A stretch of DNA of 64,000 nucleotides from Marinitenerispora sediminis (GTDB lineage: Bacteria > Actinomycetota > Actinomycetes > Streptosporangiales > Streptosporangiaceae). The stretch is taken from assembly GCF_003336425.1 (NCBI RefSeq), contig NZ_QEIO01000001.1, positions 1-64,000 of the forward strand. The letters run 5' to 3'. Under the pieces are notes generated by a model, which searched no databases, was not told the DNA's origin, and saw only the letters and a list, made by a program, of their open reading frames with translations. The translations under genes were made by a program, and so were the position numbers. Shown here piece by piece: positions 1-64,000 of the stretch (position 1 is the first letter of the stretch; each line of letters starts with the position of its first letter).

Positions 1-58
1 GTGTTCGTAGGAGCCGTCCCCGGCGCCCCCACCCGCCGAGGACGGCTCCTACGAACAC
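1..58. repeat. Perfect 19-bp inverted repeat (hairpin)
   Basis: GTGTTCGTAGGAGCCGTCC at 1-19 is exactly complementary to 40-58, with a 20-nt loop between. It lies beyond the decayed distal end of CRISPR array 1. It may be a terminator for array 1 read-through or for a gene left of the window, or one inverted end of a mobile element. No T-run follows on the visible side. The arms may extend past the window edge. Confidence 0.6.
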
Positions 59-284
59 CGCCTCCGCTCCGTGACCGGCCTCCCGACGTCACCGGTCCCC
101 CGCACGATCTACCGCGCCACGGGCGGCCGAATCCACCCGGGGAGAACGAGGTAGCCCACAGCGGGGGCGTGGGCGGGGCTGTGTCACCTGCGTCGAACGC
201 TACACCGGGTTGCCGGCGGCGGCCTGAGCTGTTCCCTCCGCACATGGGGGGCACGGTCGTTTACGGCCAGGAATCCTAGCCCTT
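59..284. other. Gap with possible relics of CRISPR repeats
   Basis: No supportable gene. G-rich blocks around 160-180 and 229-253 resemble badly decayed copies of the array 1 repeat. The second sits about one repeat-spacer period from the last recognisable repeat. They are probably old leader-distal repeats beyond recognition; this is weak. Confidence 0.3.
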
Positions 285-287
285 GCG

Positions 288-1837
288 CGGTCCCCCACGT
301 GCGTGGGGCGGGCGCCGCGTTCGAGCTCTACGAGCCCGTCGCGTTCGGTTCACCCCCATGGGCGTGGAGCGGGCTAGGGTCTGAATCTGCGGGTCCACGT
401 TCCCCCGGGTCACCCCCACGTGCGTGGGGCACACACGCCCCGAGGGTGGTCGCACACCCGTCGGGGGGGTCCACCCCCACGTGCGGGGGGCGCACCTGCC
501 GGGGATGCTGGCCGGGCGCGCGGCCGGCGGTCCACCCCCACGTGCGTGGGGCGCACAGCTTATGACGTTGTCCCCCGCATCACCTATCCGGTCCACCCCC
601 ACGTGCGTGGGGCGCACACCGCCCGGTGCACGCCGCACCAGGCGCGGCCCGGTCCACCCCCACGTGCGTGGGGCGCACTGGGTCGGCCGCCGGAAAAGGC
701 CGACGGGCTCCGGTCCACCCCCACGTGCGTGGGGCGCACTGGACACTGCGCACAGTTGCCGCCCCAAGGGGCGGTCCACCCCCACGTGCGTGGGGCGCAC
801 AGGTGTCGCTGCGACACGACACGACTCCGGCACGGTCCACCCCCACGTGCGTGGGGCGCACCCTGCCCCGCCTGCCAGCACCACACCCAGGTCCGGTCCA
901 CCCCCACGTGCGTGGGGCGCACTAGGTGATGAACTCGTCGTGCCCCACGACCGCCGGTCCACCCCCACGTGCGTGGGGCGCACGCGCGAGCGCAGCATCG
1001 GCTCGCGCGAGAGCACGGTCCACCCCCACGTGCGTGGGGCGCACTGGATTTTCCCGCCTGGTCGAGGAACCCGCATCGGTCCACCCCCACGTGCGTGGGG
1101 CGCACCGCTCACACCCTCGAAGGTCTACGTAGGCCGCCGGTCCACCCCCACGTGCGTGGGGCGCACCATTCGCTCTTCCTTTCTCTTCTGATCAGTCGCG
1201 GTCCACCCCCACGTGCGTGGGGCGCACTTCCGTTGGTGTTCGGCCGAACATCGCGCGAACGGTCCACCCCCACGTGCGTGGGGCGCACACGTGCCGCTCC
1301 AGAGTCAGCTCCGGGTGGGCCGGTCCACCCCCACGTGCGTGGGGCGCACCGCTGCTCAGCCTGGAGTCCGCGGCCGGGAACCGGTCCACCCCCACGTGCG
1401 TGGGGCGCACCGAACAACGGTCGCGCTGAGCGCGCGGACCGCCGGTCCACCCCCACGTGCGTGGGGCGCACCGGCGGCACCTCCTGGCCGGCACCGGCGT
1501 TGACGGTCCACCCCCACGTGCGTGGGGCGCACTGCAGCCGGTCCCAATAGCGGGTGGTCTCCAGCGGTCCACCCCCACGTGCGTGGGGCGCACCTGAAAC
1601 AGGGGCGTCGCCATGGTCCGCAGCGCGGTCCACCCCCACGTGCGTGGGGCGCACGCCGCGCGGCGCTTCTCGCGCTCGGTGCGCCACGGTCCACCCCCAC
1701 GTGCGTGGGGCGCACGACCTGTCGGTGAGCCCGGTCATGCGCGCGATCGGTCCACCCCCACGTGCGTGGGGCGCACCATCTCAAAGATGAACTGGGCGAC
1801 GCGTAAACCGGTCCACCCCCACGTGCGTGGGGCGCAC
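288..1837 (-). CRISPR. CRISPR array 1, type I-E, about 26 repeats
   Basis: Twenty-three near-perfect 29-nt repeats sit at an exact 61-bp period from 467 to 1837 (32-nt spacers). Three degenerate copies follow leftward at 406-434, 346-374 and about 288-313. Read on the minus strand, the repeat starts GTGCG, has the hairpin core CCCCACGCACGTGGGG and ends GGTGGACCG, giving the usual 8-nt crRNA 5' handle. The leader lies on the right, next to cas2. Decay of the left end and homology of the right flank to the array 2 leader both support leftward transcription. Confidence 0.97.
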
Positions 1838-1933
1838 ACTTCGCGACCTGCAACGACGTAGCCCGTTATCATTTCTTTACCAGAAAACACCCCACTCAGA
1901 GCATGCTTGTAATCACATCATTACTCCCCGCAT
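1838..1933 (-). promoter_or_regulatory. CRISPR leader of array 1
   Basis: This A/T-richer 96-bp stretch lies between the cas2 stop and the first repeat. Its repeat-proximal end, read on the minus strand, runs AAATGATAACGG, then CGTCGT, CAGGT and GAAGT. That aligns with the end of the array 2 leader at about 11143-11180. This places the adaptation end and crRNA promoter of array 1 here. The promoter itself is not resolved. Confidence 0.8.
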
Positions 1934-2254
1934 TCACCACCCCTCCGGAATAGGCACCTGCTCCTCCTCCACCGGGTTCATCGTCACGAACTGGAGCCCG
2001 CCCCAGTCGACGACCTCCCGGCGTTGCGGGCCCGCCGTTCGGACCAGGAAGCGCTGTTCGTTGTCCGCCGGGTGGATGCAGACGGCGGATCCCTCGCCGA
2101 GGGTTGCCTGGACGATGTCCCACAGCTCCTCCCGGACGCGGGCCGAGAGCGTGCCCACGTAGAGGCCCGCTCTCGGCTCGACCATCCAGCGGGTGAGGGC
2201 GCCGCGCACGTGGGCAGGGACGGCTGAGGTCGAGATGACCACCATGTTCGCCAT
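1934..2254 (-). CDS. cas2: CRISPR-associated endonuclease Cas2, type I-E
   Basis: 106 aa, the length expected of the I-E Cas2 family (CT1978 type). It begins MANMVVISTSAVPAHVRGAL, the family's first beta strand and helix. Cas2 forms the dimer core of the Cas1-Cas2 integrase that inserts new spacers. It starts 9 bp after cas1 and is the last gene of the cas operon; array 1 and its leader follow directly, as in E. coli. An AAGG-type ribosome site precedes the ATG. Confidence 0.95.
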   Translation of the reverse strand: MANMVVISTSAVPAHVRGALTRWMVEPRAGLYVGTLSARVREELWDIVQATLGEGSAVCIHPADNEQRFLVRTAGPQRREVVDWGGLQFVTMNPVEEEQVPIPEGW

Positions 2255-2263
2255 GGTCGCCTT

Positions 2264-3241
2264 TCACATCACGTCGTCGCCGTGGTTGACGCCCCCGGCG
2301 ACGCTGCCCCGTTCCGGGTCCCACAGTTCGACGAGGCGGACGGGCTCCTCCTCCGCCTCCTGGGGATCGGGCTGGTCCGGATCGAGGAGCCACTGGACGT
2401 CCCGGACGATCTGCGGCAGCCGGCGGTACAGGCGGAAGTCCTCCCGCAGCCGGCGGCGGACCTCCGACTCCGGATCGTGCGACTTGGCGAGGGAGAAGGC
2501 CAGGGGGATGGTCGTCTGCGCCTTGTACAGGTCGGCGATGTCGTACACGAACGAGTGCTGCTTGCCCGAGTGCACGAACCCCAGGGCGGGTGAGCAGCCG
2601 AGGTGGGCGATCACCGCGTGCGCGATTCCGTACAGCGCCTGGCTCCCGGCGGAAAGCGCGAGGTTGACCGGGTCCTGCTCCCCCCAGCTGCTCGGATCGT
2701 AGTTGCGCTTGAAGGGCTTCAGTCGGTGGCGCTGGGCCAGGGTCCGGTAGAGGGCCTTCATGCGTGATCCCTCGATGCCGCGCAGCACCTCCAGCGGCGT
2801 CCCCCGCTCGATCTCCTGCTGGAAGCGGAGCTCGTACATGCGCACGGCGACGTCGAGCCGGGCCTCCGGATCGGCCCACGCGCGGGCCTGGCGTTCCAGC
2901 CACGCCGTGGTGCGGTCGGCGGGCTGGACGGCTCCGTAGCAGCGGACTCCGCCCGAGCCGACGCACACCACCGTCGTGCCGTGCCGCATGAGGGTCGACA
3001 GCGCCCGATGCGTGATGGACGTCCCCGGCCCGAGCAGGACACACGCCAGCGCGGCCGTCGGCAGGTACGTGCGCTGCACTCCGCCGGCCGACGTCTCGAT
3101 GACCGCGCACACTCCCGTGTCGGTCTGCTCGACGCGGGCGATGTCGATGTAGAGGAAGGACAGGCCGTCGGAGACCCGGGGCAGCATCGCGAGCGTGGGC
3201 GACGCGAGCCGGCGCCGCGCCTCGGTCTGCGGGAGGCTCAC
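2264..3241 (-). CDS. cas1: CRISPR-associated endonuclease Cas1, type I-E
   Basis: 325 aa from a GTG whose last two bases lie in the TGA of cas6e (GTGA overlap). This matches I-E Cas1, the integrase that joins spacers at the leader-repeat junction. Visible family features are an N-terminal beta domain (FLYIDIARVEQ) and an alpha-helical domain with the metal-binding Glu in GIEGSRMKALY, His in GFVHSGKQHSF and Asp in VYDIADLYK. The open frame runs about 200 codons further upstream, but that part is cas6e read in another frame and is excluded. Confidence 0.96.
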   Translation of the reverse strand: MSLPQTEARRRLASPTLAMLPRVSDGLSFLYIDIARVEQTDTGVCAVIETSAGGVQRTYLPTAALACVLLGPGTSITHRALSTLMRHGTTVVCVGSGGVRCYGAVQPADRTTAWLERQARAWADPEARLDVAVRMYELRFQQEIERGTPLEVLRGIEGSRMKALYRTLAQRHRLKPFKRNYDPSSWGEQDPVNLALSAGSQALYGIAHAVIAHLGCSPALGFVHSGKQHSFVYDIADLYKAQTTIPLAFSLAKSHDPESEVRRRLREDFRLYRRLPQIVRDVQWLLDPDQPDPQEAEEEPVRLVELWDPERGSVAGGVNHGDDVM

Positions 3242-3885
3242 GGCTCCCCTCCGACCACGGCGAGGCTGAGCAGTCCGCATCCGTGCGACTTGCCGCGTCC
3301 GATGCCGGCCCGCACCGCCGAGCGCAGGACGTCCGCGTCCGTCACCTCGGCGGTCCCCTGGAAGAGCACCGCGCTGTGGCGGATGCGCCGGCCACGGGAC
3401 CGGTCGACCGCGTCCGCGCGGTCGAGGGAGACGAGGGAGTGCAGCCGCAGCCCGCTGCCCTCCGCGCGCTGCCGCCACCACGCATCCGCCTCCGCGCCGC
3501 GCAGGGCAGTCGTGACCTCGCTCTTGCCCTGCTCCTTGGAGCGCCCGGTGCGGCGGGTCGGACTGGCGACGATGCGGTACCGGACCAGCTGCCCGGCCGC
3601 GAGGTAGCCCAGCAGCGGCGCGAGGTCGCGCGTGTCGACCGTGCCGTATCCCTCCGGAAGGCCGGAGGTGTCGAGCGGGCGGTTCGCCTGCACGAGTACC
3701 GACGTGCCGGCGCGGGTCTGCTCGACCCGGAAGAGCAGGTCCGCGGCCTGGCGCGGATGCGGCCCGAGCCCGGTGGGCGGCAGCAGCCGCATGAGCCGCC
3801 GGTGCAGCGCGCCCATGTCCCCGAGGTCGGCCCGCGCCTCGGCGCAACGGGGGTTCGGGACGATCCTGGTCAGTCCGAGCATCAT
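3238..3885 (-). CDS. cas6e: CRISPR crRNA endoribonuclease Cas6e (CasE)
   Basis: 215 aa, the normal length. Cas6e cuts pre-crRNA at the base of the repeat hairpin and stays bound to the crRNA 3' hairpin in Cascade. The N-terminal ferredoxin fold has a His in GALHRRLMRLL (about residue 28) matching the catalytic His. The C-terminal Gly-rich loop reads GIGRGKSHGCGLLSLA. Start and stop overlap cas5 (ATGA) and cas1 (GTGA), so translation is coupled. One Cas6e must process both arrays, whose repeats differ in the first five bases. Confidence 0.96.
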   Translation of the reverse strand: MMLGLTRIVPNPRCAEARADLGDMGALHRRLMRLLPPTGLGPHPRQAADLLFRVEQTRAGTSVLVQANRPLDTSGLPEGYGTVDTRDLAPLLGYLAAGQLVRYRIVASPTRRTGRSKEQGKSEVTTALRGAEADAWWRQRAEGSGLRLHSLVSLDRADAVDRSRGRRIRHSAVLFQGTAEVTDADVLRSAVRAGIGRGKSHGCGLLSLAVVGGEP

Positions 3886-4658
3886 GACCTTCCCCGCACG
3901 TAGTCGTACAGCGCCGCGAGGTAGCCGCTGTGGTCCCGCCAGCGCTCCAGCGCCGCCGGCAGATCCTCGGGGAGCACGGTGACCGGCCGCGTCGCGTACG
4001 CCCGCCGCGCGCCGCTGAAGGACCGCGGGACGTCGCTGAGGACGGTGCGTTCCCCCCTCCGCCCGGACGGCACGTGGTCGCCCTCGTACACGAATTCCAC
4101 GCTCACCGTCTCGCCCGCACTCCCGTCCCGCTGACCGGGCAGCGGTGGCGGTAGCGGGACCTTCCGCAGCTCCGCGACGGGATCCGCCACCCTTCGGCCC
4201 AGGACGAGCGGCTGGTCCGGTACGCAGGCGCGGCGCCCGAGGTAGGGCTGCCAGTGCGGGGCGAGGAGCGCGGCCGCGATCGGCTCCGCGACCTCCTCGG
4301 GCGCGGTGACGGCGACCGTGAACACCGCGCCCGCGAGGTAGGCGCGGTGGGTGACGATCGTGCCCGCCTCGGCACCCCTCCGCTTGCCCTCCGCGGTGGG
4401 GACGGTGCGGCTGGCCGGCATTCCCCCGCCGACCGTGTGGAAGTCGACCGTCCGGGTTCCGGGCCGGTCGATCCGCACGGTGATCCCCAGGGTGTCGTAG
4501 TGGCTGAGGTCGGCGCCGCGCTCGACGCCCTGCGCCGCCGCGAACATCCCGACCAGTCCGGATCTCGTGGGGAAGATGACGGTGTCCCGCAGCCCGTAGG
4601 CGCTGTGCTCGCCCCAGCTCTGCAGCGGGCCGGCGAGGCGGAGCAGGAATCCGCTCAT
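3882..4658 (-). CDS. cas5e: Cascade subunit Cas5e (CasD)
   Basis: 258 aa. Cas5e caps the 5' handle of the crRNA in Cascade. The N-terminal MSGFLLRLAGPLQSWG and the following FPTRSGLVGMFAAAQG are the typical Cas5 RAMP beginning and Gly-rich segment. The ATG overlaps the cas7 stop by ATGA and the end overlaps cas6e, so it is embedded in the Cascade operon. Confidence 0.96.
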   Translation of the reverse strand: MSGFLLRLAGPLQSWGEHSAYGLRDTVIFPTRSGLVGMFAAAQGVERGADLSHYDTLGITVRIDRPGTRTVDFHTVGGGMPASRTVPTAEGKRRGAEAGTIVTHRAYLAGAVFTVAVTAPEEVAEPIAAALLAPHWQPYLGRRACVPDQPLVLGRRVADPVAELRKVPLPPPLPGQRDGSAGETVSVEFVYEGDHVPSGRRGERTVLSDVPRSFSGARRAYATRPVTVLPEDLPAALERWRDHSGYLAALYDYVRGRS

Positions 4659-5791
4659 TCGGCCGGCCCGAAGGCGGCGCCGAGCGCTCCGGACAGCACG
4701 CTGCCGACGGAGTCGTGCCGGTCGCCGAGGCCGGTGAGCTTAGCCGACTCGCCGTCGATGCCGGCGTGCCCGTCGAACCGGATCTCCTCCCGGCCCCACA
4801 GGGCGTGCAGGTTGGTCGCGTAACCGGACAGCGCCGAGCGCGCCGCCGCCGCGTATCCGCGGTTGCCGGCGACCGGCTGCTCGAAGGCGGGGGCGAAGGA
4901 GACGGGGCGGTCGCCGCGCACCGCCACGTAGACGAGGTCCGGCAGCGTCATCGCGGCGGTCGCGTTCTGCTTGCCGGTGGGCACGGTGCGCAGGAACGCC
5001 GTCAGGAACTCCCCGACGAGCTCCCGGGCGCTGCCGGCGTCGCCGTCGAGGTTGCGGAGCAGCCCGGCGACGTTGACGTTGGCGTACCGGTAGAAGGTGC
5101 CGGCGCTGAACTGCCCGACGTTCATGTGGCCGCTCCCCCGGTCCCCGGCCGCACTGGGGATGTCGTCGACGGCCGTGAAGAAGTCGGTCTCCACCTCGGT
5201 CCCGTGCACGGTGAAGGCGTGCGCGAACTGGACGGCGCCGTCGACGTCGGCCCCGGGCAGTTCGGCGAGCATCCGACCGAACAGGTTGATGGTGCCGCTG
5301 CGCGAGCGCAGGATCTCGCTGACCTCGTCGGAGGGGACCGCCGTGCCGGGCTTCTTCTTGGCGGCCTCCTTCGCGATCTCCTCGCGGTGCCGGGCGGCGA
5401 CCTCGACCAACTGGTCGATCCCCGGCGCGGGGAGGTACAGCAGGACCGAGGTGGCGACGGCCTGCCCGTCCTGCTCCTTCTCCAGCTTGATGCCCTTGCC
5501 CGCCGCGGCGACGACCTGCCGGCCCGCCTCACGGGCGAGGTAGGGGTCCCAGCCCTGCTCTTCGAGCCGTGCCGCGATGCCGGCGGCGAGGCGCCGGGTC
5601 CGCACCGCGCGGTCGCCGAGACGGGTTTCGACCTCGTGGCGGACCGCGCGCTTCCAGCTCTGGCTGGACACCCGGGTCCGCTCGTACCCTCCGTACTCGA
5701 CGGTCTTGGGCAGGCCGATGTCGTCCCGGTTGATGTTGCTGTACGGAAGCGTCTGCAGGGCGTGGATGTCGAGGTAGGCGGCAGTGGTCAT
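4655..5791 (-). CDS. cas7e: Cascade backbone subunit Cas7e (CasC/Cse4)
   Basis: 378 aa from the ATG at 5791 that overlaps the cse2 stop (ATGA). Six copies of this protein form the helical backbone along the crRNA spacer. The start MTTAAYLDIHALQTLPYSNINRDD is characteristic, as are KTVEYGGYERTRVSSQSWKR and the late HMNVGQFSAGTFYRYANVN. The open frame extends upstream through cse2, but the family N-terminus and the coupled overlap fix this start. Confidence 0.96.
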   Translation of the reverse strand: MTTAAYLDIHALQTLPYSNINRDDIGLPKTVEYGGYERTRVSSQSWKRAVRHEVETRLGDRAVRTRRLAAGIAARLEEQGWDPYLAREAGRQVVAAAGKGIKLEKEQDGQAVATSVLLYLPAPGIDQLVEVAARHREEIAKEAAKKKPGTAVPSDEVSEILRSRSGTINLFGRMLAELPGADVDGAVQFAHAFTVHGTEVETDFFTAVDDIPSAAGDRGSGHMNVGQFSAGTFYRYANVNVAGLLRNLDGDAGSARELVGEFLTAFLRTVPTGKQNATAAMTLPDLVYVAVRGDRPVSFAPAFEQPVAGNRGYAAAARSALSGYATNLHALWGREEIRFDGHAGIDGESAKLTGLGDRHDSVGSVLSGALGAAFGPAE

Positions 5792-6477
5792 GAGAGTTGG
5801 TCCTCTGTCTCGATGGTGGTGTCCGCGGCGGCCGGGGACTCGTCGTCGGCCCGGCGCTTGCGCTCCCGTTGGATGTCGTCGCGCGTGCGGTGGTACCGCT
5901 GCACCCATTCCTTGGCGACCTGGTCCCGCTCGGAGCCCCAGCGGGCGAGGTCGCGCAGCAGGTACCCCCAGTCGACGGGGATGAGGTCGGCGCGCAGGTA
6001 GGAGATGAGCTTGGGCAGCTCGCGGTGCAGCCGGTCGACGCGGTAGCGGGCGAGCAGGTGGAGCCGGTCCCGCGCCGCGTCGCCGTTCACGCGGCCCTTC
6101 TCCACCGCCCAGGCCAGGGTCTCCCCGAGGTTGCGCCGCCGGCTCCGGCCGGCGGCCGTACCCGCGCCGCCGGTAGGACCGCCCTCCGCGCCCTCGTGGC
6201 CGTCCGAGGCCGACCCCGCGACGTCCTGGTCGCGCGCCCCGCGCTGCTGGGCGGCGATCAGCGCCGCCACGGTGTAGAAGGCGCGCTCCGTCGCGTGGTC
6301 CGGACGCTCCGGGAGGAACGGCGCGACCACCGCGTGCGCGTGGAAGTTGGCGATGTCCTTCGGGGGGCGGCCGATACCGCGGCGCAACGCCGCCCGGAGG
6401 CCCGGATCGTTCTCGATGACGTGCCGGATGCGGGCCGTCATGCGGTCGCCGACGGCGATCAGTTCCTTTTGGTTCAC
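5788..6477 (-). CDS. cse2: Cascade small subunit Cse2 (CasB)
   Basis: 229 aa from a GTG overlapping the cse1 TGA (GTGA). Cse2 dimers form the belly of Cascade and steady the displaced strand. The helical N-terminal part contains AALRRGIGRPPKDIANFHAH, and a later segment reads WGYLLRDLARWGSERDQVAKEW, both like Cse2. A poorly conserved Ala/Gly-rich insert lies near residues 85-115. The longer frame to 6714 is cse1 shadow. Confidence 0.92.
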   Translation of the reverse strand: MNQKELIAVGDRMTARIRHVIENDPGLRAALRRGIGRPPKDIANFHAHAVVAPFLPERPDHATERAFYTVAALIAAQQRGARDQDVAGSASDGHEGAEGGPTGGAGTAAGRSRRRNLGETLAWAVEKGRVNGDAARDRLHLLARYRVDRLHRELPKLISYLRADLIPVDWGYLLRDLARWGSERDQVAKEWVQRYHRTRDDIQRERKRRADDESPAAADTTIETEDQLS

Positions 6478-8048
6478 GCATTCTCCTCTGGAGGGTTCTC
6501 GGTCACCCAGCCCGCGTAAAGCCCGCGGCGGGCCCGTTCGACCGCCTCGGCCACCCGCGGCCGCCGCGTGTAGGGGCCGGCGACCTCGTCGAAGACCCGC
6601 AGCGCGATACGGATGAAGGCGTTGCCCGGGCCGGTGCGGTCGTCGTCCAGCGCGATCGACCAGAACTTCCGTTCGGCGAGCGGCCAGAACCTCGCCATCC
6701 CCGCACGCCGCCACGGCCCCTCCTCATCCCGCACGCCCGCGCTGTCCCGCCATGCGGCCACCAGGGCGGCGGCCAGTGCCCGGGCCGAGCGTTCGGCGGC
6801 GTCGTGCGCGGTGGTGACCCGCAGCGTCGCCTCGGGTGTTCCGTCCCGCGCCTCGTCGGCGAGCCGGTCGAGGATGGGCGGCGTGCCGGCCGTGAACCAC
6901 TGCCGGTCCCGGGTCTGCCCGTCCTGGTCGAAGCCGTAGGCCCGCACCCGCAGCGCCTTCCGGAGCTCGTGCGGCACGCCCGAGGCGGCCGTGCAGGTGT
7001 CGAAGATCAGCGGACGGCGGGTGGTGCCCTTGGAGCTGCTCTTCAGCAGCAGGGCGTCGATGTCCCGCCAGATCGCGCGGTCGGCGTCGGCCGGTCGCGC
7101 GTACCGCGATCCCGCCTTGCTCGTGTCGTGGATGAGGTACGGGTCCTCGATCTCCGGGCCCGGCCTGCGCCACGCCCAGGTGATCCACGCGTCCTCGACC
7201 TCCCGACCGTCCGGGGAGGGGCTCAGCAGCACCGCGTGGCGGTACCGGTTGACCAGCCGGGCCGCCAGCCCGTCACCGCTCGGCGGCAGCCCGAGCGGAT
7301 CGGGGAGCCGGTCCTCCTCCCAGGGCGCGAGGTCGGCCTGCTCGGCGTCGCCCGGATAGGGGATGTTGAGCAGCAGCGAGTGGAACAGCGTCGGGCCCAG
7401 GGGATGGAAGGAGACGCTGCGGCGGAGTGGACCGGCGGTGGTGTTCGCCTCCGTGACCGTGCCGGCCTCGCCCGTGACGCTCCTGGTCGCGCACCGGCCG
7501 GAGGGCCCGTAGTAGAGCCACATCAGGAGCGCCCACGCGGCCTCCGCCGCGGGGACCGGCGCGGGATCCGCGTCGACGTGGTGCCCGAGCCACACCTGGT
7601 TGTTGCCGGAGGGCCGCCCCCACACGAGCTTGTTGACGCCCGCGCTCTTCGGGCACTCGGCGCGAAGCCGCGGGTCCTGCATCCAGGGGCGCTCGGCCCC
7701 GAACAGGTCGAACCGTCCCGGCAGTCCGGCGAAGTAGGCGTCGATTCCGGGGCCGTCCCGGTGCTTGTCCTCCGGCAGCCGGCCGGCGTCGAGGAAGCCG
7801 GCCCGCCGGAGCAGCCACTCCTCCGGGTCCTCCGCCGTGTCCAGCCCGGTCACCCGGGCGGTGAGCAGCGCGAGCACCCGCCAGAGGCCGGCGGTGGCCG
7901 GCGGGAGCGGCAACTCCACGTCGGAGAGCTCGTGCGCCCGGGCGAGGACGTCCCGGAGGCCGAGCCGGCAGACGTCGGCGCCCGCAGCACTGGGCTGGGC
8001 GAGCAACCAGGGGGCGACGGAGAGGTCGAAAGGGGCTGGAGGTGGCAT
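6474..8048 (-). CDS. cse1: Cascade large subunit Cse1 (CasA)
   Basis: 524 aa, normal for Cse1, which recognises the PAM and recruits Cas3. The N-terminus has FDLSVAPWLLAQ and the GLRDVLARAHELSDVE block of the family; the C-terminal four-helix bundle runs to the stop. The ATG at 8048 lies 84 bp after the cas3 stop, the only sizeable gap in the operon. An internal promoter there is possible but not shown. Confidence 0.95.
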   Translation of the reverse strand: MPPPAPFDLSVAPWLLAQPSAAGADVCRLGLRDVLARAHELSDVELPLPPATAGLWRVLALLTARVTGLDTAEDPEEWLLRRAGFLDAGRLPEDKHRDGPGIDAYFAGLPGRFDLFGAERPWMQDPRLRAECPKSAGVNKLVWGRPSGNNQVWLGHHVDADPAPVPAAEAAWALLMWLYYGPSGRCATRSVTGEAGTVTEANTTAGPLRRSVSFHPLGPTLFHSLLLNIPYPGDAEQADLAPWEEDRLPDPLGLPPSGDGLAARLVNRYRHAVLLSPSPDGREVEDAWITWAWRRPGPEIEDPYLIHDTSKAGSRYARPADADRAIWRDIDALLLKSSSKGTTRRPLIFDTCTAASGVPHELRKALRVRAYGFDQDGQTRDRQWFTAGTPPILDRLADEARDGTPEATLRVTTAHDAAERSARALAAALVAAWRDSAGVRDEEGPWRRAGMARFWPLAERKFWSIALDDDRTGPGNAFIRIALRVFDEVAGPYTRRPRVAEAVERARRGLYAGWVTENPPEENA

Positions 8049-8132
8049 GAGGACTCCGGTTGGCCAGATGTCGGGGGAAGAGGGGTAGGGGACGCGGCGC
8101 GGGGAGGCAGTGCGATGGGTGCGGGCAGCTCG

Positions 8133-10991
8133 TCAGCGGGCTGCCCGCGAGCCGTCCCGCTCCACCACCAGCCCCCGTTCGTCGTCGAGGAGCGCACTGC
8201 GGCCCGCGTTCTCGGCGGGCCGCACCGTGCCGTCCCGCGACAGTCCGTGCACGAGCAGGCGGACGTCGCGCAGGTGGACGTTCGCGCTCCACGCCTCGGG
8301 GACCGCGGCACGCTCGTCGCCCTCGTCCAGCCAGCTCGCCGGAACGGGGATCGTGCGGGCCAGGAGGGGCCGCAGGTCCGCGGGGGTGAACGCCCCGCGA
8401 GCGCCGCTGCCCCGCGCGGGCAGTCCGCGGTCGCGCCGCCGGTCCAGCCAGCGCCGTCCCTGGTCGTCCTCGTAGCAGCAGATGACGCGCAGCGACTCCG
8501 CGCCGAACCGGGTCGCCACCTTTGCCTCGCCGAGGTCGTCGCGGTCGGTGAGCCGGTACAGGTCCCGCCGCACCTCCGCCGGCGGCGGGACCGCGGCGTT
8601 CGCTCCGAGCTGGCGGTGCGCGATCTCCTCCGCGAGTCGGTCCACGTCGCTGTCGGGGTTGCCGAGGTTCAGGTCGGCGTGCTCGTACATGCCGTCCACG
8701 AGCTCCTGCACGTCCTCGGGGACGCGGACCGGCCGTCCCGCCCACTTGCGCAGCAGGTTGTGCGTGCGCAGCAGGAGCGACGGGTGGTAGACGAACCGCC
8801 ACGGTCGCGGGAGCGATCGCGTGTCGTCCGGCTCGGTGGGGGCGATGACGACCATGCGCGGTTCCCGCGCCCATCCCGGCCGTTTGATGACGTTCAGGTG
8901 CTCGTGCCGCCAGCACCGCCCGGCCCGCTGGAGCAGGAGGTGCATCGGCGCGAGGTCCGTGATGAGCAGGTCGAGGTCGAGGTCGAGGCTCTGCTCGATG
9001 ATCTGCGTCGCGACGAGGATCGCCGACTGCGGCCGCGCGCCCTCGCGTGCCCCCTGCTTGCCGAATCTGCGCACGATGTCGGATGTGATCCGCTCCCGCT
9101 GTTCGGCGGGGAACCGCGAGTGCAGCAGGTGAAGTTCCGGGCGCACGCCGGCGCCCTCGCCTCCGAAGCGGTCGGCCAGCCGTCCGGCGATCTCGTCGTA
9201 GGTGCGCTGGGCCTCGGCGACGGTCGTGCAGATCACGGCCGCGCAGCCGCCCTCGTCGAGGAGGCCGGTGAGCTCGTCGCCGATCGCGTCGGCCCGTCCC
9301 GTGCTCTCGGGGCCGGTCAGGTCGACCTCGCGCAGCGACACGGCCAGGGGCTCGCGCGGCGTGGTGGGCAGCGGTTCCGGGTTGGCGGTCACCTGGTGGG
9401 TCCGCCCGTCGGCGTAGAGCCAACCGGGGTAGGCGATCGCCGGCGGGGGCGTGCGCTCTCCCCTGCGCCGTCCGGCGCCCTTCAGATAGGCGTCGACGAG
9501 CGTGGCGGCGATCCTGTGGTGCAGGGTCGCCGACAGCAGCACGACCGGCACCTGCAACCTGCCGAGCCAGGTGAGCAGCCGGGTGAGCAGGGCCTGCATG
9601 TAGGAGTCCGCGGCGTGCACCTCGTCGATGACGACCGTCTTGCCGCTGAGCCCGAGCATGCGGACCACGTTGTGGCGTCCCCGCAGCGCCGCCATCAGCG
9701 CCTGGTCGATGGTCCCGATGGCGTAGTCGGCGAACAGCCCCCGCTTGCGCCCCTGGAGCCACTCCGTCACCTCGATGAGACGCCGCCGTTCCGGCGACTC
9801 CGCGTCGGCGGCGACGGCGGCCCCCTCTCCGGAGTGGTCGCCGCTCGCCGGCTCGGAGGTTTCCGGGAGGTAGTCGGTGTTCAACCACGCCATGCCGTGC
9901 AGCAGCGTCATGCTCGCCGCAGCGTCGACGCGCCCGTCCAGGTAGGCGCGCACCCGGCCGTACATCTGGTCCGCGGTGGCCATGGTGGGCAGCGCCAGGT
10001 ACAGCCCGTTGCGGCCGGACGCCCGGCCCATGACCTCGGCGCCGTACAGCCCGGCCTCGGTCTTGCCCTCCCCCATCGGCGCCGCCACCACCAGCAGGCC
10101 GGGCCCGTCGCAGAGCTCGGGGAGCCACCGTTCGAGGGAGCGCTGCAGCCCGTTGGGCTCCGAGATCTCGGGGAACGCCGCCGTGAAGTTCCCGCTCCGG
10201 GCCGGCGGACGGGAGAGCCCCGCCTCGACCAGCAGGTCGGGGACGTTGCGGCGCGCCGCCGCGAGATGCCGCCGCAGATCCACCGGCCCGTCGGAGAGAA
10301 CGGCCAGCTGCTTCCGCACGAAGTGCAACTGGCTCACCAGCCAGTCGGCCTGGATGACGATCCCGCAGACCAGCGCGGCCGCCGCCCCGTCGATCCGCGT
10401 CGGCGCAGCCGGCCGTCCCATCAGTTCGCTCACCGCGTCCAAGTGGGCACGACGCTGCGCCTCCCACGCGTCGTCGGCGTATCCCAGCGCCCGCAGCGGG
10501 GAGGCCGAGTGACTCTCCTCCTGATGGTGGAACCGCCCGTGGTGCCCGCCGAGCAGTTGCGCCACCATGGTGGCAGCGGCGGGCATGCCTTCCGCCGGAT
10601 ATCCGATTCCCGGAAGTGCGTATTGCAGCCACTGGGCCGCCACGTGATCATGACCGCCGTGAACCGCGGAAACCGGGTATTCACCCGGGAGGGCGGACGG
10701 GTCCATTGCCTGGAACTCGTAAGTGATCTTGCCGATATCATGGAGCGCGGCCCAATGGGCCACCAGGAGACCGGCGTCATCGACATCCACTCCGAGCGCG
10801 TCGACAATGGTCAACCGGGCACCGGCGGCTATGTGGTCACGCCACAGCGCTTCGGCGGCAGCTCCGGCATCGAGAAGATGACAGATAACCGGATAGGTGA
10901 CGCCTTCACCCAATCCATCCGATTTCCCCCACAGGCGAAGATCAACATAACCCTCGCGATCTTCACGCGAGGGAACAGAATCCTCCGACAA
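8133..10991 (-). CDS. cas3: CRISPR nuclease-helicase Cas3, type I-E
   Basis: 952 aa from a TTG at 10991, preceded by GAGGGG at suitable distance. Cas3 unwinds and shreds target DNA after Cascade binding. The N-terminal HD nuclease shows His 38, HDIGK at 84-88 and GGHHGRFH at about 148-155. The SF2 helicase has Walker A in APMGEGKTEAG (about 304-314), DEVH at 456-459, motif III LLSATL at about 485-490 and the late QRAGRCWRH motif. It is first in the operon; array 2's leader lies upstream on the other strand, so 10992-11180 probably holds both promoters. Confidence 0.96.
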   Translation of the reverse strand: MSEDSVPSREDREGYVDLRLWGKSDGLGEGVTYPVICHLLDAGAAAEALWRDHIAAGARLTIVDALGVDVDDAGLLVAHWAALHDIGKITYEFQAMDPSALPGEYPVSAVHGGHDHVAAQWLQYALPGIGYPAEGMPAAATMVAQLLGGHHGRFHHQEESHSASPLRALGYADDAWEAQRRAHLDAVSELMGRPAAPTRIDGAAAALVCGIVIQADWLVSQLHFVRKQLAVLSDGPVDLRRHLAAARRNVPDLLVEAGLSRPPARSGNFTAAFPEISEPNGLQRSLERWLPELCDGPGLLVVAAPMGEGKTEAGLYGAEVMGRASGRNGLYLALPTMATADQMYGRVRAYLDGRVDAAASMTLLHGMAWLNTDYLPETSEPASGDHSGEGAAVAADAESPERRRLIEVTEWLQGRKRGLFADYAIGTIDQALMAALRGRHNVVRMLGLSGKTVVIDEVHAADSYMQALLTRLLTWLGRLQVPVVLLSATLHHRIAATLVDAYLKGAGRRRGERTPPPAIAYPGWLYADGRTHQVTANPEPLPTTPREPLAVSLREVDLTGPESTGRADAIGDELTGLLDEGGCAAVICTTVAEAQRTYDEIAGRLADRFGGEGAGVRPELHLLHSRFPAEQRERITSDIVRRFGKQGAREGARPQSAILVATQIIEQSLDLDLDLLITDLAPMHLLLQRAGRCWRHEHLNVIKRPGWAREPRMVVIAPTEPDDTRSLPRPWRFVYHPSLLLRTHNLLRKWAGRPVRVPEDVQELVDGMYEHADLNLGNPDSDVDRLAEEIAHRQLGANAAVPPPAEVRRDLYRLTDRDDLGEAKVATRFGAESLRVICCYEDDQGRRWLDRRRDRGLPARGSGARGAFTPADLRPLLARTIPVPASWLDEGDERAAVPEAWSANVHLRDVRLLVHGLSRDGTVRPAENAGRSALLDDERGLVVERDGSRAAR

Positions 10992-11009
10992 GGACCAATC
11001 CCCTCAGTC

Positions 11010-11180
11010 CAGCCCTCCCCGATACCGCGTAGATTAGCGACGAGGGCGGACACTTATCAGACTTTCACGAGAAAAATCATGCAACTACTTTCTGTCAGCG
11101 AATGGCTACAGCGACTCCCAACTGGCGGCCATTTCATGTCACAAATCAATAACGGCCCGCGTCGTCCCAGGTGAGGAAGT
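11010..11180 (+). promoter_or_regulatory. CRISPR leader of array 2 / cas operon promoter region
   Basis: A/T-richer region between the cas3 start (minus) and the first repeat of array 2 (plus). Its last 40 bases, with AAATCAATAACGG, CGCGTCGT, CAGGT and GAAGT, align to the array 1 leader end with few mismatches. It therefore probably carries the array 2 crRNA promoter and adaptation signals, with the divergent cas promoter toward cas3. No single promoter hexamer pair is convincing. Confidence 0.75.
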
Positions 11181-12728
11181 CTGAGCCCCACGCACGTGGG
11201 GGTGGACCGTTTCCTACGGTGAGTCGCATGCCCGCGAGTCTCTGAGCCCCACGCACGTGGGGGTGGACCGGAGGCGCGCACCCGGCCCGACAGATCGGCC
11301 GCCCTGAGCCCCACGCACGTGGGGGTGGACCGCCGGGCTCCGACGACGACCCGTTGTTCGCCGCCTGAGCCCCACGCACGTGGGGGTGGACCGGCTCTGC
11401 GGTCGCCGAGGTACTCCTTGAGGTCCTGAGCCCCACGCACGTGGGGTGGACCGGCGAGGGGGTGACCGTGGCAGACGACGAGGAGCTGAGCCCCACGCAC
11501 GTGGGGGTGGACCGGGCCCCGCGGCTGCCACCGCGAGGCCCCGATACTGAGCCCCACGCACGTGGGGGTGGACCGCGGTCGGTGATCGAGATGCGGCTCG
11601 ACTCGATCTGAGCCCCACGCACGTGGGGGTGGACCGTGTCACAGCCGGCGTCACGCCGGCGTCACGGACTGAGCCCCACGCACGTGGGGGTGGACCGTCA
11701 TCGGCCGAGGGCGGACGCGCGGCAGCGGCCTGAGCCCCACGCACGTGGGGGTGGACCGGGCCCACCGGCGTCGAGCGGTTCCCCAACGAGCTGAGCCCCA
11801 CGCACGTGGGGGTGGACCGGTCACCGACGCCGGCCGCGTCGACACGGTCGCCTGAGCCCCACGCACGTGGGGGTGGACCGTCCCCCGACTTCCGCGAAGC
11901 CGCGGGGACCACCTGAGCCCCACGCACGTGGGGGTGGACCGTAGCGGTGGAACATCAGCCCGTCGCTGCCCTCCTGAGCCCCACGCACGTGGGGGTGGAC
12001 CGTTCGGATTCGACACGTACAAGACGCAGAACATCTGAGCCCCACGCACGTGGGGGTGGACCGTCGCGCCGGAAGATCGACGCCGCGATGGCCGCCTGAG
12101 CCCCACGCACGTGGGGGTGGACCGCTCGCGCGACTGCGACGGCTCACCGCCCGCCACTGAGCCCCACGCACGTGGGGGTGGACCGGTGATGATCTGAGCG
12201 TGCATTGGTTCCTTCCTCTGAGCCCCACGCACGTGGGGGTGGACCGGCGGCATCGCTCCGGCGGTCGCGCACCAGGCACTGAGCCCCACGCACGTGGGGG
12301 TGGACCGTCGTGCGCCGCTGGCCGGACGTCATCGCCATCCTGAGCCCCACGCACGTGGGGGTGGACCGCGCGCACCAGCTCGGGCAGGTTCGCCATGGCC
12401 CTGAGCCCCACGCACGTGGGGGTGGACCGGAGCTGTTCGTGTCCCCGTCGGCCCGGCTGCGCTGAGCCCCACGCACGTGGGGGTGGACCGGAGCTGTTCT
12501 CGTGCGCCGCTGGCCGGACGTCATCGCCATCCTGAGCCCCACGCACGTGGGGGTGGACCGGAGATCCAGAACGCGGCGTCCATCATCGCCCCCTGAGCCC
12601 CACGCACGTGGGGGTGGACCGCGGACCGGGCGCTGGCCGAGGTCGAAGCGTGTCTGACCCCCACGCACGTGGGGATGGACCTGCGTGAGCTGTCCAGACG
12701 GATGACGTCGTCTTGTGAGCCCCACGCC
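11181..12728 (+). CRISPR. CRISPR array 2, type I-E, 25 repeats plus a terminal stub
   Basis: Repeats start at 11181, 11242, 11304 and then every 61 bp with few exceptions, to 12654; a stub with TGAGCCCCACG lies at about 12715. The repeat starts CTGAG, then shares the hairpin core and GGTGGACCG end with array 1. The copy at 11426 has lost one G (28 nt). The copy at 12654 is degenerate, marking the distal end. Most spacers are 32 nt; one is 33 (11271-11303) and one is 41 (12491-12531). Transcription is rightward, away from cas3. Confidence 0.97.
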
Positions 12729-12789
12729 ACCCGAAACCACCCCGGAGCCCCCGCCTTCAGCTCCGCAGCCGGTCGAGCGCCCACTCCCG

Positions 12790-13539
12790 TCAGTGCCGGT
12801 CTACCCCCAGCATGGCCAGCAGGTCCGCTCGCAAGGCCACGAACTCCGGGGCCGAGCGTCGGCGTGGGCGGGGGAGGCCGATCGGCTGGTCCTGGGCGAT
12901 CACGCCGTCGCGCATGACCAGCACCCGGTCGGCGAGCAGGACCGCCTCCTCTACGTCGTGGGTGACCAGGACGACGGCGCAGCCGTGGCGCTGCCAGAGT
13001 TCGGCGACGAGGTCCTGGGCTTTGATCCTCGTGAGCGCGTCGAGCGCGGAGAAGGGTTCGTCGAGCAGCAGCAGGTCGGGGTCGCGGACGAGCGCGCGGG
13101 CCAGTGCCGCGCGCTGGGCCTCGCCGCCTGAGAGGACCTTGGGCCACACGTCCACCCGGTGGCCGAGGCCGACTTCCTCCAGCGCGCGGACGGCACGGTT
13201 CCGGTCGGGGCGGCCGGGCAGGCCCAGGACGACGTTGCGCCATACCCGCTTCCAGGGGATCAGCCGTGGTGCCTGGAAGCCGACCGCGCGCCTGCGGGCC
13301 ACGGTGACCTCGCCGGTGATGTCGTGGTCGAGGTCGGCGAGGACGCGCAGCAGGGTGGATTTGCCGCAGCCGCTGGCGCCGAGCAGTGCGACGAACTCGC
13401 CGGACGCCACGTCGAGGGAGAGGCCGTCGATGACGGCACGCCCGTCGAAGGCGCGGGTGAGACCGCGCACCCGCACGACGGTGCCGTCGGCGGGAGCGGC
13501 TGGTGCGGGGGTCAGGTTCCGCTGAAGGCCGGACGCCAT
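12790..13539 (-). CDS. ABC transporter ATPase, sulfonate/nitrate/taurine type (SsuB-like)
   Basis: 249 aa. It energises import with the permease and lipoprotein encoded upstream. Walker A is GASGCGKSTLL, the signature is LSGGEAQRAALARAL, and Walker B LLLLDEPFSALD is followed by the switch His in VLVTHDVEEAVLLADRV. FQAPRLIPWKRVWRNV is the Q-loop region typical of the SsuB/TauB/NrtD subfamily. The chosen ATG at 13539 overlaps the permease gene by 28 bp. Sulfonate is favoured by the neighbouring monooxygenase and flavin reductase, but substrate cannot be read from the ATPase. Confidence 0.9.
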   Translation of the reverse strand: MASGLQRNLTPAPAAPADGTVVRVRGLTRAFDGRAVIDGLSLDVASGEFVALLGASGCGKSTLLRVLADLDHDITGEVTVARRRAVGFQAPRLIPWKRVWRNVVLGLPGRPDRNRAVRALEEVGLGHRVDVWPKVLSGGEAQRAALARALVRDPDLLLLDEPFSALDALTRIKAQDLVAELWQRHGCAVVLVTHDVEEAVLLADRVLVMRDGVIAQDQPIGLPRPRRRSAPEFVALRADLLAMLGVDRH

Positions 13540-14420
13540 GCGAGAAGCACCCTTTCGAGGACGCGGACGATGAGATCGGCGAGGAGGCCGAGGAACGCGT
13601 AGAGGACGAGGCAGACGACGATGACGTCGGTCTGGAAGAACTCGCGGGCGTTGTTCATGAGGTACCCGATACCTGACGAGGCGTTGATCGTCTCCCCGAA
13701 GACCAGCGCGAGCCAGGCGGAGCCGAGGGCGTAACGCAGGCCGACGAGCGCGCTGGGCATGGCCCCGGGCAGCACGATGTGCCGGACGGTGCCGAACCGG
13801 CCGAGACCGAGCGTGCGGCCGGCCTCGATCAGCGCGGAGTCGACGTTGCGGATCCCCCCGTAGATGTTCATGTACAGCGGGAACGTGACGGTGAGCGCGA
13901 TGAGGGCGATCTTGGGTTCCTCGCCGATGCCGAACCAGATGATGAGCAGCGGGATGAGCCCGATGGTGGGTACGGTGCGCAGCATCTGCACGGGAGCGTC
14001 GATGAGGTCCTCGCCCAGGCGGAAGAGCCCGGACACGGTGGCGAGGACGACGGCGGCGCCGATCCCGATGCCGAGGCCGGCGAGCACCCGGCTGAGCGAG
14101 GTCAGCACGGCGTCCTGCAGTTCGCCGGTCTCGGCGAGTCCGGCGGCCGTGGTGACGATGGTGCCGGGCGCGGCGAGGGTCTCCTCCGGCAGCGCCCCGG
14201 TGGCGCTGGCGAGCTGCCAGAGCAGAACGAGGGCGACCGGGCTGGCGGTCTTGATCAGCCAGCGGGGCGGGCGGCCGCGGCGGCGCCCGGTGGAGCGCAC
14301 CGTCTCGGCCGGGACGGCGGGGTCCGGCGTCCCGGTGCGCGGCCCGGCCGTGTCGGGTTCGGCCGGGTGGGGTTCGGCGGGATCGGACCGGAGTCCGGCG
14401 GGGGGCTGGTGGAGGCTCAC
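13512..14420 (-). CDS. ABC transporter permease, SsuC-like
   Basis: 302 aa from a GTG at 14420. A Pro-rich tail of about 55 residues precedes about six membrane segments, starting with SPVALVLLWQLASATGALP. The cytoplasmic coupling motif (EAGRTLGLGRFGTVRHIVLPGAMPSALVGLR) is the classic binding-protein-dependent permease EAA loop. It sits between the lipoprotein and ATPase genes in one minus-strand operon. Confidence 0.9.
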   Translation of the reverse strand: MSLHQPPAGLRSDPAEPHPAEPDTAGPRTGTPDPAVPAETVRSTGRRRGRPPRWLIKTASPVALVLLWQLASATGALPEETLAAPGTIVTTAAGLAETGELQDAVLTSLSRVLAGLGIGIGAAVVLATVSGLFRLGEDLIDAPVQMLRTVPTIGLIPLLIIWFGIGEEPKIALIALTVTFPLYMNIYGGIRNVDSALIEAGRTLGLGRFGTVRHIVLPGAMPSALVGLRYALGSAWLALVFGETINASSGIGYLMNNAREFFQTDVIVVCLVLYAFLGLLADLIVRVLERVLLAWRPAFSGT

Positions 14421-14485
14421 GGGCGGTACTCCTCGTCGGCGGTCGGTCTGGGGCGGTCGGGAGCCGGGGTCGGCGCCGGCTCGGA

Positions 14486-15475
14486 TCAGCCGACGTCCCC
14501 GGCCCGGTCGACCACGTCCGTGACGTGCGCGGTGAGGTCCAGCTCGCGGTCCGGCAGCACCTGCCCGTCCACCCAGGTGCGGTGCACGGCCGCGAGTTCC
14601 TCGGCGAAGGCGTCGTCCACGGGCACCCTCCGGTAGGCGGTGTTGGAGTCGCCCACCTCCCGGGCGATCTCGACGGGCTGCCGGGAGAACTCGGCGTAGA
14701 ACTCGGCATAGGCCTCGGGGTCCTCCCGCCCCCACGCGTAGGCGCGGTCGACCCGGTCGGCGTAGTCGGCGATGGCCTGCACCCGGAGCGGGTCGGCCAG
14801 CGTCTCCTCGGTCGCGCTCAGCACGGAGTAGCCGGGCAGCAGGTCCTCGCCGTCGACGAGCACCCTGGCGTCGAGCTCGCCGACGGCGCGCGCCTGGTAC
14901 ACGCCCCAGATCGCCCAGGCGTCGATGCTGCCGGAGGAGAAAGCGGTACTGGCGTCCACCGGCGCGAGGAAGGACGCGTTGACGTCGCCCGCCGACAGGC
15001 CCTCTTCGCGCAGCGCCTCCAGCAGCAGGTAGTGGCCGATGCTGCCGCGGGTCGTGGGGGACACGTCGGCGCCTCTGAGGTCGGCGACGGACTGCACGGC
15101 GCTGTCCTCGGGCACGAGGAGGGCGGTGCCCTTGCCGTCGTTGGACCACGCGGCGACCGCGCTGATGGCGGACCCGCCGGCGATGGCGCTCACGGTGGGG
15201 GCGTCCGCCGCGGCCCCGATGTCGATGGCGTCGGCCTTGAGGGCCTCGTGCAGGTTGACCGCCGCGGCGTACTCGGACCACTCGATCTCATAGGGCACGT
15301 CGTCCAGCAGCCCGGCCTCCTCCAGCAGCGCGCGGGTGGCTCCGGTCTGGTCGCCGACGCGCAGGGTGACGTCGGAGATGTCCTCGGCGCGCACGTCGTC
15401 GCCGGCGGCGCACCCGGCGGCCAGGACGAGGGCCAGCGCGAGCGTGGCGGCCGGGGCACCGCGGTGGACGGTCAT
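14486..15475 (-). CDS. Substrate-binding lipoprotein, SsuA-like
   Basis: 329 aa from the ATG at 15475. The signal peptide ends in a lipobox (LVLAAGC), so the protein is anchored outside the membrane and captures substrate for the SsuBC-like pair. The mature part has the SsuA/TauA/NMT1 fold pattern: TLRVGDQTGATRALLEEAGL, then IDIGAAADAPTVSAIAGG. An in-frame ATG 15 codons earlier would put extra residues before the signal peptide and is less likely. The upstream region to the IclR gene holds a conserved operator-like element. Confidence 0.9.
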   Translation of the reverse strand: MTVHRGAPAATLALALVLAAGCAAGDDVRAEDISDVTLRVGDQTGATRALLEEAGLLDDVPYEIEWSEYAAAVNLHEALKADAIDIGAAADAPTVSAIAGGSAISAVAAWSNDGKGTALLVPEDSAVQSVADLRGADVSPTTRGSIGHYLLLEALREEGLSAGDVNASFLAPVDASTAFSSGSIDAWAIWGVYQARAVGELDARVLVDGEDLLPGYSVLSATEETLADPLRVQAIADYADRVDRAYAWGREDPEAYAEFYAEFSRQPVEIAREVGDSNTAYRRVPVDDAFAEELAAVHRTWVDGQVLPDRELDLTAHVTDVVDRAGDVG

Positions 15476-15548
15476 GAGGGGCTCCGATTCCGGTACGCCG
15501 CCGACACCGACGGCTTCCACATTGTGCTCGTATGATCCCGCAATATAG

Positions 15549-15579
15549 TAATCTCTACTAAGTCAGTCAAGTTAGTGGA
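15549..15579. promoter_or_regulatory. Operator-like element, copy 1 (sulfonate locus)
   Basis: It lies between the divergent binding-protein and IclR genes. It matches 23 of 31 positions with 17601-17631, and 19 of 23 in the core. The core contains two adjacent 9-mers, AAGTCAGTC and AAGTTAGTG. Strong conservation in two otherwise unrelated intergenic regions of one locus implies a shared regulator, most simply the IclR protein encoded alongside. Confidence 0.7.
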
Positions 15580-15647
15580 TTTACCGGAGCGGTACTCCGG
15601 CCCCGCGCCCCCACACCGGTGCGACCGGGCCGGGCGGGAGCGACACT

Positions 15648-16433
15648 GTGAGAATGACGATCGACACCTCCAGCCGGCCGGCACCGCGTCCCCGCGCCGG
15701 GACCCAGTCGGTGGACCGCGCCATCGCGATCCTGCGCTGCTTCGAGCGTGCGGTGACGCTCACGCCCACCCAGGTCGCCCACCAGCTCGATCTGACGGTG
15801 AGCACCGCGCACCGCCTGATGCGGGCGCTGCACGAGACGGGCCTGCTCGGCCGCGACCCCGTCACGGAGAGCTACCACCTCGGCGTGACCTCGGCCGTGC
15901 TGGGTCGGCTGGCCCTCGAACGGCTCGGCACCACGGTCATGCAGCCGACACTGGAGCGCCTGCGCGACGCCACGGGCGAGTCGGTCACCCTGGGAGTGCG
16001 TTCCGGCGACGAGGTGGCCGTGCTCGTGCAACTGCCGTCCGCGCACCCGCTGCGCTACGACCAGCAGCCCGGCGCCCGCAACCCGATCCACGTCTGCTCC
16101 ATGGGCAAGACGCTGCTCGCCTTCGGCGACCCGGCCGTGGCACTCCCCGAGCCCTTCCCCCGCTACACGGACGCGACCATCACCGACCGCGCGTCCCTGG
16201 ACACAGAGCTCGCCCGCGTCCGTGAGCGCGGATACGCGGTCAGCGACGGGGAACGGGTGATCGGCGTGCGCGCCATCGCGGCACCGGTCCGCGACCACGC
16301 GGGCCGGGTGTTCGCGGCGGTCGCGCTGCAGGTCCCCAGCGTCCGGTTCGGCGACGACCGGCTGGCCGAGCTGGCCGCGGCCGTGACGGCGGCCGCGGCC
16401 GAACTCTCCGCCCAGGCCCCGGGCCGCGGCTGA
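15648..16433 (+). CDS. IclR-family transcriptional regulator
   Basis: 261 aa from a GTG with GGGAG seven bases upstream; an ATG two codons later is an alternative. The winged helix (about residues 18-75) contains SVDRAIAILRCF and LDLTVSTAHRLMRALHETGLL. The C-terminal effector domain has the family's PIHVCSMGKTLLAF block and an ARVRERGYAVSDGERVIGVRAIAAPV segment. Divergent from the transporter operon and close to the monooxygenase, it is the likely local regulator; its effector is unknown. Confidence 0.92.
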   Translation: MRMTIDTSSRPAPRPRAGTQSVDRAIAILRCFERAVTLTPTQVAHQLDLTVSTAHRLMRALHETGLLGRDPVTESYHLGVTSAVLGRLALERLGTTVMQPTLERLRDATGESVTLGVRSGDEVAVLVQLPSAHPLRYDQQPGARNPIHVCSMGKTLLAFGDPAVALPEPFPRYTDATITDRASLDTELARVRERGYAVSDGERVIGVRAIAAPVRDHAGRVFAAVALQVPSVRFGDDRLAELAAAVTAAAAELSAQAPGRG

Positions 16434-16454
16434 CCGCGCCCGGCGCCCGCGTCC

Positions 16455-17555
16455 TCAGACCGCCGCGGCGGCGCGGTGCGCCAGCTCCGAGCGGACCAGC
16501 GGAAGCAGGTCCCGCCCGTAGGCGACCGCGTCCTCCAGCGGCTCGTAGCCGCGGATGAGGATCGTGGTCACCCCGATGTCGACGTAGTCGAGCAGGGCGC
16601 GGGCGACCGTCTCGGGGCTGCCCACCAGCGCGGTCGAGTTGCCCGCCGCCCCCGTGGCCTTGGCCGTGGCCGTCCACAGCGCCCGGTCGTGCACCTCGCC
16701 GCGGTCCGCGGCCGCCAGCAGCCGCCGCGACCCGACGCTGGACTCCCGGTTCAGCACGTAGGGAGCGCTGCCGTTGCCGGCCGGAGACACCGTCCCGCCC
16801 TCGATGACGCGCAGGATCGACCGCGCCCGCTCCCACGCCTCCTCGTCGGTGCGCCCGAGGATCGGGCGGAAGGACACCGAAATCCCGACCTCGGCCGGAT
16901 CCCGGCCGGCCGCGGTCGCCGCGGCCCGCACAGAGGCGATCTGCTCCGCGGTCTCCCGCAGCGGCTCGCCCCACAGCGCGTAGACGTCGGCGTGCCGGCC
17001 GCCCACCCGGTAGGCGTCCGCGGAGGATCCGCCGAAGTAGATCGGCACGCGTGGCCGGGTGAACGTGGGGACCCGGGACAGCGCGCCTTCGACCCGGTAG
17101 AACTCGCCCTCGAACGAGAACGGCTCGGTGGCCGCCCAGGTGCGGCGGACCACGTCGAGGTACTCGTCGGTCCGCCGGTACCGCGTCGTCTTGTCGGTGT
17201 GGTCGCCGTCGCGACGCTGCTCGGTGTCGCTGGCGCCGCTGATGATGTGCACCGCGATCCGGCCACCGGTGAACTGGTCGAGCGTGGCGATCTTGCGCGC
17301 CCAGACGGTGGGTGCGACGAAGCCGGGCCGGTGCGCGATGAGGAAGCCGAGTCGTTCGGTGTGCGCGGCCGCGTACCCGGCGACCGCGAACCCGTCGGCG
17401 TCCCACGAGTGGTAGCCGATCAGCACCCGGTCGAAGCTGGCCTCCTCGTGCGCCTGCGCGAACCGGCGGGTGTAGTCGCGGTCCAGGAACGGGCCGCGTA
17501 CGGGGCGGATCTCCGAGGCGTCGCTGGTCCGGATCATGCCGATGAACTCGACCAT
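16455..17555 (-). CDS. LLM-class flavin-dependent monooxygenase (SsuD-like)
   Basis: 366 aa from the ATG at 17555, preceded by GAGGGA. The luciferase-like TIM barrel is evident: FDRVLIGYHSWDADGF, AHRPGFVAPTVWARKIATLDQFTGGRIAVHIISG and VPIYFGGSSADAYRVGGRHADVYALWGEP. SsuD relatives use reduced FMN and O2 to release sulfite from alkanesulfonates. The nearby flavin reductase, the SsuABC-like transporter and the repeated operator support a sulfonate-type substrate, though other LLM substrates cannot be excluded. The open frame starts 11 codons earlier but lacks a ribosome site. Confidence 0.88.
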   Translation of the reverse strand: MVEFIGMIRTSDASEIRPVRGPFLDRDYTRRFAQAHEEASFDRVLIGYHSWDADGFAVAGYAAAHTERLGFLIAHRPGFVAPTVWARKIATLDQFTGGRIAVHIISGASDTEQRRDGDHTDKTTRYRRTDEYLDVVRRTWAATEPFSFEGEFYRVEGALSRVPTFTRPRVPIYFGGSSADAYRVGGRHADVYALWGEPLRETAEQIASVRAAATAAGRDPAEVGISVSFRPILGRTDEEAWERARSILRVIEGGTVSPAGNGSAPYVLNRESSVGSRRLLAAADRGEVHDRALWTATAKATGAAGNSTALVGSPETVARALLDYVDIGVTTILIRGYEPLEDAVAYGRDLLPLVRSELAHRAAAAV

Positions 17556-17600
17556 GGTTCCCTCAATCCCACATTGCGTGAATGGCACTTCGTAATGTAA

Positions 17601-17631
17601 TAATTCCTAGTAAGTTGGTCAAGTAAGTGAG
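17601..17631. promoter_or_regulatory. Operator-like element, copy 2 (sulfonate locus)
   Basis: Counterpart of 15549-15579, between the monooxygenase (minus) and cupin (plus) genes. Here the two adjacent 9-mers read AAGTTGGTC and AAGTAAGTG. The element covers the upstream GTG candidate of the cupin gene, which argues for the later start at 17651. Confidence 0.7.
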
Positions 17632-17650
17632 CTATCGAGAGGATCAATCC

Positions 17651-18196
17651 GTGTCCGAGGAGTCCCGGCAGAACACCGACCGAGCCGAGCACCCGCCGTC
17701 GCACGGCGACCGCGTCTGGCACGGCCGCCTGGAGCACGTCCGGGCCGCCGACCTGACCAGCGACACCCGGCAGACGTCCGGGATGCGGCGCTTCGAGGCC
17801 ATCTCCGGCAAGACCGTCGGCTCACGCAAGATCTGGATGGGCGAGACCCACGTCGGCCCGGCGACGAACTCGGGCGACCACCACCACGGCGAGGCCGAGA
17901 CCGCCATCTACGTCGTCTCCGGCCACCCCTCGTTCGTGTTCGCCGACGGCGACGAGGAGGTGCGCATCGACACCGGCCCCGGCGACTACATCTTCGTGCC
18001 GCCCTACGTGCCGCACCGGGAGGAGAACCCCTCCCCCGACGAGGAGGCCGTGGTGGTCATCGGCCGCAGCACCCAGGAGGGCATCGTGGTGAACCTGCCC
18101 AGCCTGTGGGCGGCCCCGGAGGACGGGCTGCCCGCCGACGCCGCCGGAGGGCCGGACCCGGACGGCGCCGCGCCGGCCGACGGAGCCGCCCGGTGA
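17651..18196 (+). CDS. Cupin-domain protein
   Basis: 181 aa from a GTG with GAGAGGA upstream. A single cupin barrel is visible: metal-binding motif 1 in SGDHHHGEAETAIYVVSG and motif 2 in GDYIFVPPYVPHREENP. The C-terminal 25 residues are a Pro/Ala/Asp tail. It is translationally coupled to the DsbA-like gene (GTGA). Cupins in such operons can be dioxygenases, isomerases or binding proteins; which applies here is not visible. Confidence 0.85.
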   Translation: MSEESRQNTDRAEHPPSHGDRVWHGRLEHVRAADLTSDTRQTSGMRRFEAISGKTVGSRKIWMGETHVGPATNSGDHHHGEAETAIYVVSGHPSFVFADGDEEVRIDTGPGDYIFVPPYVPHREENPSPDEEAVVVIGRSTQEGIVVNLPSLWAAPEDGLPADAAGGPDPDGAAPADGAAR

Positions 18197-19113
18197 ACGC
18201 CGCACCGCCGGTCACCGTCACCGAGTACACCGATCCCGGCTGCGTGTGGTCCTGGGCGGCCGAGCCCCGGCTGCGCTGGCTGCGCCTGCGGTACGGCCAC
18301 CTCCTCGCCTGGCGCCAGGTCTTCGGTGTGCAGATCGCCGACCTGCGGGCCGAGCGACCGGACTTCGACCCACGGGCCGACGCGCCCGAGTACCTGCGCC
18401 GGTGGGCCTCCGTCGCCGAGCGCACCGGCACCCCCCTCACCACCCGGCTGCACTGGATGCACGGCTCCACCGCACCGGCCGGCCGGGCCGCCATCGCCGC
18501 CCGCGACCAGGGTGACGCGGTCGCCGCCCGCGTCCTGCGCCGGCTGCGCGAGGCGGTGTTCCTGCACGGCGAGCCGGCCGACACGCCACCGCGAGTGCGC
18601 GCCGCGCTGGCCGGCGTTCCAGGGCTGGACCCGGAACGGCTGCTGGCCGCCATGGAATCCGCGGAGGTCCGCACGCGCCTGCGGGCCGACGCCGCCGAGA
18701 CCCGCCGCGTCCACCCCGCCACCGCGGCGGCCGCCGCAACGGGTCCCGGCACACCCGCTCCCGGCCACCCGGTCGCCGAGGGCTCCGGCCACCGTTACGC
18801 CTTCCCGACCCTGGTCCTCACGGCCGGCGCCCGAACGATCGTGCTGCCCGGATTCCGCGGCACCGAGGAGTACGAGGCCGCGCTGACCGAACTGCTCCCC
18901 GGCAGCACCGGCCGCGCCCGCCCGTTGCCGCCCGCTGATCGGCTGCTCCGGGAGACCGGATCCCTCACCGGCCCCGAGGTCGCCCTGCTCGCGGGCGGGC
19001 GCCCGCCCACCGACGCCGTCCGGGTCCGCACCGGGACCGGCGACGTGTGGCTGCCGCGCGCGGCGGACGCCGCACCATCGGCCACCCCGTCCGTGGAAAG
19101 GAGCGCATCGTGA
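18193..19113 (+). CDS. DsbA/FrnE-like thioredoxin-fold protein
   Basis: 306 aa from a GTG overlapping the cupin stop. The N-terminal YTDPGCVWSWAAEPRLRWLRLRYG corresponds to the active-site strand of DsbA/FrnE/GST-kappa proteins, but CVWS keeps only the first Cys. That suggests thiol conjugation or isomerisation rather than disulfide exchange. A helical insertion follows, then YAFPTLVLTAGARTIVLPGFRG, the cis-Pro region. It sits in the cupin-DsbA-flavin reductase operon; a role in handling a sulfur-containing intermediate is inference. Confidence 0.75.
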   Translation: MNAAPPVTVTEYTDPGCVWSWAAEPRLRWLRLRYGHLLAWRQVFGVQIADLRAERPDFDPRADAPEYLRRWASVAERTGTPLTTRLHWMHGSTAPAGRAAIAARDQGDAVAARVLRRLREAVFLHGEPADTPPRVRAALAGVPGLDPERLLAAMESAEVRTRLRADAAETRRVHPATAAAAATGPGTPAPGHPVAEGSGHRYAFPTLVLTAGARTIVLPGFRGTEEYEAALTELLPGSTGRARPLPPADRLLRETGSLTGPEVALLAGGRPPTDAVRVRTGTGDVWLPRAADAAPSATPSVERSAS

Positions 19114-19667
19114 GCATCGACCACGCCCGGCCGGGGGCGAGCCGCGTCCCCGTTCCGGCGGGTGGGGACGCGGCGGACACCGCGGACATCTCCCCCGACG
19201 GCTTCCGGCACGCGCTGGCCGGGCACCCCGCCGGTGTCGTGGTGGTCACCGCGCAGGCCGGCGGGGAGCCGGTGGGCCTGACGGCCTCCTCCTTCACCAG
19301 CGTCAGCCTGCGTCCGCCGCTCGTGTCGTTCTACGTCGCGGACGGCTCGTCCACCTGGCCGCGGCTGCGGGGCGCCGGCCGCTTCGCCGTCAACCTGCTC
19401 GCCGAGGACCAGAGCGCGCTGGCCGCCCGCTTCGCCTCCCGGGAGGCGGACCGGTTCGGCGCCCCCACCGCATGGCGGACGGGGCCGCACGGCACACCCC
19501 TGCTGGACGGCGCGACCGCACACCTGATCTGCCGGACGCACGAGATCCGGGCGCTCGGCGACCACTGGCTGGTCGTCGGCCGGGTCGCCGGTGCCGAGGT
19601 GCACCGCACGGACGCTCCGCTGCTGTACCACCGGGGAACGTTCGGCGCGTTCCGCCGGCACGGCTGA
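19110..19667 (+). CDS. Flavin reductase (HpaC/SsuE-type FMN-binding)
   Basis: 185 aa from a GTG overlapping the previous stop, with GGAAAGGAG upstream. The flavin-reductase-like split barrel is clear: FRHALAGHPAGVVVVTAQAGGEPVGLTASSFTSVSLRPPLVSFYV, then WPRLRGAGRFAVNLLAEDQ. It would supply reduced FMN to the LLM monooxygenase encoded about 2 kb away, completing a two-component system. Confidence 0.9.
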   Translation: MSIDHARPGASRVPVPAGGDAADTADISPDGFRHALAGHPAGVVVVTAQAGGEPVGLTASSFTSVSLRPPLVSFYVADGSSTWPRLRGAGRFAVNLLAEDQSALAARFASREADRFGAPTAWRTGPHGTPLLDGATAHLICRTHEIRALGDHWLVVGRVAGAEVHRTDAPLLYHRGTFGAFRRHG

Positions 19668-19732
19668 CGTCGCGCCGTCCGCGGGGAACGGACGTCCGCG
19701 CCCCGGAACCGGCGCCGGACTAGGGTGGCGGT

Positions 19733-20047
19733 ATGGAAGCACAGCCGGGGCGCGATGCCGACCTGGAGCGACTGCTCGGCGGCGCGGCGGCGGTCTCGTC
19801 CGACGAGCGCGCCGAGTCGGACTACGAGACGCTGCGCGACCTGCTGCGCGAGGCGATCGGCCTGTGCGCCCGCCTCGCCCGCGCGGCCGAGGCGGCCGGG
19901 GACACCCGCCGCGCGGAAGAGCTGGGGCGGCGGCGCCGGTCGTTCGCCGACGTGCTTCGTGACGTACGGCTTGACGACACCGCCCGCGTCCGCCGGTCGA
20001 CCGAGGAGGTCCTGCGCTTCATCCGCGACGCGGAAGCCCGGGCGTAG
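19733..20047 (+). CDS. Small helical protein coupled to zeta-like toxin (possible antitoxin)
   Basis: 104 aa, charged and largely helical (ETLRDLLREAIGLCARLARAAEAAG, RRRRSFADVLRDVRLDD). A TAGGGT -10-like box ends about six bases before the ATG, suggesting a leaderless transcript. The stop shares one base with the GTG of the zeta-like gene. Position and coupling suggest an antitoxin for it. It is longer than classical epsilon and I do not recognise the family. Confidence 0.6.
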   Translation: MEAQPGRDADLERLLGGAAAVSSDERAESDYETLRDLLREAIGLCARLARAAEAAGDTRRAEELGRRRRSFADVLRDVRLDDTARVRRSTEEVLRFIRDAEARA

Positions 20048-21216
20048 TGGACGCGACGCCCGGCCCGTACACGCTCCCCGAGGAGGAGAACGCGCGGATC
20101 TTCCGGGACGAGATCGTCCCGGACCACCTGGCCGGCCGGCCGCGCCAGCGCGTCCCCATCCTCGTCATCATCCTCGTCATCATCCTCGTCATCGTGGGCG
20201 GCGCCACCGGAGCGGGGAAGACCCAGGTCGCCGACGCCATCACCAGCACACTGAACCGGCGCGGCGGGGTCCTCCACATCACCATGGACGACCTCAACCC
20301 GCACCATCCGGACTACTACTCGCTGCGGCGCGACGATCCCGGCAACGCGAGCGCGCACCCGTGGCCGGACGGCCTGCGCTGGTGGCGGCAGGCACAGGAG
20401 TACGCGGCGGCCCGGGGGCGCGACGTCATCATCGAATCGGCCATGCGGACCCCGGCCGAGTTCGAGGACATCGTCGGCCACTTCAGCCCGCGCGGCAACG
20501 AGACCCACCTCGTCCTCATGGGCGTTCCGGAGGCGGTCAGCAGGCAGGGCGCCCTGGGCAGGTTCCTCGACCAGTACGAACGCCTGGGGCACGGCCGTCA
20601 TGTGCCACCGGAGGTCCACGACGAGTGCTACGCGGGGGTCGCCCGCGCCGCCCTGGCCGTCGAGGACCGCCGGGTAACGGTCGACCACCTCTTCATCCTG
20701 CGGCGCAGCGCCGAGGGCGTCCACCCCAGCCGGCTGCACGACGATGGGACCGGTCCGAGCGCCGCGCTGGCCGCCGAACGCTCCCGCCCCTGGACGGAAG
20801 GACGAGACGCTCCGGTTCCAGACCCGTCAGGCGGCCCTGCGGACGAAGGCGCGCGGCCTCCCGGAACGGCTGCGGAGCTGGACGAGATCGACGGCCTGGC
20901 GCGGCCGTACCTGCACCGGCCGGGCGGGCACCGCCGTACCGGCCCGGCCGCCCACCCCCGCCTTCGGTCTGGCGCAGGCCGCCCGGCGGCCGACCAAGGC
21001 CCGTCCCCCCCCGCCGGAAAGGGCGCGGAACGGCCCCCGGGCCCGGCGTCCGATCCCCCGCAGCACCGCCTCGGCCCGCAGCAGCGCCGAACCGGAAGGA
21101 AACCACCCGTTGCCCAGCACGCGCGACCTGCCGTTCCTGGCCGAACTCACCGTAGTACGGCACGGCGAGAGCCTGGCCAACGCCGCCTTCGCCGAGGCGG
21201 AGGCGCACGGCCATGA
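20047..21216 (+). CDS. Zeta-toxin-family P-loop kinase, C-terminus disturbed
   Basis: The recognisable zeta part is about residues 1-290 of a 389-aa frame. Walker A is GGATGAGKTQ (51-60), followed by HITMDDLNPHHPDY and VIIESAMRTPAEFEDI, as in UDP-GlcNAc-kinase toxins. Oddities: the strand before the P-loop is stretched by a 12-bp tandem repeat (LVII repeated). Near 20808 and 20875 the family-like text jumps to the +1 frame and back (DETLRFQTRQAALRTKARGL, then AELDEIDGLARPYL), as if by compensating indels. The tail after about 20930 is featureless and overlaps the next gene. Confidence 0.7.
   Translation: MDATPGPYTLPEEENARIFRDEIVPDHLAGRPRQRVPILVIILVIILVIVGGATGAGKTQVADAITSTLNRRGGVLHITMDDLNPHHPDYYSLRRDDPGNASAHPWPDGLRWWRQAQEYAAARGRDVIIESAMRTPAEFEDIVGHFSPRGNETHLVLMGVPEAVSRQGALGRFLDQYERLGHGRHVPPEVHDECYAGVARAALAVEDRRVTVDHLFILRRSAEGVHPSRLHDDGTGPSAALAAERSRPWTEGRDAPVPDPSGGPADEGARPPGTAAELDEIDGLARPYLHRPGGHRRTGPAAHPRLRSGAGRPAADQGPSPPAGKGAERPPGPASDPPQHRLGPQQRRTGRKPPVAQHARPAVPGRTHRSTARREPGQRRLRRGGGARP
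20161..20196 (+). repeat. 12-bp in-frame tandem repeat in zeta-like gene
   Basis: CTCGTCATCATC occurs at 20161-20172 and 20173-20184, followed by a 9/12 copy to 20196. It encodes LVIILVIILVIV just before the P-loop, where relatives have one hydrophobic strand. Being a multiple of three, gain or loss of units keeps the frame. Confidence 0.85.
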
Positions 21217-21811
21217 CCCGCAGGGCCTGCCCGCGCGGGACGCCGACGTCCCGCTCTCCGGCCGTGGCGAGAAACAGGCCCGCCGCCTCGGCGAGAACTG
21301 GCTGGCCCGCCTCCCCGCCGCCGGCCGCCCCGGAGCCGTCGTCGTCTCCCCCTACGTCCGCGCCGGCCAGACCGCCCGGACCGCGTTGGCCGCGGCCCGC
21401 CTCGACCTCCCGCTGTACGTGGACGAGCGCCTGCGCGACCGGGAGATGGGCGTCCTGGAACTCCTCACCCCGGCCCAGATCCGCCGCCGCTTCCCGGAGG
21501 AGGCCGAGCGCCGGGCGAGAACCGGCGAACTGTACTACCGCGCGCCCGGCGGCGAGTCCTGGGCCGACGTCGCACTGCGCACCCGCAGCCTCCTCACCGA
21601 CCTCCACGGCCGCCACGCCGGCGAACGGGTCCTCGTGGTCGCCCACGACGCGACCCTCCTGCTCCTGCGGACCGTCATCGACGGCCTGGACGAGGCGGCC
21701 ATGCACGCGACTCCCCCGGCCCGCAACGCCGCCGTCACCCGCTGGGTGTTCCAGGACCGGTTCACCTCCCGGCTGGTGGACGACGACGAGGTCGGCCACC
21801 TGGCGGGCTGA
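21110..21811 (+). CDS. Histidine phosphatase (phosphoglycerate-mutase-like)
   Basis: 233 aa from a TTG with GGAAGGA nine bases upstream. The catalytic motif is VVRHGESLANAAF (about residues 12-24). PYVRAGQTARTAL, DREMGVLELLTP, YRAPGGESWADV and VLVVAHDATLLLLRTVID supply the remaining His/Arg pocket. The substrate of this large family cannot be predicted. The open frame continues 122 codons upstream over the zeta gene tail, but that part lacks family similarity. Confidence 0.88.
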   Translation: MPSTRDLPFLAELTVVRHGESLANAAFAEAEAHGHDPQGLPARDADVPLSGRGEKQARRLGENWLARLPAAGRPGAVVVSPYVRAGQTARTALAAARLDLPLYVDERLRDREMGVLELLTPAQIRRRFPEEAERRARTGELYYRAPGGESWADVALRTRSLLTDLHGRHAGERVLVVAHDATLLLLRTVIDGLDEAAMHATPPARNAAVTRWVFQDRFTSRLVDDDEVGHLAG

Positions 21812-21854
21812 CCGTCTTGGCCAGCGCGGCGCCCCCCGCGGCCGAGTCCCGCTG

Positions 21855-22294
21855 CTACGCCAGGTGATAACGCACCGAGGCGCGGATCGCTTCGGCGTGC
21901 TGGTGGATGCCGTCCAGATTCGATGAGGTAGCGGGTCTCGTTCTTGTCCGCGTCGAATTCTTGTCCGCGTCGAAAAGGCCGGGGTACGTCCTCGACTTGC
22001 CGTTGAAGCGCAGCCGCGCGATGGTCCTGCGGTTGCTGCCGTCGAGGAGGATGGCGACGTCCGACTCAGCGGGGAACGGGCCGACCACCAGCGCCCGGGC
22101 GGTGTCCATGCTCGCTCCGCCGACCGCGATGCGCAGCCACGAGACGTAGGCCGGCCCATCCGGGTGCTCCTCGGCCCAGCCCTGCGGGCGCTCGCGGAGC
22201 CCGCGAGGATCCGCCGCCGAAGCCGGAGCGGCCAGCGGACGCCCTTCGGTCGGCCCTCCACGCCGGGATCTCCCAGCGCGGCGGTCACCACCAC
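21855..22294 (-). pseudogene. Decayed gene with 17-bp tandem duplication
   Basis: Minus-strand remnant. Readable pieces in different frames are AYVSWLRIAVGG, VAILLDGSNRRTIARLRFNGK, GLFDADKN and LDGIHQHAEAIRASVRYHLA. A perfect 17-bp duplication (21941-21957 and 21958-21974) breaks the frame after FDADKN; collapsing it reads on as ETRYLIES. A second indel restores the last 20 residues. The pieces resemble the tail of a restriction/DNA-processing protein, but I cannot name the family. Confidence 0.6.
21941..21974. repeat. 17-bp perfect tandem duplication
   Basis: TTCTTGTCCGCGTCGAA is repeated back to back. Its length is not a multiple of three, so it frameshifts the minus-strand gene remnant. 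It looks like one replication-slippage event. Confidence 0.95.
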
Positions 22295-22462
22295 CGCGTG
22301 ACCGGTCTCCGCGGCGCGTTCGCGCAGGCCCCGCCGGCGCTCCGGCAGCCGATGCCCATGCTCAGGCGGCGTACCGCTGCTCCCGTCCCCTGGAGCAATG
22401 GACGGCGGCTTCCTGTTCCTGAGCCGCCTGCCGTTCCGCCGATCGTGGCACCCTTTGTTGCG

Positions 22463-22493
22463 TTATGGCGGTGCGCAGTATGCTGTCCGGCTT
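22463..22493 (+). promoter_or_regulatory. Putative promoter of a leaderless transcript
   Basis: TATGCT at 22479-22484 is a good -10. A weak TTG-containing -35 lies near 22458-22465. The expected start point (about 22491) is just before the GTG at 22494, so the message would be nearly leaderless, common in actinomycetes. Inferred from sequence only. Confidence 0.45.
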
Positions 22494-24263
22494 GTGACGG
22501 ACAAGGTGACAGGCCCCGGGCCGGCGGGCGACGGCGTGCTCGCCGTCCAGCCGGGATGGCGAACGGCTCGGACCTCGCTTCGGGTGCTGGTCGTCATCCA
22601 CAGCGTCACCGCGGCCACCCGCATCGCCGACGTGCTCCCGGCCTTCCATGACCAGAGGGTCCAGCTCTTCTGCGTCCAGACCACCAATGCCGTGTTCTCC
22701 GCCGGTGTCGAGGAATATCTGGGCGCGCGGGGATTCCGCAGCCTGACGTGGAAACAGGCGACAGAAATGGATTTCGACATCGCTGTCGCGGCGAGTCTCG
22801 GCGACAATCTCCACGAATTGAATTCCCCGGTCCTGCGCCTCCCGCACGGAAACGGATACAATAAACGCTGGGAACAGGGAACAGGGAACAGGGAACAGGG
22901 AACAGGGAACAGGGAACAGGGAACAGGGAACAGGGAACAGGGAACAGGGGCCTTCGGGCTCTCCGACAGCACGCTCAAACACGACGGCCGCGTGGTTCCG
23001 GCGGCGATCGCGCTCTCGCACCCCGAGCAGCTCGACCGGCTCGCCGAGGGCTGTCCCGACGCCCTCCCCCGCGCGTTCGTCGCGGGTGATCCCTGCTACG
23101 ACCGCGTTCTCGCGAGCCTCCCCCGCCGGCTGCACTACCGGAGCGCCTTCCGTCTGCGTCCCGGGCAGCGGCTCATCACCGTCAGTTCGACGTGGAAGGC
23201 GGACTCCCTCTTCGGGCTCGACCCGACGCTGGTACCCCGGCTGCTCGCACAGCTCCCGCATGACGAGTTCCGGGTCGCCCTGGTGCTGCACCCCAACGTC
23301 TGGGCCTCCCACAGCCGGCTCCAGATCGAGTCGTGGCTCTCCGACGCGCTGCGGGCCGGCCTGATCCTGCTGCCGCCGGACGAGGGCTGGCGGGCCGCCG
23401 TCGTCGCCGCCGACTGGGTCGTCTCCGACCACGGGTCCGTCAGCATGTACGCCGCCGCCGCGGGCCGGCCGGTGCTCCTGGAGAAGGGCGCCCGCTCCTC
23501 GCTCGATCCCCGGTCCGGCCTCAGCAGGTTGTTCGACGCCGCCGCCACGCTGGAGCCGTTCGCCGCCATCCTCCCGCAGCTGCGGCGGGCCGAGGAGCTG
23601 CGTGAGCGCACGCAGGCGGTCGCCGCCTCCTGGGTCAGCTCCGCGCCGGGCCGCTCGCTGCGCCTGATCCGGGCGGAGTCCTACCGCATCATGGGCGCCC
23701 CGCCGCCTGAGACCGAGCCGGTGCTGCTCGCGGTCCCCGCCCCGCGGATCGACGACGCGCCGCCGACCTCGCTGTGGACCTACGTCGAACCGGTCGCCGG
23801 GGGCGGACCCGGCGAGTTCGCCGTACGCCGGACCCCGGCCGCCGTCGCAGGCGCGCTCCCGGCCCCGCCGTCCCCCCACGCGGGAGTGCTCGTGGTCTCC
23901 GACGAGGAGCTCGACCACCGGCTGGCCGGGCTGGCCGACATCATGCGCGTCCCCGTCACAGCGCTGCCCGCCGACGAGGAGAGCTGGTCGGCGGCGGTCT
24001 TCGAGCACCGCCTCGGGGTCCAGCTCACCGTCGTGCACGACACCGCGAGCGCCCGGATCCGCTCCCGCGACGGCCGGACGGCGTCGCTCCTCCTCGACCC
24101 GGTCGCACACCCCGCCGACGCGGAGCTGGTGTTCTCCGTCCTCGCTGAGCGGATCCTCACCGCCAAGGACGCGCTGGACGACATCGCGGCGTTGACTCCC
24201 CTGCTGCTCCGCCTGTCGCCGGAGCGCACGGTCGCGGCCCGGTTCCGCGCCACCGTCCGCTGA
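22494..24263 (+). CDS. Glycosyltransferase-like protein with in-gene heptanucleotide repeat
   Basis: 589 aa from the GTG at 22494; an ATG at 22398 is the alternative. TSLRVLVVIHSVTAATR opens a Rossmann-like domain. RLITVSSTWKADSLFGLDP, LVLHPNVWASHS and WVVSDHGSVSMYAAAAGRPVLL are typical of the second domain of GT-B / CDP-glycerol-transferase-like proteins. Between them, (GGAACAG)11 encodes a Gly/Thr/Asn/Arg/Glu/Gln repeat. Because the unit is 7 bp, only changes by three units keep the frame. The donor and acceptor are unknown. It is convergent with the STAND gene. Confidence 0.7.
   Translation: MTDKVTGPGPAGDGVLAVQPGWRTARTSLRVLVVIHSVTAATRIADVLPAFHDQRVQLFCVQTTNAVFSAGVEEYLGARGFRSLTWKQATEMDFDIAVAASLGDNLHELNSPVLRLPHGNGYNKRWEQGTGNREQGTGNREQGTGNREQGTGAFGLSDSTLKHDGRVVPAAIALSHPEQLDRLAEGCPDALPRAFVAGDPCYDRVLASLPRRLHYRSAFRLRPGQRLITVSSTWKADSLFGLDPTLVPRLLAQLPHDEFRVALVLHPNVWASHSRLQIESWLSDALRAGLILLPPDEGWRAAVVAADWVVSDHGSVSMYAAAAGRPVLLEKGARSSLDPRSGLSRLFDAAATLEPFAAILPQLRRAEELRERTQAVAASWVSSAPGRSLRLIRAESYRIMGAPPPETEPVLLAVPAPRIDDAPPTSLWTYVEPVAGGGPGEFAVRRTPAAVAGALPAPPSPHAGVLVVSDEELDHRLAGLADIMRVPVTALPADEESWSAAVFEHRLGVQLTVVHDTASARIRSRDGRTASLLLDPVAHPADAELVFSVLAERILTAKDALDDIAALTPLLLRLSPERTVAARFRATVR
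22871..22947 (+). repeat. Heptanucleotide microsatellite (GGAACAG)11
   Basis: Eleven perfect back-to-back copies of GGAACAG fill exactly 77 bp, in frame within the glycosyltransferase-like gene. The translated period is 21 bp (7 residues). On the other strand it reads as SLFPVPC repeats, which create spurious open frames. Confidence 0.99.
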
Positions 24264-24277
24264 CACCGATCACCGGG

Positions 24278-26437
24278 TCACGCTGCCGGCCGCAGTTTGC
24301 CGCGGACGCGCTCCGCCGCCGCCTCGTGGCCGTTTCCCTGATACCGGTCGAGCGCCTCCCGCCAGTACCGGTCCGCGTCCGCGCCGTCCGCGAGGTCGCC
24401 GAGCGCCTCCAGCGCCTTGGCCTCCTGGTACGGGCGGCCGGCCGCGCGGAAGCGCGGCAGCGCCTCCTCGAACAAGGCCCGCGCCTGCCGCAGTTCGTCC
24501 GCCGCCAGCAGTTCGCCCTGCCCCATGAGGACCTTGCCCTCGTTGGCGTGGTCCCGCCGCCCCTCGGCGGCCAGCTCGTCGAACGCCGCCATGGCGCGGG
24601 CGTAACTCTCCAGGGCCGCGGGCCGGTCGCCGAGCACGGCGAGCGCGTCGGCCCGGTGCATGTGGTGCAGGGCGCGGCTGCGGGTCCGCGCGGGGTCGAG
24701 GAACGGCAGCGACCGGTCGAAGTACTCCAGTGCCCGCCCGGCCGCTCCGCGGCGGCGCTCGGTGATGCCCAGCCACTCCAGCGCGGCCCCCACCCCGCGC
24801 CGCTCGGTGCCCGCCTCGGCCGCGGCCAGCGAGAGCCGGAACCGCGCGGCCGCCTCCTCGACGCGGCCTCGGCCGAGCAGCATCTCGCCCCACTGCGCCT
24901 GGACGCGCGCCTCGGCGTCGGGGTCCGCGCACGCCCGCGCGTCCGCCTCGGCCCAGGCCAGCACGGTCGCGCGCTCGTCGCCGCGCCCGTGGGCGGTGAA
25001 GTAGGCGTTGGTGGCCTCGGCCATCTGCCACCGGTAGCCGGGGGCGGGGCGGCTGCCGTCCCACACGCGGCCGGAGCGCTCCATGCAGGCCATGATGGCG
25101 GCGAGGTTGTCGCCGATCCACTCCGCGGGTGTCGGCGGACCGTCCGGGCGCCGCTCCGCGTCAGGGGTGTGCCGCAGGGCCGCGGCGAAGTCCGGCAGCG
25201 CGGACGGCGGCTGCTCCTCGTAGAGCGGGCTAAGCCGCCACCGCTGGGACAGGTGGGAGTCCGCCGCGACGGCGCCGCGCAGGTAGTAGTCGGCGATCCG
25301 GCCGCGCAGCCGCTCGCGTTCGCCGGGGCCGGTGGCGCGCAGGGCCCGCGTCGTGGCGTGTTCGTAGGTGAGGTCGTCCATGAGGAGGCGGCCGCGGCGG
25401 TCGGACCTGACCAGGCCGCGCCGGTGCAGTTCCCGCAGCCCCGCCGCGGCCTCCGTGGGGGCCTCCTGGAACAGGGCCGGGACCAGCCCGGCGTCGAAGT
25501 CCCGGGTCGGGTGCAGCCCGATCGCCCGGTAGATCTCGGCCGCCCACGGGCTGAGCTCGGCGTAGGAGATGTCGAACACCGAGGAGGGGCGGACCATGGT
25601 GTCGTCGTTCCCGTCCTCCAGCGCGGCCAAGCGGCCGTGTTCGGCCATCCGGTCCACGAGCTCGCCGATCGGCAGCTCCGGCCGGTCGTGCAGCAGGCCG
25701 GCGGCGTGGCTGGCGACCAGGGGGACTCCCTGGCACGTGCGGACGAGTTCGGCGAACGCCGCGGGTTCCGCCGCCGTGCGCTCCGCGCCCAGGATGCCGA
25801 CGAAGAGCTCCACGAGGGCGTCGTCCGCCAGCGGCGGCAGCGCCAGGCGGCGCGGCCGGCACTGCGCGAGGCCGGCCAGCGGCGCGCGGCTGGTGGCGAT
25901 GACGTGCAGGCCGGGGAGGTTGGACAGGAAGGGACGGACCTGCGCCGCGGACTGGACGTCGTCCAGGAGGAGCACCACCGGGCGCTCCTCGATCCGGGCG
26001 CGGAACAGCTCGATCTTCGCGGCCGGTGTGCCCAGGGCGTGCCCGTCGGTCGCGAGGCCGGTCAGCGCGAAGTACCGGTCGCACACCTCGTCGACCGCGC
26101 GGCCGCGGCCGTCACCGGGGCCGCCTCCGCACTCGATCGCGATCTGGGCGTGGTCGAACCGGTGCCGGTTCTCGTTGATCCAGGTGAGGGCGAGCGTGGT
26201 CTTCCCGATACCGGACGCCCCGGTGATGTTCCACAGCCTGCTGCCGCCTGCCGCGGCCTGCTCGGCCCAGGCGTCGAGCTCGGCGAACTCGGCGGCCCGG
26301 TTCTGGAACACGGAGGTGACCGCGGGGAGCAGCCGGACCGTCCTGCGCTCCCGCTGTCCCAGTTCGACGGAACCGCTGAGCGTGCCGATCTGGATGAGTG
26401 TTCCCGAGACCTGCCCGCCGAAGGAGTTTGCGCTCAC
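24278..26437 (-). CDS. STAND/NB-ARC ATPase with TPR repeats (regulator)
   Basis: 719 aa from the GTG at 26437 (VSANSFGGQVSG). Walker A is ITGASGIGKTTLA (about 71-83); Walker B VVLLLDDVQ is followed by VIATSRAPL and GVPLVASHAAGLL, as in NB-ARC proteins. An arm region follows, then TPR-like helices from about residue 480 to the end (AAARFRLSLAAAEAGTERRGVG, RALEYFDRSLPF, ALFEEALPRFRAAG). There is no DNA-binding domain at the N-terminus, so it may be a signalling STAND. The frame extends 94 codons upstream without coding character. Confidence 0.85.
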   Translation of the reverse strand: MSANSFGGQVSGTLIQIGTLSGSVELGQRERRTVRLLPAVTSVFQNRAAEFAELDAWAEQAAAGGSRLWNITGASGIGKTTLALTWINENRHRFDHAQIAIECGGGPGDGRGRAVDEVCDRYFALTGLATDGHALGTPAAKIELFRARIEERPVVLLLDDVQSAAQVRPFLSNLPGLHVIATSRAPLAGLAQCRPRRLALPPLADDALVELFVGILGAERTAAEPAAFAELVRTCQGVPLVASHAAGLLHDRPELPIGELVDRMAEHGRLAALEDGNDDTMVRPSSVFDISYAELSPWAAEIYRAIGLHPTRDFDAGLVPALFQEAPTEAAAGLRELHRRGLVRSDRRGRLLMDDLTYEHATTRALRATGPGERERLRGRIADYYLRGAVAADSHLSQRWRLSPLYEEQPPSALPDFAAALRHTPDAERRPDGPPTPAEWIGDNLAAIMACMERSGRVWDGSRPAPGYRWQMAEATNAYFTAHGRGDERATVLAWAEADARACADPDAEARVQAQWGEMLLGRGRVEEAAARFRLSLAAAEAGTERRGVGAALEWLGITERRRGAAGRALEYFDRSLPFLDPARTRSRALHHMHRADALAVLGDRPAALESYARAMAAFDELAAEGRRDHANEGKVLMGQGELLAADELRQARALFEEALPRFRAAGRPYQEAKALEALGDLADGADADRYWREALDRYQGNGHEAAAERVRGKLRPAA

Positions 26438-26602
26438 GGCGCTCCATCTTGGCCCAGATTCCGGGGCGCCACCAGTCGGCAGGTCACGGACCGGAGCGGT
26501 CTGGCCGCGTGTGGTCGCGCCGGCGGCCCGCGGTGGGCCGGGCCGCCCGAATGCGGGTGCCGCCGTCCGCCGCAGGGGTCCGCCCCTGGGGAGCGGCTCC
26601 GC

Positions 26603-26630
26603 GGGCGGAGCGGCGGCCGCCGCTCCGCCC
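26603..26630. terminator. 28-bp perfect palindrome, terminator-like
   Basis: The left arm GGGCGGAGCGGCGG is followed directly by its exact complement. It lies downstream of the symporter gene (minus strand). No T-tract follows, so it may act as a transcript-end or anti-read-through structure in this GC-rich genome. Confidence 0.5.
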
Positions 26631-26651
26631 GGAATAGGAGGTGCTGCGGCT

Positions 26652-26681
26652 GGGCCACCGGTGCGGCGGCACCGGTGGCCC
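26652..26681. terminator. 13-bp stem, 4-nt loop hairpin, terminator-like
   Basis: GGGCCACCGGTGC pairs perfectly with its complement around a GGCG loop. It is the first strong hairpin 128 bp after the symporter stop. No T-run. Confidence 0.55.
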
Positions 26682-26809
26682 GGGGGCGTTATCGCCGGGT
26701 CTCGCCGGTCTTGCCTCATCGGGAAGTCCGGGCGGGCCTGGGCCGCCCGCCCGGTCCGGGCCTCATCAGGCGCCCCGATCGTGTTGGTGGTGGCCCGCCG
26801 ATCTCCGCG

Positions 26810-28231
26810 TCAACCGACGGGAACGGCGCCATCCTGCCCCACGCGTTCACGGGAGCGCGTCAGCCAGCCGGTGACGAGCATGGCCGCCGCGGAGGCGGCG
26901 AGTCCGTAGGCCACGTAGGGGATGTTGGTGCCGAGTGCCTGCGTGACGCCTGCGACGAGGACGCCGGCGACGACTCCGGCGATCCCGGTGTAGGGCCCGA
27001 CGAGGTTGGTCCGGCGCAGGACGAAGCCGAGGAACACGGGGAAGAACAGCCCCACGGCGGAGTAGGCGTAGGAGGACACGATCCAGTCCAGGGCGGACGG
27101 GAAGGCCAGGGACAGGACGAGCGCCACCGCCAGGACGACGGCGGAAAGGATCCGGGACAGCTTGAGGATGTCCCGCGAGGTGACGTCGCGGGTGGTGTAG
27201 TTCTTGTAGATGTCCTGCGTGATGTTGACGACCACCGACTGCACGGCGCTGGTGACCGTGGACAGCAGGGTCTGGCAGATGAAGGCCGAGTAGGCGACGC
27301 TGAGGATCAGCGGCATCCCGGCGATGATGGTTCCCGCCGCGTCCTCGGGGTTGCCGAGCCGCGGGTTCAGCGCGAACGCCGACATGCCCAGGACGGAGGC
27401 GTAGACCTTGGTTCCCAGGAGCAGTGCCGCGGTCCCGATCAACGACCAGACCACCGTGCGCAGGGTGTTGGCGGCGTAGATCCGCTGGAAGTACATCTGG
27501 TTGGTCATGGTGCCGGGCGTCAGCGACATGGCCCAGAGTCCGATGGTCAGCAGGCCGGGGGCGAGGAACCCCTCCCAGCCGACACGTGCGGGGGTGGCCG
27601 CGGCGGCGACCTCGGACCAGCCGCCGGCCGCGTGCAGGGCGTAGAAGCCGACCACGAAGGCCATGAGCAGCATGAACGCGCCGAAGATGGCGTCGCTCCA
27701 GGCGACCGAGGTCATGCCTCCGGGCAGGACGAAGAGCAGGCCGACGATGGCGAACGCGACGGCGAGGACGGTGCTGTTGACGCCCGTCAGCTGGTGGAAC
27801 AGGTTGGCGAACGCGACGAGCTGGGTGCACAGCCAGCCGAACGGGACGACCATGGTCATCAGGGTGACCACGGTCATGAGGACGCGGTGGCCGCCGTAGA
27901 TCTTCTTGATGATGTCCGGCAGGCTCACGAAGTCGTGCTGGCGGAGCCACCTGGCCATGAACAGCAGGGCGAGGACGCCTCCGGCGGTGAAGACGCCGTA
28001 GGTGACGACCCCCCAGCCGAACTGGTAGCCGAGGCCGACCTGGGCCACCAGCATGCCGCCGCCGGAGGCGGTGGCGAACTGGGTGAGCACGACGACGATC
28101 AGCGGAAGGGAGCGGCCGCCGACCGACCAGCCTTCCGCGGTGCGCGTCCGCCGGCTGATCCACAGCGAGAAGCACACGGTGAGCAGAAGCGCTAATGAGT
28201 TGACGGCGATGATCAGGACGGGCTGGTTCAT
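26810..28231 (-). CDS. Sodium:solute symporter (SSS family)
   Basis: 473 aa with about 13 membrane segments, starting MNQPVLIIAVNSLALLLTV. SSS hallmarks are AEGWSVGGRSLPLIVVVLTQFATASGGGM in segments 1-2 and later VNITQDIYKNYTTRDVTSRDILKLSRI. The family couples Na+ to uptake of proline, sugars, vitamins and similar solutes. Its neighbour upstream on the same strand is an argininosuccinate-lyase homologue, suggesting import of a substrate or release of a product for that enzyme. Substrate unknown. Confidence 0.9.
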   Translation of the reverse strand: MNQPVLIIAVNSLALLLTVCFSLWISRRTRTAEGWSVGGRSLPLIVVVLTQFATASGGGMLVAQVGLGYQFGWGVVTYGVFTAGGVLALLFMARWLRQHDFVSLPDIIKKIYGGHRVLMTVVTLMTMVVPFGWLCTQLVAFANLFHQLTGVNSTVLAVAFAIVGLLFVLPGGMTSVAWSDAIFGAFMLLMAFVVGFYALHAAGGWSEVAAAATPARVGWEGFLAPGLLTIGLWAMSLTPGTMTNQMYFQRIYAANTLRTVVWSLIGTAALLLGTKVYASVLGMSAFALNPRLGNPEDAAGTIIAGMPLILSVAYSAFICQTLLSTVTSAVQSVVVNITQDIYKNYTTRDVTSRDILKLSRILSAVVLAVALVLSLAFPSALDWIVSSYAYSAVGLFFPVFLGFVLRRTNLVGPYTGIAGVVAGVLVAGVTQALGTNIPYVAYGLAASAAAMLVTGWLTRSRERVGQDGAVPVG

Positions 28232-28607
28232 GACGGTCTCCCGGGTACGGCACGCTACCGGCCGACGAGCAGGGCCGATGGAATGGGCGGTAGGGATTAC
28301 GCGAGCTGCTGGCGGCTGAACCTTGCGTGGCGGCGGCCGCCGCGGAAACGCGCTCTCGCGGGGGAGGGACTGGCTGCCGCCTGGTGGTGGATCCGGTTCC
28401 GGCGATCGGCAGATCAGCCACCGGACTGCCGTCGCCCTGGGGGAACCGCGGCTCCGGCAGGGATCGCCTACCGGGGCGTGGATCGTCTGGGCGCGCGCCC
28501 ATCGCGGAACGTGTCACCGCCCGTTGTCACCCGGGAGGTCGTCGTCCGCGCTTCGTCTTGTGGACGAAGACGCGCCGAAGTCGGAGGTGCGGTGCCGGGC
28601 GCCTACG
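28232..28607. other. Intergenic gap, no gene seen
   Basis: 376 bp between the lyase and symporter genes, both on the minus strand. I see no reading frame with coding character, RNA gene or clear terminator. It probably holds the symporter promoter. Confidence 0.5.
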
Positions 28608-30125
28608 TCACGCCCTGGTCCGGTCGTCGTGGACCCGCCCGGCCGCCAACGCCGCCGCCCGCGCGCGCAGCGACTCGGCGGCCTGCCGCCGCGCCGCGAC
28701 GACGCTGCTGAGGTGCGCCTCGTCCTCGTCGAGCACGTGGCTGAGCCGGCTGAGTTGGCGGTGCACCTCGCGTGGGGCGGGCCCGCCCTCGGCGGTCCGG
28801 CCCGCGACGTTGTTCAGCGGGGCGAGGCTGCGGGCGACCAGCTCGGGCGAGACGTCGATGGGGTGCCCGAGCACCCGCAGGGAGGCGGCGGCGATCACGT
28901 CCGGATCGATGTCACGCGCGGTCCTGCCGCTGGCGAGGCAGTCGGCGACCACGGCGCCGACGATGTGGTGAGCGGTCCGGAAGGGCAGTCCGTGGTGGCG
29001 GACGAGTTCGTTGGCGAGTTCGGTGACGCTGCTGAAGTCGGCGGCGGCGCGCTCCCCCGCGAGCTCGGTGTTGAACGTCAGACTCGTGACGGTGTGCTCG
29101 AACAGTTCCACGGCGACCCGGCCCTCGGCCACCCCGTCCCAGACGAAGCGGAGCGACTCCACGCTGGATTCGCGGGAGTGGGAGTACCCGGAGCTCTTCA
29201 GGGCACCGAGGCAGGAGATCCAGCAGGCCTGCAGGTGGGCCGCCTTCGCCTTGATGTGCTCCAGGGTCACCGGGTTCTTCTTCTGCGGCATGATGCTGCT
29301 GGTGACGGCGATGGAGGAGTCCACCTCCACGAGGTTGAACTCGCCGCTGGCCCACACGTAGAGGTCCTGTGCGAACCGGCCGAGGTTGTTCGTGAGGATC
29401 GCCAGCGCACCGAGGACGTCGGCCATGTAGTCGCGGGAGGCGACTCCGTCCAGTGAGTTGCCCATGACCGTCTCGAAGCCGAGCAGCTCGGCGGTGACCG
29501 AGCGGTCGATGTCGAAGGTCGTGGACGCCAACGCACCGGACCCCAGAGGGCTGGAGTTGACGTCGGCCAGGCACGCCCTCAGCCGGGCGTGGTCGCGCTG
29601 CAGCGTGTGCAGCGCCGCCGACAGGTAGTGGCCGACGGTGATGGGTTCGGCGGCCTGCAGGTGGGTGTAGCCGGTGATGACCGTCTCGACATGCTCGGCC
29701 GCGAGTGCCAGCAGCCGGCGCCGCAGGGTCAGGAGTTGGTGGCACACCTCGACCAGTTCGCTCCGCAGGCGGAGCCGGGCGACGGTGGCCAGCATGTCGT
29801 TGCGGCTCCGGGCCGTGTGCAGCTTCCCGCCGGTCTCGGCGCCCACCCTGGCCATGAGGTTGGCCTCGATGTTGAAGTACAGGTCTTCCAGGGCCGGGTC
29901 GATGCGCAGCGCGCGGGGGCCGGCCTGGCGCATCTCGTCCGTGGCGGCCTGGATCTTGGCCGCGGTGCCGGCGTCGACGATGCCCGCCTCGACCAGCATC
30001 ACCAGGTGTGCGGTGTTGACATCGAGGAAGTACTCGAAGTGGTGGGCGAGATCTCGCTCAAGGCCGGGTTCGATGATCAGCCGACGGACGACCTCGTCTG
30101 GTGACTTCTCCAAGCGTCCGGTCAC
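28608..30125 (-). CDS. Argininosuccinate lyase family protein (ArgH paralogue)
   Basis: 505 aa from a GTG preceded by a strong GAGGGGGGA site. The fumarase/aspartase superfamily blocks are present: HTARSRNDMLATVARLRLR, GYTHLQAAEPITVGHYL and the signature SSIMPQKKNPVTLEHIKAKA with the catalytic Ser. The best match is ArgH, but the setting (symporter and RpiR regulator, no arg genes) suggests it acts on another amino-succinate-type or C-N compound in catabolism. The open frame extends 91 codons upstream without similarity. Confidence 0.85.
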   Translation of the reverse strand: MTGRLEKSPDEVVRRLIIEPGLERDLAHHFEYFLDVNTAHLVMLVEAGIVDAGTAAKIQAATDEMRQAGPRALRIDPALEDLYFNIEANLMARVGAETGGKLHTARSRNDMLATVARLRLRSELVEVCHQLLTLRRRLLALAAEHVETVITGYTHLQAAEPITVGHYLSAALHTLQRDHARLRACLADVNSSPLGSGALASTTFDIDRSVTAELLGFETVMGNSLDGVASRDYMADVLGALAILTNNLGRFAQDLYVWASGEFNLVEVDSSIAVTSSIMPQKKNPVTLEHIKAKAAHLQACWISCLGALKSSGYSHSRESSVESLRFVWDGVAEGRVAVELFEHTVTSLTFNTELAGERAAADFSSVTELANELVRHHGLPFRTAHHIVGAVVADCLASGRTARDIDPDVIAAASLRVLGHPIDVSPELVARSLAPLNNVAGRTAEGGPAPREVHRQLSRLSHVLDEDEAHLSSVVAARRQAAESLRARAAALAAGRVHDDRTRA

Positions 30126-30408
30126 AGGTGGTCCCCCCTCGCAGTACGTACGGACATCCGAACCGTTCGGATGACGGGCACCGGCCTGTGCGCGGGCGGT
30201 GCCCAGCCAGCCGGTGCGGCCCGCCCCGGCGCGAGCGGCGCGGTGGGCGGTCGGAACACCGACCACCCCGCCGCCGGCGACCGGCACGTCACGTGCCGCG
30301 CGTCCCGGCCCCGGTTCGGGGCCCGCGGCGGTCCGCGGTCCCCTCGGTGAAGTGACGCCCGTCACCTGAGCTGGCCAATCGGAATGTAGCGGGATCAACA
30401 GTTCGGTT

Positions 30409-30421
30409 CATAATCAATGTC
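30409..30421 (+). promoter_or_regulatory. Putative -10 of leaderless RpiR transcript
   Basis: CATAAT at 30409-30414 ends seven bases before the GTG of the regulator gene. This spacing gives a leaderless message. The divergent lyase promoter would lie in the same 296-bp intergenic region. Confidence 0.45.
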
Positions 30422-31303
30422 GTGAACTCGACAGAACTGTTGGATGGTCCCAGCTTCACCGAACGGCTCGCCGCCCGCGTCGGCGAGCTCACCCGCAGCG
30501 AACGCCTCGTCGCGCAGTTCGTCCACCACAATCCGGAAACGGCGGTGGTGTCCTCGGCGGCCGCGCTCGGCCGCCTCACCGAAACCAGCGACGCCACCGT
30601 CCTGCGGGCGGTACGCGCCCTGGGCTACCGCTCGCTGCCGGAGCTCCAACGCGCGCTGGTCGCTCACCTGCGGCGACGCAGTGACCTGACCACCCAGCTC
30701 GCCGCCCGGACCGAGGCGATACCGCCGGCCGCGCTGAGCGTGCTGGACCAGGTGCGCACGGACAGCGAGCGACTGGTCCACCAGCTGAACGCCCACGTTC
30801 CGCCGGACCAGTGGCGCCAGTGCGTCGAGCTGGTCGACGCAGCCGCCCATGTGCTCTGCTTCGGCACGGGTCCCTCGGCCGCCGTCGCCCAGCACCTGGC
30901 GGTGTCCCTGTCGCGCGTGGGCCGGCACGCCACTGCCGTGCACGACACCGGCGTGCAGCTGGCCGACGCGCTCACCGAGGTGCGGGCGGACTGGGCGATC
31001 GTCGTGTTCGCGCCCCTGCGGTTGTTCCGAGAAGTCCCCATCCTGCTCAACCACGCCCGCGGCACCGGCGCCCACTCGATCGCCATCACCGAAACGCTCA
31101 CCCGGGAACTGCGCCGGCACGCCGACGTCGTGCTCACCACCCCGCCCAGTGTCGAGACGACCACCAGCGAGACACTCGCCGCCCTGGTCCTCGCCCACGC
31201 GCTCACGCTGGAGGTGGCCCGGCTCCACCCGGCGGAGGCCGCGCAGCGCACCCAGCTCATCGAGCGGCTCCGCGTCAGCATCACCGGTCGCGGCAGCCGG
31301 TAG
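30422..31303 (+). CDS. RpiR/MurR-family regulator (HTH + SIS)
   Basis: 293 aa. The N-terminal HTH (about residues 15-85) has LTRSERLVAQFVHHNPETAVVSSAAALGRLTETSDATVLRAVRALGY. The C-terminal SIS domain starts near residue 125 with AAHVLCFGTGPSAAVAQHLAVSLSRVG and carries ADWAIVVFAPLR. SIS domains bind phosphosugars, though RpiR proteins next to amino-acid genes exist. It is divergent from the lyase gene and probably controls it and the symporter. Confidence 0.9.
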   Translation: MNSTELLDGPSFTERLAARVGELTRSERLVAQFVHHNPETAVVSSAAALGRLTETSDATVLRAVRALGYRSLPELQRALVAHLRRRSDLTTQLAARTEAIPPAALSVLDQVRTDSERLVHQLNAHVPPDQWRQCVELVDAAAHVLCFGTGPSAAVAQHLAVSLSRVGRHATAVHDTGVQLADALTEVRADWAIVVFAPLRLFREVPILLNHARGTGAHSIAITETLTRELRRHADVVLTTPPSVETTTSETLAALVLAHALTLEVARLHPAEAAQRTQLIERLRVSITGRGSR

Positions 31304-31419
31304 CGCCACGCCACCTCGGAGGGGAGCGCATCGGGAGCCCGCCCGGCCCCGTGGCACGGCGGAGCCGCGGTCAGGCTTCCTGGCACAGGCTCCGAGCCGG
31401 GGCCCGCCGCCAGGCCGGG

Positions 31420-31600
31420 CTAGCGGCTGGCCGCGGGCACGCCCGCCAGCACCGCGAAGGTCGCCGCTGTCCCGACGGCGATGCCGCCAAGAAGGGGCAG
31501 CGCGGACCGGACCGCTCCGCGATCCATCCGGCGCACGTGCCGCCGATGACGATGCCGAGATTGGGCGCGGCGAGCAGCACGGCGATGGCCTCGCCGCCGC
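31420..31600 (-). pseudogene. C-terminal scrap of an MFS transporter
   Basis: The minus strand reads AIAVLLAAPNLGIVIGGTCAGW and AERSG in one frame, then shifts to ALPLLGGIAVGTAATFAVLAGV and a stop at 31420. These are the last two membrane helices of a major-facilitator protein with one frameshift and no upstream part. It abuts a TetR tail on the other strand. Confidence 0.65.
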
Positions 31601-31766
31601 CCGGGGCGAGCTCCCGCCGGTCGACGGCTCCTTCCTCGGCGAGATGATCTCCGGCCCGATGCACCTCATCATCAACCGCGGCATGCGCCCGTTCACCCGC
31701 GCGGACGCGGAGCTCATCATCAGCGTGGTGACCGCCGGCATCCGGGCCACGGCACCGCACGTCTGA
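31600..31766 (+). pseudogene. C-terminal scrap of a TetR-family regulator
   Basis: ELPPVDGSFLGEMISGPMHL, then IINRGMRPF and ADAELIISVVTAGIRATAPHV with a stop at 31766, matches the last helices of TetR regulators. No HTH remains. With the adjacent MFS scrap it marks a deletion at a former TetR-MFS pair. Confidence 0.65.
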
Positions 31767-32159
31767 GCGGCTACCCGACCGCACCGTGCGGGCCGAAGTC
31801 CGCAGCTCCCGCCGGGCCCGCGCTCAGCGCGGCACGTCGAGGTGCCGCATCAGTCCGGGCGCCGGATCGCGGACCACGGGCGGTTCCGGAAGCGCTGGTT
31901 CCCCAGCGGTGTGCCGCCCGCCGCCCCGCCTCGCATGCGCACGACACCGAGGAGGACCTGCGGGAAGGACCGTGCGCCCGCCGGGGCGCCCTGTGCGGAG
32001 CCGCGGGTGGCGCACGTGGACTGACCCCGGCCCGCCTACTCGGCCGGACCGAACCGCTCACCCACGCCAGCGCGGGCCTGCGGGGAGGGTGGTGGCGCAC
32101 CCCGAAGCGCCGGGCGGAGGCGATGGCATAGGCTGCGACCGGGGCCCGGTGGACGGGCC
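31767..32159. other. Gap, no gene seen
   Basis: About 390 bp between the TetR scrap and the riboswitch. Open frames here lack coding character. It should contain the promoter of the riboswitch-controlled SMR operon. Confidence 0.5.
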
Positions 32160-32201
32160 CGCGGACGAGGGAGCCGTACCCGCACCACGACAAGACGGCC
32201 A
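32160..32201 (+). promoter_or_regulatory. Guanidine-III riboswitch (ykkC-III)
   Basis: The ordered blocks CGGACGAGG, GCCGTACCCG and ACAAGACGGC reproduce the conserved core of the ykkC-III class. GCCGT pairs with ACGGC to form the stem, and the 5' CGG region can form the pseudoknot with CCCG. The ribosome site GGAGAGGGG starts three bases after the element and the SMR start codon follows, so guanidine binding probably exposes or stabilises translation. This matches the known association with Gdx/SugE-type SMR exporters. Confidence 0.92.
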
Positions 32202-32220
32202 TTGGAGAGGGGTCTTGTCC

Positions 32221-32535
32221 ATGGCGTGGTTCGTCCTCATCGTTTCCGGCGTCCTGGAGGCGGTGTGGGCCTCGGCGCTCGCCGCCTCCCACGGCTTTTC
32301 CCGCTGGCGCCCGGCTGTCCTGTTCCTCGTATCGCTGGTCCTGAGCATGACGGGGCTGGCCTGGGCCATGACCTCCCTGCCGACCGGCACCGCCTACGCG
32401 GTGTGGGTCGGCATCGGCGCCACCCTGACCGTGCTGGGGGGATTCCGCACCGGACAGGACCGCGCGACCTGGAGCAAGTCGCTGCTGCTGCTCCTGCTCG
32501 TCGGCTCCATCATCGGCCTCAAGGCGGTGAGCTGA
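32221..32535 (+). CDS. SMR efflux protein, guanidinium exporter subunit 1
   Basis: 104 aa, four membrane helices, with the SMR hallmark Glu in SGVLEAVWASALAASHGF (helix 1) and GTAYAVWVGIGATLTVLGG (helix 3). GGAGAGGGG precedes the ATG. Guanidine-III control and the paired second SMR gene point to Gdx-type guanidinium/proton exchange, probably as a heterodimer. Confidence 0.92.
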   Translation: MAWFVLIVSGVLEAVWASALAASHGFSRWRPAVLFLVSLVLSMTGLAWAMTSLPTGTAYAVWVGIGATLTVLGGFRTGQDRATWSKSLLLLLLVGSIIGLKAVS

Positions 32536-32536
32536 C

Positions 32537-32887
32537 ATGCCCTGGATCGTCCTGGTCGTCAGCGCGGTGTTCGAGGCCGTGTGGGCCACCGCCCTGGGCA
32601 TGTCCGAGGGGTTCACCCGCCTTGTCCCGACCCTGGTGTTCTTCGTCGCCCTGACGGCGAGCATGGCCGGCCTGGGCTGGGCCGCCAAGCACATCCCCAT
32701 CGGCACCGCCTACGCGGTCTGGGTCGGCATCGGCGCCGCGCTGACCGTGCTCTACGCGATGGCCACGGGCGGCGAGAGCGTCTCGGCGGCCAAGATCGTC
32801 TTCCTCACCGGGATCATCGCCGCGGTCGTCGGCCTGAAGCTGGTACCCGGCAGGTCGGAACGGGATACCGAACCCGCCGCCAAGTGA
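32537..32887 (+). CDS. SMR efflux protein, guanidinium exporter subunit 2
   Basis: 116 aa, starting one base after the first SMR stop. The same motifs are present: SAVFEAVWATALGMSEGF with the essential Glu, and GTAYAVWVGIGAALTVLYA. The charged tail (GRSERDTEPAAK) is longer than in subunit 1. Paired SMR genes with opposite membrane topology commonly work as a heterodimer. Confidence 0.92.
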   Translation: MPWIVLVVSAVFEAVWATALGMSEGFTRLVPTLVFFVALTASMAGLGWAAKHIPIGTAYAVWVGIGAALTVLYAMATGGESVSAAKIVFLTGIIAAVVGLKLVPGRSERDTEPAAK

Positions 32888-32942
32888 GGCACCGGGGCGG
32901 CGCGGACGGCACCCCGGTACCGCCGCCCCGCCCCGGGGGAAC

Positions 32943-33050
32943 TGCCGAAGCCACCGCCGCCTTGGACCCGTTGCCCGCCCGGTGGCCCCGGCGGCGGGCG
33001 CTCGACTCACCGGCGACTCAGGAGCGCATGCGGAGCACAGAGCGGCCCGG
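32943..33050 (+). pseudogene. Integrase 3'-end remnant A
   Basis: AEATAALDPLP and LDSPATQERMRSTERPG match the C-terminal tail at 48768-48875 and its flank CGGAGCAC. The stop codon is changed, and no catalytic box is present. It is the left-most of three related scraps and precedes the kinase pair. The rest of 32888-33285 has no gene; TTTAATACC near 33170 may belong to the kinase promoter. Confidence 0.7.
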
Positions 33051-33285
33051 GCATGCCCCCGGCTCACGGCCAGGGCGTACGCGCGGGCGCATCGGGCCGA
33101 ACGCGACAGGGGGCGTCGCGACGAGGCCGGGACCGGCTGAAGCGCTTCCGGTCCGGCTTCGTCGGGTTTAATACCATGACGTGCCTGTGAGGACCGATGC
33201 CGGATTCGCCCCGCACCGAACCCGTCCGGGAGCCGCGCGCTCGTTCGTCTTCGCCCCCTGATCCCGCTCCCCCAGGAAGAGTCCC

Positions 33286-35082
33286 GTGCACAGCACTCCA
33301 GACGAGTTCGCCGCCGCCGGCCTCGCTCCCCGCACTGACCGGGACCCCACCCACATCGGTAGCTACCGTGTCGTGGGGCGATTGGGTTCGGGCGGGATGG
33401 GGGCCGTCTATGCGGCCGTCGACAACAGCGGCGCGCCGCTGGCGCTGAAGGTGGTGCACCGCGAGTACGCCACCGACCCCGAGTTCCGCGCGCGCTTCGC
33501 CCGCGAGGTGGACCTGCTGCGCCGGGTGACCGGCACCTGTGTGCCGGCGTTCCTCGACGCCGACACCGAGGACGCTCGCCCGTGGCTGGGGATCGAGTAC
33601 GTGCCGGGTCTGACGCTGAACAAGCACATCCAACAGAACGGTCCGCTGACCGGCGACATGCTGCTGGGGCTGGCCGCGGGGATCGCCGAGGCGCTGCAGG
33701 TGGTGCACTCCGCCGGGATCGTGCACCGCGACCTCAAGCCGGGCAACGTCATCCTCGCTCCGACGGGGCCCAAGGTGCTGGACTTCGGGATCGCCCGCGC
33801 GGTCGAGGAGTCCGCGATCACCCGCACCGGCGGCCTCCTCGGTACCCCCGGGTGGCTCGCCCCGGAGCAATACCGGGGTGCCGCCCCCGCCCCGCAGTCG
33901 GACATGTTCGCGTGGGGCGGACTGGTGGCCTACGCGGCCACGGGCCGGCGCCCCTTCGGCTCGGGCACCCCGGACGAGCTCGCGTTCCGCACCATGGAGC
34001 ACGGACCCGACCTTGCGGGAGTCCCGGAGCACCTGCTTCCACTGGTCGCCGCGGCACTGGCGAAGGACCCGGACCGGCGCCCAACCGCCGCCCAGGCACT
34101 GGACGCGGTCACCGCGATGTGGGCGGGACGCCCACAGGTCACCAACGAGGAGGCGACCGGCGTACTCCCCAGCCTGCTCAACGAACGCTGGACCGAGGTT
34201 GGCGCCGCCGGGGACAGCACCACCCTGTGGAGCAGCCTCGCCCCGCCCAAACGCTCCCGGTGGCGCAACCGCAAGGTGCTGGTACCGGTGGCGTCGGCGC
34301 TCGCACTGGTGCTGATCGGGAGCATGGGCGCCCTCTCCTGGCAGCGCACCGCGAGCGCTCCAGATAACGGGAACGGGGAGCAGCAGCAGGGTGGCGACAA
34401 CGGTGGGGAGCAGGCTGGCGACGGCGGCTCCGGCGGCGACGAGCTCACCGAGGTGGAGCAGGGCGGCGCCAACCTGCGCGCCAGCGACTCCCAGGACGAC
34501 TTCACCGTCGGCGCGGTGCAGGTGCGCAACATCTCCCCGGACACCATCGAGGTCGCCACCCGGCAGGCACACAGCGACGGCAATTCGACTGTCGGGGCGG
34601 CGGAACCGCAGCTCCACATCAGCTTCTCCTCCGCCGTACGCGAGGGCGGCAACGTCGTCTTCACCGGCAGCGCCGAGTACTTCCGCGACACGGGCAGCTA
34701 CACGCTGCACACACAGGACTTCCAGGTGATGGAATTCCGGCTGCAGCAGGAGGACATGGAGAACCTCTACAACCGGGACTGGGACAAGTTCTACCGGTCC
34801 ACCGACTCTGAAGTCCTGACCACGCTCGACGCCGGCCAGCCCACCGCCGAGTTCACCCTCACCATCCACGATGTCCCACCGGAGAACGATAACCCGGCCG
34901 CCAACCCGGTCACGGCGTACGAGATGCGCTATCTCCGCTACGAGCCTCCCGAGGAGCTATGGGGGCACACCCTCACGGAGCAGGAACGCGGGGCGTTCGG
35001 GGTGTGCTACCAGGAGGGCTCCGAGTGGCATGACCAGCAGCCGCTCGGGGGCGTCGAGGGCGGCGGGATGCCGTGCGGGTGA
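33286..35082 (+). CDS. Membrane Ser/Thr protein kinase 1 (PknB-like)
   Basis: 598 aa from a GTG with an AGGAAG site. Kinase domain: Gly loop GRLGSGGMGAVYAA (31-44), Lys 55, HRDLKPGN (147-154), DFG (166-168) and the activation loop GTPGWLAPEQY. One membrane helix lies at about 331-352, then a low-complexity Gly/Asn/Gln linker and an external beta-rich domain of about 220 residues, without PASTA repeats. The outer domain probably senses an unknown signal. It is paired with a homologous kinase 117 bp downstream. Confidence 0.93.
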   Translation: MHSTPDEFAAAGLAPRTDRDPTHIGSYRVVGRLGSGGMGAVYAAVDNSGAPLALKVVHREYATDPEFRARFAREVDLLRRVTGTCVPAFLDADTEDARPWLGIEYVPGLTLNKHIQQNGPLTGDMLLGLAAGIAEALQVVHSAGIVHRDLKPGNVILAPTGPKVLDFGIARAVEESAITRTGGLLGTPGWLAPEQYRGAAPAPQSDMFAWGGLVAYAATGRRPFGSGTPDELAFRTMEHGPDLAGVPEHLLPLVAAALAKDPDRRPTAAQALDAVTAMWAGRPQVTNEEATGVLPSLLNERWTEVGAAGDSTTLWSSLAPPKRSRWRNRKVLVPVASALALVLIGSMGALSWQRTASAPDNGNGEQQQGGDNGGEQAGDGGSGGDELTEVEQGGANLRASDSQDDFTVGAVQVRNISPDTIEVATRQAHSDGNSTVGAAEPQLHISFSSAVREGGNVVFTGSAEYFRDTGSYTLHTQDFQVMEFRLQQEDMENLYNRDWDKFYRSTDSEVLTTLDAGQPTAEFTLTIHDVPPENDNPAANPVTAYEMRYLRYEPPEELWGHTLTEQERGAFGVCYQEGSEWHDQQPLGGVEGGGMPCG

Positions 35083-35198
35083 CCCGGCCCTGGGGCAGTC
35101 CGGGGTTACCGGGTAGACGCGGCTGAATCGGACCGCGACGCCGTGCGTCGAACCACACGAACAACCTCGCACCGCCCCCCTGACACGGAACCAGGTCG

Positions 35199-36860
35199 AT
35201 GACTGACGGAACCCCCACGCACTTCGCCCCCCTACTGGACGACGACCCCGGACACATCGGCCCCTACACGGTGGTGGGCCGGATTGGTGCCGGCGGGATG
35301 GGCAGCGTGTTCGCCGCCCAGGACCACCAGCGCGACCAGTACGTCGCGGTGAAGGTGGTACGCGACGAGCTCGCCGCGGATCCCGAGTTCCGGGCCCGGT
35401 TCGCCCGCGAGGTCGACCTGGTGCAGCGGGTGCACAGCCCCTGCGTACCAGCGTTCCGCGGCGCCGACACTGAGAGCGCCACTGCCTGGCTGGCCACCGA
35501 GTACGTCCCCGGGCCCACGCTGCGCGAGTACGTCCGCGCGAACGGCGCGCTGAGCGGCGGGAAGCTCCTGGCGCTGGCCGCCGGCCTCGTGGAGGCGCTG
35601 CATGCCATCCACGGCCGGGGCATCGTGCACCGGGACCTCAAGCCGGGCAACGTCATCCTGGGACCGTCGGGCCCCAAGGTGTTGGACTTCGGGATCGCCC
35701 GCGCGGTCGGGGAGACCGCGCTCACGCGCACCGGCGGAGTCGTTGGCACGGCCGGCTGGATGAGCCCGGAGCAGTATGGCAGCGGCCAGGTCACCGAGCA
35801 GTCCGACATCTTCTCCTGGGGAGCGCTGGTGGCCTTCGCCGCCACCGGCCGAGAGCCGTTCGGTTCCGGCGCGCCGAACGCGCTGGCCTACCGGGTGATG
35901 CGGTCCGACCCCGACCTGGAGGGAACGCCAGGCGAACTCCGACCGCTGCTGGAGGCGGCGCTGGCGAAGGACCCGGCCGCCCGGCCAACGGCGGGGCAGA
36001 CGCTCCAGGCCGTCGAACAGTTGTGGAGAAGCACCCGCGCCCTGGGCGCCGCTCCCAGCCAGGATCCGGCGAGCGCGGTCACCACGCTACTCAAGGCGGA
36101 ATGGACCGGGATGGAGGCGGCGCCGCCGAAGCCGCCCCGGAAGCAGCGCCGCCGCCCCCTGCTGGTCGCCGGCGCGGTCGTAGGTGCCCTGGCGCTCCTC
36201 GGCGGCGGGGCCGTCGCTGCCCCCGTACTGGTGGACACGCTGTCCGAACAGGGGTCCGAACAGGAGGGGGGAAACGACGGCGGAGCCAACGGCGGCGGGG
36301 CGGACAACGGGAACGACGGTGACCAGGCGGGTGAGGACAGCGACGGTGGGGGCGGCCAGAGCGCAGGCGGGGAGGACGGCCCGCCCGAGGCCGCCGTCGA
36401 CCAGGTCTCCGGCGGAAGCAACAACGACGGCGCGACAGCCCAGGTCGGCGCGGCGCAGGGGAACGTCGGACTGTTCACCTCGCTCTTGGGCGGCGGCCTC
36501 GCCGCAACGCAGGTCTTTGTCCATAGCCCGGAACCCACCGACGACGGGATCCAGTTCACCGTCAACGGGCAGTCCCAGGGAGTCCGGGCGGAGGCGCCCG
36601 GGTTCACCCAGGACGCGCTCTACGTGGTCGCCGACGGCGAGGAGCTGACCCCGGACTCGCAGTTCGGCTACACCCCCGCACCGGAGGAGCCACAGGGGCA
36701 GGAGACCAACGAGTTCACGCTCTCGATCCCTGGAGCCCCGGAAAGCGGCCTGTTGGCCTTCCAGGGCCGAACCACTGACGGCGAGGAGCTCCCCCCGGTT
36801 GGAATCTGCTACGACGCCGCCATCGGCATCTTCACCATCGAGTACGCGGAGTGCACCTGA
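35199..36860 (+). CDS. Membrane Ser/Thr protein kinase 2 (paralogue of kinase 1)
   Basis: 553 aa. Same layout as its neighbour: GRIGAGGMGSVFAA (28-41), Lys 52, HRDLKPGN (144-151), DFG (163-165), GTAGWMSPEQY, membrane helix at about 321-345, a Gly/Asn/Asp-rich linker and an external domain. The kinase domains are clearly tandem-duplicate relatives while the outer domains have diverged, suggesting different inputs. Integrase scraps flank the pair, so it may be cargo. Confidence 0.93.
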   Translation: MTDGTPTHFAPLLDDDPGHIGPYTVVGRIGAGGMGSVFAAQDHQRDQYVAVKVVRDELAADPEFRARFAREVDLVQRVHSPCVPAFRGADTESATAWLATEYVPGPTLREYVRANGALSGGKLLALAAGLVEALHAIHGRGIVHRDLKPGNVILGPSGPKVLDFGIARAVGETALTRTGGVVGTAGWMSPEQYGSGQVTEQSDIFSWGALVAFAATGREPFGSGAPNALAYRVMRSDPDLEGTPGELRPLLEAALAKDPAARPTAGQTLQAVEQLWRSTRALGAAPSQDPASAVTTLLKAEWTGMEAAPPKPPRKQRRRPLLVAGAVVGALALLGGGAVAAPVLVDTLSEQGSEQEGGNDGGANGGGADNGNDGDQAGEDSDGGGGQSAGGEDGPPEAAVDQVSGGSNNDGATAQVGAAQGNVGLFTSLLGGGLAATQVFVHSPEPTDDGIQFTVNGQSQGVRAEAPGFTQDALYVVADGEELTPDSQFGYTPAPEEPQGQETNEFTLSIPGAPESGLLAFQGRTTDGEELPPVGICYDAAIGIFTIEYAECT

Positions 36861-36920
36861 GCGACAGCGTGCCGAGCGAAAGGCCCACTACACGCAGGGC
36901 AGCTCAGAACTGCCTCCGAC

Positions 36921-36994
36921 CGGACTCCACGGGCTGCGCCACGGTGCGGCGTCGCTGAGTCTGGCCGCCGGGGTGGACGTCAAGGTCGTATCGG
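36921..36994 (+). pseudogene. Integrase remnant B (HxxR box)
   Basis: 74 bp nearly identical (two differences seen) to 48619-48692. It encodes TGLHGLRHGAASLSLAAGVD and VKVVS, the tyrosine-recombinase box with His-x-x-Arg, and breaks off right after GTATCGG. It lies in the 300-bp gap between kinase 2 and the hsdR remnant; nothing else is seen in that gap. Confidence 0.8.
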
Positions 36995-37162
36995 GTTCTC
37001 GGCTTGTCTCGGACGTCTTCCCAGGTTGGTGATCCTGCTTCACATCCGACACGAGTCAGCACCAGCACAGACCCGATCCCTTACGCGGCCGGCGTTTCAG
37101 GCACCGCAATTGCATAGGCTGGATCACTCATACATGCGGACAGGGATGGGAGCCCAGACGAC

Positions 37163-38770
37163 GTGGACGACCGGCTGCGCGACTTCGCGAAAGGTTCACC
37201 GAACTTCGGGGCCCTCTTCCAGGTCCATCCCCTGCTGTCCCTGTACGGCGCCTCCGCCGAAGCCACCGTCTTCACGAACCCCAACTCGTCGTTGGTGCAG
37301 TCCGGACAGTTCGGCGAGGTACTCGCCGAAGAGCTGATCTCGCATCTGGGCATGCGGATCGACGGCGACAGGCAGGTCGACCGGCTTCGCGCACTCACCA
37401 AGGCCGGGGTCCTCGCCAAGGACATCCGCGACGGCTTCGACCAGCTGCGCCGTGACCGAAACCAGGCAGCACACCGGCACCTGTTCGACACCAGCCGGGC
37501 CCTGGCCGCGGTTCGCGTCTGCTATCGGCTTGGACTGTGGTTCAGCGACACTCTGCATGGGCGGCGGACCGTGGCCGAGTTCGTCCCCCCGACCGACCCT
37601 GGCGAGTCCGCACTAGTGACGGACCCCGCCGAGCTGGCGGAGCTACGCGAGGCCCTCGACCACCACCGCAACGCGCTCACCCAGGCCCGGACCCGGCTCG
37701 CCGCGTCCCACGACGCGCTCGATGCCGAGCGCCGCGCACGCGCTGAGGCCGAGAACCTCATCGCCAGCGCGGACGCCCACAAGGCCAATCTTCTCGAACA
37801 GATCGAGCAGCTCAGCGCACAGATCGAGGAGCTCCGCGCTCACCAGCACGCCGCCTATGAATCGGCCCGCAAGAACCCGAAGAAGGTCGACGCCCAGCAC
37901 CGTGACGGGTTCATCCACCGCGCACAGCGTCCGGCACCGCTCAACGAGGTACAGACGCGCGGGGTCATCGACGCGATGCTACGCAAGGCCGGCTGGATCA
38001 TCCAGGACCGCGATGAGCTGAACCCGCAAGCGGGGCAGGGGGTGGCCGTCCGTGAGTTCTCCCTCGCCAACGGCCGCGCCGACTATGTGCTCTACGTCAA
38101 CGGCGCGATCGTCGGGGTGGTGGAGGCCAAGCGGGAGGGTGACCCGCTGTCCGCCGCGGTGGAGCAGAACGACCGGTATGCGGCCGGCGTGCTCCGCGAA
38201 CACCTCCTCGCAGTCTGGCGCGCTGACGAGCCGTTCGCCTTCCGCTACGCCACAACCGGGACCGAGACGTACTTCGTCAACCGATTGGACCCCACCCCCC
38301 GCTCCCGAGAGGTGTTCTTCTTCCACCGCCCGGAGACGGTCGCGACGTGGATGCGGCGCGCGGACGAGAAACCGAGCTCCCCGACGCTGCGGGCCGGCTT
38401 CCGCCGCCTGCCCAAGCTTGAACAGAACGGCCTGCGTCTCGCACAGTTCGACGCGATCGCCCAGCTGGAGCACTCGCTCAGCGAGGACAGGCCGAGGGCG
38501 CTGATCCAAATGGCGACTGGCGCGGGAAAGACCTACATGGCTGTGGCGCAGACCTACCGGCTGCTCAAGCACGCCAAGGCACGCCGGGTTCTCTTCCTCG
38601 TCGACCGCAACAACCTGGGCCGCCAGGCGCGGGACGAGTTCCGCACGTTCACCACCCCTGACGACGGCCGCACGTTCTCCGACATCTACAACGTGGACCG
38701 GCTCGGCGCGGCGGGTCTCCAGGACACCTCGTCGGTGGTCATCTGCACAATCCAGACGCCTGCTCGATGA
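37163..38770 (+). pseudogene. hsdR: Type I restriction subunit HsdR, truncated by deletion
   Basis: 535 aa. The N-terminal part (about 1-120) is DUF4145/HEPN-like, followed by a coiled coil (about 150-235). The endonuclease domain has ADYVLYVNGAIVGVVEAKREG (PD-ExK), and the helicase begins with MATGAGKTYMAVAQTYRL and VLFLVDRNNLGRQA. It stops abruptly after VVICTIQ, before the rest of the motor. At about 38757 the DNA switches to the 3' part of hsdM in another frame. Without the motor it cannot restrict. Confidence 0.88.
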
Positions 38771-39266
38771 GTTCGACCTGCACACGATCCTGCGCCTACC
38801 GACCGGCATCTTCTACGCGGGCGGTGTCAAGGCGAACGTGCTCTTCTTCGAGAAGAAGCCGCCCAGGGCGAAGGGCAGTCACAACACCTCCAAGCTGTGG
38901 GTCTACGACCTCCGCACTGGTAAACACTTCACTCTCAAGCAGCGTCCGCTGCGCCGCTCCGACCTGGACGACTTCGTCAAGGTCTACAAACCCGATGAGC
39001 CTCGTACCGCCCGTGAGGTGACCGAGCGGTTCAAGTGTTTCGACTATGACGAGCTCATCGCCCGTGACAAAGTCAACCTCGACATCACATGGATGAAGGA
39101 CCCGGCGCTCGATGACGCTGACAGCTTGCTCCCGCCTGAAGTGATCGCACAGGAGATCGTGGCGGACCTGCAGGCCGCACTCGGTGAGTTCACTGCGATC
39201 GCCGAGGCCCTCGGAGGCGAGACCGCTGCGGACGCGGATGACCTCCCACCGACTGAAACGATCTGA
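38758..39266 (+). pseudogene. hsdM: C-terminal part of type I methylase HsdM
   Basis: Beginning at the deletion junction: LLDEFDLHTILRLPTGIFYA, then GGVKANVLFFEKKPP, KLWVYDLRTGKHFTLKQRPL and DLDDFVKVYKPDEPR, to the stop at 39266. These match the end of HsdM after its NPPF catalytic motif, which is missing. There is no start of its own; the frame is out of register with hsdR. Confidence 0.88.
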
Positions 39267-39341
39267 ATCACAATTAATTTGACCTCGCCCGCCCTTCCCG
39301 AGAGTCTGTCTTGAGATCGTTCGGGGAGGGCGGAGGTGTTC

Positions 39342-39989
39342 ATGGCGATTCCGTATCCGCGTACGCGGGAGTTCCAGTCGTTCAGAACCAACATCGACTA
39401 TGCGCGGAAGATGGTGAGGGCAGGCAAGAGCCTCGAGGGGCTTCAGCCTAGCGGGGTCGACATTGGGGACTTCTACCGCGCCGCGTGGGTGCAGGCCGTC
39501 AGTGCCATCGACCACTGGTTTCACGAGGAACTCTATCGTCGAGTCGCTGAGCTCGCTGCCCAGGACGACCTCGATATGCCGTACCAGCTCACCAGGTTCG
39601 AGCTTCCACTGGCCAAGGTCGAGGAGGTCCGCCGCGGAATCACTCCCCTCGCCGAGGCTGTGGCCGAGCATGTGAGGAAAAAGTGGATGAACGCATCGCT
39701 TCAAAACCCTCGCAAGATCAGCGAGGCGCTGAAGCTGGTGACAGAGGTGAACGTCTGGGCAACCGCCGCTCAGAATATCAACGACTGGCATCGCGGACGC
39801 ACCTCGATGACAGAAAAGTCGCTGAAGGATGTGTACACGTCCATAACTGAGCGCCGCAACCAGATTGCCCACGAGGCCGATCTTCTGGAGGATCTCAAGC
39901 AGCGTCGCGCGATTACCGAGGCAGATGTCGCTGACGCCATCGACTGGATCGAGCGCATCGCGCTGGCTATCGCCAAGTGCCTGGACTGA
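39342..39989 (+). CDS. HEPN-domain protein beside the restriction remnant
   Basis: 215 aa from the ATG at 39342 with GGAGG five bases upstream; a GTG six bases earlier overlaps that site. All-helical. ITERRNQIAHEADLL (about 169-183) contains R-x4-H, the RNase motif of HEPN domains, and the N-terminal helix has AAWVQAVSAIDHWFHEELY, as in RiboL-PSP-HEPN-type proteins. Such genes often accompany restriction systems as RNA-cutting backup. It survives intact though hsdR/hsdM are ruined. Confidence 0.7.
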   Translation: MAIPYPRTREFQSFRTNIDYARKMVRAGKSLEGLQPSGVDIGDFYRAAWVQAVSAIDHWFHEELYRRVAELAAQDDLDMPYQLTRFELPLAKVEEVRRGITPLAEAVAEHVRKKWMNASLQNPRKISEALKLVTEVNVWATAAQNINDWHRGRTSMTEKSLKDVYTSITERRNQIAHEADLLEDLKQRRAITEADVADAIDWIERIALAIAKCLD

Positions 39990-40502
39990 CACAACCGTGC
40001 AATCGTCCAGGCGCCAGGTCTGAAGATCCCCCTGGTAGTCGCCAGACGCATCACGTCCTGGCCCGGCAGACCAGGGCGTTGGCCGGTCTCCAGCGCCCGA
40101 GGTGCGCGCGGGTCGCGGTGCAGCAGAAGGCAGGCGCGGGCGTCATTGAGGCCGCGTCGCCGGCCGCGTAGCTACTGTTTCGTACGTCGCTCGAAGTCCA
40201 GACCTGGACCGGTTCTACCGCGGATGAGGAGGACCAGTAGGGGCGGAGGTTCGCCACTGATTACGGTCCAAGGCAGTATCCACTCTAAAGCGGACCCCAG
40301 ATGGGCAGTCAGACGGATGACCACAAAGACAACCTGATGGAGCCCCAGACGGGTGCCGTAATCAGTCCCGGTTTCGACTGATTTATCATCGGGCGGCAGA
40401 TCTCCGCTAGAACAAGCAGATCTGAGTCTTCGTCCGGACATATCCGAGGTCTGCGCTGGGACGGCTGCCGTACAGCGCTAGCGTTTCACTGACCACCCAC
40501 GG
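39990..40502. other. Gap, no gene seen, lower G+C
   Basis: 513 bp between the HEPN gene and the Nudix stop. No frame has coding character, and no tRNA or riboswitch is recognised. The lower G+C fits scrambled mobile DNA. Confidence 0.5.
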
Positions 40503-41039
40503 TCATATTCTGGCTCCATTGTGGGTGTGGACCGTGGTTCCCACCTTCTTCGCCTCAAGTGCCGACGATGTACGACGCCACACATAGTCCCGGAGCCGCC
40601 GCCGAGCTTCCGCGTAGTCGCAGAACTCGGCACTGATGAGTTCACCGTCCACAAAGCGCAGAGAACTCGCCTCTTCCGAAGTCAAGGGGCCGCCCTCGAA
40701 GACGAAGGTGAGAAGGTCGTCCCATGGTCCGTGCGGCGCGGACCAGTCGATGCACAGCAGGCGACCGATCGGAACGGTCAGGCCGAGTTCTTCAGCGAGC
40801 TCACGCTGTGCCGCGCGGATCGGAGGCTCGTTGGCTTCGACCATCCCCCCGGGTATGTCCCAGTCGGGTTTGTAGGACGGGTCCACCAGAAGGATCCGGC
40901 CCGAGGCATCATGGATCAGGACTTCGACGGAAACCCTCTTACGTGCCTGACGCCGGTTCCCCTCCGCTAGGTACCGGTGCCACGCTTGTGGGTCGCGCTC
41001 GTACAGCGGCTCGTCGGAGTCCTGTCCAGCGCTCGGCAT
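40503..41039 (-). CDS. Nudix hydrolase
   Basis: 178 aa. The Nudix box is complete: GMVEANE at 65-71, then REL at 79-81 and EELG at 83-86 (GX5EX7REUXEEXGU). WDIPGGMVEANEPP is the usual lead-in. It hydrolyses a nucleoside-diphosphate-linked substrate that cannot be predicted. It lies 18 bp after the XRE-TPR gene in one operon, an arrangement common in actinomycetes. Confidence 0.9.
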   Translation of the reverse strand: MPSAGQDSDEPLYERDPQAWHRYLAEGNRRQARKRVSVEVLIHDASGRILLVDPSYKPDWDIPGGMVEANEPPIRAAQRELAEELGLTVPIGRLLCIDWSAPHGPWDDLLTFVFEGGPLTSEEASSLRFVDGELISAEFCDYAEARRRLRDYVWRRTSSALEAKKVGTTVHTHNGARI

Positions 41040-41057
41040 ACGCCGCCTCCTACCCGC

Positions 41058-42395
41058 TCAACGCATCAAGCCTGGCCCAAAGTATCCGGTGGGCAAGCGC
41101 GACACTGTCGCAGCGAGTCTCCCGGTGGCCTGAGACTTCGGCAACCTATGGACGACGCCGGCGAACTCTCTGACGACGACGTCTGAGCCCAACGTCGTCA
41201 CAGTGTCACTCAGCTCTTCCATGATCGCCCACGCGTCGTCCAGGTTTCCCGCGGCGATCAGGCTGTGCGCGATCGTGAGGGATGCCAGCGACCTCGATCG
41301 CACTCGCTCTGGCGCCCGTAGCTCCAAGACGCGCTGCGCACACGCCCGTGCCGCAGCGAAGTCTTTGAGATCGTACAGACAGCGTGCGGCCTCGCCGGCC
41401 AACGATCCTTCGTCGAATGGGCTCGTCCACCGGGACACCGAGGAGACAATGCCTCCAGTAAGAAGTCGTTCGGCCTGGCCCAGCAGCCGTAGACAGGCGG
41501 TCTTGTCGCCGAACGCCGCGTAGCTTCGGGCGCGCATCGCCAACAGCCGACCGCGCAGGGCAGCGCTGTCGGCCCCTCCGAGCGCCTCATAGCCGCGTTC
41601 GGCGAGGACCGCGGCTTGGCGGAGCTGGCCGTGGTGGAGCGCCAGGTGGCTGCGGCTTGCCCATACTTGGGCCGTCAACGACGAATCGTCGCCAACCTCG
41701 GCGAAGTGCTGGGCCCGCCGGAAGTGCTGGTCGGCAACGTCATCGCGCCCGGCGTCGTGTGCCATCCAGCCGGCCATCTCCAGCATCCCGGCCGCTGTGG
41801 TGAACGTCGCCGCCGAGCCGCGTTCCGACACCAACCGCGGCCCCACCCTCCTGCGCAGGTACTCCATGGCGGCCGCGTACACGTGTTGGCCGCTGGTCTG
41901 CCGGTCGACGATGCGGAACTCTCGAACCGCTTCCTCCGCCGGTATCTCCATGACCGATGACAACCGGCTGCGCACGGCGCGAGGCGAGAGGTCGACCGAG
42001 AAAGGTGTCGCGCCGCCCGTCTTCTGACGTGTACTCCCCGCTGGTGCCGCCGTTGGCATGCGGGCTTTCATTTCAGGCGTCTCGGGAACCATTCGAGGAG
42101 CACGCAAGCCTTGCAACGCCGTGCGAATCTTGACGATGTCGCGTACCTGAGAGCGCCCGTTCTCCACCAGGGACACCATCCCCACCGACAGCCCCGTCAG
42201 CCGGGCGAGCGCGGACTGCGACAGGTCGCTGTACCTGCGCAACAGGACGATGATCTCCGACAGGTCCCACTGCGTTAGGGCCGCGACCACATCCGTCCGC
42301 TCCCAAAAGCCCGACGGAACACACCGGCAATCCCACTCACGGCCGCAATTCCGGCAGATCACCCAACACCCCCGCACGGCTAGCTGCGGTTTCAA
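41058..42395 (-). CDS. XRE-family HTH protein with TPR-like C-terminus
   Basis: Up to 445 aa from a TTG at 42395; GTGs at 42377 and 42362 are alternatives. An N-terminal Cys cluster (CRNCGREWDCRC) looks like a small zinc site. The XRE HTH follows (LSQSALARLTGLSVGMVSLVENG), then long TPR-like helices (HFRRAQHFAEVGDDSSLTAQVWASR, RLLGQAERLL). It probably represses itself and the Nudix gene via the palindrome at 42400-42419. Confidence 0.82.
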   Translation of the reverse strand: MKPQLAVRGCWVICRNCGREWDCRCVPSGFWERTDVVAALTQWDLSEIIVLLRRYSDLSQSALARLTGLSVGMVSLVENGRSQVRDIVKIRTALQGLRAPRMVPETPEMKARMPTAAPAGSTRQKTGGATPFSVDLSPRAVRSRLSSVMEIPAEEAVREFRIVDRQTSGQHVYAAAMEYLRRRVGPRLVSERGSAATFTTAAGMLEMAGWMAHDAGRDDVADQHFRRAQHFAEVGDDSSLTAQVWASRSHLALHHGQLRQAAVLAERGYEALGGADSAALRGRLLAMRARSYAAFGDKTACLRLLGQAERLLTGGIVSSVSRWTSPFDEGSLAGEAARCLYDLKDFAAARACAQRVLELRAPERVRSRSLASLTIAHSLIAAGNLDDAWAIMEELSDTVTTLGSDVVVREFAGVVHRLPKSQATGRLAATVSRLPTGYFGPGLMR

Positions 42396-42399
42396 GCGC

Positions 42400-42419
42400 T
42401 TTAACGATTATCCATTAAA
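42400..42419. promoter_or_regulatory. Putative operator/promoter of XRE gene
   Basis: TTTAA and TTAAA form an inverted repeat around ten bases. On the minus strand the spacer contains GATAAT, a good -10, about ten bases before the TTG start. AAGCGCTT at 42394-42401 is a second small palindrome. A repressor here would block the XRE promoter and perhaps the divergent plus-strand genes. Confidence 0.5.
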
Positions 42420-42463
42420 CCTTTATCTCGAATCCTCCGGGCCCGAATTCAAAACTGGGCACC

Positions 42464-42838
42464 ATGAGCTCCCAGATCAGCAACCCAGGGACGGACCGGG
42501 CTCCGTCCACGGCGCCGGTCCCCCAGGCATATAGCAATCGCCTCGGGCCTCCCACAGACCCGGACGCCGCATATGCCCGGCGTGCTTGCCGTACCCGCCC
42601 TTACCTCAGCCGTCGACCTGTGTACTATCCGGCGTTCGCGGAAGTCGCTGAACGCCACCAACGCTGGCCGGTGGTGCGCCTGCTTGACGGCGCGCTGCCC
42701 TTCCTGGCCGAGGACGAGAGGCACGGGATCACGGTCGCCAGCGACGACCTGGATCTCTTCGATGCCGCGCTGGGAGCCGAGGGAGCCGGGATCCCTTCCT
42801 ATGTGCGGCCCTACCTCGACGTGGTGGTGGCCCGATGA
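42464..42838 (+). CDS. Hypothetical protein, 124 aa
   Basis: Family not recognised. The N-terminal half is Pro/Thr/Arg-rich and disordered; the C-terminal half (RWPVVRLLDGALPFLAEDER, SDDLDLFDAALGAEGAGIPSYV) looks folded. It is coupled by ATGA to the next small gene and divergent from the XRE gene. The set resembles small conserved actinomycete genes preceding a BldC-like protein. Confidence 0.6.
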   Translation: MSSQISNPGTDRAPSTAPVPQAYSNRLGPPTDPDAAYARRACRTRPYLSRRPVYYPAFAEVAERHQRWPVVRLLDGALPFLAEDERHGITVASDDLDLFDAALGAEGAGIPSYVRPYLDVVVAR

Positions 42839-43074
42839 GCACCGTCCTGGTCATCACCAGCGTCACCCCTGACGCCGTCGGCGTCATGGTGGACGAACGC
42901 CGCGTCACCTTGGATCTGGACGACGCCGTTGAAGTCCGCCTCATCCGCGGAGCCGGCGACCACGACCGCCAGCTCGCCTGGCTGCAAGCCGTCGCCACGG
43001 CGGTGAGCGATGCACGGACGGCGCTTCTGGCGGCAGAGCCTGCGGCCTCTCTCAAGCGCGGAGGGACGCCGTGA
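42835..43074 (+). CDS. Hypothetical protein, 79 aa
   Basis: Family not recognised. It begins MSTVLVITSVTPDAVGVMVDER, an alternating beta pattern, then RLIRGAGDHDRQLAWLQAVATAV, likely a helix. It overlaps the previous gene (ATGA) and precedes the BldC-like frame, so it is probably in one operon. Confidence 0.6.
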   Translation: MSTVLVITSVTPDAVGVMVDERRVTLDLDDAVEVRLIRGAGDHDRQLAWLQAVATAVSDARTALLAAEPAASLKRGGTP

Positions 43075-43132
43075 AGCCGACCGAAGACCCCTTGCTCCCA
43101 CACCTTCGCACCTTCGAGAGGAGCCACCCCCT

Positions 43133-43506
43133 ATGGCGCGGATCCAGGTGATCCACGAATCCGAAGCCGCCCGGCGGGCACGGATCACGGTCGGCCAGCT
43201 CACCCAGCTGGCCGACGAAGGGCAGGTCGACGTCGCCTACCGTAATGAACTCGGCCGCTGGTTCACCCCCAAGACCGTCCGCGAACTCCGCCGACGCGCC
43301 GACATCGCCCGCTTCTGCGACATCGCACGGCCCCCCTCGTCCACACGTTCGAGGAACTGCTCACCCCAGGCGAAGTCGCCGCCAGGTTCCGCGTCGACGC
43401 CAAAACCGTCACCCGCTGGGCCAACACCGGCAAGCTCACCACCATCCGCACGCCCGGCGGACACCGCCGTTACCGCAAATCCGAGATCGACGCGCTCCTC
43501 CTGTAG
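43133..43506 (+). pseudogene. BldC-like DNA-binding protein, frameshifted at a C6 tract
   Basis: Part 1 (from the ATG at 43133): MARIQVIHESEAARRARITV to about RFCDIARPP. Part 2, in the next frame: FEELLTPGEVAARFRVDAKT, then VTRWANTGKL, RTPGGHRRYRKSEIDALLL and the stop at 43506, a near-complete BldC/MerR-type helix-turn-helix. Adding one C to the six-C run at 43331-43336 joins them into a single 124-residue frame. This is either a recent mutation, a phase switch or a sequencing error. Confidence 0.75.
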
Positions 43507-43648
43507 ACCAGAAGGAGGCCTCAGCAGCCTGGGGCACAGAGGTTCATCGACGTTCGCGCCTTCCGGGTGTTATCCGACATTTCGCGCTCGTCGCTGTCCG
43601 CCAGCGTGAGCTTCGCCGACTTCGTTGTCTAAGGAACGGCCCGCTTTC

Positions 43649-44665
43649 CTAGCCGAACACGCCGGCGGCGACCTTCCGCGTTTCGGTGAGCCCGGGGCGG
43701 GCCCGGCCGTAGGCGATGGCGTTGGTCAGCAGTACCAGGTAGCGCCCCGTCACTGGGTGGAAGTACAGGCTGGTGCCGGTGAATCCGTGGTGGTAGACGA
43801 GGCCGGTGTCGGTGAGCAGCCACGCGAGTCCCCGGTGGGTGCGCTCGTCCACGCGGACGGCCGGCTGCCAGGACGCGCGGACGTAGGCGCCGAACGGGGT
43901 GGCGGTGTCTCGGGTTCGCAGGATCGCCTCGGCGTAGTCGGCGAGCGCGTCGGCGGTGGCGAACACGCCCGCGTGGCCGGCCATACCGCCCAAGGTGGCG
44001 GCGTTCTCGTCGTGCGCGGTGCCGTGGACGGGGTGGCCGCCGACGAGGCGGCGTTCGGTCGGGGCGACCTTCGGGCCGCGGGCCAGCGGCCCGTAGGTGA
44101 TCCCGCGCGTCCCCAGTTCGCTGGTGTGGGCGTCCAATAGTTCGCCGAGGGTGGCGCCGCGCAGGCGTTCGAGGAGCAGCCCGGTCAGGATGAACCCGCG
44201 GTTGATGTACCGGTGCCCACCGGCCCCGTCGAGCGGCTCGGCGAGGATGGCCTCGGCGATGTCGCGGTCGCCGCCGATGTAGCGATCCAGGCGGGTCGAG
44301 GGCTTCAGGCCGGAGGTGTGGGTGAGCACCTGGCGCAGCGTGACGGCGGCTCCCGGATGCGTGCCGGGGTCGACGTCGAAGTAGGCCGCTACCGGGGTGT
44401 CGAGGTCGACCAGTTGGTCGGCGACGGCGCGGCCGACGAGCGGCCAGGTGGCGACGACCTTGGTCAGGCTTGCGATGTCGTAGAAGGTGGCGGGAGTGGC
44501 GGGGTGCCGGCCGTCAACGGCGGTCGTGCCGACGGCGACGAACGCGCGCTCGGTGGCGGAGCCGATCGCCGCGACGGCGCCGGGACTCTGGCGGCGGTCG
44601 ACCATGGACTGCAGGGCCCGGCGCAGCGTGTCGGCCGTGGTCGTCACCCAGGCGTCGTCGCTCAC
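43649..44665 (-). CDS. Serine hydrolase, beta-lactamase/PBP fold
   Basis: 338 aa from a GTG overlapping the MurA-like stop (GTGA). Class C-type motifs: SLTK at 66-69 (nucleophile Ser), YIN at 153-155, and HHG in LVYHHGFTGTSLYFHP as the third motif. No signal peptide is visible, so it is probably cytoplasmic; an esterase or peptidase acting on a small product rather than a wall enzyme is possible. It is last in the LbetaH-MurA-hydrolase operon. Confidence 0.85.
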   Translation of the reverse strand: MSDDAWVTTTADTLRRALQSMVDRRQSPGAVAAIGSATERAFVAVGTTAVDGRHPATPATFYDIASLTKVVATWPLVGRAVADQLVDLDTPVAAYFDVDPGTHPGAAVTLRQVLTHTSGLKPSTRLDRYIGGDRDIAEAILAEPLDGAGGHRYINRGFILTGLLLERLRGATLGELLDAHTSELGTRGITYGPLARGPKVAPTERRLVGGHPVHGTAHDENAATLGGMAGHAGVFATADALADYAEAILRTRDTATPFGAYVRASWQPAVRVDERTHRGLAWLLTDTGLVYHHGFTGTSLYFHPVTGRYLVLLTNAIAYGRARPGLTETRKVAAGVFG

Positions 44666-45928
44666 TCATCCTCCTCGTTGATGTGGGCGCCGAGCGCGCG
44701 CAGGACGCCCGGCAGGTCCGCATAGCCGCGCCGCAGGTGCGCCACGCCCCGTAGTTCGGTGCGTCCGCGCGCCGCGAGCGCGGCGAGCACCAGCGCGGCC
44801 GCGGCGCGGATGTCCGTCCCCCGCACCGTAGCGCCGATCAGGCGCCGGGGTCCGCGAATCGTCACGCGTGGCCCGGCGGCGTGCACGTCCGCCCCCAGGG
44901 CCGCGAGCGCGGGCACGTGGCTGGCCCGGTGGGCGTAGACGCGTTCCACTACATGAGAGACGCCCGGCGCTTGGGTGAGCAGCGCGCACAGTTGTGGTTG
45001 CAGGTCGGTCGGGAACCCGGGATGCGGGGCGGTCTTCACCGCGACCGGCGCGAGCGTGCCGCGGGTGGCGCGCAGCCCACCGGCCACAGGGGTGAGGGCG
45101 ATCCCCGCAGCCGCGGCGGCACCGCAGAACCCCGGGGGGGAGGTCGGCGATGCTGACTCCGGGCAGGTCGACTTTGCCGCTGGTGATCGCGGCGGCGATC
45201 GCGTAGGTCCCGGCGGCCATGCGATCGGGCGGCACGGTGTAGGCGGTCCCGCGCAACGCCGATCGGCCTTCGACTTCTAGGAGGCCGGGCGCGGTCCATT
45301 CGACGACGGCGCCGAGGCAGCGCAGGAACGCGACCGTGTGCTCGACCTCGGGTTCGATGCTGGCGCCTGCGATCCGGGACGTGCCGCAGGCGGTCGCCGC
45401 GAGCAGCAGCGCCGTGACGGTGGCGCCGAGGCTCGGACCGTAGTCGGTGGCGGCGTCGAACGTGAACCCGGTCAAGCGGTGAGCGCGGGCGTGCACGGCG
45501 CCGTCCGCGTACTCGACGTGGGCGCCGGCCGCACGCATCGCGGTGAGGTGGCGGTCGATCAGCCGATCAGCGAACGCGTCCCCGCCCGGCATCGGGATGA
45601 CGGCCGCGCCCACACGGGCGAGCACCGCGGCGCCGAAGCACACCGTGGGGCGGATTCGCGTTCCGAGATGGTGGGGGATCGTGCTGCTCGTCAGTGTGGC
45701 GGCGTGGACGGTGAGGCCTCCTTCGGAGGCGAAGGCGGTGTGCGCGCCGAGTGCGCGGGCGATGTTGATGCACACGCCGGTGTCGGTGATGGCGGGGACG
45801 TTGCGCAGGTGAACGGGCTCGGTGGCTAGTAGTGACGCCGCTGCCAGGTGCAGGAAGACGTTCTTGGAGCCCTGCACGTCAACGCGCCCGTTGAGCGGGG
45901 CTCCGCCCGTGATCAGCAGCCGGTTCAC
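44662..45928 (-). pseudogene. MurA-like enolpyruvyl transferase, one-base frameshift
   Basis: Starts at a GTG overlapping the previous stop. Lys22-Asn23 (GSKNVFLHLAAASLL) are kept as in MurA; the loop reads PGGDAFADRLIDRHL, so Asp 117 replaces the Cys that fosfomycin attacks. At a seven-C run near 45134-45140 the frame changes; with six Cs it would read LPPGFCGAAAAAG and continue through SHVVERVYAHRASHVPALAA to the stop at 44662, giving about 421 residues, the full MurA length. It could be a housekeeping paralogue, a resistance copy, or a natural-product enzyme such as those making enolpyruvyl nucleotides. Confidence 0.8.
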
Positions 45929-46596
45929 ATCCTCACCCGCGCTTCGGTCGGGTAGAGGCCACCGAGCTGCCCGGTCGGGTAGATGGTCACGTCCGGGCCG
46001 ATCAACGTGCCCGGGGCGACCGAGGTGAGCGCGGGCAGCTGCACGCGGTCCCCCAGGACCGCGCCGAACTTGGTCTGGCCGGTGCCGACCCTGGCCCCGC
46101 CGATGGTGACGAACAGTTCGTCAACGGCTGGTTCGACGACGGGCCGGTCGACGCGCAGGTTCGCCAGCACGCTGGACGATCCGATGTTGACGCGGCTGCC
46201 GACGATCGAGTCGCCCACGAACACGAAGTGCATGGCCCTGCTGTCGGCGAGGACCAGGCTCCGGGTGATCTCGCAGCAGTAGCCGATCTTGCTACCTGGC
46301 CCGATCACGGTGTGATCGCGCACCAGGCCGCGGCCGACGTAGGCGCCACGGCAGATCAGTGCCGGACCGATGATGACGGCGCCCGCGTCGACCACGGCGC
46401 CGGGCTCGACGATGACCTCGCCTTCGATCTCGGCACGGGGGTGAACAGCGCCGGCCAGGAGCCGGCGGGCGGAGCCGAGCCAGTCGAGGACGGTGGCCTT
46501 GACGTCGAATACGGCTTCCGGAAGGGGAAAGGGCAGCGGGACTCCGGTGATGTCGCAGTAGTAGGCGAGTGCGCTGAAATGCGAAGTTGAGGGCAT
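45925..46596 (-). CDS. Left-handed beta-helix transferase (GlmU/acyltransferase-like)
   Basis: 223 aa from the ATG at 46596 with AAGGAG upstream. From about residue 50 it has hexapeptide-type turns (AEIEGEVIVEPGAVVDAGAVIIGPALI, SKIGYCCEITRSLVLADSRAM, FVFVGDSIVGSRVNIGSSSVLANLR). This resembles the C-terminal acyltransferase domain of GlmU and sugar-nucleotide pyrophosphorylases without the nucleotidyltransferase part. ATGTGA couples it to the MurA-like gene, implying joint work on a UDP-amino-sugar or nucleotide. Confidence 0.82.
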   Translation of the reverse strand: MPSTSHFSALAYYCDITGVPLPFPLPEAVFDVKATVLDWLGSARRLLAGAVHPRAEIEGEVIVEPGAVVDAGAVIIGPALICRGAYVGRGLVRDHTVIGPGSKIGYCCEITRSLVLADSRAMHFVFVGDSIVGSRVNIGSSSVLANLRVDRPVVEPAVDELFVTIGGARVGTGQTKFGAVLGDRVQLPALTSVAPGTLIGPDVTIYPTGQLGGLYPTEARVRM

Positions 46597-47138
46597 TGCT
46601 GCTCCTTGGAGATGAAGCGTCTGTCCTGGCCGCGTTGTCGCTTCTTGGGGAGGGCGACGGTGCTTCGGGCACGCACGGGATGGAAGGACGCACCGCGTAC
46701 TGAGGGATGCCGAGCCTTGGGGCCTCTCCGGACCGGGCGCCGCGCACCAGCGACCCCGCACAGCCGAAGGCGCGCGGCGATCATCAGCGGGGCCTCGGCC
46801 CCGCAGCCGGCATGCTCCGCGGCGGTGCCTCGTGAGGGCGAGCGGGGGCCGGCAGTGGCCGTGGCTTCGGGGGTCGCGGGAAGTAGGTTCGGGCCGGATC
46901 TCGCCGGGGCAGCTCTGGGCGCTCAGGCATGCTCCACCTCGGTCTTCGATAGCAGGAAGGCCCGCCCCCTCACGGGATGCCGGGGACGGTTGTGCTGCAG
47001 CCCATCGGGGAAGGGTGCCGGCCGCAGCGGCTCCCGAGGGTCTTACCTCGGGGCCTGTGACCAGTACATGCCAACGGGAGGCTGGAGAGGAGGGTGCTGT
47101 GGTACTGAGCATGTTGAACGTGTTGAACGGAGCTCCCC
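46597..47138. other. Divergent intergenic region, no gene seen
   Basis: 542 bp between the LbetaH gene (minus) and the TPR regulator (plus). No frame is convincing. TTGAACGTGTTGAACG near 47112-47130 is a short direct repeat just before the regulator gene and could be an operator. The promoters of both transcripts should be here. Confidence 0.5.
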
Positions 47139-48485
47139 ATGCCGCGCAGCCCGAACGCGAAGCTCGCCGCGCTCCTCTCCGAGGCGGGGCTGACCTACGA
47201 CGCGCTCGCGCGCGCTGTGAACCGCGTCGGTGCCGAGGCCGGCCTCGATCTCCGCTACGACCGGACGTCGGTCGCGCACTGGCTCTCCGGCGCCCGGCCG
47301 CGCGGTCAGGTGCCCGACGTCATCACCGAGGCGATCGGCAGGCGCTTGCGCCGTCCGCTGACGCCAACGGACACTGGGTTCGTCGCCGCCCCGCCTCCGA
47401 GCGACATCGGGCTGGAGTGGCACGGAGACGTCGCGACGTCGCTGACAGAGCTGGGGAGGGCCGACATGGACGTGAGCCGCCGGGCCGTACTCCGGCACAG
47501 CGTGTACTCCCTGGCAGCTCTGGTCGCCATCCCGAACTGGCAGGAGATCGCGGACCGCGCCGAGCACGCCCGCAGGAAATCGCACATGGGGCGTGTCGGC
47601 CCGGGAGAGGTCGATGCCGTCTCTGCGATGGCCGAAGCCTTCTCCACTGTGGACGACCGCTTCGGCGGAGGGCACGCACGCTCCTCTGTCGCGGCCTACA
47701 TCGCCAACGACGTGGCCATCTGGCTGCGTGCGGATGCGGCCCCCGATACGCGACGCGCCCTCCACGCCGCCGCCGCCGATCTCGTCTACCTCGCCGGGTT
47801 CATGGCCTGGGACGACGACGCCCACGGCCTCGCAGAGCGGTACTACCTCCAGGCGTTGCGGCTCGCCGCCGAGGCCGATGCCCCTCTGACCTACGCCACC
47901 GTGCTTCGGGGCATGAGCATCCAGGCCAGCGACCTCGGCCACCACAACGAGGCCCTGCATCTCGTGGAGGCGGCCGAGTCCGCGGCGAAGGACGCGCCCC
48001 CAAGGATGTGGGCCTTCCTGGCCGGGCAGAGAGCGGTAGCCCAAGCCGCGCTCGGTGACCGCCGTTCGGCCGTCGCCTCCCTCAGCGAGGCAGAGCGCCA
48101 CCTGGAGTCAGCCACCAGCCAGGTCGAACCCTTCGGCTCCTATCACCACGCGGCCCTCGCCTTCCAGGAGGCTCACCTGCGTGCCCACCTGGGCGACGTC
48201 CACGGCGCGGTGACGGCCATGACCGCATCGAACAGGCGCCGTCCAGAGGACGAGCGGCGATCCCGCGCGCTGTCGACGGCCCTCCTGGGCGACTACCAGT
48301 TCCGCGCCGGGCACCTGGAGGCGGCCTGCCAGACCTGGCACGCCTTCCTCGACGACTACCCGTACCTGACAGCAGGACGCGCCGACGCCGCGCTGGCGCG
48401 CCTGCGCAGCAGCGTGCAGCGGCACTCAGGGAACGCTGCCGCGGCGGCGCTGTTCCGCAGAGCGGATGACCTCGTCGCGGCGTAA
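47139..48485 (+). CDS. HTH/TPR-like transcriptional regulator
   Basis: 448 aa. The N-terminal region (KLAALLSEAGLTYDALARAVNRV, TSVAHWLSGARPRGQVPDVITEAIGRRL) is an HTH of the type found in actinomycete XRE-TPR regulators. The rest is helical repeats (AERYYLQALRLAAEADAPLTYATVLRG, ALGDRRSAVASLSEAERHLES). The predicted SVYSLAALVAIPNW segment is typical of the family. It is divergent from the MurA-like operon and likely regulates it. Confidence 0.82.
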   Translation: MPRSPNAKLAALLSEAGLTYDALARAVNRVGAEAGLDLRYDRTSVAHWLSGARPRGQVPDVITEAIGRRLRRPLTPTDTGFVAAPPPSDIGLEWHGDVATSLTELGRADMDVSRRAVLRHSVYSLAALVAIPNWQEIADRAEHARRKSHMGRVGPGEVDAVSAMAEAFSTVDDRFGGGHARSSVAAYIANDVAIWLRADAAPDTRRALHAAAADLVYLAGFMAWDDDAHGLAERYYLQALRLAAEADAPLTYATVLRGMSIQASDLGHHNEALHLVEAAESAAKDAPPRMWAFLAGQRAVAQAALGDRRSAVASLSEAERHLESATSQVEPFGSYHHAALAFQEAHLRAHLGDVHGAVTAMTASNRRRPEDERRSRALSTALLGDYQFRAGHLEAACQTWHAFLDDYPYLTAGRADAALARLRSSVQRHSGNAAAAALFRRADDLVAA

Positions 48486-48618
48486 ACAAACCGTCCCATT
48501 GGCATGTGGGGCAACGCCGCCCGGAACGGACGGCGTCCCGCGCCGCCTCTCATCAAGTCCTAGCCTGGACACCACGTTGGGCAACCCGGGTGTAGGCGTC
48601 GAGCCGCTGCGGTGGGAT

Positions 48619-48875
48619 CGGACTCCACGGGCTGCGTCACGGTGCGGCGTCGCTGAGTCTGGCTGCCGGGGTGGACGTCAAGGTCGTATCGGTCGAACTC
48701 GGGCATTCGTCCACGAGCTTCACCCGGGACACCTATCAGAGCGTGCACCCGCAGGTCGCCAAGGCAGCCGCCGAAGCCACCGCCGCCCTGGTCCCGCTAC
48801 CGCCCGCCCGGCGCCCACGGCGCCCGGTGCTCGACTCACCCGCGACTTAAGAGCACATACGGAGCACACACCGGC
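48619..48875 (+). pseudogene. Integrase remnant C, last 75-80 residues
   Basis: TGLHGLRHGAASLSLAAGVD, VKVVSVELGHSSTSFTRD and TYQSVHPQVAKAAAEATAAL, ending DSPAT and stop at 48849. HxxR, the later His and the catalytic Tyr are all present, so this is the 3' end of a tyrosine recombinase cut off upstream. It sits about 75 bp from the 3' end of tRNA-Lys, the usual place for such an integrase next to its attachment site. The rest of 48486-48949 has only the tRNA terminator. Confidence 0.88.
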
Positions 48876-48889
48876 CCCGTGACATGACG

Positions 48890-48936
48890 AAACCCCAGGC
48901 CAGAATCCTGGAAAACAGGCCCTGACCTGGGGTTTT
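48890..48936 (-). terminator. Terminator of tRNA-Lys copy 1
   Basis: On the minus strand AAACCCCAGG pairs with CCTGGGGTTT downstream of the tRNA. A similar stem follows tRNA-Lys copy 2. Confidence 0.7.
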
Positions 48937-48949
48937 ACTCGTCTACCAC

Positions 48950-49025
<76 letters not shown>

Positions 49026-49241
49026 CCCGTCGGCCGCGCTACCCCTGGGGTGGCCGACACCAGTACTTTACCTGATTCCGCGCCCCGCCCGGCACGCCGC
49101 GGGCGGGGCGCGGCGGTGTGCCGGGGGCGGCGGGTCGAACCGTTATCCGCCCGACGCCCGACGTCGTGTCTTCGCACTCCAGTCTCGTTCGCGTCATCAG
49201 GTCGCAGCACGATGAGGCCCCCGAAGAGCTTGGAGACAAGA

Positions 49242-51719
49242 GTGCGACTCTCATATCCGCGGTCCGCGTTAGGCGCGGCCGCCGCAGTAGTGCTGGCCAG
49301 CGGTGCCGTGTTCGTGCCGGGGACGGCTGCCGTGGCCGATGCGCCCGGTGTGGTGATCAGTGAGGTGTACGGCGGGGGCGGCAACAGCGGCGCCACCTGG
49401 CGGAACGACTTCATCGAGCTGGGGAACCCGGGTGGCGCGGACGTCGGGTTGGACGGGTGGAGTGTGCAGTACCTGCCCGCCCAGCCGGGCGCGAACACCC
49501 GCGCGCAGGTGACGGCGCTCTCGGGCGTGATCGCGGCCGACGGGCGCTACCTCGTGCAGGAGGGCGCCGGCAGTGGCGGCACCCGGGACCTGCCGGCCGC
49601 CGACGCCGCGGGTGGCATCGCCATGGCGGCCGGGCAGGGGACGGTGCTCCTGGTCGACGGGACCGACCCGGTGACCTGCCGGACGGCTGCGGAGTGCGCG
49701 GCCGATGACGCGGTCGTCGACCTGGTCGGCTACGGGGCCGCGGCGATCCACGAGACCGCGCCCGCGCCGGCCGGCTCCAACACCGCCTCGCTCGCCCGGG
49801 ACGGCGGCCTCGCCGACACCGACGACAACTCCGCGGACTTCACGGCCGGCGACCCGACGCCGACCAACTCCGCCGGGGAGACCGGCGACGGCGGTGACGG
49901 CGGCACGCCCGAGCCGGAGGAGCCCGGCGAGCTGCGTATCCACGACATCCAGGGGACGACCCGGGTGTCGCCGCAGGCCGGCCGGCCGGTGACCGGGGTC
50001 CCGGGGGTGGTCACGGCGGTGAACACCACCGGCTCGGCGCGGGGCTTCTGGTTCCAGGACGCCGAGGGCGACGACGACCCGCGCACCAGCGAGGCGCTGT
50101 TCGTGTTCACCGGGTCCACCACGCCCGACGTCGCGGTCGGCGACGAGGTACTGGTCAGCGGCAGGGTCGAGGAGTACCGGCCGGGTGCGGCCGACATGCG
50201 CCTCCAGGCGATCACCCAGCTCACCGGCGCCGTCTGGACGGTGCTGTCCTCCGGGAACACGCTGCCGGCCGCGGTCGCGCTGCGGCCCGACACCGTGCCC
50301 GACGCCTACGCGCCCGACGCCGGCGGCGACGTGTCCGGCCTCGACCTGCGCCCGGACGACTACGCACTCGACTTCTGGGCCGCCCACGAGCACATGCTGC
50401 TGCGCGTCCAGGACGCCCGCGTCGTGGGCGCGACGGACGGCTTCAACGCCCTCTGGATCACCACGAAGCCGGACCAGAACGCCGCCGCGAGGGGCGGAGC
50501 CGTCTACGGTTCCTACGACGACGCCAACTCCGGCCGCCTCAAGATCGAGTCGCTGATCCCGTTCGCCGAGCGCCCGTTCCCCCGGGCCGACGTGGGCGAC
50601 GAACTGCGCGGCGTGACGGAGGGGCCGCTCTACTACAGCCAGTACGGCGGGTACCTGCTGCGGGCCACGACGCTGGGCGAGCACGTCGGCAACGGGCTGG
50701 AGCGCGAGACCACGTCGCGCGGGCGCGACTGGGAGCTGTCCGCCGCGACGTACAACGTGGAGAACCTGTCCCCCGCGGACGAGCAGGACAAGTTCGACCG
50801 GCTCGCCGAGGGCATCGTCGCCAACCTGCGCAGCCCCGACATCGTCAACCTGGAGGAGATCCAGGACAACAGCGGCCCGGCCAACGACGGGGTGGTCGAC
50901 GCCGACGAGACGCTGGAGCGGCTGGTGGCCGCCATCAAGGACGCCGGCGGGCCCACCTACCACTGGCGGCAGATCAGCCCCGAGAACAACCAGGACGGCG
51001 GGCAGCCGGGCGGCAACATCCGCAACGCCTTCCTGTTCAACCCGGCCCGCACCTCCTTCGTGGATGTGGCCGGCGGGGACGCCACCACCCCGGTGGAGGT
51101 CACCACCCGGCGCGGACAGGTGGGGCTGAGCGTGTCGCCGGGACGCATCGAGCCGCAGGATCCGGCGTGGCGGTCCTCCCGCAAGCCGCTGGTCGGCCAG
51201 TTCCGGTTCCAGGGCCGCGACGTCTTCGTGGTCACCAACCACTTCAACTCCAAGGGCGGCGACCAGCCACTGCACGGCACCACGCAGCCGCCGAACCGGT
51301 CCTCCGAGCAGCAGCGCAACGCGCAGGCCGACCTGGTGCGCGGGTTCGTCGACGAGCTGACAGCCGCGGACCCCGACGCCAACGTCCTGGTCGTCGGCGA
51401 CCTCAACGACTTCCAGTTCTCACGGACCCTGGAGACGCTGACGGCCGACGGCGGCCTGCACAACCCGATGACGGAGCTGCCGGCGGAGGAGCGGTACAAC
51501 TACGTCTACGACGGCAACGCCCAGGCGCTGGACCACATGCTCGTCACGCCGCGGGTGGCGCACCGCGTCCGCTACGACATCGTCCACCTGAACGCGGAGT
51601 TCCACGACCAGTCCAGCGACCACGACCCGCAGGTGCTGCGGTTCCGCCCGCTCAGCGGCGACCGCAAGCTGGACCGGCGGGAGGACAACCAGTACTACCG
51701 CGGCAACGGCCCCCGGTAG
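49242..51719 (+). CDS. Secreted LTD-domain endonuclease/exonuclease/phosphatase-family nuclease
   Basis: 825 aa from a GTG with GGAG six bases upstream, giving a short signal peptide (LGAAAAVVLASGAVFVPGTAAVADA). A lamin-tail domain follows (VVISEVYGGGGNSGATWRNDFIELGN), then an OB-like region (RIHDIQGTTRVSP, GVVTAVNTTGSARGFWFQD). The C-terminal EEP nuclease has YNVENLSPADEQDKFDRLA, DIVNLEEIQDN, VVTNHFNSKGGD, VVGDLNDFQFS and SDHDPQVL. It is the ExeM/NucH-type extracellular DNase architecture. Confidence 0.9.
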   Translation: MRLSYPRSALGAAAAVVLASGAVFVPGTAAVADAPGVVISEVYGGGGNSGATWRNDFIELGNPGGADVGLDGWSVQYLPAQPGANTRAQVTALSGVIAADGRYLVQEGAGSGGTRDLPAADAAGGIAMAAGQGTVLLVDGTDPVTCRTAAECAADDAVVDLVGYGAAAIHETAPAPAGSNTASLARDGGLADTDDNSADFTAGDPTPTNSAGETGDGGDGGTPEPEEPGELRIHDIQGTTRVSPQAGRPVTGVPGVVTAVNTTGSARGFWFQDAEGDDDPRTSEALFVFTGSTTPDVAVGDEVLVSGRVEEYRPGAADMRLQAITQLTGAVWTVLSSGNTLPAAVALRPDTVPDAYAPDAGGDVSGLDLRPDDYALDFWAAHEHMLLRVQDARVVGATDGFNALWITTKPDQNAAARGGAVYGSYDDANSGRLKIESLIPFAERPFPRADVGDELRGVTEGPLYYSQYGGYLLRATTLGEHVGNGLERETTSRGRDWELSAATYNVENLSPADEQDKFDRLAEGIVANLRSPDIVNLEEIQDNSGPANDGVVDADETLERLVAAIKDAGGPTYHWRQISPENNQDGGQPGGNIRNAFLFNPARTSFVDVAGGDATTPVEVTTRRGQVGLSVSPGRIEPQDPAWRSSRKPLVGQFRFQGRDVFVVTNHFNSKGGDQPLHGTTQPPNRSSEQQRNAQADLVRGFVDELTAADPDANVLVVGDLNDFQFSRTLETLTADGGLHNPMTELPAEERYNYVYDGNAQALDHMLVTPRVAHRVRYDIVHLNAEFHDQSSDHDPQVLRFRPLSGDRKLDRREDNQYYRGNGPR

Positions 51720-51820
51720 CACGCTCGGCGGCGGTGGCGGACCGGCGACCGGCCACCGCCGCCGCAGGCGCGACCCGGTGCGGGCGGCGGCGCCCGCACC
51801 GGGACCGCCCCGCCGCCCGG

Positions 51821-52300
51821 CTACGAGGCGGCGGAGCCGGGCGCGGTCGCCGGCGCGTGGCCCCGGTCGGCGTCGAACGCCTGGGCGACGGCGAGGCTGT
51901 CCTCGTAGACGTGGTGCCGGGTGACGCGGCCGTCCTCCACCGTGAGGTGCAGGGCGAACCGGGCGCGGTACGCCCTGCCGGTGGACCGCGCGGTCTGCCG
52001 GATCTCGCCGAGCACGACCGCCTCGTCACCGTCGACGAGGACGCGGTCGACCGCGGTGGCCGCCTCCCCGGGCACGTGGTGCTCGCCCAGGGCGCGGAAG
52101 TGCGCGGCGGCGTCGCCGCGGGTGCTCCGGTGGCGGATCCACGGCGTGGCCGCCCGGCCGTGCTCGGACTCCGGCCAGTCCACCTTCCAGTCGATCCGCT
52201 CCGCGTACATCGCGGCGATGCGGTCGGGGTCGCCCTCGCCGATCCGGTGCAGGAGTTCCCGCACGACGGCGAGCGTGGTCGTAGGTGTGTCCGCGGACAT
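51821..52300 (-). CDS. SnoaL-like (NTF2-fold) protein
   Basis: 159 aa. VRELLHRIGEGDPDRIAAMYAERIDWKVDWPESEHG and TARSTGRAYRARFALHLTVEDGRVTRHHVYEDSLAVAQAF are typical of SnoaL-like/polyketide-cyclase-like small proteins. Function unknown; many are isomerases or binding proteins. An Ala/Pro tail ends the protein. The start was set at the ATG (52300) rather than 16 codons earlier. Confidence 0.82.
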   Translation of the reverse strand: MSADTPTTTLAVVRELLHRIGEGDPDRIAAMYAERIDWKVDWPESEHGRAATPWIRHRSTRGDAAAHFRALGEHHVPGEAATAVDRVLVDGDEAVVLGEIRQTARSTGRAYRARFALHLTVEDGRVTRHHVYEDSLAVAQAFDADRGHAPATAPGSAAS

Positions 52301-52642
52301 GGCCTGGTCCCTCCGGTCCGGCCCGCGTCTGGAAGCGGGCGCGTCCACAGTCCTACCGGCCGCCGCGGCGCACGGCGATTACCTCGCAGGTAGCCGGACG
52401 AGCGCCCGGCCGCCGCCGACCGGTCTCCGCGGCTGGGGCGAGGGCGGCCTGGCGGGGACGTGCGTGGTGGCCGGCACCGCCGAGCGGGGCGGCCTGCCGA
52501 CGCCGGCGGGAGCATGGTGGGCGGTGCGCACTCCGGCAACCGCGGGGGCAGCACCGCACCCCTCGTCGACCTCAGACAGCACGAAACCCCAGGTCCCCGC
52601 CCACATATGGGGCGAACCTGGGGTTACACGCGTCGATCAGGG
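52301..52642. other. Gap with tRNA terminator, no gene
   Basis: No coding frame supported. On the minus strand a stem of AACCCCAGGT and ACCTGGGGTT (52584-52625) follows tRNA-Lys copy 2 and is its likely terminator. Confidence 0.6.
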
Positions 52643-52715
<73 letters not shown>

Positions 52716-52875
52716 CCGCCGTGCGGCTGGCCGGACCGGGTGCCGAGCACCGGATCGGACCGACGTCCACAACTGTAGCAGTCCGGGAAAGTGGTCGCGA
52801 ACGCGTTGCCGGGGCCGGATGAGCACCCACTCCCGGGCGGGGTGGGTGCTCAGCGACGTCCCCGGGCCGGTGCGG

Positions 52876-53061
52876 CTACGACCACGTCATGACCACCGTG
52901 ACGATGATGCCGACCGCGACGACGACGCCCACGCCGGCCAGGATGTAGGGGGTCAGGGGGCGGCGGGGGGCGGTCTCCGTCTCCTTGTTCTCCGCCACGA
53001 AGCGGCGGAACATCATCGTGGAGCCGGCGGGATCGGCCTGCTTTTCTTCGTTCTGTGACAT
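52876..53061 (-). CDS. Small single-span membrane protein, 61 aa
   Basis: MSQNEEKQADPAGSTMMFRRFV, a charged N-terminus, then a single helix from about LTPYILAGVGVVVAVGIIVTVV to MTWS at the end. Not recognised; tail-anchored small membrane proteins of this kind are common in actinomycetes. The frame extends upstream but the ATG at 53061 fits best. Confidence 0.65.
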   Translation of the reverse strand: MSQNEEKQADPAGSTMMFRRFVAENKETETAPRRPLTPYILAGVGVVVAVGIIVTVVMTWS

Positions 53062-53264
53062 GAGCCCGACCCTAGCGACTCGCGGCCACTGCTTGAAGCG
53101 TTTCTCGGCACGCACCGGACCAGCCGCGCGCGGGCGCGGGCGCCCGGACGCCGCGATGGCCGCGCGGAGCTGCGGGGATGCGCCGCGCACCGCCGCCGGT
53201 CGACGGGGCGGGTCGTGACGAATTTCCCGGTTCCTCCGGTCAGCGACAGTGCGGTCGCAAAGTG

Positions 53265-54299
53265 TCACGGCGCGCCGGCGGGATCGGCCGGCCGGGTGGG
53301 GTCGGGACCGTCCGCGGCGGTCACCGCCGACGCGGCACGCGTGAGCAGCGCCGCGTGCACGGCGGCCGGCACTCCGGCCTGCCGCAGGGCGAGGCCGGCG
53401 GCTCCGAGCGCGCCGTCGGTGGCGGAGACCGGGGTGGCACCGAACCGGCGCCGCACACCCGCCCGGACGGCGTCCGCGACCGGACCGCCGGCGAGGACCG
53501 CCCCCGCCAGGACCACCGGCTCGGCGGCCGGCTCCGCCGCCTGGCCCGCGGGCCGGGTCGCGGGGGCCACGGACGCGAGGTTGGTGAGCAGCCGCCGGGC
53601 CGCGTCCTCGGCGATTCCGGCCGCGGCGGCGTCGCCCGCCCGCGCCGCGTGCATGACCTCCGGAGCGAGCCGCCCCAGCTCGGCGGGCGGCCGGTCGTGC
53701 ACGGCGCGGATGACGGCCTGGGGGTCACCCGGGGGCACCCCGAGCGCGTGCGCGAGCCGGTCGCGCAGCACCGTCGCGGGGCCGCGGCCGTCGATGGCGG
53801 CCAGCGCGGCGCGCAGCCCGGCGAGGCCGATCCACACGGCCGATCCCTCGTCGCCGAGCAGCCAGCCGTAGCCGTCGCAGCGGCGGAGCACCTCGCCGTC
53901 GCATACCCGCGCGGCGACCGCGCCGGTCCCCGCGATCAGCACCAGGCCGGCGGGCTCGGGGCTGCCTGCCGCGAACGCCACCGCGATGTCGTCGTTGACC
54001 ACGGGGTCGCCGGGCAGTCCGAGTCCGGACCACGCGCCGCGCACCGTCGCCACCGCGCGGGCGTGTCCGGACGCCGCCGCGCCCGCCACCCCGAAGACCG
54101 CCCGCACGACGGCCACATCGCCGGCCTCGGCGAGGGCTTCGCCCAGCGCGGCGCGGAAGGCCTCCCCCGGATCGCTGCTGGAGTACTGGTTCGCGCCCCC
54201 GGCCCGGCCCCGGCCGAGGACCCGCCCGTCGAGGGCGACCACAGCGCACCGGGTGCTGGTCCCGCCGGCGTCCACACCGATGACGACGTCCACGCTCAT
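53265..54299 (-). CDS. BadF/BcrA-type amino-sugar kinase (GlcNAc/MurNAc kinase)
   Basis: 344 aa. ASKHA-fold phosphate motif VIGVDAGGTSTRCAVV (6-21), then AVFGVAGAAASG, LVLIAGTGAVAARV and DGYGWLLGDEGSAVWIGL, all as in NAGK/MurK kinases. It would phosphorylate imported GlcNAc or MurNAc. The neighbouring MurQ and ABC importer make MurNAc (to MurNAc-6-P) likely, replacing PTS phosphorylation. TAGAGT a few bases before the ATG suggests a leaderless transcript. Confidence 0.85.
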   Translation of the reverse strand: MSVDVVIGVDAGGTSTRCAVVALDGRVLGRGRAGGANQYSSSDPGEAFRAALGEALAEAGDVAVVRAVFGVAGAAASGHARAVATVRGAWSGLGLPGDPVVNDDIAVAFAAGSPEPAGLVLIAGTGAVAARVCDGEVLRRCDGYGWLLGDEGSAVWIGLAGLRAALAAIDGRGPATVLRDRLAHALGVPPGDPQAVIRAVHDRPPAELGRLAPEVMHAARAGDAAAAGIAEDAARRLLTNLASVAPATRPAGQAAEPAAEPVVLAGAVLAGGPVADAVRAGVRRRFGATPVSATDGALGAAGLALRQAGVPAAVHAALLTRAASAVTAADGPDPTRPADPAGAP

Positions 54300-55176
54300 G
54301 GGGGAACTCTAGGAGAAGCGGCCGGCCGGCGACAGCCGCCGCCGGAAAGGATCGCGTGCCGGCCGGCGCCCCGGTCGCGGCCGAGCGGAGCGGATTCGCC
54401 CTACTGAACTGAATTCACCTCAATGATCGCTGCGATCGCGGATTTCGGCACACCCGCCCCGCGCCTCCGATTACCGCGGAGCCAAGCCGAAGCCGGCGGC
54501 CGATCCCGCGATGGGGGCGTTTTTCCGGTCCGCCGAAAACCGGCGGCACCCCGGCGGCCGTCCGGGTGATCGGCACGTCACCGCCCAGGCGCGCACGGGC
54601 AGCGCCCCGAAAGACGACACCCGTCCCTCCAGCGAACATCGGTAACATTACTCGGACATTCTGGCATTCCACGATTTCCGTCGATATTCTGCCGCCGGAA
54701 CCCGCGATTCCGGCCAGTGGCCGCCGCCGGGCCGCCTTGTCGCACCGTCCGGGCGCCGCGTGGGGAGGGAATCGAAAACACGGCCCGCGCGGCGCTGAAT
54801 TCCTGGGTCCAGCGAAAGCGAAATGCCAGCGCGCCGTAAGGCCGATGCTGCAGACTGGTGCACGCGACCGCAGCACTGGTCGCACCCCCTGTGAGCGAGG
54901 AAGAGCGATGCGGGGGAGCTCTCGGAGGCAGGAGGACGGCCTGCACCCGGGGAGACGTGTCTGGCGGAGCGGATCGGGGGGCGCGCAGCGCCCGCTCGGG
55001 GGATTCCGGGCGAAGCCGCTCGGAGGGCAGCGGGCCTCGTGCGCGCATGTCCGCCTCCGCCAGACACCACAGGCGCCGGGTTCTCCGGGCGGCACCGGTT
55101 GGGGAGCCGGCCGCCCGGGCCCGGAGCCGCACCCGCGGCACGGGGCCGCGGCCCGGCGGTACGTCGGCCGGGTGGC
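54300..55176. other. 877-bp gap, no gene seen
   Basis: Between the kinase start and the SARP stop. Open frames in both directions look non-coding. A lower-G+C patch (about 54640-54710, with GATATTCTG) could be a promoter. Palindromic GCGATCGC lies near 54430. Confidence 0.45.
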
Positions 55177-56814
55177 TCAGCTGCCGAGCGACGCGCCCTC
55201 GCCCGCCCCGCCCTCGCCGATGAGGAACCGCGGATCGCCGCCCAGCGCCGCCGCCACCCGCGCGGCGGGATCGCGAGCGCGCCGGGCCGCGATGTCGGTG
55301 ACGAGGGCGCTGATCCCGACCCCCGGATGGGTCACCAGCCAGGCCGCGGCCAGCCGGAGCGGCAGCGGTAGCCGGCCGGTCAGGTCAAGCAGCCGGTCGA
55401 CCGCGGCGGGTTCGGCGGCGACGCGCTCCGGACCGACCAGCCGCCGGAGCAGCACGCGCGCCTCGCCGGGCGCCAGTTCGCCCACCGCGACCGCGAGCAC
55501 CCCCTCCCGCACGATCAGGTCAGCTAGCCAGTAGCGGCTGGTCACCACCACCGCGCAGCTGGGCGTTCCGGGGAGCAGCGGCCGGACCTGCTCGGCGGAG
55601 TAGGCGTTGTCCAGCACCATGAGCAGCCGGCGGCGCGCCAGGACGGAGCGCAGCAGCGCCGCCCGTTCGTCGGTCTCCACAGGCAGCCCTTCCAGCACGC
55701 CGAACGGGCGCAGGAACCGGCGCATGACGTCGGCGGGGTCGCGCGGCGCTCCCGTGTCGCCCCGCAGGTCGACGTAGAGCTGCCCGTCGGGGAACTCGGC
55801 CGCCGCGCGATGCGCCCAGCGCACGGCGAGCGCGGTGCCTCCCGCCCCGGTCGGCCCGCTGATGAGGGCGCGGCGCGGCTCCCGGACGTCGGCGCGCAGC
55901 CGGTCCAGCGCGGCGAGCTGCCCGCGGCGTCCCACGAAGAACGGGATGTCGGCGGGGAGCTGGGCCGGCGGCAGCAGCCGGACCCGGCCCGCGGAGTCGG
56001 ACAGGGCGGCGGCTTGCGGCCCGGCCAGCACCGAGCGCTGCCGCGGCACGAGGGGCTGGTCCTCCAGGTCGCCGCGCAGCACGGAGTGGAAGGCGGCCTG
56101 CAGGTCGCGGCCGGGATCGATGCCGAGCCGTTCGGCGAGGGCCTGCCGGGTGCGCTCGTACACCTCCAGCGCCTCGCTCTGCCGCCCGGACCGGTACAGC
56201 GCGACCATCAGCAGCCGTACCAGCGTCTCGCGGTGCGGGTGGCGGCCGACCAGTTCGGCGAGTCCGGGCAGCGCCGGCCCGTGCCGGCCCAGCGCGAGCA
56301 TCGTCTCGTAGCGCAGCTCGGCCGTCCGCAGCAGTTCCTCGGTGACGTGGCGGACCTCGTGCTCGTGGAGGCTCGGTGACACCACGTCGGCCAGCACCGG
56401 GCCGCGCCACAGTGCCAGCGCCTGGCCGAGCGCGTCGCACCGGCGGGGCAGGTCGCCGTGGTGTTCGGCGTCCAGGGCCGCGACCGCGAGGGCCCGCGTC
56501 CGGAGCAGGTCCAGCTGGTGGTCGGCCAGCTCGATCCGGTACCCGTGCGTGCCGCTCATGATGAGCTGTCCGGCCCGGACCAGGGCGAGTGCGGCGCGCA
56601 GCCGGGTCACGTGCACCTGCAGCGCGCCGCGGTGCGCCTCGGACGGGCCCACCCCCCACATGCGGTCGATCAGCTCGTCGACGGGCACGGTGCGGTTGGC
56701 GCGGAGCAGCAGCGTGGCCAGCAGGACCCGGCGCTTGTTGCCCTGGATCTTGACGGGGCGGTCACCGACGCGCACGCTGAGATGGCCGAGCACTCCGAAC
56801 GAGACGTCTGCCAC
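55177..56814 (-). CDS. AfsR/SARP-family regulator with degenerate P-loop
   Basis: 545 aa from the GTG at 56814 with GGGAG five bases upstream. OmpR-like winged helix (VSFGVLGHLSV, ANRTVPVDELIDRMWG, about 1-95), BTAD helices (about 100-250; SLHEHEVRHVTEELLRTAEL, GRQSEALEVYERTRQAL), then an NB-ARC start. The P-loop reads ISGPTGAGGTALA (about 318-330): the ATP-binding Lys is Gly. The NB-ARC is short and TPRs are missing, so it is probably nucleotide-independent. It may control the adjacent MurNAc genes or a distant cluster. Confidence 0.85.
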   Translation of the reverse strand: MADVSFGVLGHLSVRVGDRPVKIQGNKRRVLLATLLLRANRTVPVDELIDRMWGVGPSEAHRGALQVHVTRLRAALALVRAGQLIMSGTHGYRIELADHQLDLLRTRALAVAALDAEHHGDLPRRCDALGQALALWRGPVLADVVSPSLHEHEVRHVTEELLRTAELRYETMLALGRHGPALPGLAELVGRHPHRETLVRLLMVALYRSGRQSEALEVYERTRQALAERLGIDPGRDLQAAFHSVLRGDLEDQPLVPRQRSVLAGPQAAALSDSAGRVRLLPPAQLPADIPFFVGRRGQLAALDRLRADVREPRRALISGPTGAGGTALAVRWAHRAAAEFPDGQLYVDLRGDTGAPRDPADVMRRFLRPFGVLEGLPVETDERAALLRSVLARRRLLMVLDNAYSAEQVRPLLPGTPSCAVVVTSRYWLADLIVREGVLAVAVGELAPGEARVLLRRLVGPERVAAEPAAVDRLLDLTGRLPLPLRLAAAWLVTHPGVGISALVTDIAARRARDPAARVAAALGGDPRFLIGEGGAGEGASLGS

Positions 56815-57008
56815 TGTGACTCCCGTGAGCCGGCCCTTCTTCTTGTCCGGTGATGCGGCACGCGATCCGCGCGCCTTCAGGGTGCCCCGTGACCGGAGGG
56901 CGCGCAATCGAGTTCACTGGGATCGCAGACTTGTGTATCGGCCCGAATTGCCGAATCTTCCACTGTGCGCATTGACTCGGCACGACGAGTAGAAGGAAAC
57001 TTTCCGAC

Positions 57009-57977
57009 ATGGCGAAAACGGCGAAAGCCTCGGGGGCCTCCTCGTCGTCCGACCACCCGGAGGACCCGGCCCCGGCCGCCCCCACGACGGTGCTGCGCAT
57101 CCGCGCGCTGATGCCGTCCCTGGCGCCGGCGGAGCAGCGCGTGGCGCAGCGCATCGTCGACGATCCCGAGGGGGTCGCCGCCTCCTCCATCACCCAGCTC
57201 GCCGAGGACTGCGCCACCTCCGAGGCGACCGTGATCCGGTTCTGCCGCACCATCGACTTCAGCGGCTACCGCGAACTGCGGCTCACCCTCGCCACCGAGG
57301 CGGGGCAGGCCCGGGGCGCCCGGGAGAGCGCCCGCGAGGCTCCGGGCGACATCAGCCCGGACGACACCCTCGTGACGGTGGTCGAGAAGATCGCCTACGC
57401 CGACGCCCGCGCCGTCGAGGACACCGGCGCCCAGCTCGACGTGGACGTGCTGCACGACGTCATCGAGGTCCTGTCCACCGCCCGCCGGATCGAGATCTAC
57501 GGGGTCGGCGCGAGCGCGTTCGTGGCCGCCGACTTCCAGCAGAAGCTGCACCGGATCGGGCTCGCCTCCTACGCCTGGTCCGACACCCATGTGATGCTGA
57601 CCAGCGCCGCGCTGCTCGACGAGCGCGACGTGGCGATCGGGGTCTCGCACAGCGGCGCCACGATCGACACGATGGACGCGCTCGCCGAGGCGCGGCGGCA
57701 CGGGGCGCGCACGGTCGCCATCACGAACTTCCTGCGCTCCCCCATCACCGAGACCGCCGACCTCGTCCTGACCACGGCGGCCCGCGAGACCACGTTCCGG
57801 TCCGGTGCGACGGCGAGCAGGCTCGCCCAGCTGACCGTGATCGACTGCGTCTTCGTCGGGCTCGCGCAGCTCCGCTACGCCGACAGCCGGCGCGCTCTGG
57901 AGACCACCTACCAGGCGGTCCGCGGGCTGCGGGTGGGGCGGGACGACCGACGCAGGATACGGGATCGCGATGGTTAG
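57009..57977 (+). CDS. RpiR/MurR-family regulator
   Basis: 322 aa. HTH (about 30-100): LMPSLAPAEQRVAQRIVDDPEGVAASSITQLAEDCATSEATVIRFCRTI. SIS domain (about 145-280): RRIEIYGVGASAFVAADFQQKL, VAIGVSHSGATIDTMDALAEA. The stop lies eight bases past the first in-frame ATG of the next frame, so it is coupled to murQ. By analogy with MurR it would sense MurNAc-6-P and repress this locus. Confidence 0.9.
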   Translation: MAKTAKASGASSSSDHPEDPAPAAPTTVLRIRALMPSLAPAEQRVAQRIVDDPEGVAASSITQLAEDCATSEATVIRFCRTIDFSGYRELRLTLATEAGQARGARESAREAPGDISPDDTLVTVVEKIAYADARAVEDTGAQLDVDVLHDVIEVLSTARRIEIYGVGASAFVAADFQQKLHRIGLASYAWSDTHVMLTSAALLDERDVAIGVSHSGATIDTMDALAEARRHGARTVAITNFLRSPITETADLVLTTAARETTFRSGATASRLAQLTVIDCVFVGLAQLRYADSRRALETTYQAVRGLRVGRDDRRRIRDRDG

Positions 57978-58008
57978 CGATCCGCGAGCCACCAGCGGAA
58001 GGAATGCC

Positions 58009-58962
58009 ATGGAGCCCGATCTGGAGACCCATCCCGCCGGTGCGGGCGGCGCCGCGGAGCGCGTGGAGGTGGTGCGCTCCCCGACCGAGGAGCGCAATCC
58101 GCGCACCCTCGACATCGACCTGGTCCCCACGCTGGACGCGCTGCGCCTGATCAACGCCGAGGACGCGACCGTGGCCGAGGCGGTCGCCGCGGCCCTGCCG
58201 CAGGTGGCCCGGGCCGTGGACCTCGGGGTCGCGGCGCTCGGCGGCGGCGGCCGGATCCACTACTTCGGGGCCGGCACGTCCGGCCGGCTGGCGACCATGG
58301 ACGCGGCCGAGCTGCCGCCCACCTACGGCATCGACCCCGCCCGTGTGGTGGCGCACCACGCGGGCGGCGAGGGAACGCTGCGCGAGGCGGCCGAGGGCGT
58401 CGAGGACGACTCCTCGCTGGGCGCGTCCGACGCCGAGGCGCTGAACGGCGGCGACCTCGCCGTGGGGCTGGCCGCCAGCGGCCGCACCCCCTACGTCGGC
58501 GGTGCGCTGCGCCGCGCCCGTGAGCGGGGCGCGCACACCGTGCTGGTCAGCGCCAACCCGGCGGCGGCACTGGCCCCGGACGTCGACGTGCACATCGGAG
58601 TCGCCACCGGACCCGAGGTGATCGCCGGGTCCACCCGGATGAAGGCGGGCACCGCGCAGAAGCTGGTGCTCAACGCCTTCTCGACCGCGGTCATGGTGCG
58701 GCTCGGCTACACCTACTCCAACCTCATGGTGGGGGTGAACGCGGGCAACACCAAACTGCGCGGCCGGGTCGTCACCATCCTCACCGAGGCCAGCGGCCAG
58801 CCCGCCGACGTGTGCGCGGCCGCGCTCGCCGCCGCCGGCGGCGACACCCGGGTCGCCCTCGTCTGCCTGCTCACCGGAGCCGAGCCGGACCGGGCCGCCG
58901 CCGAGGTGCGGGCGGCCGGCGGGTCGGTGCGCGCCGCGCTGCGCCGGCTGACCGGGGTGTGA
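58009..58962 (+). CDS. murQ: N-acetylmuramic acid 6-phosphate etherase
   Basis: 317 aa from the ATG at 58009 with GGAAGGA upstream; an earlier ATG at 57970 overlaps the regulator. TEERNPRTLDIDLVPTLDALRLINAED opens the family; HYFGAGTSGRLATMDAAELPPTYG, AHHAGGEG and VEDDSSLGASDAEAL are MurQ signatures, with ATGPEVIAGSTRMKAGTAQK in the SIS core. It cleaves the lactyl ether of MurNAc-6-P to GlcNAc-6-P and lactate in the cytoplasm. Confidence 0.95.
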   Translation: MEPDLETHPAGAGGAAERVEVVRSPTEERNPRTLDIDLVPTLDALRLINAEDATVAEAVAAALPQVARAVDLGVAALGGGGRIHYFGAGTSGRLATMDAAELPPTYGIDPARVVAHHAGGEGTLREAAEGVEDDSSLGASDAEALNGGDLAVGLAASGRTPYVGGALRRARERGAHTVLVSANPAAALAPDVDVHIGVATGPEVIAGSTRMKAGTAQKLVLNAFSTAVMVRLGYTYSNLMVGVNAGNTKLRGRVVTILTEASGQPADVCAAALAAAGGDTRVALVCLLTGAEPDRAAAEVRAAGGSVRAALRRLTGV

Positions 58963-59008
58963 GGAGCTCCGCCCGCGGGCGGAGTCCGACAAGTCCAAGG
59001 AGGCCCCC

Positions 59009-60310
59009 ATGTCCGTCTCCCGACACCTGAGAACACGCGTGCTGCGCGCCGCCGCGGTGGGCGTCGCGCTGGCACTGGCCGGATCGGCGTGCGCGCCGAG
59101 CACCGACGGCGGCGGCGAGGACGGCGACGGCGACGTCACCCTCACCGTGTGGTCCTGGCGCCCCGAGGACGCCGAGGGCTACGAGCGGATCTTCGCCGCG
59201 TTCGAGGAGCGCAACCCCGGCGTGACGGTGGAGTTCCGCGGCTACCAGAACAGCGAGTACCCCGCGATCCTGCAGACCGGGCTGACCCAGTCCTCCGGCG
59301 GTCCGGACGTCGTCCAGTTGAAGCCGTTCGGGCCGATCCAGTCGTTCATCGGAGCGGAGCAGCTGGTGCCGCTCGACGACGAGGTCGACCTGGCGGCGTG
59401 GCCCGAGGAGATCGTGGCGGCGGCGCGGGGGCGCGACGACGGCCGGCTGTACGGGGTGCCGTTCGCGTTCCAGACGCTCGGTGTCATGTACAACGAGGAG
59501 CTGTTCGCCGAGCACGGCCTGGAGCCGCCGACGACCTGGCAGGAGATGACGGAGGCCGCCGAGACGCTGCGCGACGCCGACGTCATCCCCTTCGCCACCG
59601 CCGGACGCGACCCGTGGGTGCTCGCGATCCTGCGCGAGACCATGGGCGCGACCCGGGCCGGCGGCGGGGAGTTCGCGGAGGAGGTGCTGGCCGGCCGCAC
59701 CGACTTCACCGACCCCGACTACACGGCCTCGCTGCGGACGGTCGCCGACCTGGAGCCCTACCTGCCCGAGGACGTGACCGCCGTCGGCTACACCGACGCC
59801 CAGACGCTCTTCACGAGCGGACGCGCGGCGATGTACCCGGGCGGCAGCTACGAGCTGGCGCCGTTCGCGACGGCAGCGCCGGACCTGGAGATCGGCTACT
59901 TCGACGCGCCGCCCGCCCCCGACGCCGTGGTGGACACCCCGCTGACGCCCGGCTTCGCCGACGGCTCCTACGGAGTGAACGCGGCCAGCCCGCACCGCGC
60001 GGAGGCGGTCGCGCTGGTGGAGTGGATGGCGACCGAGGAGTTCGGGCGGGCGTTCGCCGAGGAGCTGCGCCAGATCCCGGCCGTGCCCGGAGTGGCGCCC
60101 GCGGACCCGCTGCTCGCCGAGATGCGCGGCAACTACGAGGAGCACGGCACCCCGTACATGATGAGCGTGTACTTCGGCTACGGCGAGCCGCTGGGCCGCG
60201 ACGCCGAGGGCCAGGCGCTGGCCGACATGCTGCTGGGCCGCAGCACCGAGGAGGAGGCCGGCGCGCGGATCCAGAGGGAGATCTCGGCGTGGTTCGAACC
60301 GACCGGCTGA
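59009..60310 (+). CDS. Sugar-binding lipoprotein of ABC importer
   Basis: 433 aa. The signal peptide ends at lipobox LAGSAC; the mature protein is a family-1 solute-binding protein (VTLTVWSWRPEDAEGYERIFAAFEERNPGVTV, GGPDVVQLKPFG, YGVPFAFQTLGVMYNEELF). It is 46 bp after murQ and overlaps the permease gene. Location predicts a wall amino-sugar such as MurNAc or a muropeptide fragment. Confidence 0.92.
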   Translation: MSVSRHLRTRVLRAAAVGVALALAGSACAPSTDGGGEDGDGDVTLTVWSWRPEDAEGYERIFAAFEERNPGVTVEFRGYQNSEYPAILQTGLTQSSGGPDVVQLKPFGPIQSFIGAEQLVPLDDEVDLAAWPEEIVAAARGRDDGRLYGVPFAFQTLGVMYNEELFAEHGLEPPTTWQEMTEAAETLRDADVIPFATAGRDPWVLAILRETMGATRAGGGEFAEEVLAGRTDFTDPDYTASLRTVADLEPYLPEDVTAVGYTDAQTLFTSGRAAMYPGGSYELAPFATAAPDLEIGYFDAPPAPDAVVDTPLTPGFADGSYGVNAASPHRAEAVALVEWMATEEFGRAFAEELRQIPAVPGVAPADPLLAEMRGNYEEHGTPYMMSVYFGYGEPLGRDAEGQALADMLLGRSTEEEAGARIQREISAWFEPTG

Positions 60311-61284
60311 GTCCGGCCGGACTCCGCGCCGGACGGGCGGCGCCACCCCCGCGCCGGCGCCCGGCCCGCCGCGGGGGCGCGGGGCACCGGCCGCCGTGGT
60401 GGGTGCTGGCCGTGTTCGTGCTGCCGGCGCTCGCGCTGTACACGGTGTTCATCGTCTATCCGCTGTTCAGCGCGCTGCAGTACAGCCTCTTCGGGTGGCA
60501 GGGCACCCGCCAGACCGGCCTGGTGGGCCTGGAGAACTTCCGCCACCTCTTCGGCGGGATCTACGGCGAGCGGCTGTGGCGCGCGTTCGGCCACAACCTG
60601 GCGTTCTTCGCCGGGACGATGCTGGTGCAGACCACGCTCGGTCTGGCGTTCGCCGTGCTGCTCCGGCGCGCGCGGGCCGGGCGGCGGTTCCTGCAGACGG
60701 CCTACGTCCTGCCGCACCTGGTGAGCCCGATCGTGGTGGGCTACCTGTGGAGCCTGATGCTCAGCCCGCAGTTCGGCGCGGTGAACGCGGTGCTGCGCGC
60801 GGTGGGCCTGGACGCGCTGGCCCAGCCGTGGACCGGCGACCCCGCCCTGGCGCTGCCCACGCTGATCCTGGTGAACGCCTGGCAGTGGATCGGGTTCCCG
60901 ATGCTGCTGTTCACGGCCGCGCTCGCGGGGCTGCCACCGGAGTACGAGGAGGCGGCGCGGGTGGACGGCGCCTCGGCGTGGCGCGCGTTCTGGCATGTGA
61001 CACTGCCGCTGCTGGTGCCGGCGATCGGCGTCGTGAGCGTGCTGACGTTCGTGGGGAACATGAACGTGCTCGACCTCGTCTACGCGATGCAGGGGTCGCA
61101 GGGCGCTCCCGGCGGGTCGACGGACGTGCTCGGCCTGCTGTTCTACCGGACCGCGTTCAACAACCCCGATCCCGGGGCGATCGGGCAGGCCTCGGCGCTG
61201 GCCGTGGTGATGTTCGTCTTCGTGTTCGGGATCTCGATCGCGGCGACCAGCGTCCTGCGCCGCTGGGAGGCGAGGCTGCGATGA
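60289..61284 (+). CDS. Sugar ABC importer permease 1 (MalF-like)
   Basis: 331 aa from a GTG overlapping the binding-protein gene by 22 bp, with GAGGGAG upstream. Six helices; N-terminal FVLPALALYTVFIVYPLFSALQYSLF and coupling loop EYEEAARVDGASAWRAFWHVTLPLL (EAA motif). A Pro/Arg-rich tail precedes the first helix. Partner of permease 2; no ATPase is encoded here, so it probably borrows a shared MsiK-type ATPase. Confidence 0.9.
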   Translation: MVRTDRLSPAGLRAGRAAPPPRRRPARRGGAGHRPPWWVLAVFVLPALALYTVFIVYPLFSALQYSLFGWQGTRQTGLVGLENFRHLFGGIYGERLWRAFGHNLAFFAGTMLVQTTLGLAFAVLLRRARAGRRFLQTAYVLPHLVSPIVVGYLWSLMLSPQFGAVNAVLRAVGLDALAQPWTGDPALALPTLILVNAWQWIGFPMLLFTAALAGLPPEYEEAARVDGASAWRAFWHVTLPLLVPAIGVVSVLTFVGNMNVLDLVYAMQGSQGAPGGSTDVLGLLFYRTAFNNPDPGAIGQASALAVVMFVFVFGISIAATSVLRRWEARLR

Positions 61285-62150
61285 GCGCCGAGGCGTCGGT
61301 GGCGGGCCCGCGCCGGGCCCGCCGCGGTGCGGGCGCGGCGCTGGGCGGCGTCGCGGCCCGGGTGCTCCTGTGGGGCTACGCGGCGGTGGCGCTGGCTCCG
61401 CTGGTGCTGATGGCGGTCAGCTCGCTGCGGCCCGAGGCCGAGCTGCGCGCCGACCCGCTCGGGCTGCCGACCATCCCGGAGTTCGGCAACTACGCGCGGG
61501 CCTGGACCGAGGCGGACTTCGGCGGCTACTTCGCCAACTCGGTCTTCGTGACGGTCACGGCGGTGCTCCTGGGCACGGCGGTGTCGGTGCTGGCCGCCTA
61601 CGCGCTCGGGCGCTACACGTTCCCCGGGAGCGGCCTGCTGCTCATCTACCTGCTGGCCGGGCTGATGATCCCGATCCGGCTGGGAATCGTGCCGGTGTTC
61701 TACCTGTTCGACATGCTCGGCCTCCTCGACTCGCTGTGGGGGCTGGTGCTCGTGTACGCGGCGAGCGGGGTGCCGTTCGGGGTGTTCGTCCTCACCGCGT
61801 TCTTCCGCCAGCTGCCGGCCGGGCTCGCCGAGGCGGCGCGCATCGACGGTGCGGGGGAGTTCCGGCTGTTCGGCCAGATCATGCTGCCGCTGGTCCGCCC
61901 CGCGCTCGCCACCGTGATGCTGTTCCAGTTCATCCAGCTGTGGAACGACTTCTTCTTCCCGCTGGTGCTCATCCGCGACCAGGACCGCTACACGCTCCCC
62001 GTGGGGCTGACCGCGTTCTTCACCGAGTACGGCCTCAACCAGTCGCTGCTCTACGCCGGCCTGGTGATCACCACGCTGCCGCTGGTGCTGCTGTTCCTCC
62101 TGGCGACCCGCCAGGTCGTCGACGGGCTCACCGCCGGCGTCAACAGGTGA
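61281..62150 (+). CDS. Sugar ABC importer permease 2 (MalG-like)
   Basis: 289 aa, coupled to permease 1 (ATGA). PLVLMAVSSLRPEAELRADPLGLP is the MalG-type N-terminus; coupling loop GLAEAARIDGAGEFRLFGQIMLPLV; the end reads LLATRQVVDGLTAGVNR. Completes the importer. Confidence 0.92.
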   Translation: MSAEASVAGPRRARRGAGAALGGVAARVLLWGYAAVALAPLVLMAVSSLRPEAELRADPLGLPTIPEFGNYARAWTEADFGGYFANSVFVTVTAVLLGTAVSVLAAYALGRYTFPGSGLLLIYLLAGLMIPIRLGIVPVFYLFDMLGLLDSLWGLVLVYAASGVPFGVFVLTAFFRQLPAGLAEAARIDGAGEFRLFGQIMLPLVRPALATVMLFQFIQLWNDFFFPLVLIRDQDRYTLPVGLTAFFTEYGLNQSLLYAGLVITTLPLVLLFLLATRQVVDGLTAGVNR

Positions 62151-62822
62151 GGCCGGTGAGGCCGACCGTCCCCCCGGCCGCCGCGCGGCCCGCCGCGCAG
62201 GGCCGGCGGCGAGCCAGCGGCGCCGCCGCTCCTCTGCCGGCCCGGGGCTGTCCGCCCTCCTCCGCCGGCACGGCGGCCGCGGCCAGCCGTCTGAGGGCCG
62301 CGGGCGGGTTCAACCGCACCGCCCGCGCGGTGGTGCCCGGCCTCCGCGGACACCACCGCGACGTTGGCGGCGATGCCCGGCCTCCGGTCGCCGGCACCGG
62401 AGGGCCCCCTCGCGGTCCAGCCGCGCCATCGCCGACTCCATCGCGCGCGTCCGGAGCCCGTACTCGGCCGCGGCCTCCTCGTCCGCGAACACCTGGGGAC
62501 GCGCGTCGAACAGCTCCCCGGACCGCAACCAGGTGGCGTCCGCCGTAGCGGCGGACCGGCGGGTCGGCGTAGGACCCGCGTAGGTCGTCGGCGTGGTGGG
62601 CGCCGCTCGCCACGGCGGTGAGGGCTCGGCCGGCCACGCCGGCGGCGCGGGGGCGAACGCTCCTCGCGGTCACCAGCGCGCAGGAGGAGAAGCGGTGGTC
62701 GGGATACTCCCGGAACAGCGCCGCGACGGCGGCGCGGGCCGCGCGGTACCCGGTCTCGGCGAGCTCGGCCTCGGTGGGTGCGCCGGTGCGGCCGCGGGGC
62801 GCCCGCCCTCCTCCGCCCGGCC
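62151..62822 (-). other. Gap with possible decayed minus-strand gene
   Basis: No intact gene. Pieces such as ELAETGYRAARAAVAALFRE, HRFSSCALVTARS and FDARPQVFADEEAAAEYGLR appear in different minus-strand frames, suggesting a gene broken by frameshifts. I cannot assign a family, and it could be chance coding-like GC sequence. Confidence 0.35.
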
Positions 62823-64000
62823 TCAGCCCCGTTCGAGCGCGGTGCCGAGGAGGCCGAGCGGCGGGGAGCCCAGGTCGAGCATCGCCGTGTGGAAGCGCTT
62901 GAGGGTGAAGTCGGCCCCCCAGCGGGCGCGCGCCCGCTCGCGTAGGTCCAGGATCTCCAGCTTGCCCCATGTGTAGCAGCCGTAGGTGGGGTCGTGGGCG
63001 GCGCGCTCGGCCTCGGCGAGCGCGGCCGGACCGGCCAGGTGGGTGTCGGCGGTGAACCGGCGCGCGGACTCCTCGACCGTCATGGCGCCCGTGTGCACGC
63101 CGATCGCGGACGCCAGGCGGGTGACGCGGATGAGCGCCTCCAGCCAGGTCCCGATCTCCAGGTGGGCGGCGGTGATGCCGCTGTCGGCGAACGCGCGGGC
63201 GGCGGCTTGGGCGAATCCCTCCTCCAGGCACATCTCCTCGGCGTAGTGCGCCCACCCCTCGGCGAACGACATGGAGAACAGGGTCCGCCGCACCTGCCCG
63301 GGGGCGCGGCGCAGCGCTCTTCCGTGCGAGAAGTGGCCGGGGGCGACCTCGTGCACGGTGATCCCCGGCAGCGTGGTGGAGCTGAACATCTCCAGCCACT
63401 CGGCCGACTCCTGGGCGCTCCAGGCGGGATCGGGCGGAGTGACGTAGTAGTAGGTCGGGCCGTCGGGCTCCGCGGGCGCCGACCAGCTGAGCATGGCGGT
63501 GGCCCAGCGCCGGGAGGCGGGCGAGGTGGTGACGACGCACTCGCCATCGTGGTAGGGGACGAGGTCGCGCTCCCGGGTGAAGGCGATGGCGTACTCCGTC
63601 CACGCCCGTGCGGCCTCCAGGACGCCAGCGGCGTCGGGGTGGTCGCGCACGAGTGAACGTGCCACGTCGAGCGGGGCGCGGTCGGGGTCGATCCGGGCCG
63701 CCGACTCGGCGAGCAACGCCATGAGGCGGTCCCGCTCGGCGTCGGCGCGCTCGGCGAGTCTGCCGAGGTCGACCTCGGCGGCCTCGGAGGTGGCCATGAG
63801 CCGGGCGAGCGCGCTGCCGCCCAGCGCGGCGCTGGGGTCGCCCTCGGCCGCGGCGCGTTCCAGGTGGGCGACGAGCCGCCGGTGCGCGGCCAGTGCCGGC
63901 TCCCGCACGCCTTCCCCGACGTCGGCCGGCACGGCCTCGGCCAGTCCGCGCGCGCCAGCCAGCAGGGCGGTGGCCACGGGCGCGCTCACGCGGTCGAGCG
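62823..64000 (-). CDS. DUF885 family protein (metal-peptidase-like), 5' end outside window
   Basis: At least 392 aa; the frame stays open at the right edge, so the N-terminus is missing. Family members are about 550 aa. ITVHEVAPGHFSHGRAL contains HExxPGH, a HExxH-like zinc motif, and SFAEGWAHYAEEMCLEEGF supplies the downstream Glu/His. TYYYVTPPDP and YGCYTWGKLEILDLRERA are typical DUF885. Probable secreted or cytoplasmic peptidase; substrate unknown. The GTG at 63989 is an unlikely start. Confidence 0.88.
   Translation of the reverse strand, partial: LDRVSAPVATALLAGARGLAEAVPADVGEGVREPALAAHRRLVAHLERAAAEGDPSAALGGSALARLMATSEAAEVDLGRLAERADAERDRLMALLAESAARIDPDRAPLDVARSLVRDHPDAAGVLEAARAWTEYAIAFTRERDLVPYHDGECVVTTSPASRRWATAMLSWSAPAEPDGPTYYYVTPPDPAWSAQESAEWLEMFSSTTLPGITVHEVAPGHFSHGRALRRAPGQVRRTLFSMSFAEGWAHYAEEMCLEEGFAQAAARAFADSGITAAHLEIGTWLEALIRVTRLASAIGVHTGAMTVEESARRFTADTHLAGPAALAEAERAAHDPTYGCYTWGKLEILDLRERARARWGADFTLKRFHTAMLDLGSPPLGLLGTALERG

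Follow-up and report, generated by a model that had tools for sequence, protein, structure and literature searches.

The question raised by this locus is whether a heptanucleotide array in the coding sequence of a glycosyltransferase-like gene of Marinitenerispora sediminis works as an on/off switch. The array lies in the window, i.e., the first 64,000 nucleotides of contig NZ_QEIO01000001.1, and an earlier note made from the letters alone had described it as (GGAACAG)11 at positions 22871 to 22947, in frame inside the gene. Both points hold, since TRF calls a perfect 80-bp run at 22870 to 22949 (period 7, 11.4 copies, 100% matches), which is the identical array in another register, and the ORF from 22398 to 24263 reads through it. 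We consider it very probable that the tract turns the gene on and off, which would make this a phase-variable (contingency) locus. In the mechanism we propose, slippage in the 7-bp array would add or remove units and, 7 not being a multiple of 3, two of the three copy-number classes would shift the frame right after the HGxGYNK motif, cutting the TagF-like product short of its second Rossmann domain (OFF), and the third class would leave the gene ON.

The enzyme gene and its array in the window

The ORF is open from an ATG at 22398 (621 aa), and GTG 22494 is most likely the real start according to the start context conserved in eight orthologues (Table 1): the window gene and these orthologues feature a TAtgcT-like hexamer, about 9 nt, and GTG (ATG in one case), and their first codons are alike as well; a ribosome-binding site is not evident. 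Of the leaderless promoter proposed earlier, a near-leaderless arrangement of conserved -10-like hexamer, short spacing, and start codon stands, and a clear -35 was not seen; the sequence supports a transcript predicted to be leaderless or nearly so. A long reverse-strand ORF across the tract (22362 to 24266) was judged spurious.

Table 1. Features of the enzyme locus (positions counted from the first nucleotide of the window)
Feature	Positions	Strand	Basis
TagF-like GT-B-type enzyme gene, 589 aa from GTG, ON	22494..24263	+	Conserved start context, fold, motifs
-10-like TATGCT, 9 nt before GTG 22494	22479..22484	+	Eight orthologues with the same arrangement
HGNGYNK codons, conserved motif immediately 5' of the tract	22845..22865	+	Alignment of homologues
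(GGGAACA)11.4 tandem array, proposed switch	22870..22949	+	TRF; homologues with other units at the same site
Convergent partner, NB-ARC/TPR (STAND-type) ATPase, 813 aa	24278..26719	-	Pfam NB-ARC above cut-off

The GGGAACA repeat is stop-free in all forward frames. Counting from ATG 22398, arrays of 8, 11, 14, or 17 units keep the protein full-length, and the product shrinks from 621 aa to 232 aa with 12 units and to 326 aa with 13, which bears out the expectation that a gain of one or two units truncates the protein and a gain of three restores it. The window allele is ON, and the locus carries a non-triplet tandem repeat within a gene, as SSR contingency loci do. In the same genome, GGGAACA also occurs as an intergenic array of 4.1 copies on contig C407 (L012, 6788 to 6816), which places such arrays outside genes as well and is counted against the switch reading; beyond these two, no array of the GGGAACA pattern, the one searched for, was detected in the genome with up to 2 mismatches.

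The AlphaFold model of the protein (mean pLDDT 86.6) is of low confidence at residues 1 to 46, which mostly precede the true start, and at residues 161 to 176, which correspond to the array; the latter is modeled as a disordered loop, so its length should be tolerated when the frame is kept. The earlier placement of the tract cleanly between two domains has to be abandoned: the loop sits in the N-terminal Rossmann domain, right after the HG motif, and in the model the second Rossmann domain begins about 80 residues past the array. The glycosyltransferase-like class, on the other hand, was right in outline. The predicted model has a GT-B-type fold, and TagF, the nearest solved structure, is ranked first by Foldseek (3l7j, E 1.9e-10, TM by target 0.56, ~11% identity), with UDP-GlcNAc 2-epimerases and TarL close behind and the epimerases scoring nearly as well. 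No Pfam, NCBIfam, or PADLOC family was found for the window enzyme, nor did a sequence-profile search of the PDB return a match. In relatives, PF04464 (TagF/TarL) reaches 14.9 and 17.6 bits, below the gathering score of 22.1, and the protein is therefore named TagF-like and not a family member. The HG, HP, and GDHGS regions are invariant or nearly so in homologues; the former two, which we take to correspond to the essential histidines of TagF, are also shared with TagF/TarL, as is the GT-B-type fold, and a teichoic-acid-polymerase-like function is predicted from the model. Unlike TagF/TarL, for which no phase variation is known, the window enzyme has an extra C-terminal domain, besides the low identity and sub-cut-off score given above.

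Arrays at one site across the Actinomycetes

When the window protein was searched against sixty related genomes, the best matches featured non-triplet arrays at the same place, namely, GGGAGCC x11, CCGGGAG x20.6, GAAACCG x10, AATCCAC x10.7, GGAAACC x13.6, and GGAAAAG x7.3, and in one of them (G006) the two gene halves lie in different frames. A one-genome-per-species scan then gave a best-match list of 80 loci from Streptomyces, Nocardiopsis, Actinomadura, Nonomuraea, Lentzea, Amycolatopsis, Saccharopolyspora, Frankia, Nocardia, and other genera, and the survey as a whole was drawn from the relatives and from two even samples, one of Streptomyces and one of the class. In homologues across the Actinomycetes, a tandem repeat occupies the same codons, directly after the HGxGYNK motif, whose H, G, and G are invariant in 49 aligned homologues. 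The period of the internal array is 7 bp in 71 genes and 8 bp in 7 genes, with one short 6-bp run as the sole exception; the arrays are spelled with 38 different units, and the peptides that they encode vary between lineages. A forward stop codon is absent from every unit found, and 16% of shuffled units would contain one.

The comparison of homologues at this site, as suggested in the earlier note, came out in favor of its reading: in most of the clade the site is taken up by a 7- or 8-bp array, and no fixed non-repeat loop was found. Chance as the origin of these arrays is excluded, since the 80 loci hold 54 of them (48 of period 7 and 6 of period 8) in 6.2 kb of site sequence and only 15 tracts in ~0.88 Mb of flanking DNA, counting any period from 1 to 30 with at least 3 copies and at least 21 bp; several of these outside tracts are start-proximal arrays that belong to further members of the family. 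About half of the Streptomyces species in the even draw (38 of 81) contain a family match of E 1e-60 or lower. The array had been called unusual in actinomycetes, which is true of what the searchable literature describes but not of the feature itself, common as it is to many genera.

The family tree, obtained without the array by a quick search on 127 rows, places the window gene in a fully supported group of 11, every member of which has an array, and requires at least 37 unit changes and at least 6 switches between periods 7 and 8 over the family. Another set of genes has no internal array and instead a 7/8-bp array beside the start (13 of period 7 and 3 of period 8), mostly between a promoter-like sequence and the start codon and in a few cases right after a possible start; the one relative retrieved from IMG/VR also has a start-proximal array. 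In one locus (L027), the frame that reads through the array stops at a TGA that overlaps the gene's ATG, an arrangement that would allow translational coupling. We suggest that a 7/8-bp array would have been kept at one of two places, the HG-motif loop or beside the start, while its unit sequence turned over.

Among individual loci, L188 to L195 and L156, all from Streptomyces, have a 7-bp array, often GCCGCGA, between promoter-like sequence and start and none internally. Two adjoining family genes are found in L054, with an 8-bp array x13 (ON) and a 7-bp array x9.1 (OFF), and in L065, where one gene has an array and the other does not.

In-frame and out-of-frame alleles

The list of 80 loci is biased to in-frame genes, and the even draw of 81 Streptomyces species was added for this reason. 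Split matches in this draw broke at query residues 120 to 143, that is, at the array, and reading at the DNA level showed 10 internal arrays ON and 5 of the 15 OFF, the OFF arrays having 6.4 to 18 copies. Over all distinct genes parsed, those with an internal 7/8-bp array are in frame in 61 cases and out of frame in 17 (17/78), versus 76 and 2 (2/78) for genes without one (Fisher p 3e-4, the genes being not fully independent), and one of these two broken genes, L112, holds a remnant of 2.86 copies. Arrays of fewer than 6 copies are ON in 23 cases and OFF in 2 in the whole set, those of 6 copies or more ON in 38 and OFF in 15. This contrast between short and long arrays is expected if short ones rarely slip, and tracts of fewer than 6 copies may be stable relics.

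Closely related strains differ in the same way. Streptomyces anthocyanicus NBC_01668 and NBC_01372, strains originating in the Netherlands and Denmark, have plasmids that align around the gene over 1944 bases at 99.95% identity. A single internal gap interrupts this alignment, and its 56 bp equal eight GCCGGGA units exactly: the array has 17.57 copies in NBC_01668, where it is OFF and the annotated CDS starts past it, and 9.57 copies in NBC_01372, where it is ON within a 1770-bp CDS. In a plasmid pair of S. coelicoflavus, 95% identical, one array is made of GCCGGGA and the other is a perfect GCCGGAA array, a base change spread through the whole array, which is the mark expected of turnover by slippage. 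Copy number is thus not fixed among relatives, near-identical strains being 8 units apart and OFF alleles common; together with the arrays at the same site, this speaks for the phase-variation reading put forward earlier, with ON and OFF states and varying copy number seen in the relatives of a window organism represented by one genome. Complete plasmid records include both states, and OFF alleles are annotated as short or missing proteins (L132 versus L133).

Three other explanations have to be weighed against a switch. The repeats might be a flexible linker selected for its length or for a heptapeptide, frame changes being rare accidents, as the disordered loop and the variable loop of 18 to 96 bp in tract-less homologues would allow. 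However, the encoded peptides are unlike between lineages, only periods 7 and 8 occur where a linker would favor 3, 6, or 9, one third of the even sample is OFF, and the S. anthocyanicus pair differs in state, so we deem a linker highly improbable. Much the same holds for a DNA or RNA control element (a regulator site or a G-quadruplex) or a ribosomal recoding site with OFF alleles still productive, a proposal that we regard as very unlikely. GGGAACA arrays do fit the G3-N4 pattern of G-quadruplexes, and AfsR-type regulators, to which the partner described below is distantly similar, act with heptamer boxes in promoters (PMC5930380), but the array lies within the gene, far from the promoter, its 38 kinds of unit are not conserved, and so many spellings make a shared slippery sequence impossible; a G-quadruplex role was rejected, as most units are without GGG.

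Assembly artefact or decay, meaning neutral expansion in unneeded accessory genes, sequencing errors, or pseudogenes, appears extremely unlikely. In some draft assemblies the array is broken or contains N gaps (L098; L140, L151, and L154; L162), and a Streptomyces locus, L181, has unrelated sequence that looks IS-like by eye directly before the array (~3935 to 4265, reverse strand), this copy having no N-terminal half at the locus. Against this stand the same codon position in many genera, the near absence of broken frames in genes without an internal tract, the stop-free units, the complete plasmid records in both states, and the rest of the OFF genes, which stays alignable. Frame switching through repeat-length change is well supported across the family by these sequence comparisons, from which we infer slippage as its cause, its reversibility, and switching in M. 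sediminis; the actinobacterial mismatch repair enzyme NucS leaves indels uncorrected (PMC8228993).

The convergent partner and possible roles

The gene convergent to the enzyme gene encodes a protein with an NB-ARC domain (26.1 bits versus a cut-off of 23.5), with TPR above cut-off in several homologues, in keeping with a STAND NTPase. Its nearest NCBIfam models, AfsR and HaaT, score 105 to 117 bits versus cut-offs of 1430 and 1125, so it is not assigned to either equivalog, and PADLOC defence-system models matched neither enzyme nor partner. Clustering of neighbouring ORFs found an NB-ARC/TPR-related protein in 84 of 88 loci, a single-linkage cluster that takes in other NB-ARC proteins; the convergent count is safer. 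Among 54 array-bearing genes with sufficient sequence downstream, the partner is convergent and no more than 1.5 kb away in 47, and no more than 120 bp away in 40; it lies within 1.5 kb in 30 of 33 genes without any array. The 3' ends of the two genes often overlap, and the transcripts therefore probably overlap as well. Both S. anthocyanicus plasmids are without the partner beside the gene, which is thus not strictly required. A frameshifted C-terminal domain considered for the 460-bp gap between short-class enzyme and partner was rejected, the best matches lying inside the short gene.

Apart from the partner, the clustering of neighbouring ORFs revealed no conserved neighbours, and family genes are found on plasmids and as multiple copies within a genome, a pattern suggestive of an accessory or conflict-type module. 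Most likely the family would serve either to switch the display of an altered cell-envelope polymer on and off or in an anti-phage or conflict function. More tentatively, and with somewhat less than even confidence, we propose an undescribed two-gene conflict or defence module of multicellular actinomycetes in which a TagF-like enzyme is paired with a convergent NB-ARC/TPR sensor and the 7/8-bp array, at one of two alternative fixed positions and rebuilt with new units, keeps the enzyme phase-variable. STAND NTPase conflict systems of multicellular bacteria (PMC7159879, PMC8195603) likewise link an NB-ARC/TPR protein to one with a glycosyltransferase fold, in multicellular actinomycetes and on plasmids too. 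The present family differs in that its two genes are separate and convergent, the enzyme is TagF-like and not GT4, and the enzyme gene contains the array; when both papers were searched by term, no description of this pair was found.

As in the SSR contingency loci of Haemophilus, Neisseria, and others, which target surface-polymer enzymes and adhesins, among others, non-triplet repeats of changing length would alter gene expression here, and heptanucleotide repeats control neuO of Escherichia coli K1 and HMW1A of Haemophilus influenzae. Unlike those loci, the family belongs to soil actinomycetes, involves one enzyme family over many genera, and has its repeat at a conserved site within the gene or next to the start, the unit itself not being conserved. 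In the papers searched, the repeat-based switching known in Streptomyces is that of phage growth limitation (Pgl) in Streptomyces coelicolor, reversibly turned on and off through a G tract in pglX (PMC4365076). The array proposed here would likewise be a reversible short-repeat switch, found in Streptomyces genes too, yet the Pgl tract is a homopolymer within the methyltransferase gene of a single defence system, and the sequences are unrelated. No description of the family was found in the open-access literature searched. The whole enzyme family looks built around hypermutable arrays and would offer a natural test of why 7/8-bp units are favored, of array rebirth with new spellings at one codon position, and of the benefit that random on/off states bring to multicellular bacteria in soil; genome annotation misreads its OFF alleles.

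Other repeats were observed in the window. Upstream of the enzyme gene, a Zeta-toxin-like kinase domain (20047 to 20700; Pfam PF06414, E 1e-37) contains a perfect 12-bp array, CATCCTCGTCAT x3.1, at 20157 to 20193, and a perfect direct duplication of 17 bp, TTCTTGTCCGCGTCGAA, lies at 21941 to 21974. At 10 to 20 kb from the tract there are two CRISPR-like arrays with a period of ~61 bp (407 to 1839 and 11181 to 12681), whose repeats, GGTCCACCCCCACGTGCGTGGGGCGCAC and CTGAGCCCCACGCACGTGGGGGTGGACC, are near mirror images.

Follow-up and report, generated by a model that had tools for sequence, protein, structure and literature searches.

How does a restriction gene come to break off in the middle of its motor and run directly into the tail of a methylase gene, and what remains of the operon to which both belonged? 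We addressed this question in a stretch of 64,000 nucleotides from Marinitenerispora sediminis, hereafter the window. Its sequence, set against that of relatives, indicates that a type I restriction-modification operon also present in Streptomyces, with the gene order hsdR-hsdS-hsdM-HEPN, very probably underwent a single deletion of about 4.5 kb whose ends carry no repeats. This high confidence covers the part that can be seen in the window: hsdR cut after residue 531, hsdS gone, hsdM reduced to its last 169 residues, the two frames different, and the HEPN gene whole. A preliminary description of the locus had reported the join of hsdR to hsdM, and the HEPN gene, which the deletion spared, was absent from its account. 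The features of the locus, in window coordinates, are as follows.

37163 to 38756, plus strand: hsdR remnant, residues 1-531 of about 1188; the open reading frame continues to a stop at 38770
37457 to 37474, plus strand: HEPN-type Rx4H motif RNQAAH, HsdR residues 99-104, within the DUF4145 stretch
38024 to 38296, plus strand: HSDR_N nuclease domain, residues 288-378 (Pfam)
38756 to 38757, no strand: probable deletion join, between the last hsdR-like base (38756) and the first hsdM-like base (38757)
38757 to 39266, plus strand: hsdM remnant lacking the catalytic core, residues 351-519 plus the stop, in a frame other than that of hsdR
39279 to 39344, plus strand: hairpin element between the hsdM remnant and the HEPN start; the coordinates are those of the model match and include the ATG
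39342 to 39989, plus strand: HEPN-family gene, 215 aa, intact, from the ATG at 39342 to the end of the stop at 39989
39852 to 39872, plus strand: RRNQIAH motif of the HEPN gene

Remnants of hsdR and hsdM

The hsdR remnant begins with a GTG at 37163, and frame 1 reads from there to ...SSVVICTIQ. The final codon in common with relatives is 38753-38755 (residue 531), followed by four foreign residues (TPAR) and a stop at 38768-38770. All 531 codons are free of stops and frameshifts, and the fragment matches six named Streptomyces loci (L002-L007) with 79-80% identity; elsewhere, in the other genomes among the 60 searched, the best match had 52% identity. The remnant consists of an HEPN-like DUF4145 stretch, a coiled coil (recognized by eye), the HSDR_N nuclease domain and the Walker A half of the motor, with Pfam matches of 3.5e-13 for HSDR_N and 8.4e-20 for ResIII. 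The match to DUF4145 covers residues 35-107 (3.1e-4) and scores 21.2 bits, below the cut-off of 23.1. With this stretch and its RNQAAH motif, HsdR itself carries the second HEPN-like stretch of the operon.

The hsdM remnant reads LLDEFDLHTILRLPTG... from 38760 to a stop at 39264-39266, likewise without an internal stop or frameshift (residues are numbered as in L004). This tail is 77-80% identical to its counterparts in L003-L007, and its Pfam match to N6_Mtase (5.3e-11) covers profile positions 201-298 of 311 only. No hsdS was found between hsdR and hsdM, its place in relatives. A genome-wide scan for HsdS (PF01420, Methylase_S) also returned nothing, which is weak evidence, as the same scan missed the HsdS of contig C24.

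A functional type I restriction-modification system has an HsdR with nuclease and complete motor, an HsdM with catalytic core and an HsdS; the window retains less than half of the first, the terminal 169 residues of the second and none of the third. A type I locus that lacks its specificity subunit, the core of its methylase and the second half of its motor is capable of neither modification nor restriction of DNA. Because these parts are gone, the locus carries out no restriction or modification and is a dead type I restriction-modification locus. The preliminary description had spoken of restriction-system loss, and this is accurate for the hsdR-hsdS-hsdM-HEPN system but does not extend to restriction in general, as contig C24 carries a second, unrelated type I set with full-length hsdM-hsdS-hsdR genes (G000:C24, locus L097 4229-10103, minus strand).

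The join and the missing sequence

The earlier observation, that at about 38757 the text passes from VVICTIQ of HsdR into HsdM in another frame, could be confirmed to the coordinate and the frame from the window sequence and its relatives. In a base-by-base comparison, 38756 is the last base that fits hsdR (six loci) and 38757 the first that fits hsdM (five loci). There are no inserted bases at the join and no N in the window.

Comparison with complete loci, which the preliminary description had proposed along with a look for short repeats, shows what is missing. Five Streptomyces loci (L003-L007) have the gene order hsdR-hsdS-hsdM-HEPN and carry 4,440-4,542 bp between the two join points; L002 stops inside hsdS, at its contig end. 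Counted in L004, the missing piece amounts to 657 hsdR codons, the whole of hsdS and 350 hsdM codons, and includes the second half of the hsdR motor and the catalytic core of hsdM. The loss of hsdS, the remaining motor and the methylase core had been noted before, and the relatives do carry these parts between the join points. The HsdS proteins of the relatives are 30-32% identical to that of L004; wide divergence is expected of specificity subunits. Homologues on either side of the join are collinear with L003-L007, pointing to derivation from an hsdR-hsdS-hsdM-HEPN operon. Together, the collinear ends, the gene order and the absence elsewhere of the lost portions of HsdR and HsdM support one deletion as the cause of the join, as had been suggested. 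Short repeats were not found: no base was common to both sides of the join against six relatives on the hsdR side and five on the hsdM side, and therefore no repeat-mediated event is indicated, with the proviso that the relatives are about 20% diverged and up to about four shared bases in the real parent would still be possible. No exact match to the join sequence occurred in viral contigs.

The same picture could be an artefact in which the assembly wrongly connected two contig ends from an intact operon. The genome is a draft of 441 contigs, and the 60 genomes searched include no second one of the genus, both of which leave room for such an error. However, the 4.5 kb that should then lie elsewhere was not found in the draft genome: a full-length HsdR query matched the fragment only, and a full-length HsdM query, for which no N-terminal part turned up, matched the remnant and one 32% identical protein on contig C24 that belongs to another system. 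The absence of the missing HsdR and HsdM parts from the assembly speaks for a real deletion. The genome is also rated 99.32% complete and 0.7% contaminated, and the join has no repeat, where wrong assembly joins mostly arise. We consider misassembly unlikely and allow it only a very slight chance.

Decay of the same system in relatives

Among 392 Streptomyces genomes, at least 38 loci matched the hsdR fragment over at least 470 residues at more than 380 bits, counts that are lower bounds as three candidates were scored per genome. The open frame had at least 1,189 residues in 36 of the 38 loci and was truncated in the other two, at residue 471 in G512 (L148) and at residue 534 or a few later in G299 (L149); neither hsdS nor hsdM was found within the 13.6 kb fetched around each. 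The break in G299 lies 3 to 8 codons from that in the window (the upper figure by eye), and we regard this nearness as a coincidence, several truncations having been compared. Further copies of hsdR were split or fragmentary (G615, in which hsdS and hsdM are present, and G313, G394, G648 and G317).

Other loci kept a different part of the operon. Around the HEPN gene of G139 (L066), which belongs to the window's own family, neither hsdR nor hsdS was found in 18.6 kb fetched, and in G334 (L188) a short hsdR piece lies upstream of an open HEPN gene. The HEPN gene is open without an adjoining hsd system in G334 and G422 (17 kb fetched each), whereas G150 (L090) has hsdR, hsdS and hsdM and an HEPN gene in two pieces. 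The HEPN gene of G555 has a stop. HEPN without restriction-modification in G334 and G422, and restriction-modification with a broken HEPN in G150, indicate that each part can be lost alone.

The decayed loci L148, L149, L066 and L188 resemble the window in having a shortened hsdR or hsdM and no hsdS found in the fetched stretch, and in L148, L066 and L188 the HEPN gene is still there. Their breakpoints are separate in each case. In contrast to the intact HEPN gene of the window, that of L148 is frameshifted; in L066 a single open frame holds hsdM sequence and an HEPN without its first 28 residues; and in L188 only 47 residues of hsdR remain. Loss of restriction operons by deletion is common and expected, and the truncated and fragmentary relatives suggest that decay of this particular system is common too, with the window as one more case.

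In L188 (7821-12890), the hsdR piece is followed by ATPase-like and HNH-like genes and then by the open HEPN gene with a strong hairpin. The ATPase-like and HNH-like genes resemble a Septu PtuA/PtuB pair.

Sequence change in the remnants

For HEPN, the hsdM tail and hsdR residues 1-531, omega between the window and L003-L007 was 0.16-0.18, 0.12-0.14 and 0.19-0.20, respectively, with dS near saturation in these pairs. Among the Streptomyces pairs listed, the values were lower for each of the three (0.01-0.08, 0.04-0.08 and 0.04-0.12, in the same order). Private residues in hsdR numbered 48-58 in the window against 16-22 in the relative (2.3 to 3.5 times as many) across 24 comparisons, formed by eight relatives and three outgroups and all sharing one window branch. 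Silent counts in hsdR differed little when L131 or L132 served as outgroup (no comparison reached p below 0.05); with L130 as outgroup the window had the higher counts, with p below 0.05 in four of eight comparisons. HEPN had no excess of private residues (11-18 in the window versus 13-22; silent changes 15-28 versus 7-15). For the hsdM tail, the counts were 6-9 versus 7-13 with L131 and L132, and 14-20 versus 5-9 with L130. The same deletion cut hsdM, which shows no raised change with L131 and L132; the excess in hsdR can therefore not safely be assigned to the time after the deletion, and it may be older. The remnants being free of stops and frameshifts, the deletion may also be too young to inform on selection since.

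These counts bear on whether the truncated HsdR could be a maintained stand-alone protein, that is, a new defence gene with an HEPN-like domain, a coiled coil and a nuclease that arose from the deletion. The reading frame is open over its whole length, the HEPN-like motif, the nuclease-domain sequence and the Walker A sequence are all present, and the separate truncation in G299 ends at nearly the same point; yet that is one coincidence among several truncations and thus weak, and protein change on the window branch exceeds that of intact relatives by the factor given above while silent change is about equal with L131 and L132. Moreover, the motor breaks off past motif I, and the system retains no methylase that could shield host DNA from a free nuclease. 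We find a maintained HsdR very improbable, and we favor the reading of the locus as the remains of a dead operon.

The HEPN gene as a member of the operon

In seven loci (L003-L007, L128 and L129), the HEPN gene comes fourth in the operon, less than 100 bp past hsdM, and the window protein is 70-71% identical to those of L003-L007. Across the 392 Streptomyces genomes, HEPN co-occurred with the hsdR clade, being present in 19 of 24 genomes with hsdR versus 3 of 368 without it (G334, G555 and G422), at thresholds of at least 59% identity for hsdR and at least 55% for HEPN; two HEPN fragments (G437 and G475) and weaker matches are excluded. The corresponding Fisher p of 6e-25 is only a guide, given the relatedness of the genomes and the inclusion of three seeds from the initial search among the 24. 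Within the 19 genomes, HEPN was found less than 100 bp past hsdM in five, at 0.5 kb in G279, and 2.3-8.8 kb past hsdM on the same strand in 11; the remaining two are G460, with HEPN and hsdM on different contigs, and the truncated G512. A transposase-like gene (by eye) lies between hsdM and HEPN in G633 (L146).

Motif, profile and predicted structure agree on the kind of protein encoded. Residues R171, R172 and H177 of RRNQIAH, which follow the Rx4-6H pattern of the HEPN superfamily, show no variation in any of the 23 aligned relatives. A match to HEPN_RiboL-PSP (PF18735) at E 0.01 or better was obtained for 22 of these 23; the window protein shares with this family the Rx4H motif and a helical model but scores 26.0 bits, below the curated cut-off of 28.4, which places it outside the family by score. 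Its AlphaFold model is all-helical (pLDDT 92.3, pTM 0.87). The best VIA-align match to the model was an HEPN protein (Z 10.1, 126 of 131 aligned, rmsd 3.6), and the first 17 rows, at Z 7.7-10.1, comprised ten titled HEPN, one of unknown function (3mfn, Z 8.9) and six other HEPN proteins, followed in row 18 by the ROQ domain of Roquin (Z 7.4); for helical models, values of Z below about 13 may reflect a common arrangement, and these are to be read with that caution. Foldseek gave no match to the model at E 0.001 or better, and a sequence search of the PDB gave nothing up to E 1. With motif, profile and rank order in agreement, the model points to an HEPN fold, and the fourth gene is probably an HEPN-superfamily member and a probable RNA-cutting gene. 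It is not of the PrrC type of anticodon nuclease, in which an N-terminal ABC ATPase is fused to HEPN, for its 215 residues contain the HEPN match alone.

HEPN matches were also present in 38 of 250 genomes of the window's own family (its own genome included), the best with 40% identity. In the stretches examined around most of them, many of these relatives are part of longer open frames, and at most of the loci fetched, no hsdR, hsdS or hsdM of this family stands beside them. In L064 (9001-9633), the HEPN domain sits in a longer open frame and is apparently joined to a helicase-like stretch (by eye). Plasmids contributed one record, with a 27% identical HEPN relative.

A hairpin before the HEPN start

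Between the hsdM remnant and the HEPN gene is an inverted repeat that can form a stem of 14 pairs, two of them G-T, with outer pairs that extend it over the GGAGG preceding the ATG. The predicted energy of the window hairpin is -36.4 kcal/mol compared with -22.7 (sd 3.0) for shuffled sequences (z -4.60), and none of 200 shuffles was as good. The stem is present in all eight hsdM-adjacent sequences, including the window (z 4.5-6.1, 60 shuffles each); at other HEPN loci, it reached a z of at least 2.9 in 7 of 17 and fell below in 10. A score of 28, attained by all eight, was reached by 0 of 17 starts of hsdR, hsdS and hsdM, 32 of 1050 random stretches and 3 of 37 other gene starts in the window.

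The pairs also co-vary. In an alignment made without structure, with seven distinct rows, double-sided changes occurred in 6 of 16 pairs versus 1.8 in shuffles and 0-1 in slid structures, and 84.8% of cells can pair versus 45-52% in slid structures. The window's own row contributes six of the seven cells with double changes, and the pattern therefore reflects few events. A covariance model run on 50 sources recovers its eight training sites; at E 0.02-2.5 it also matches directly beside the HEPN start in six loci outside its training set (L169, L148/L177, L144/L164, L168, L130/L175 and L172). Also within this range of E are the training sites in reverse complement and a single site elsewhere (L144 5672-5720), and matches at E 4 to 10 include none at HEPN starts. 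Sequence may contribute as much as pairing to matches this weak. No Rfam family was found in 36000-41000. Scans for sigma-70 promoters and terminators over 36800-40200 gave one site each, both on the minus strand (0.2 and 1.5 expected from shuffles).

Our preferred reading is that the hairpin acts as a lock on the translation of HEPN from read-through mRNA. The inverted repeat could instead serve HEPN as a DNA operator or form part of its promoter. Immediately upstream of the 5' arm, the window, L128 and L129 have a TTGACC-like block and L004-L007 have TTGCCC or TTGCTC, and transcription starting between the arms would give a short mRNA without the 5' arm. On the other hand, the double changes in six pairs suit base pairing, and the sigma-70 scan, which covers one promoter type only, found no promoter there on the plus strand. 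We judge an operator or promoter somewhat unlikely, although it keeps an appreciable share of our confidence, and continue with the translational lock.

Possible control of a surviving RNase gene

HEPN genes linked to restriction-modification operons, and DUF4145 fused to type I restriction subunits, have been described (PMC3710099, PMC3506569). In the PrrC-PrrI system of E. coli, an RNase is silenced by a type I restriction-modification complex, and a proposal modelled on this system holds that restriction-modification subunits keep the associated RNases inactive (PMC3710099, PMC3506569). The present operon resembles the described type I systems with DUF4145/HEPN on HsdR in the N-terminal DUF4145 stretch, HSDR_N nuclease and SF2 motor of its HsdR and, in relatives, in S and M subunits from the same operon (PMC3506569, PMC3710099); the window copy differs in being dead, with no hsdS or methylase core and half a motor. 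With PrrC-PrrI it shares an HEPN-superfamily gene within a type I operon, but the protein encoded in the window is a small HEPN that lacks the ABC ATPase domain of PrrC and has lost its restriction-modification partner. Among the matches listed in the literature searched, titles and opening abstract lines gave no description of the hsdR-hsdS-hsdM-HEPN operon or its hairpin, which does not prove that none exists.

We tentatively suggest, at rather less than even confidence, that the HEPN gene still encodes a metal-independent RNase, that its expression would be kept low in cis by the hairpin over the ribosome-binding site, and that this restraint would let the cell lose the restriction complex without harm from the RNase. 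A broader and more doubtful possibility, to which we would give about one chance in four, is that the HEPN genes of this operon are silenced not only by the restriction proteins and that the hairpin at their own ribosome-binding site lets the RNase gene outlive the system as a stand-alone defence gene or toxin. If so, natural survivors, namely the window and perhaps also G334 and G422, would argue against a strict model of the immunity protein as antitoxin. We set aside the idea of an unmasked lethal toxin, since HEPN is open in G334 and G422 without an adjoining restriction-modification system.

The locus offers a clean separation, in which the DNA-acting parts are gone or crippled and the putative RNA-acting gene is whole. 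With the probable RNase gene kept and its proposed inhibitor lost, it is a natural test of HEPN control in which the published idea of restraint becomes directly testable, and the hairpin before the gene would be a possible second means of control.

Surroundings of the locus

Two 77-base copies, 96% identical, flank the stretch with the dead operon (36918-36994 and 48616-48692) and look by eye like the C terminus of a tyrosine recombinase (LRHG..). The second copy ends 258 bases before a tRNA-Lys gene. G+C at 36.5-43.5 kb is 0.60-0.69, poorer than most of the surroundings. The stretch between the copies is possibly a decayed integrated element. Two tRNA-Lys (CTT) genes (48950-49025 and 52641-52715) lie on the same strand 3.7 kb apart and are identical over a covering 77-base repeat. 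Just upstream of the dead operon is a tandem gene pair (33286-36860), 74% identical over 300 bases, of which the second is a protein kinase (Pfam) and the first kinase-like by eye. Farther upstream, open reading frames on the minus strand (3238-10991) resemble, by eye, type I-E Cas proteins (Cas6e, Cas5, Cse1-like and Cas3-like).
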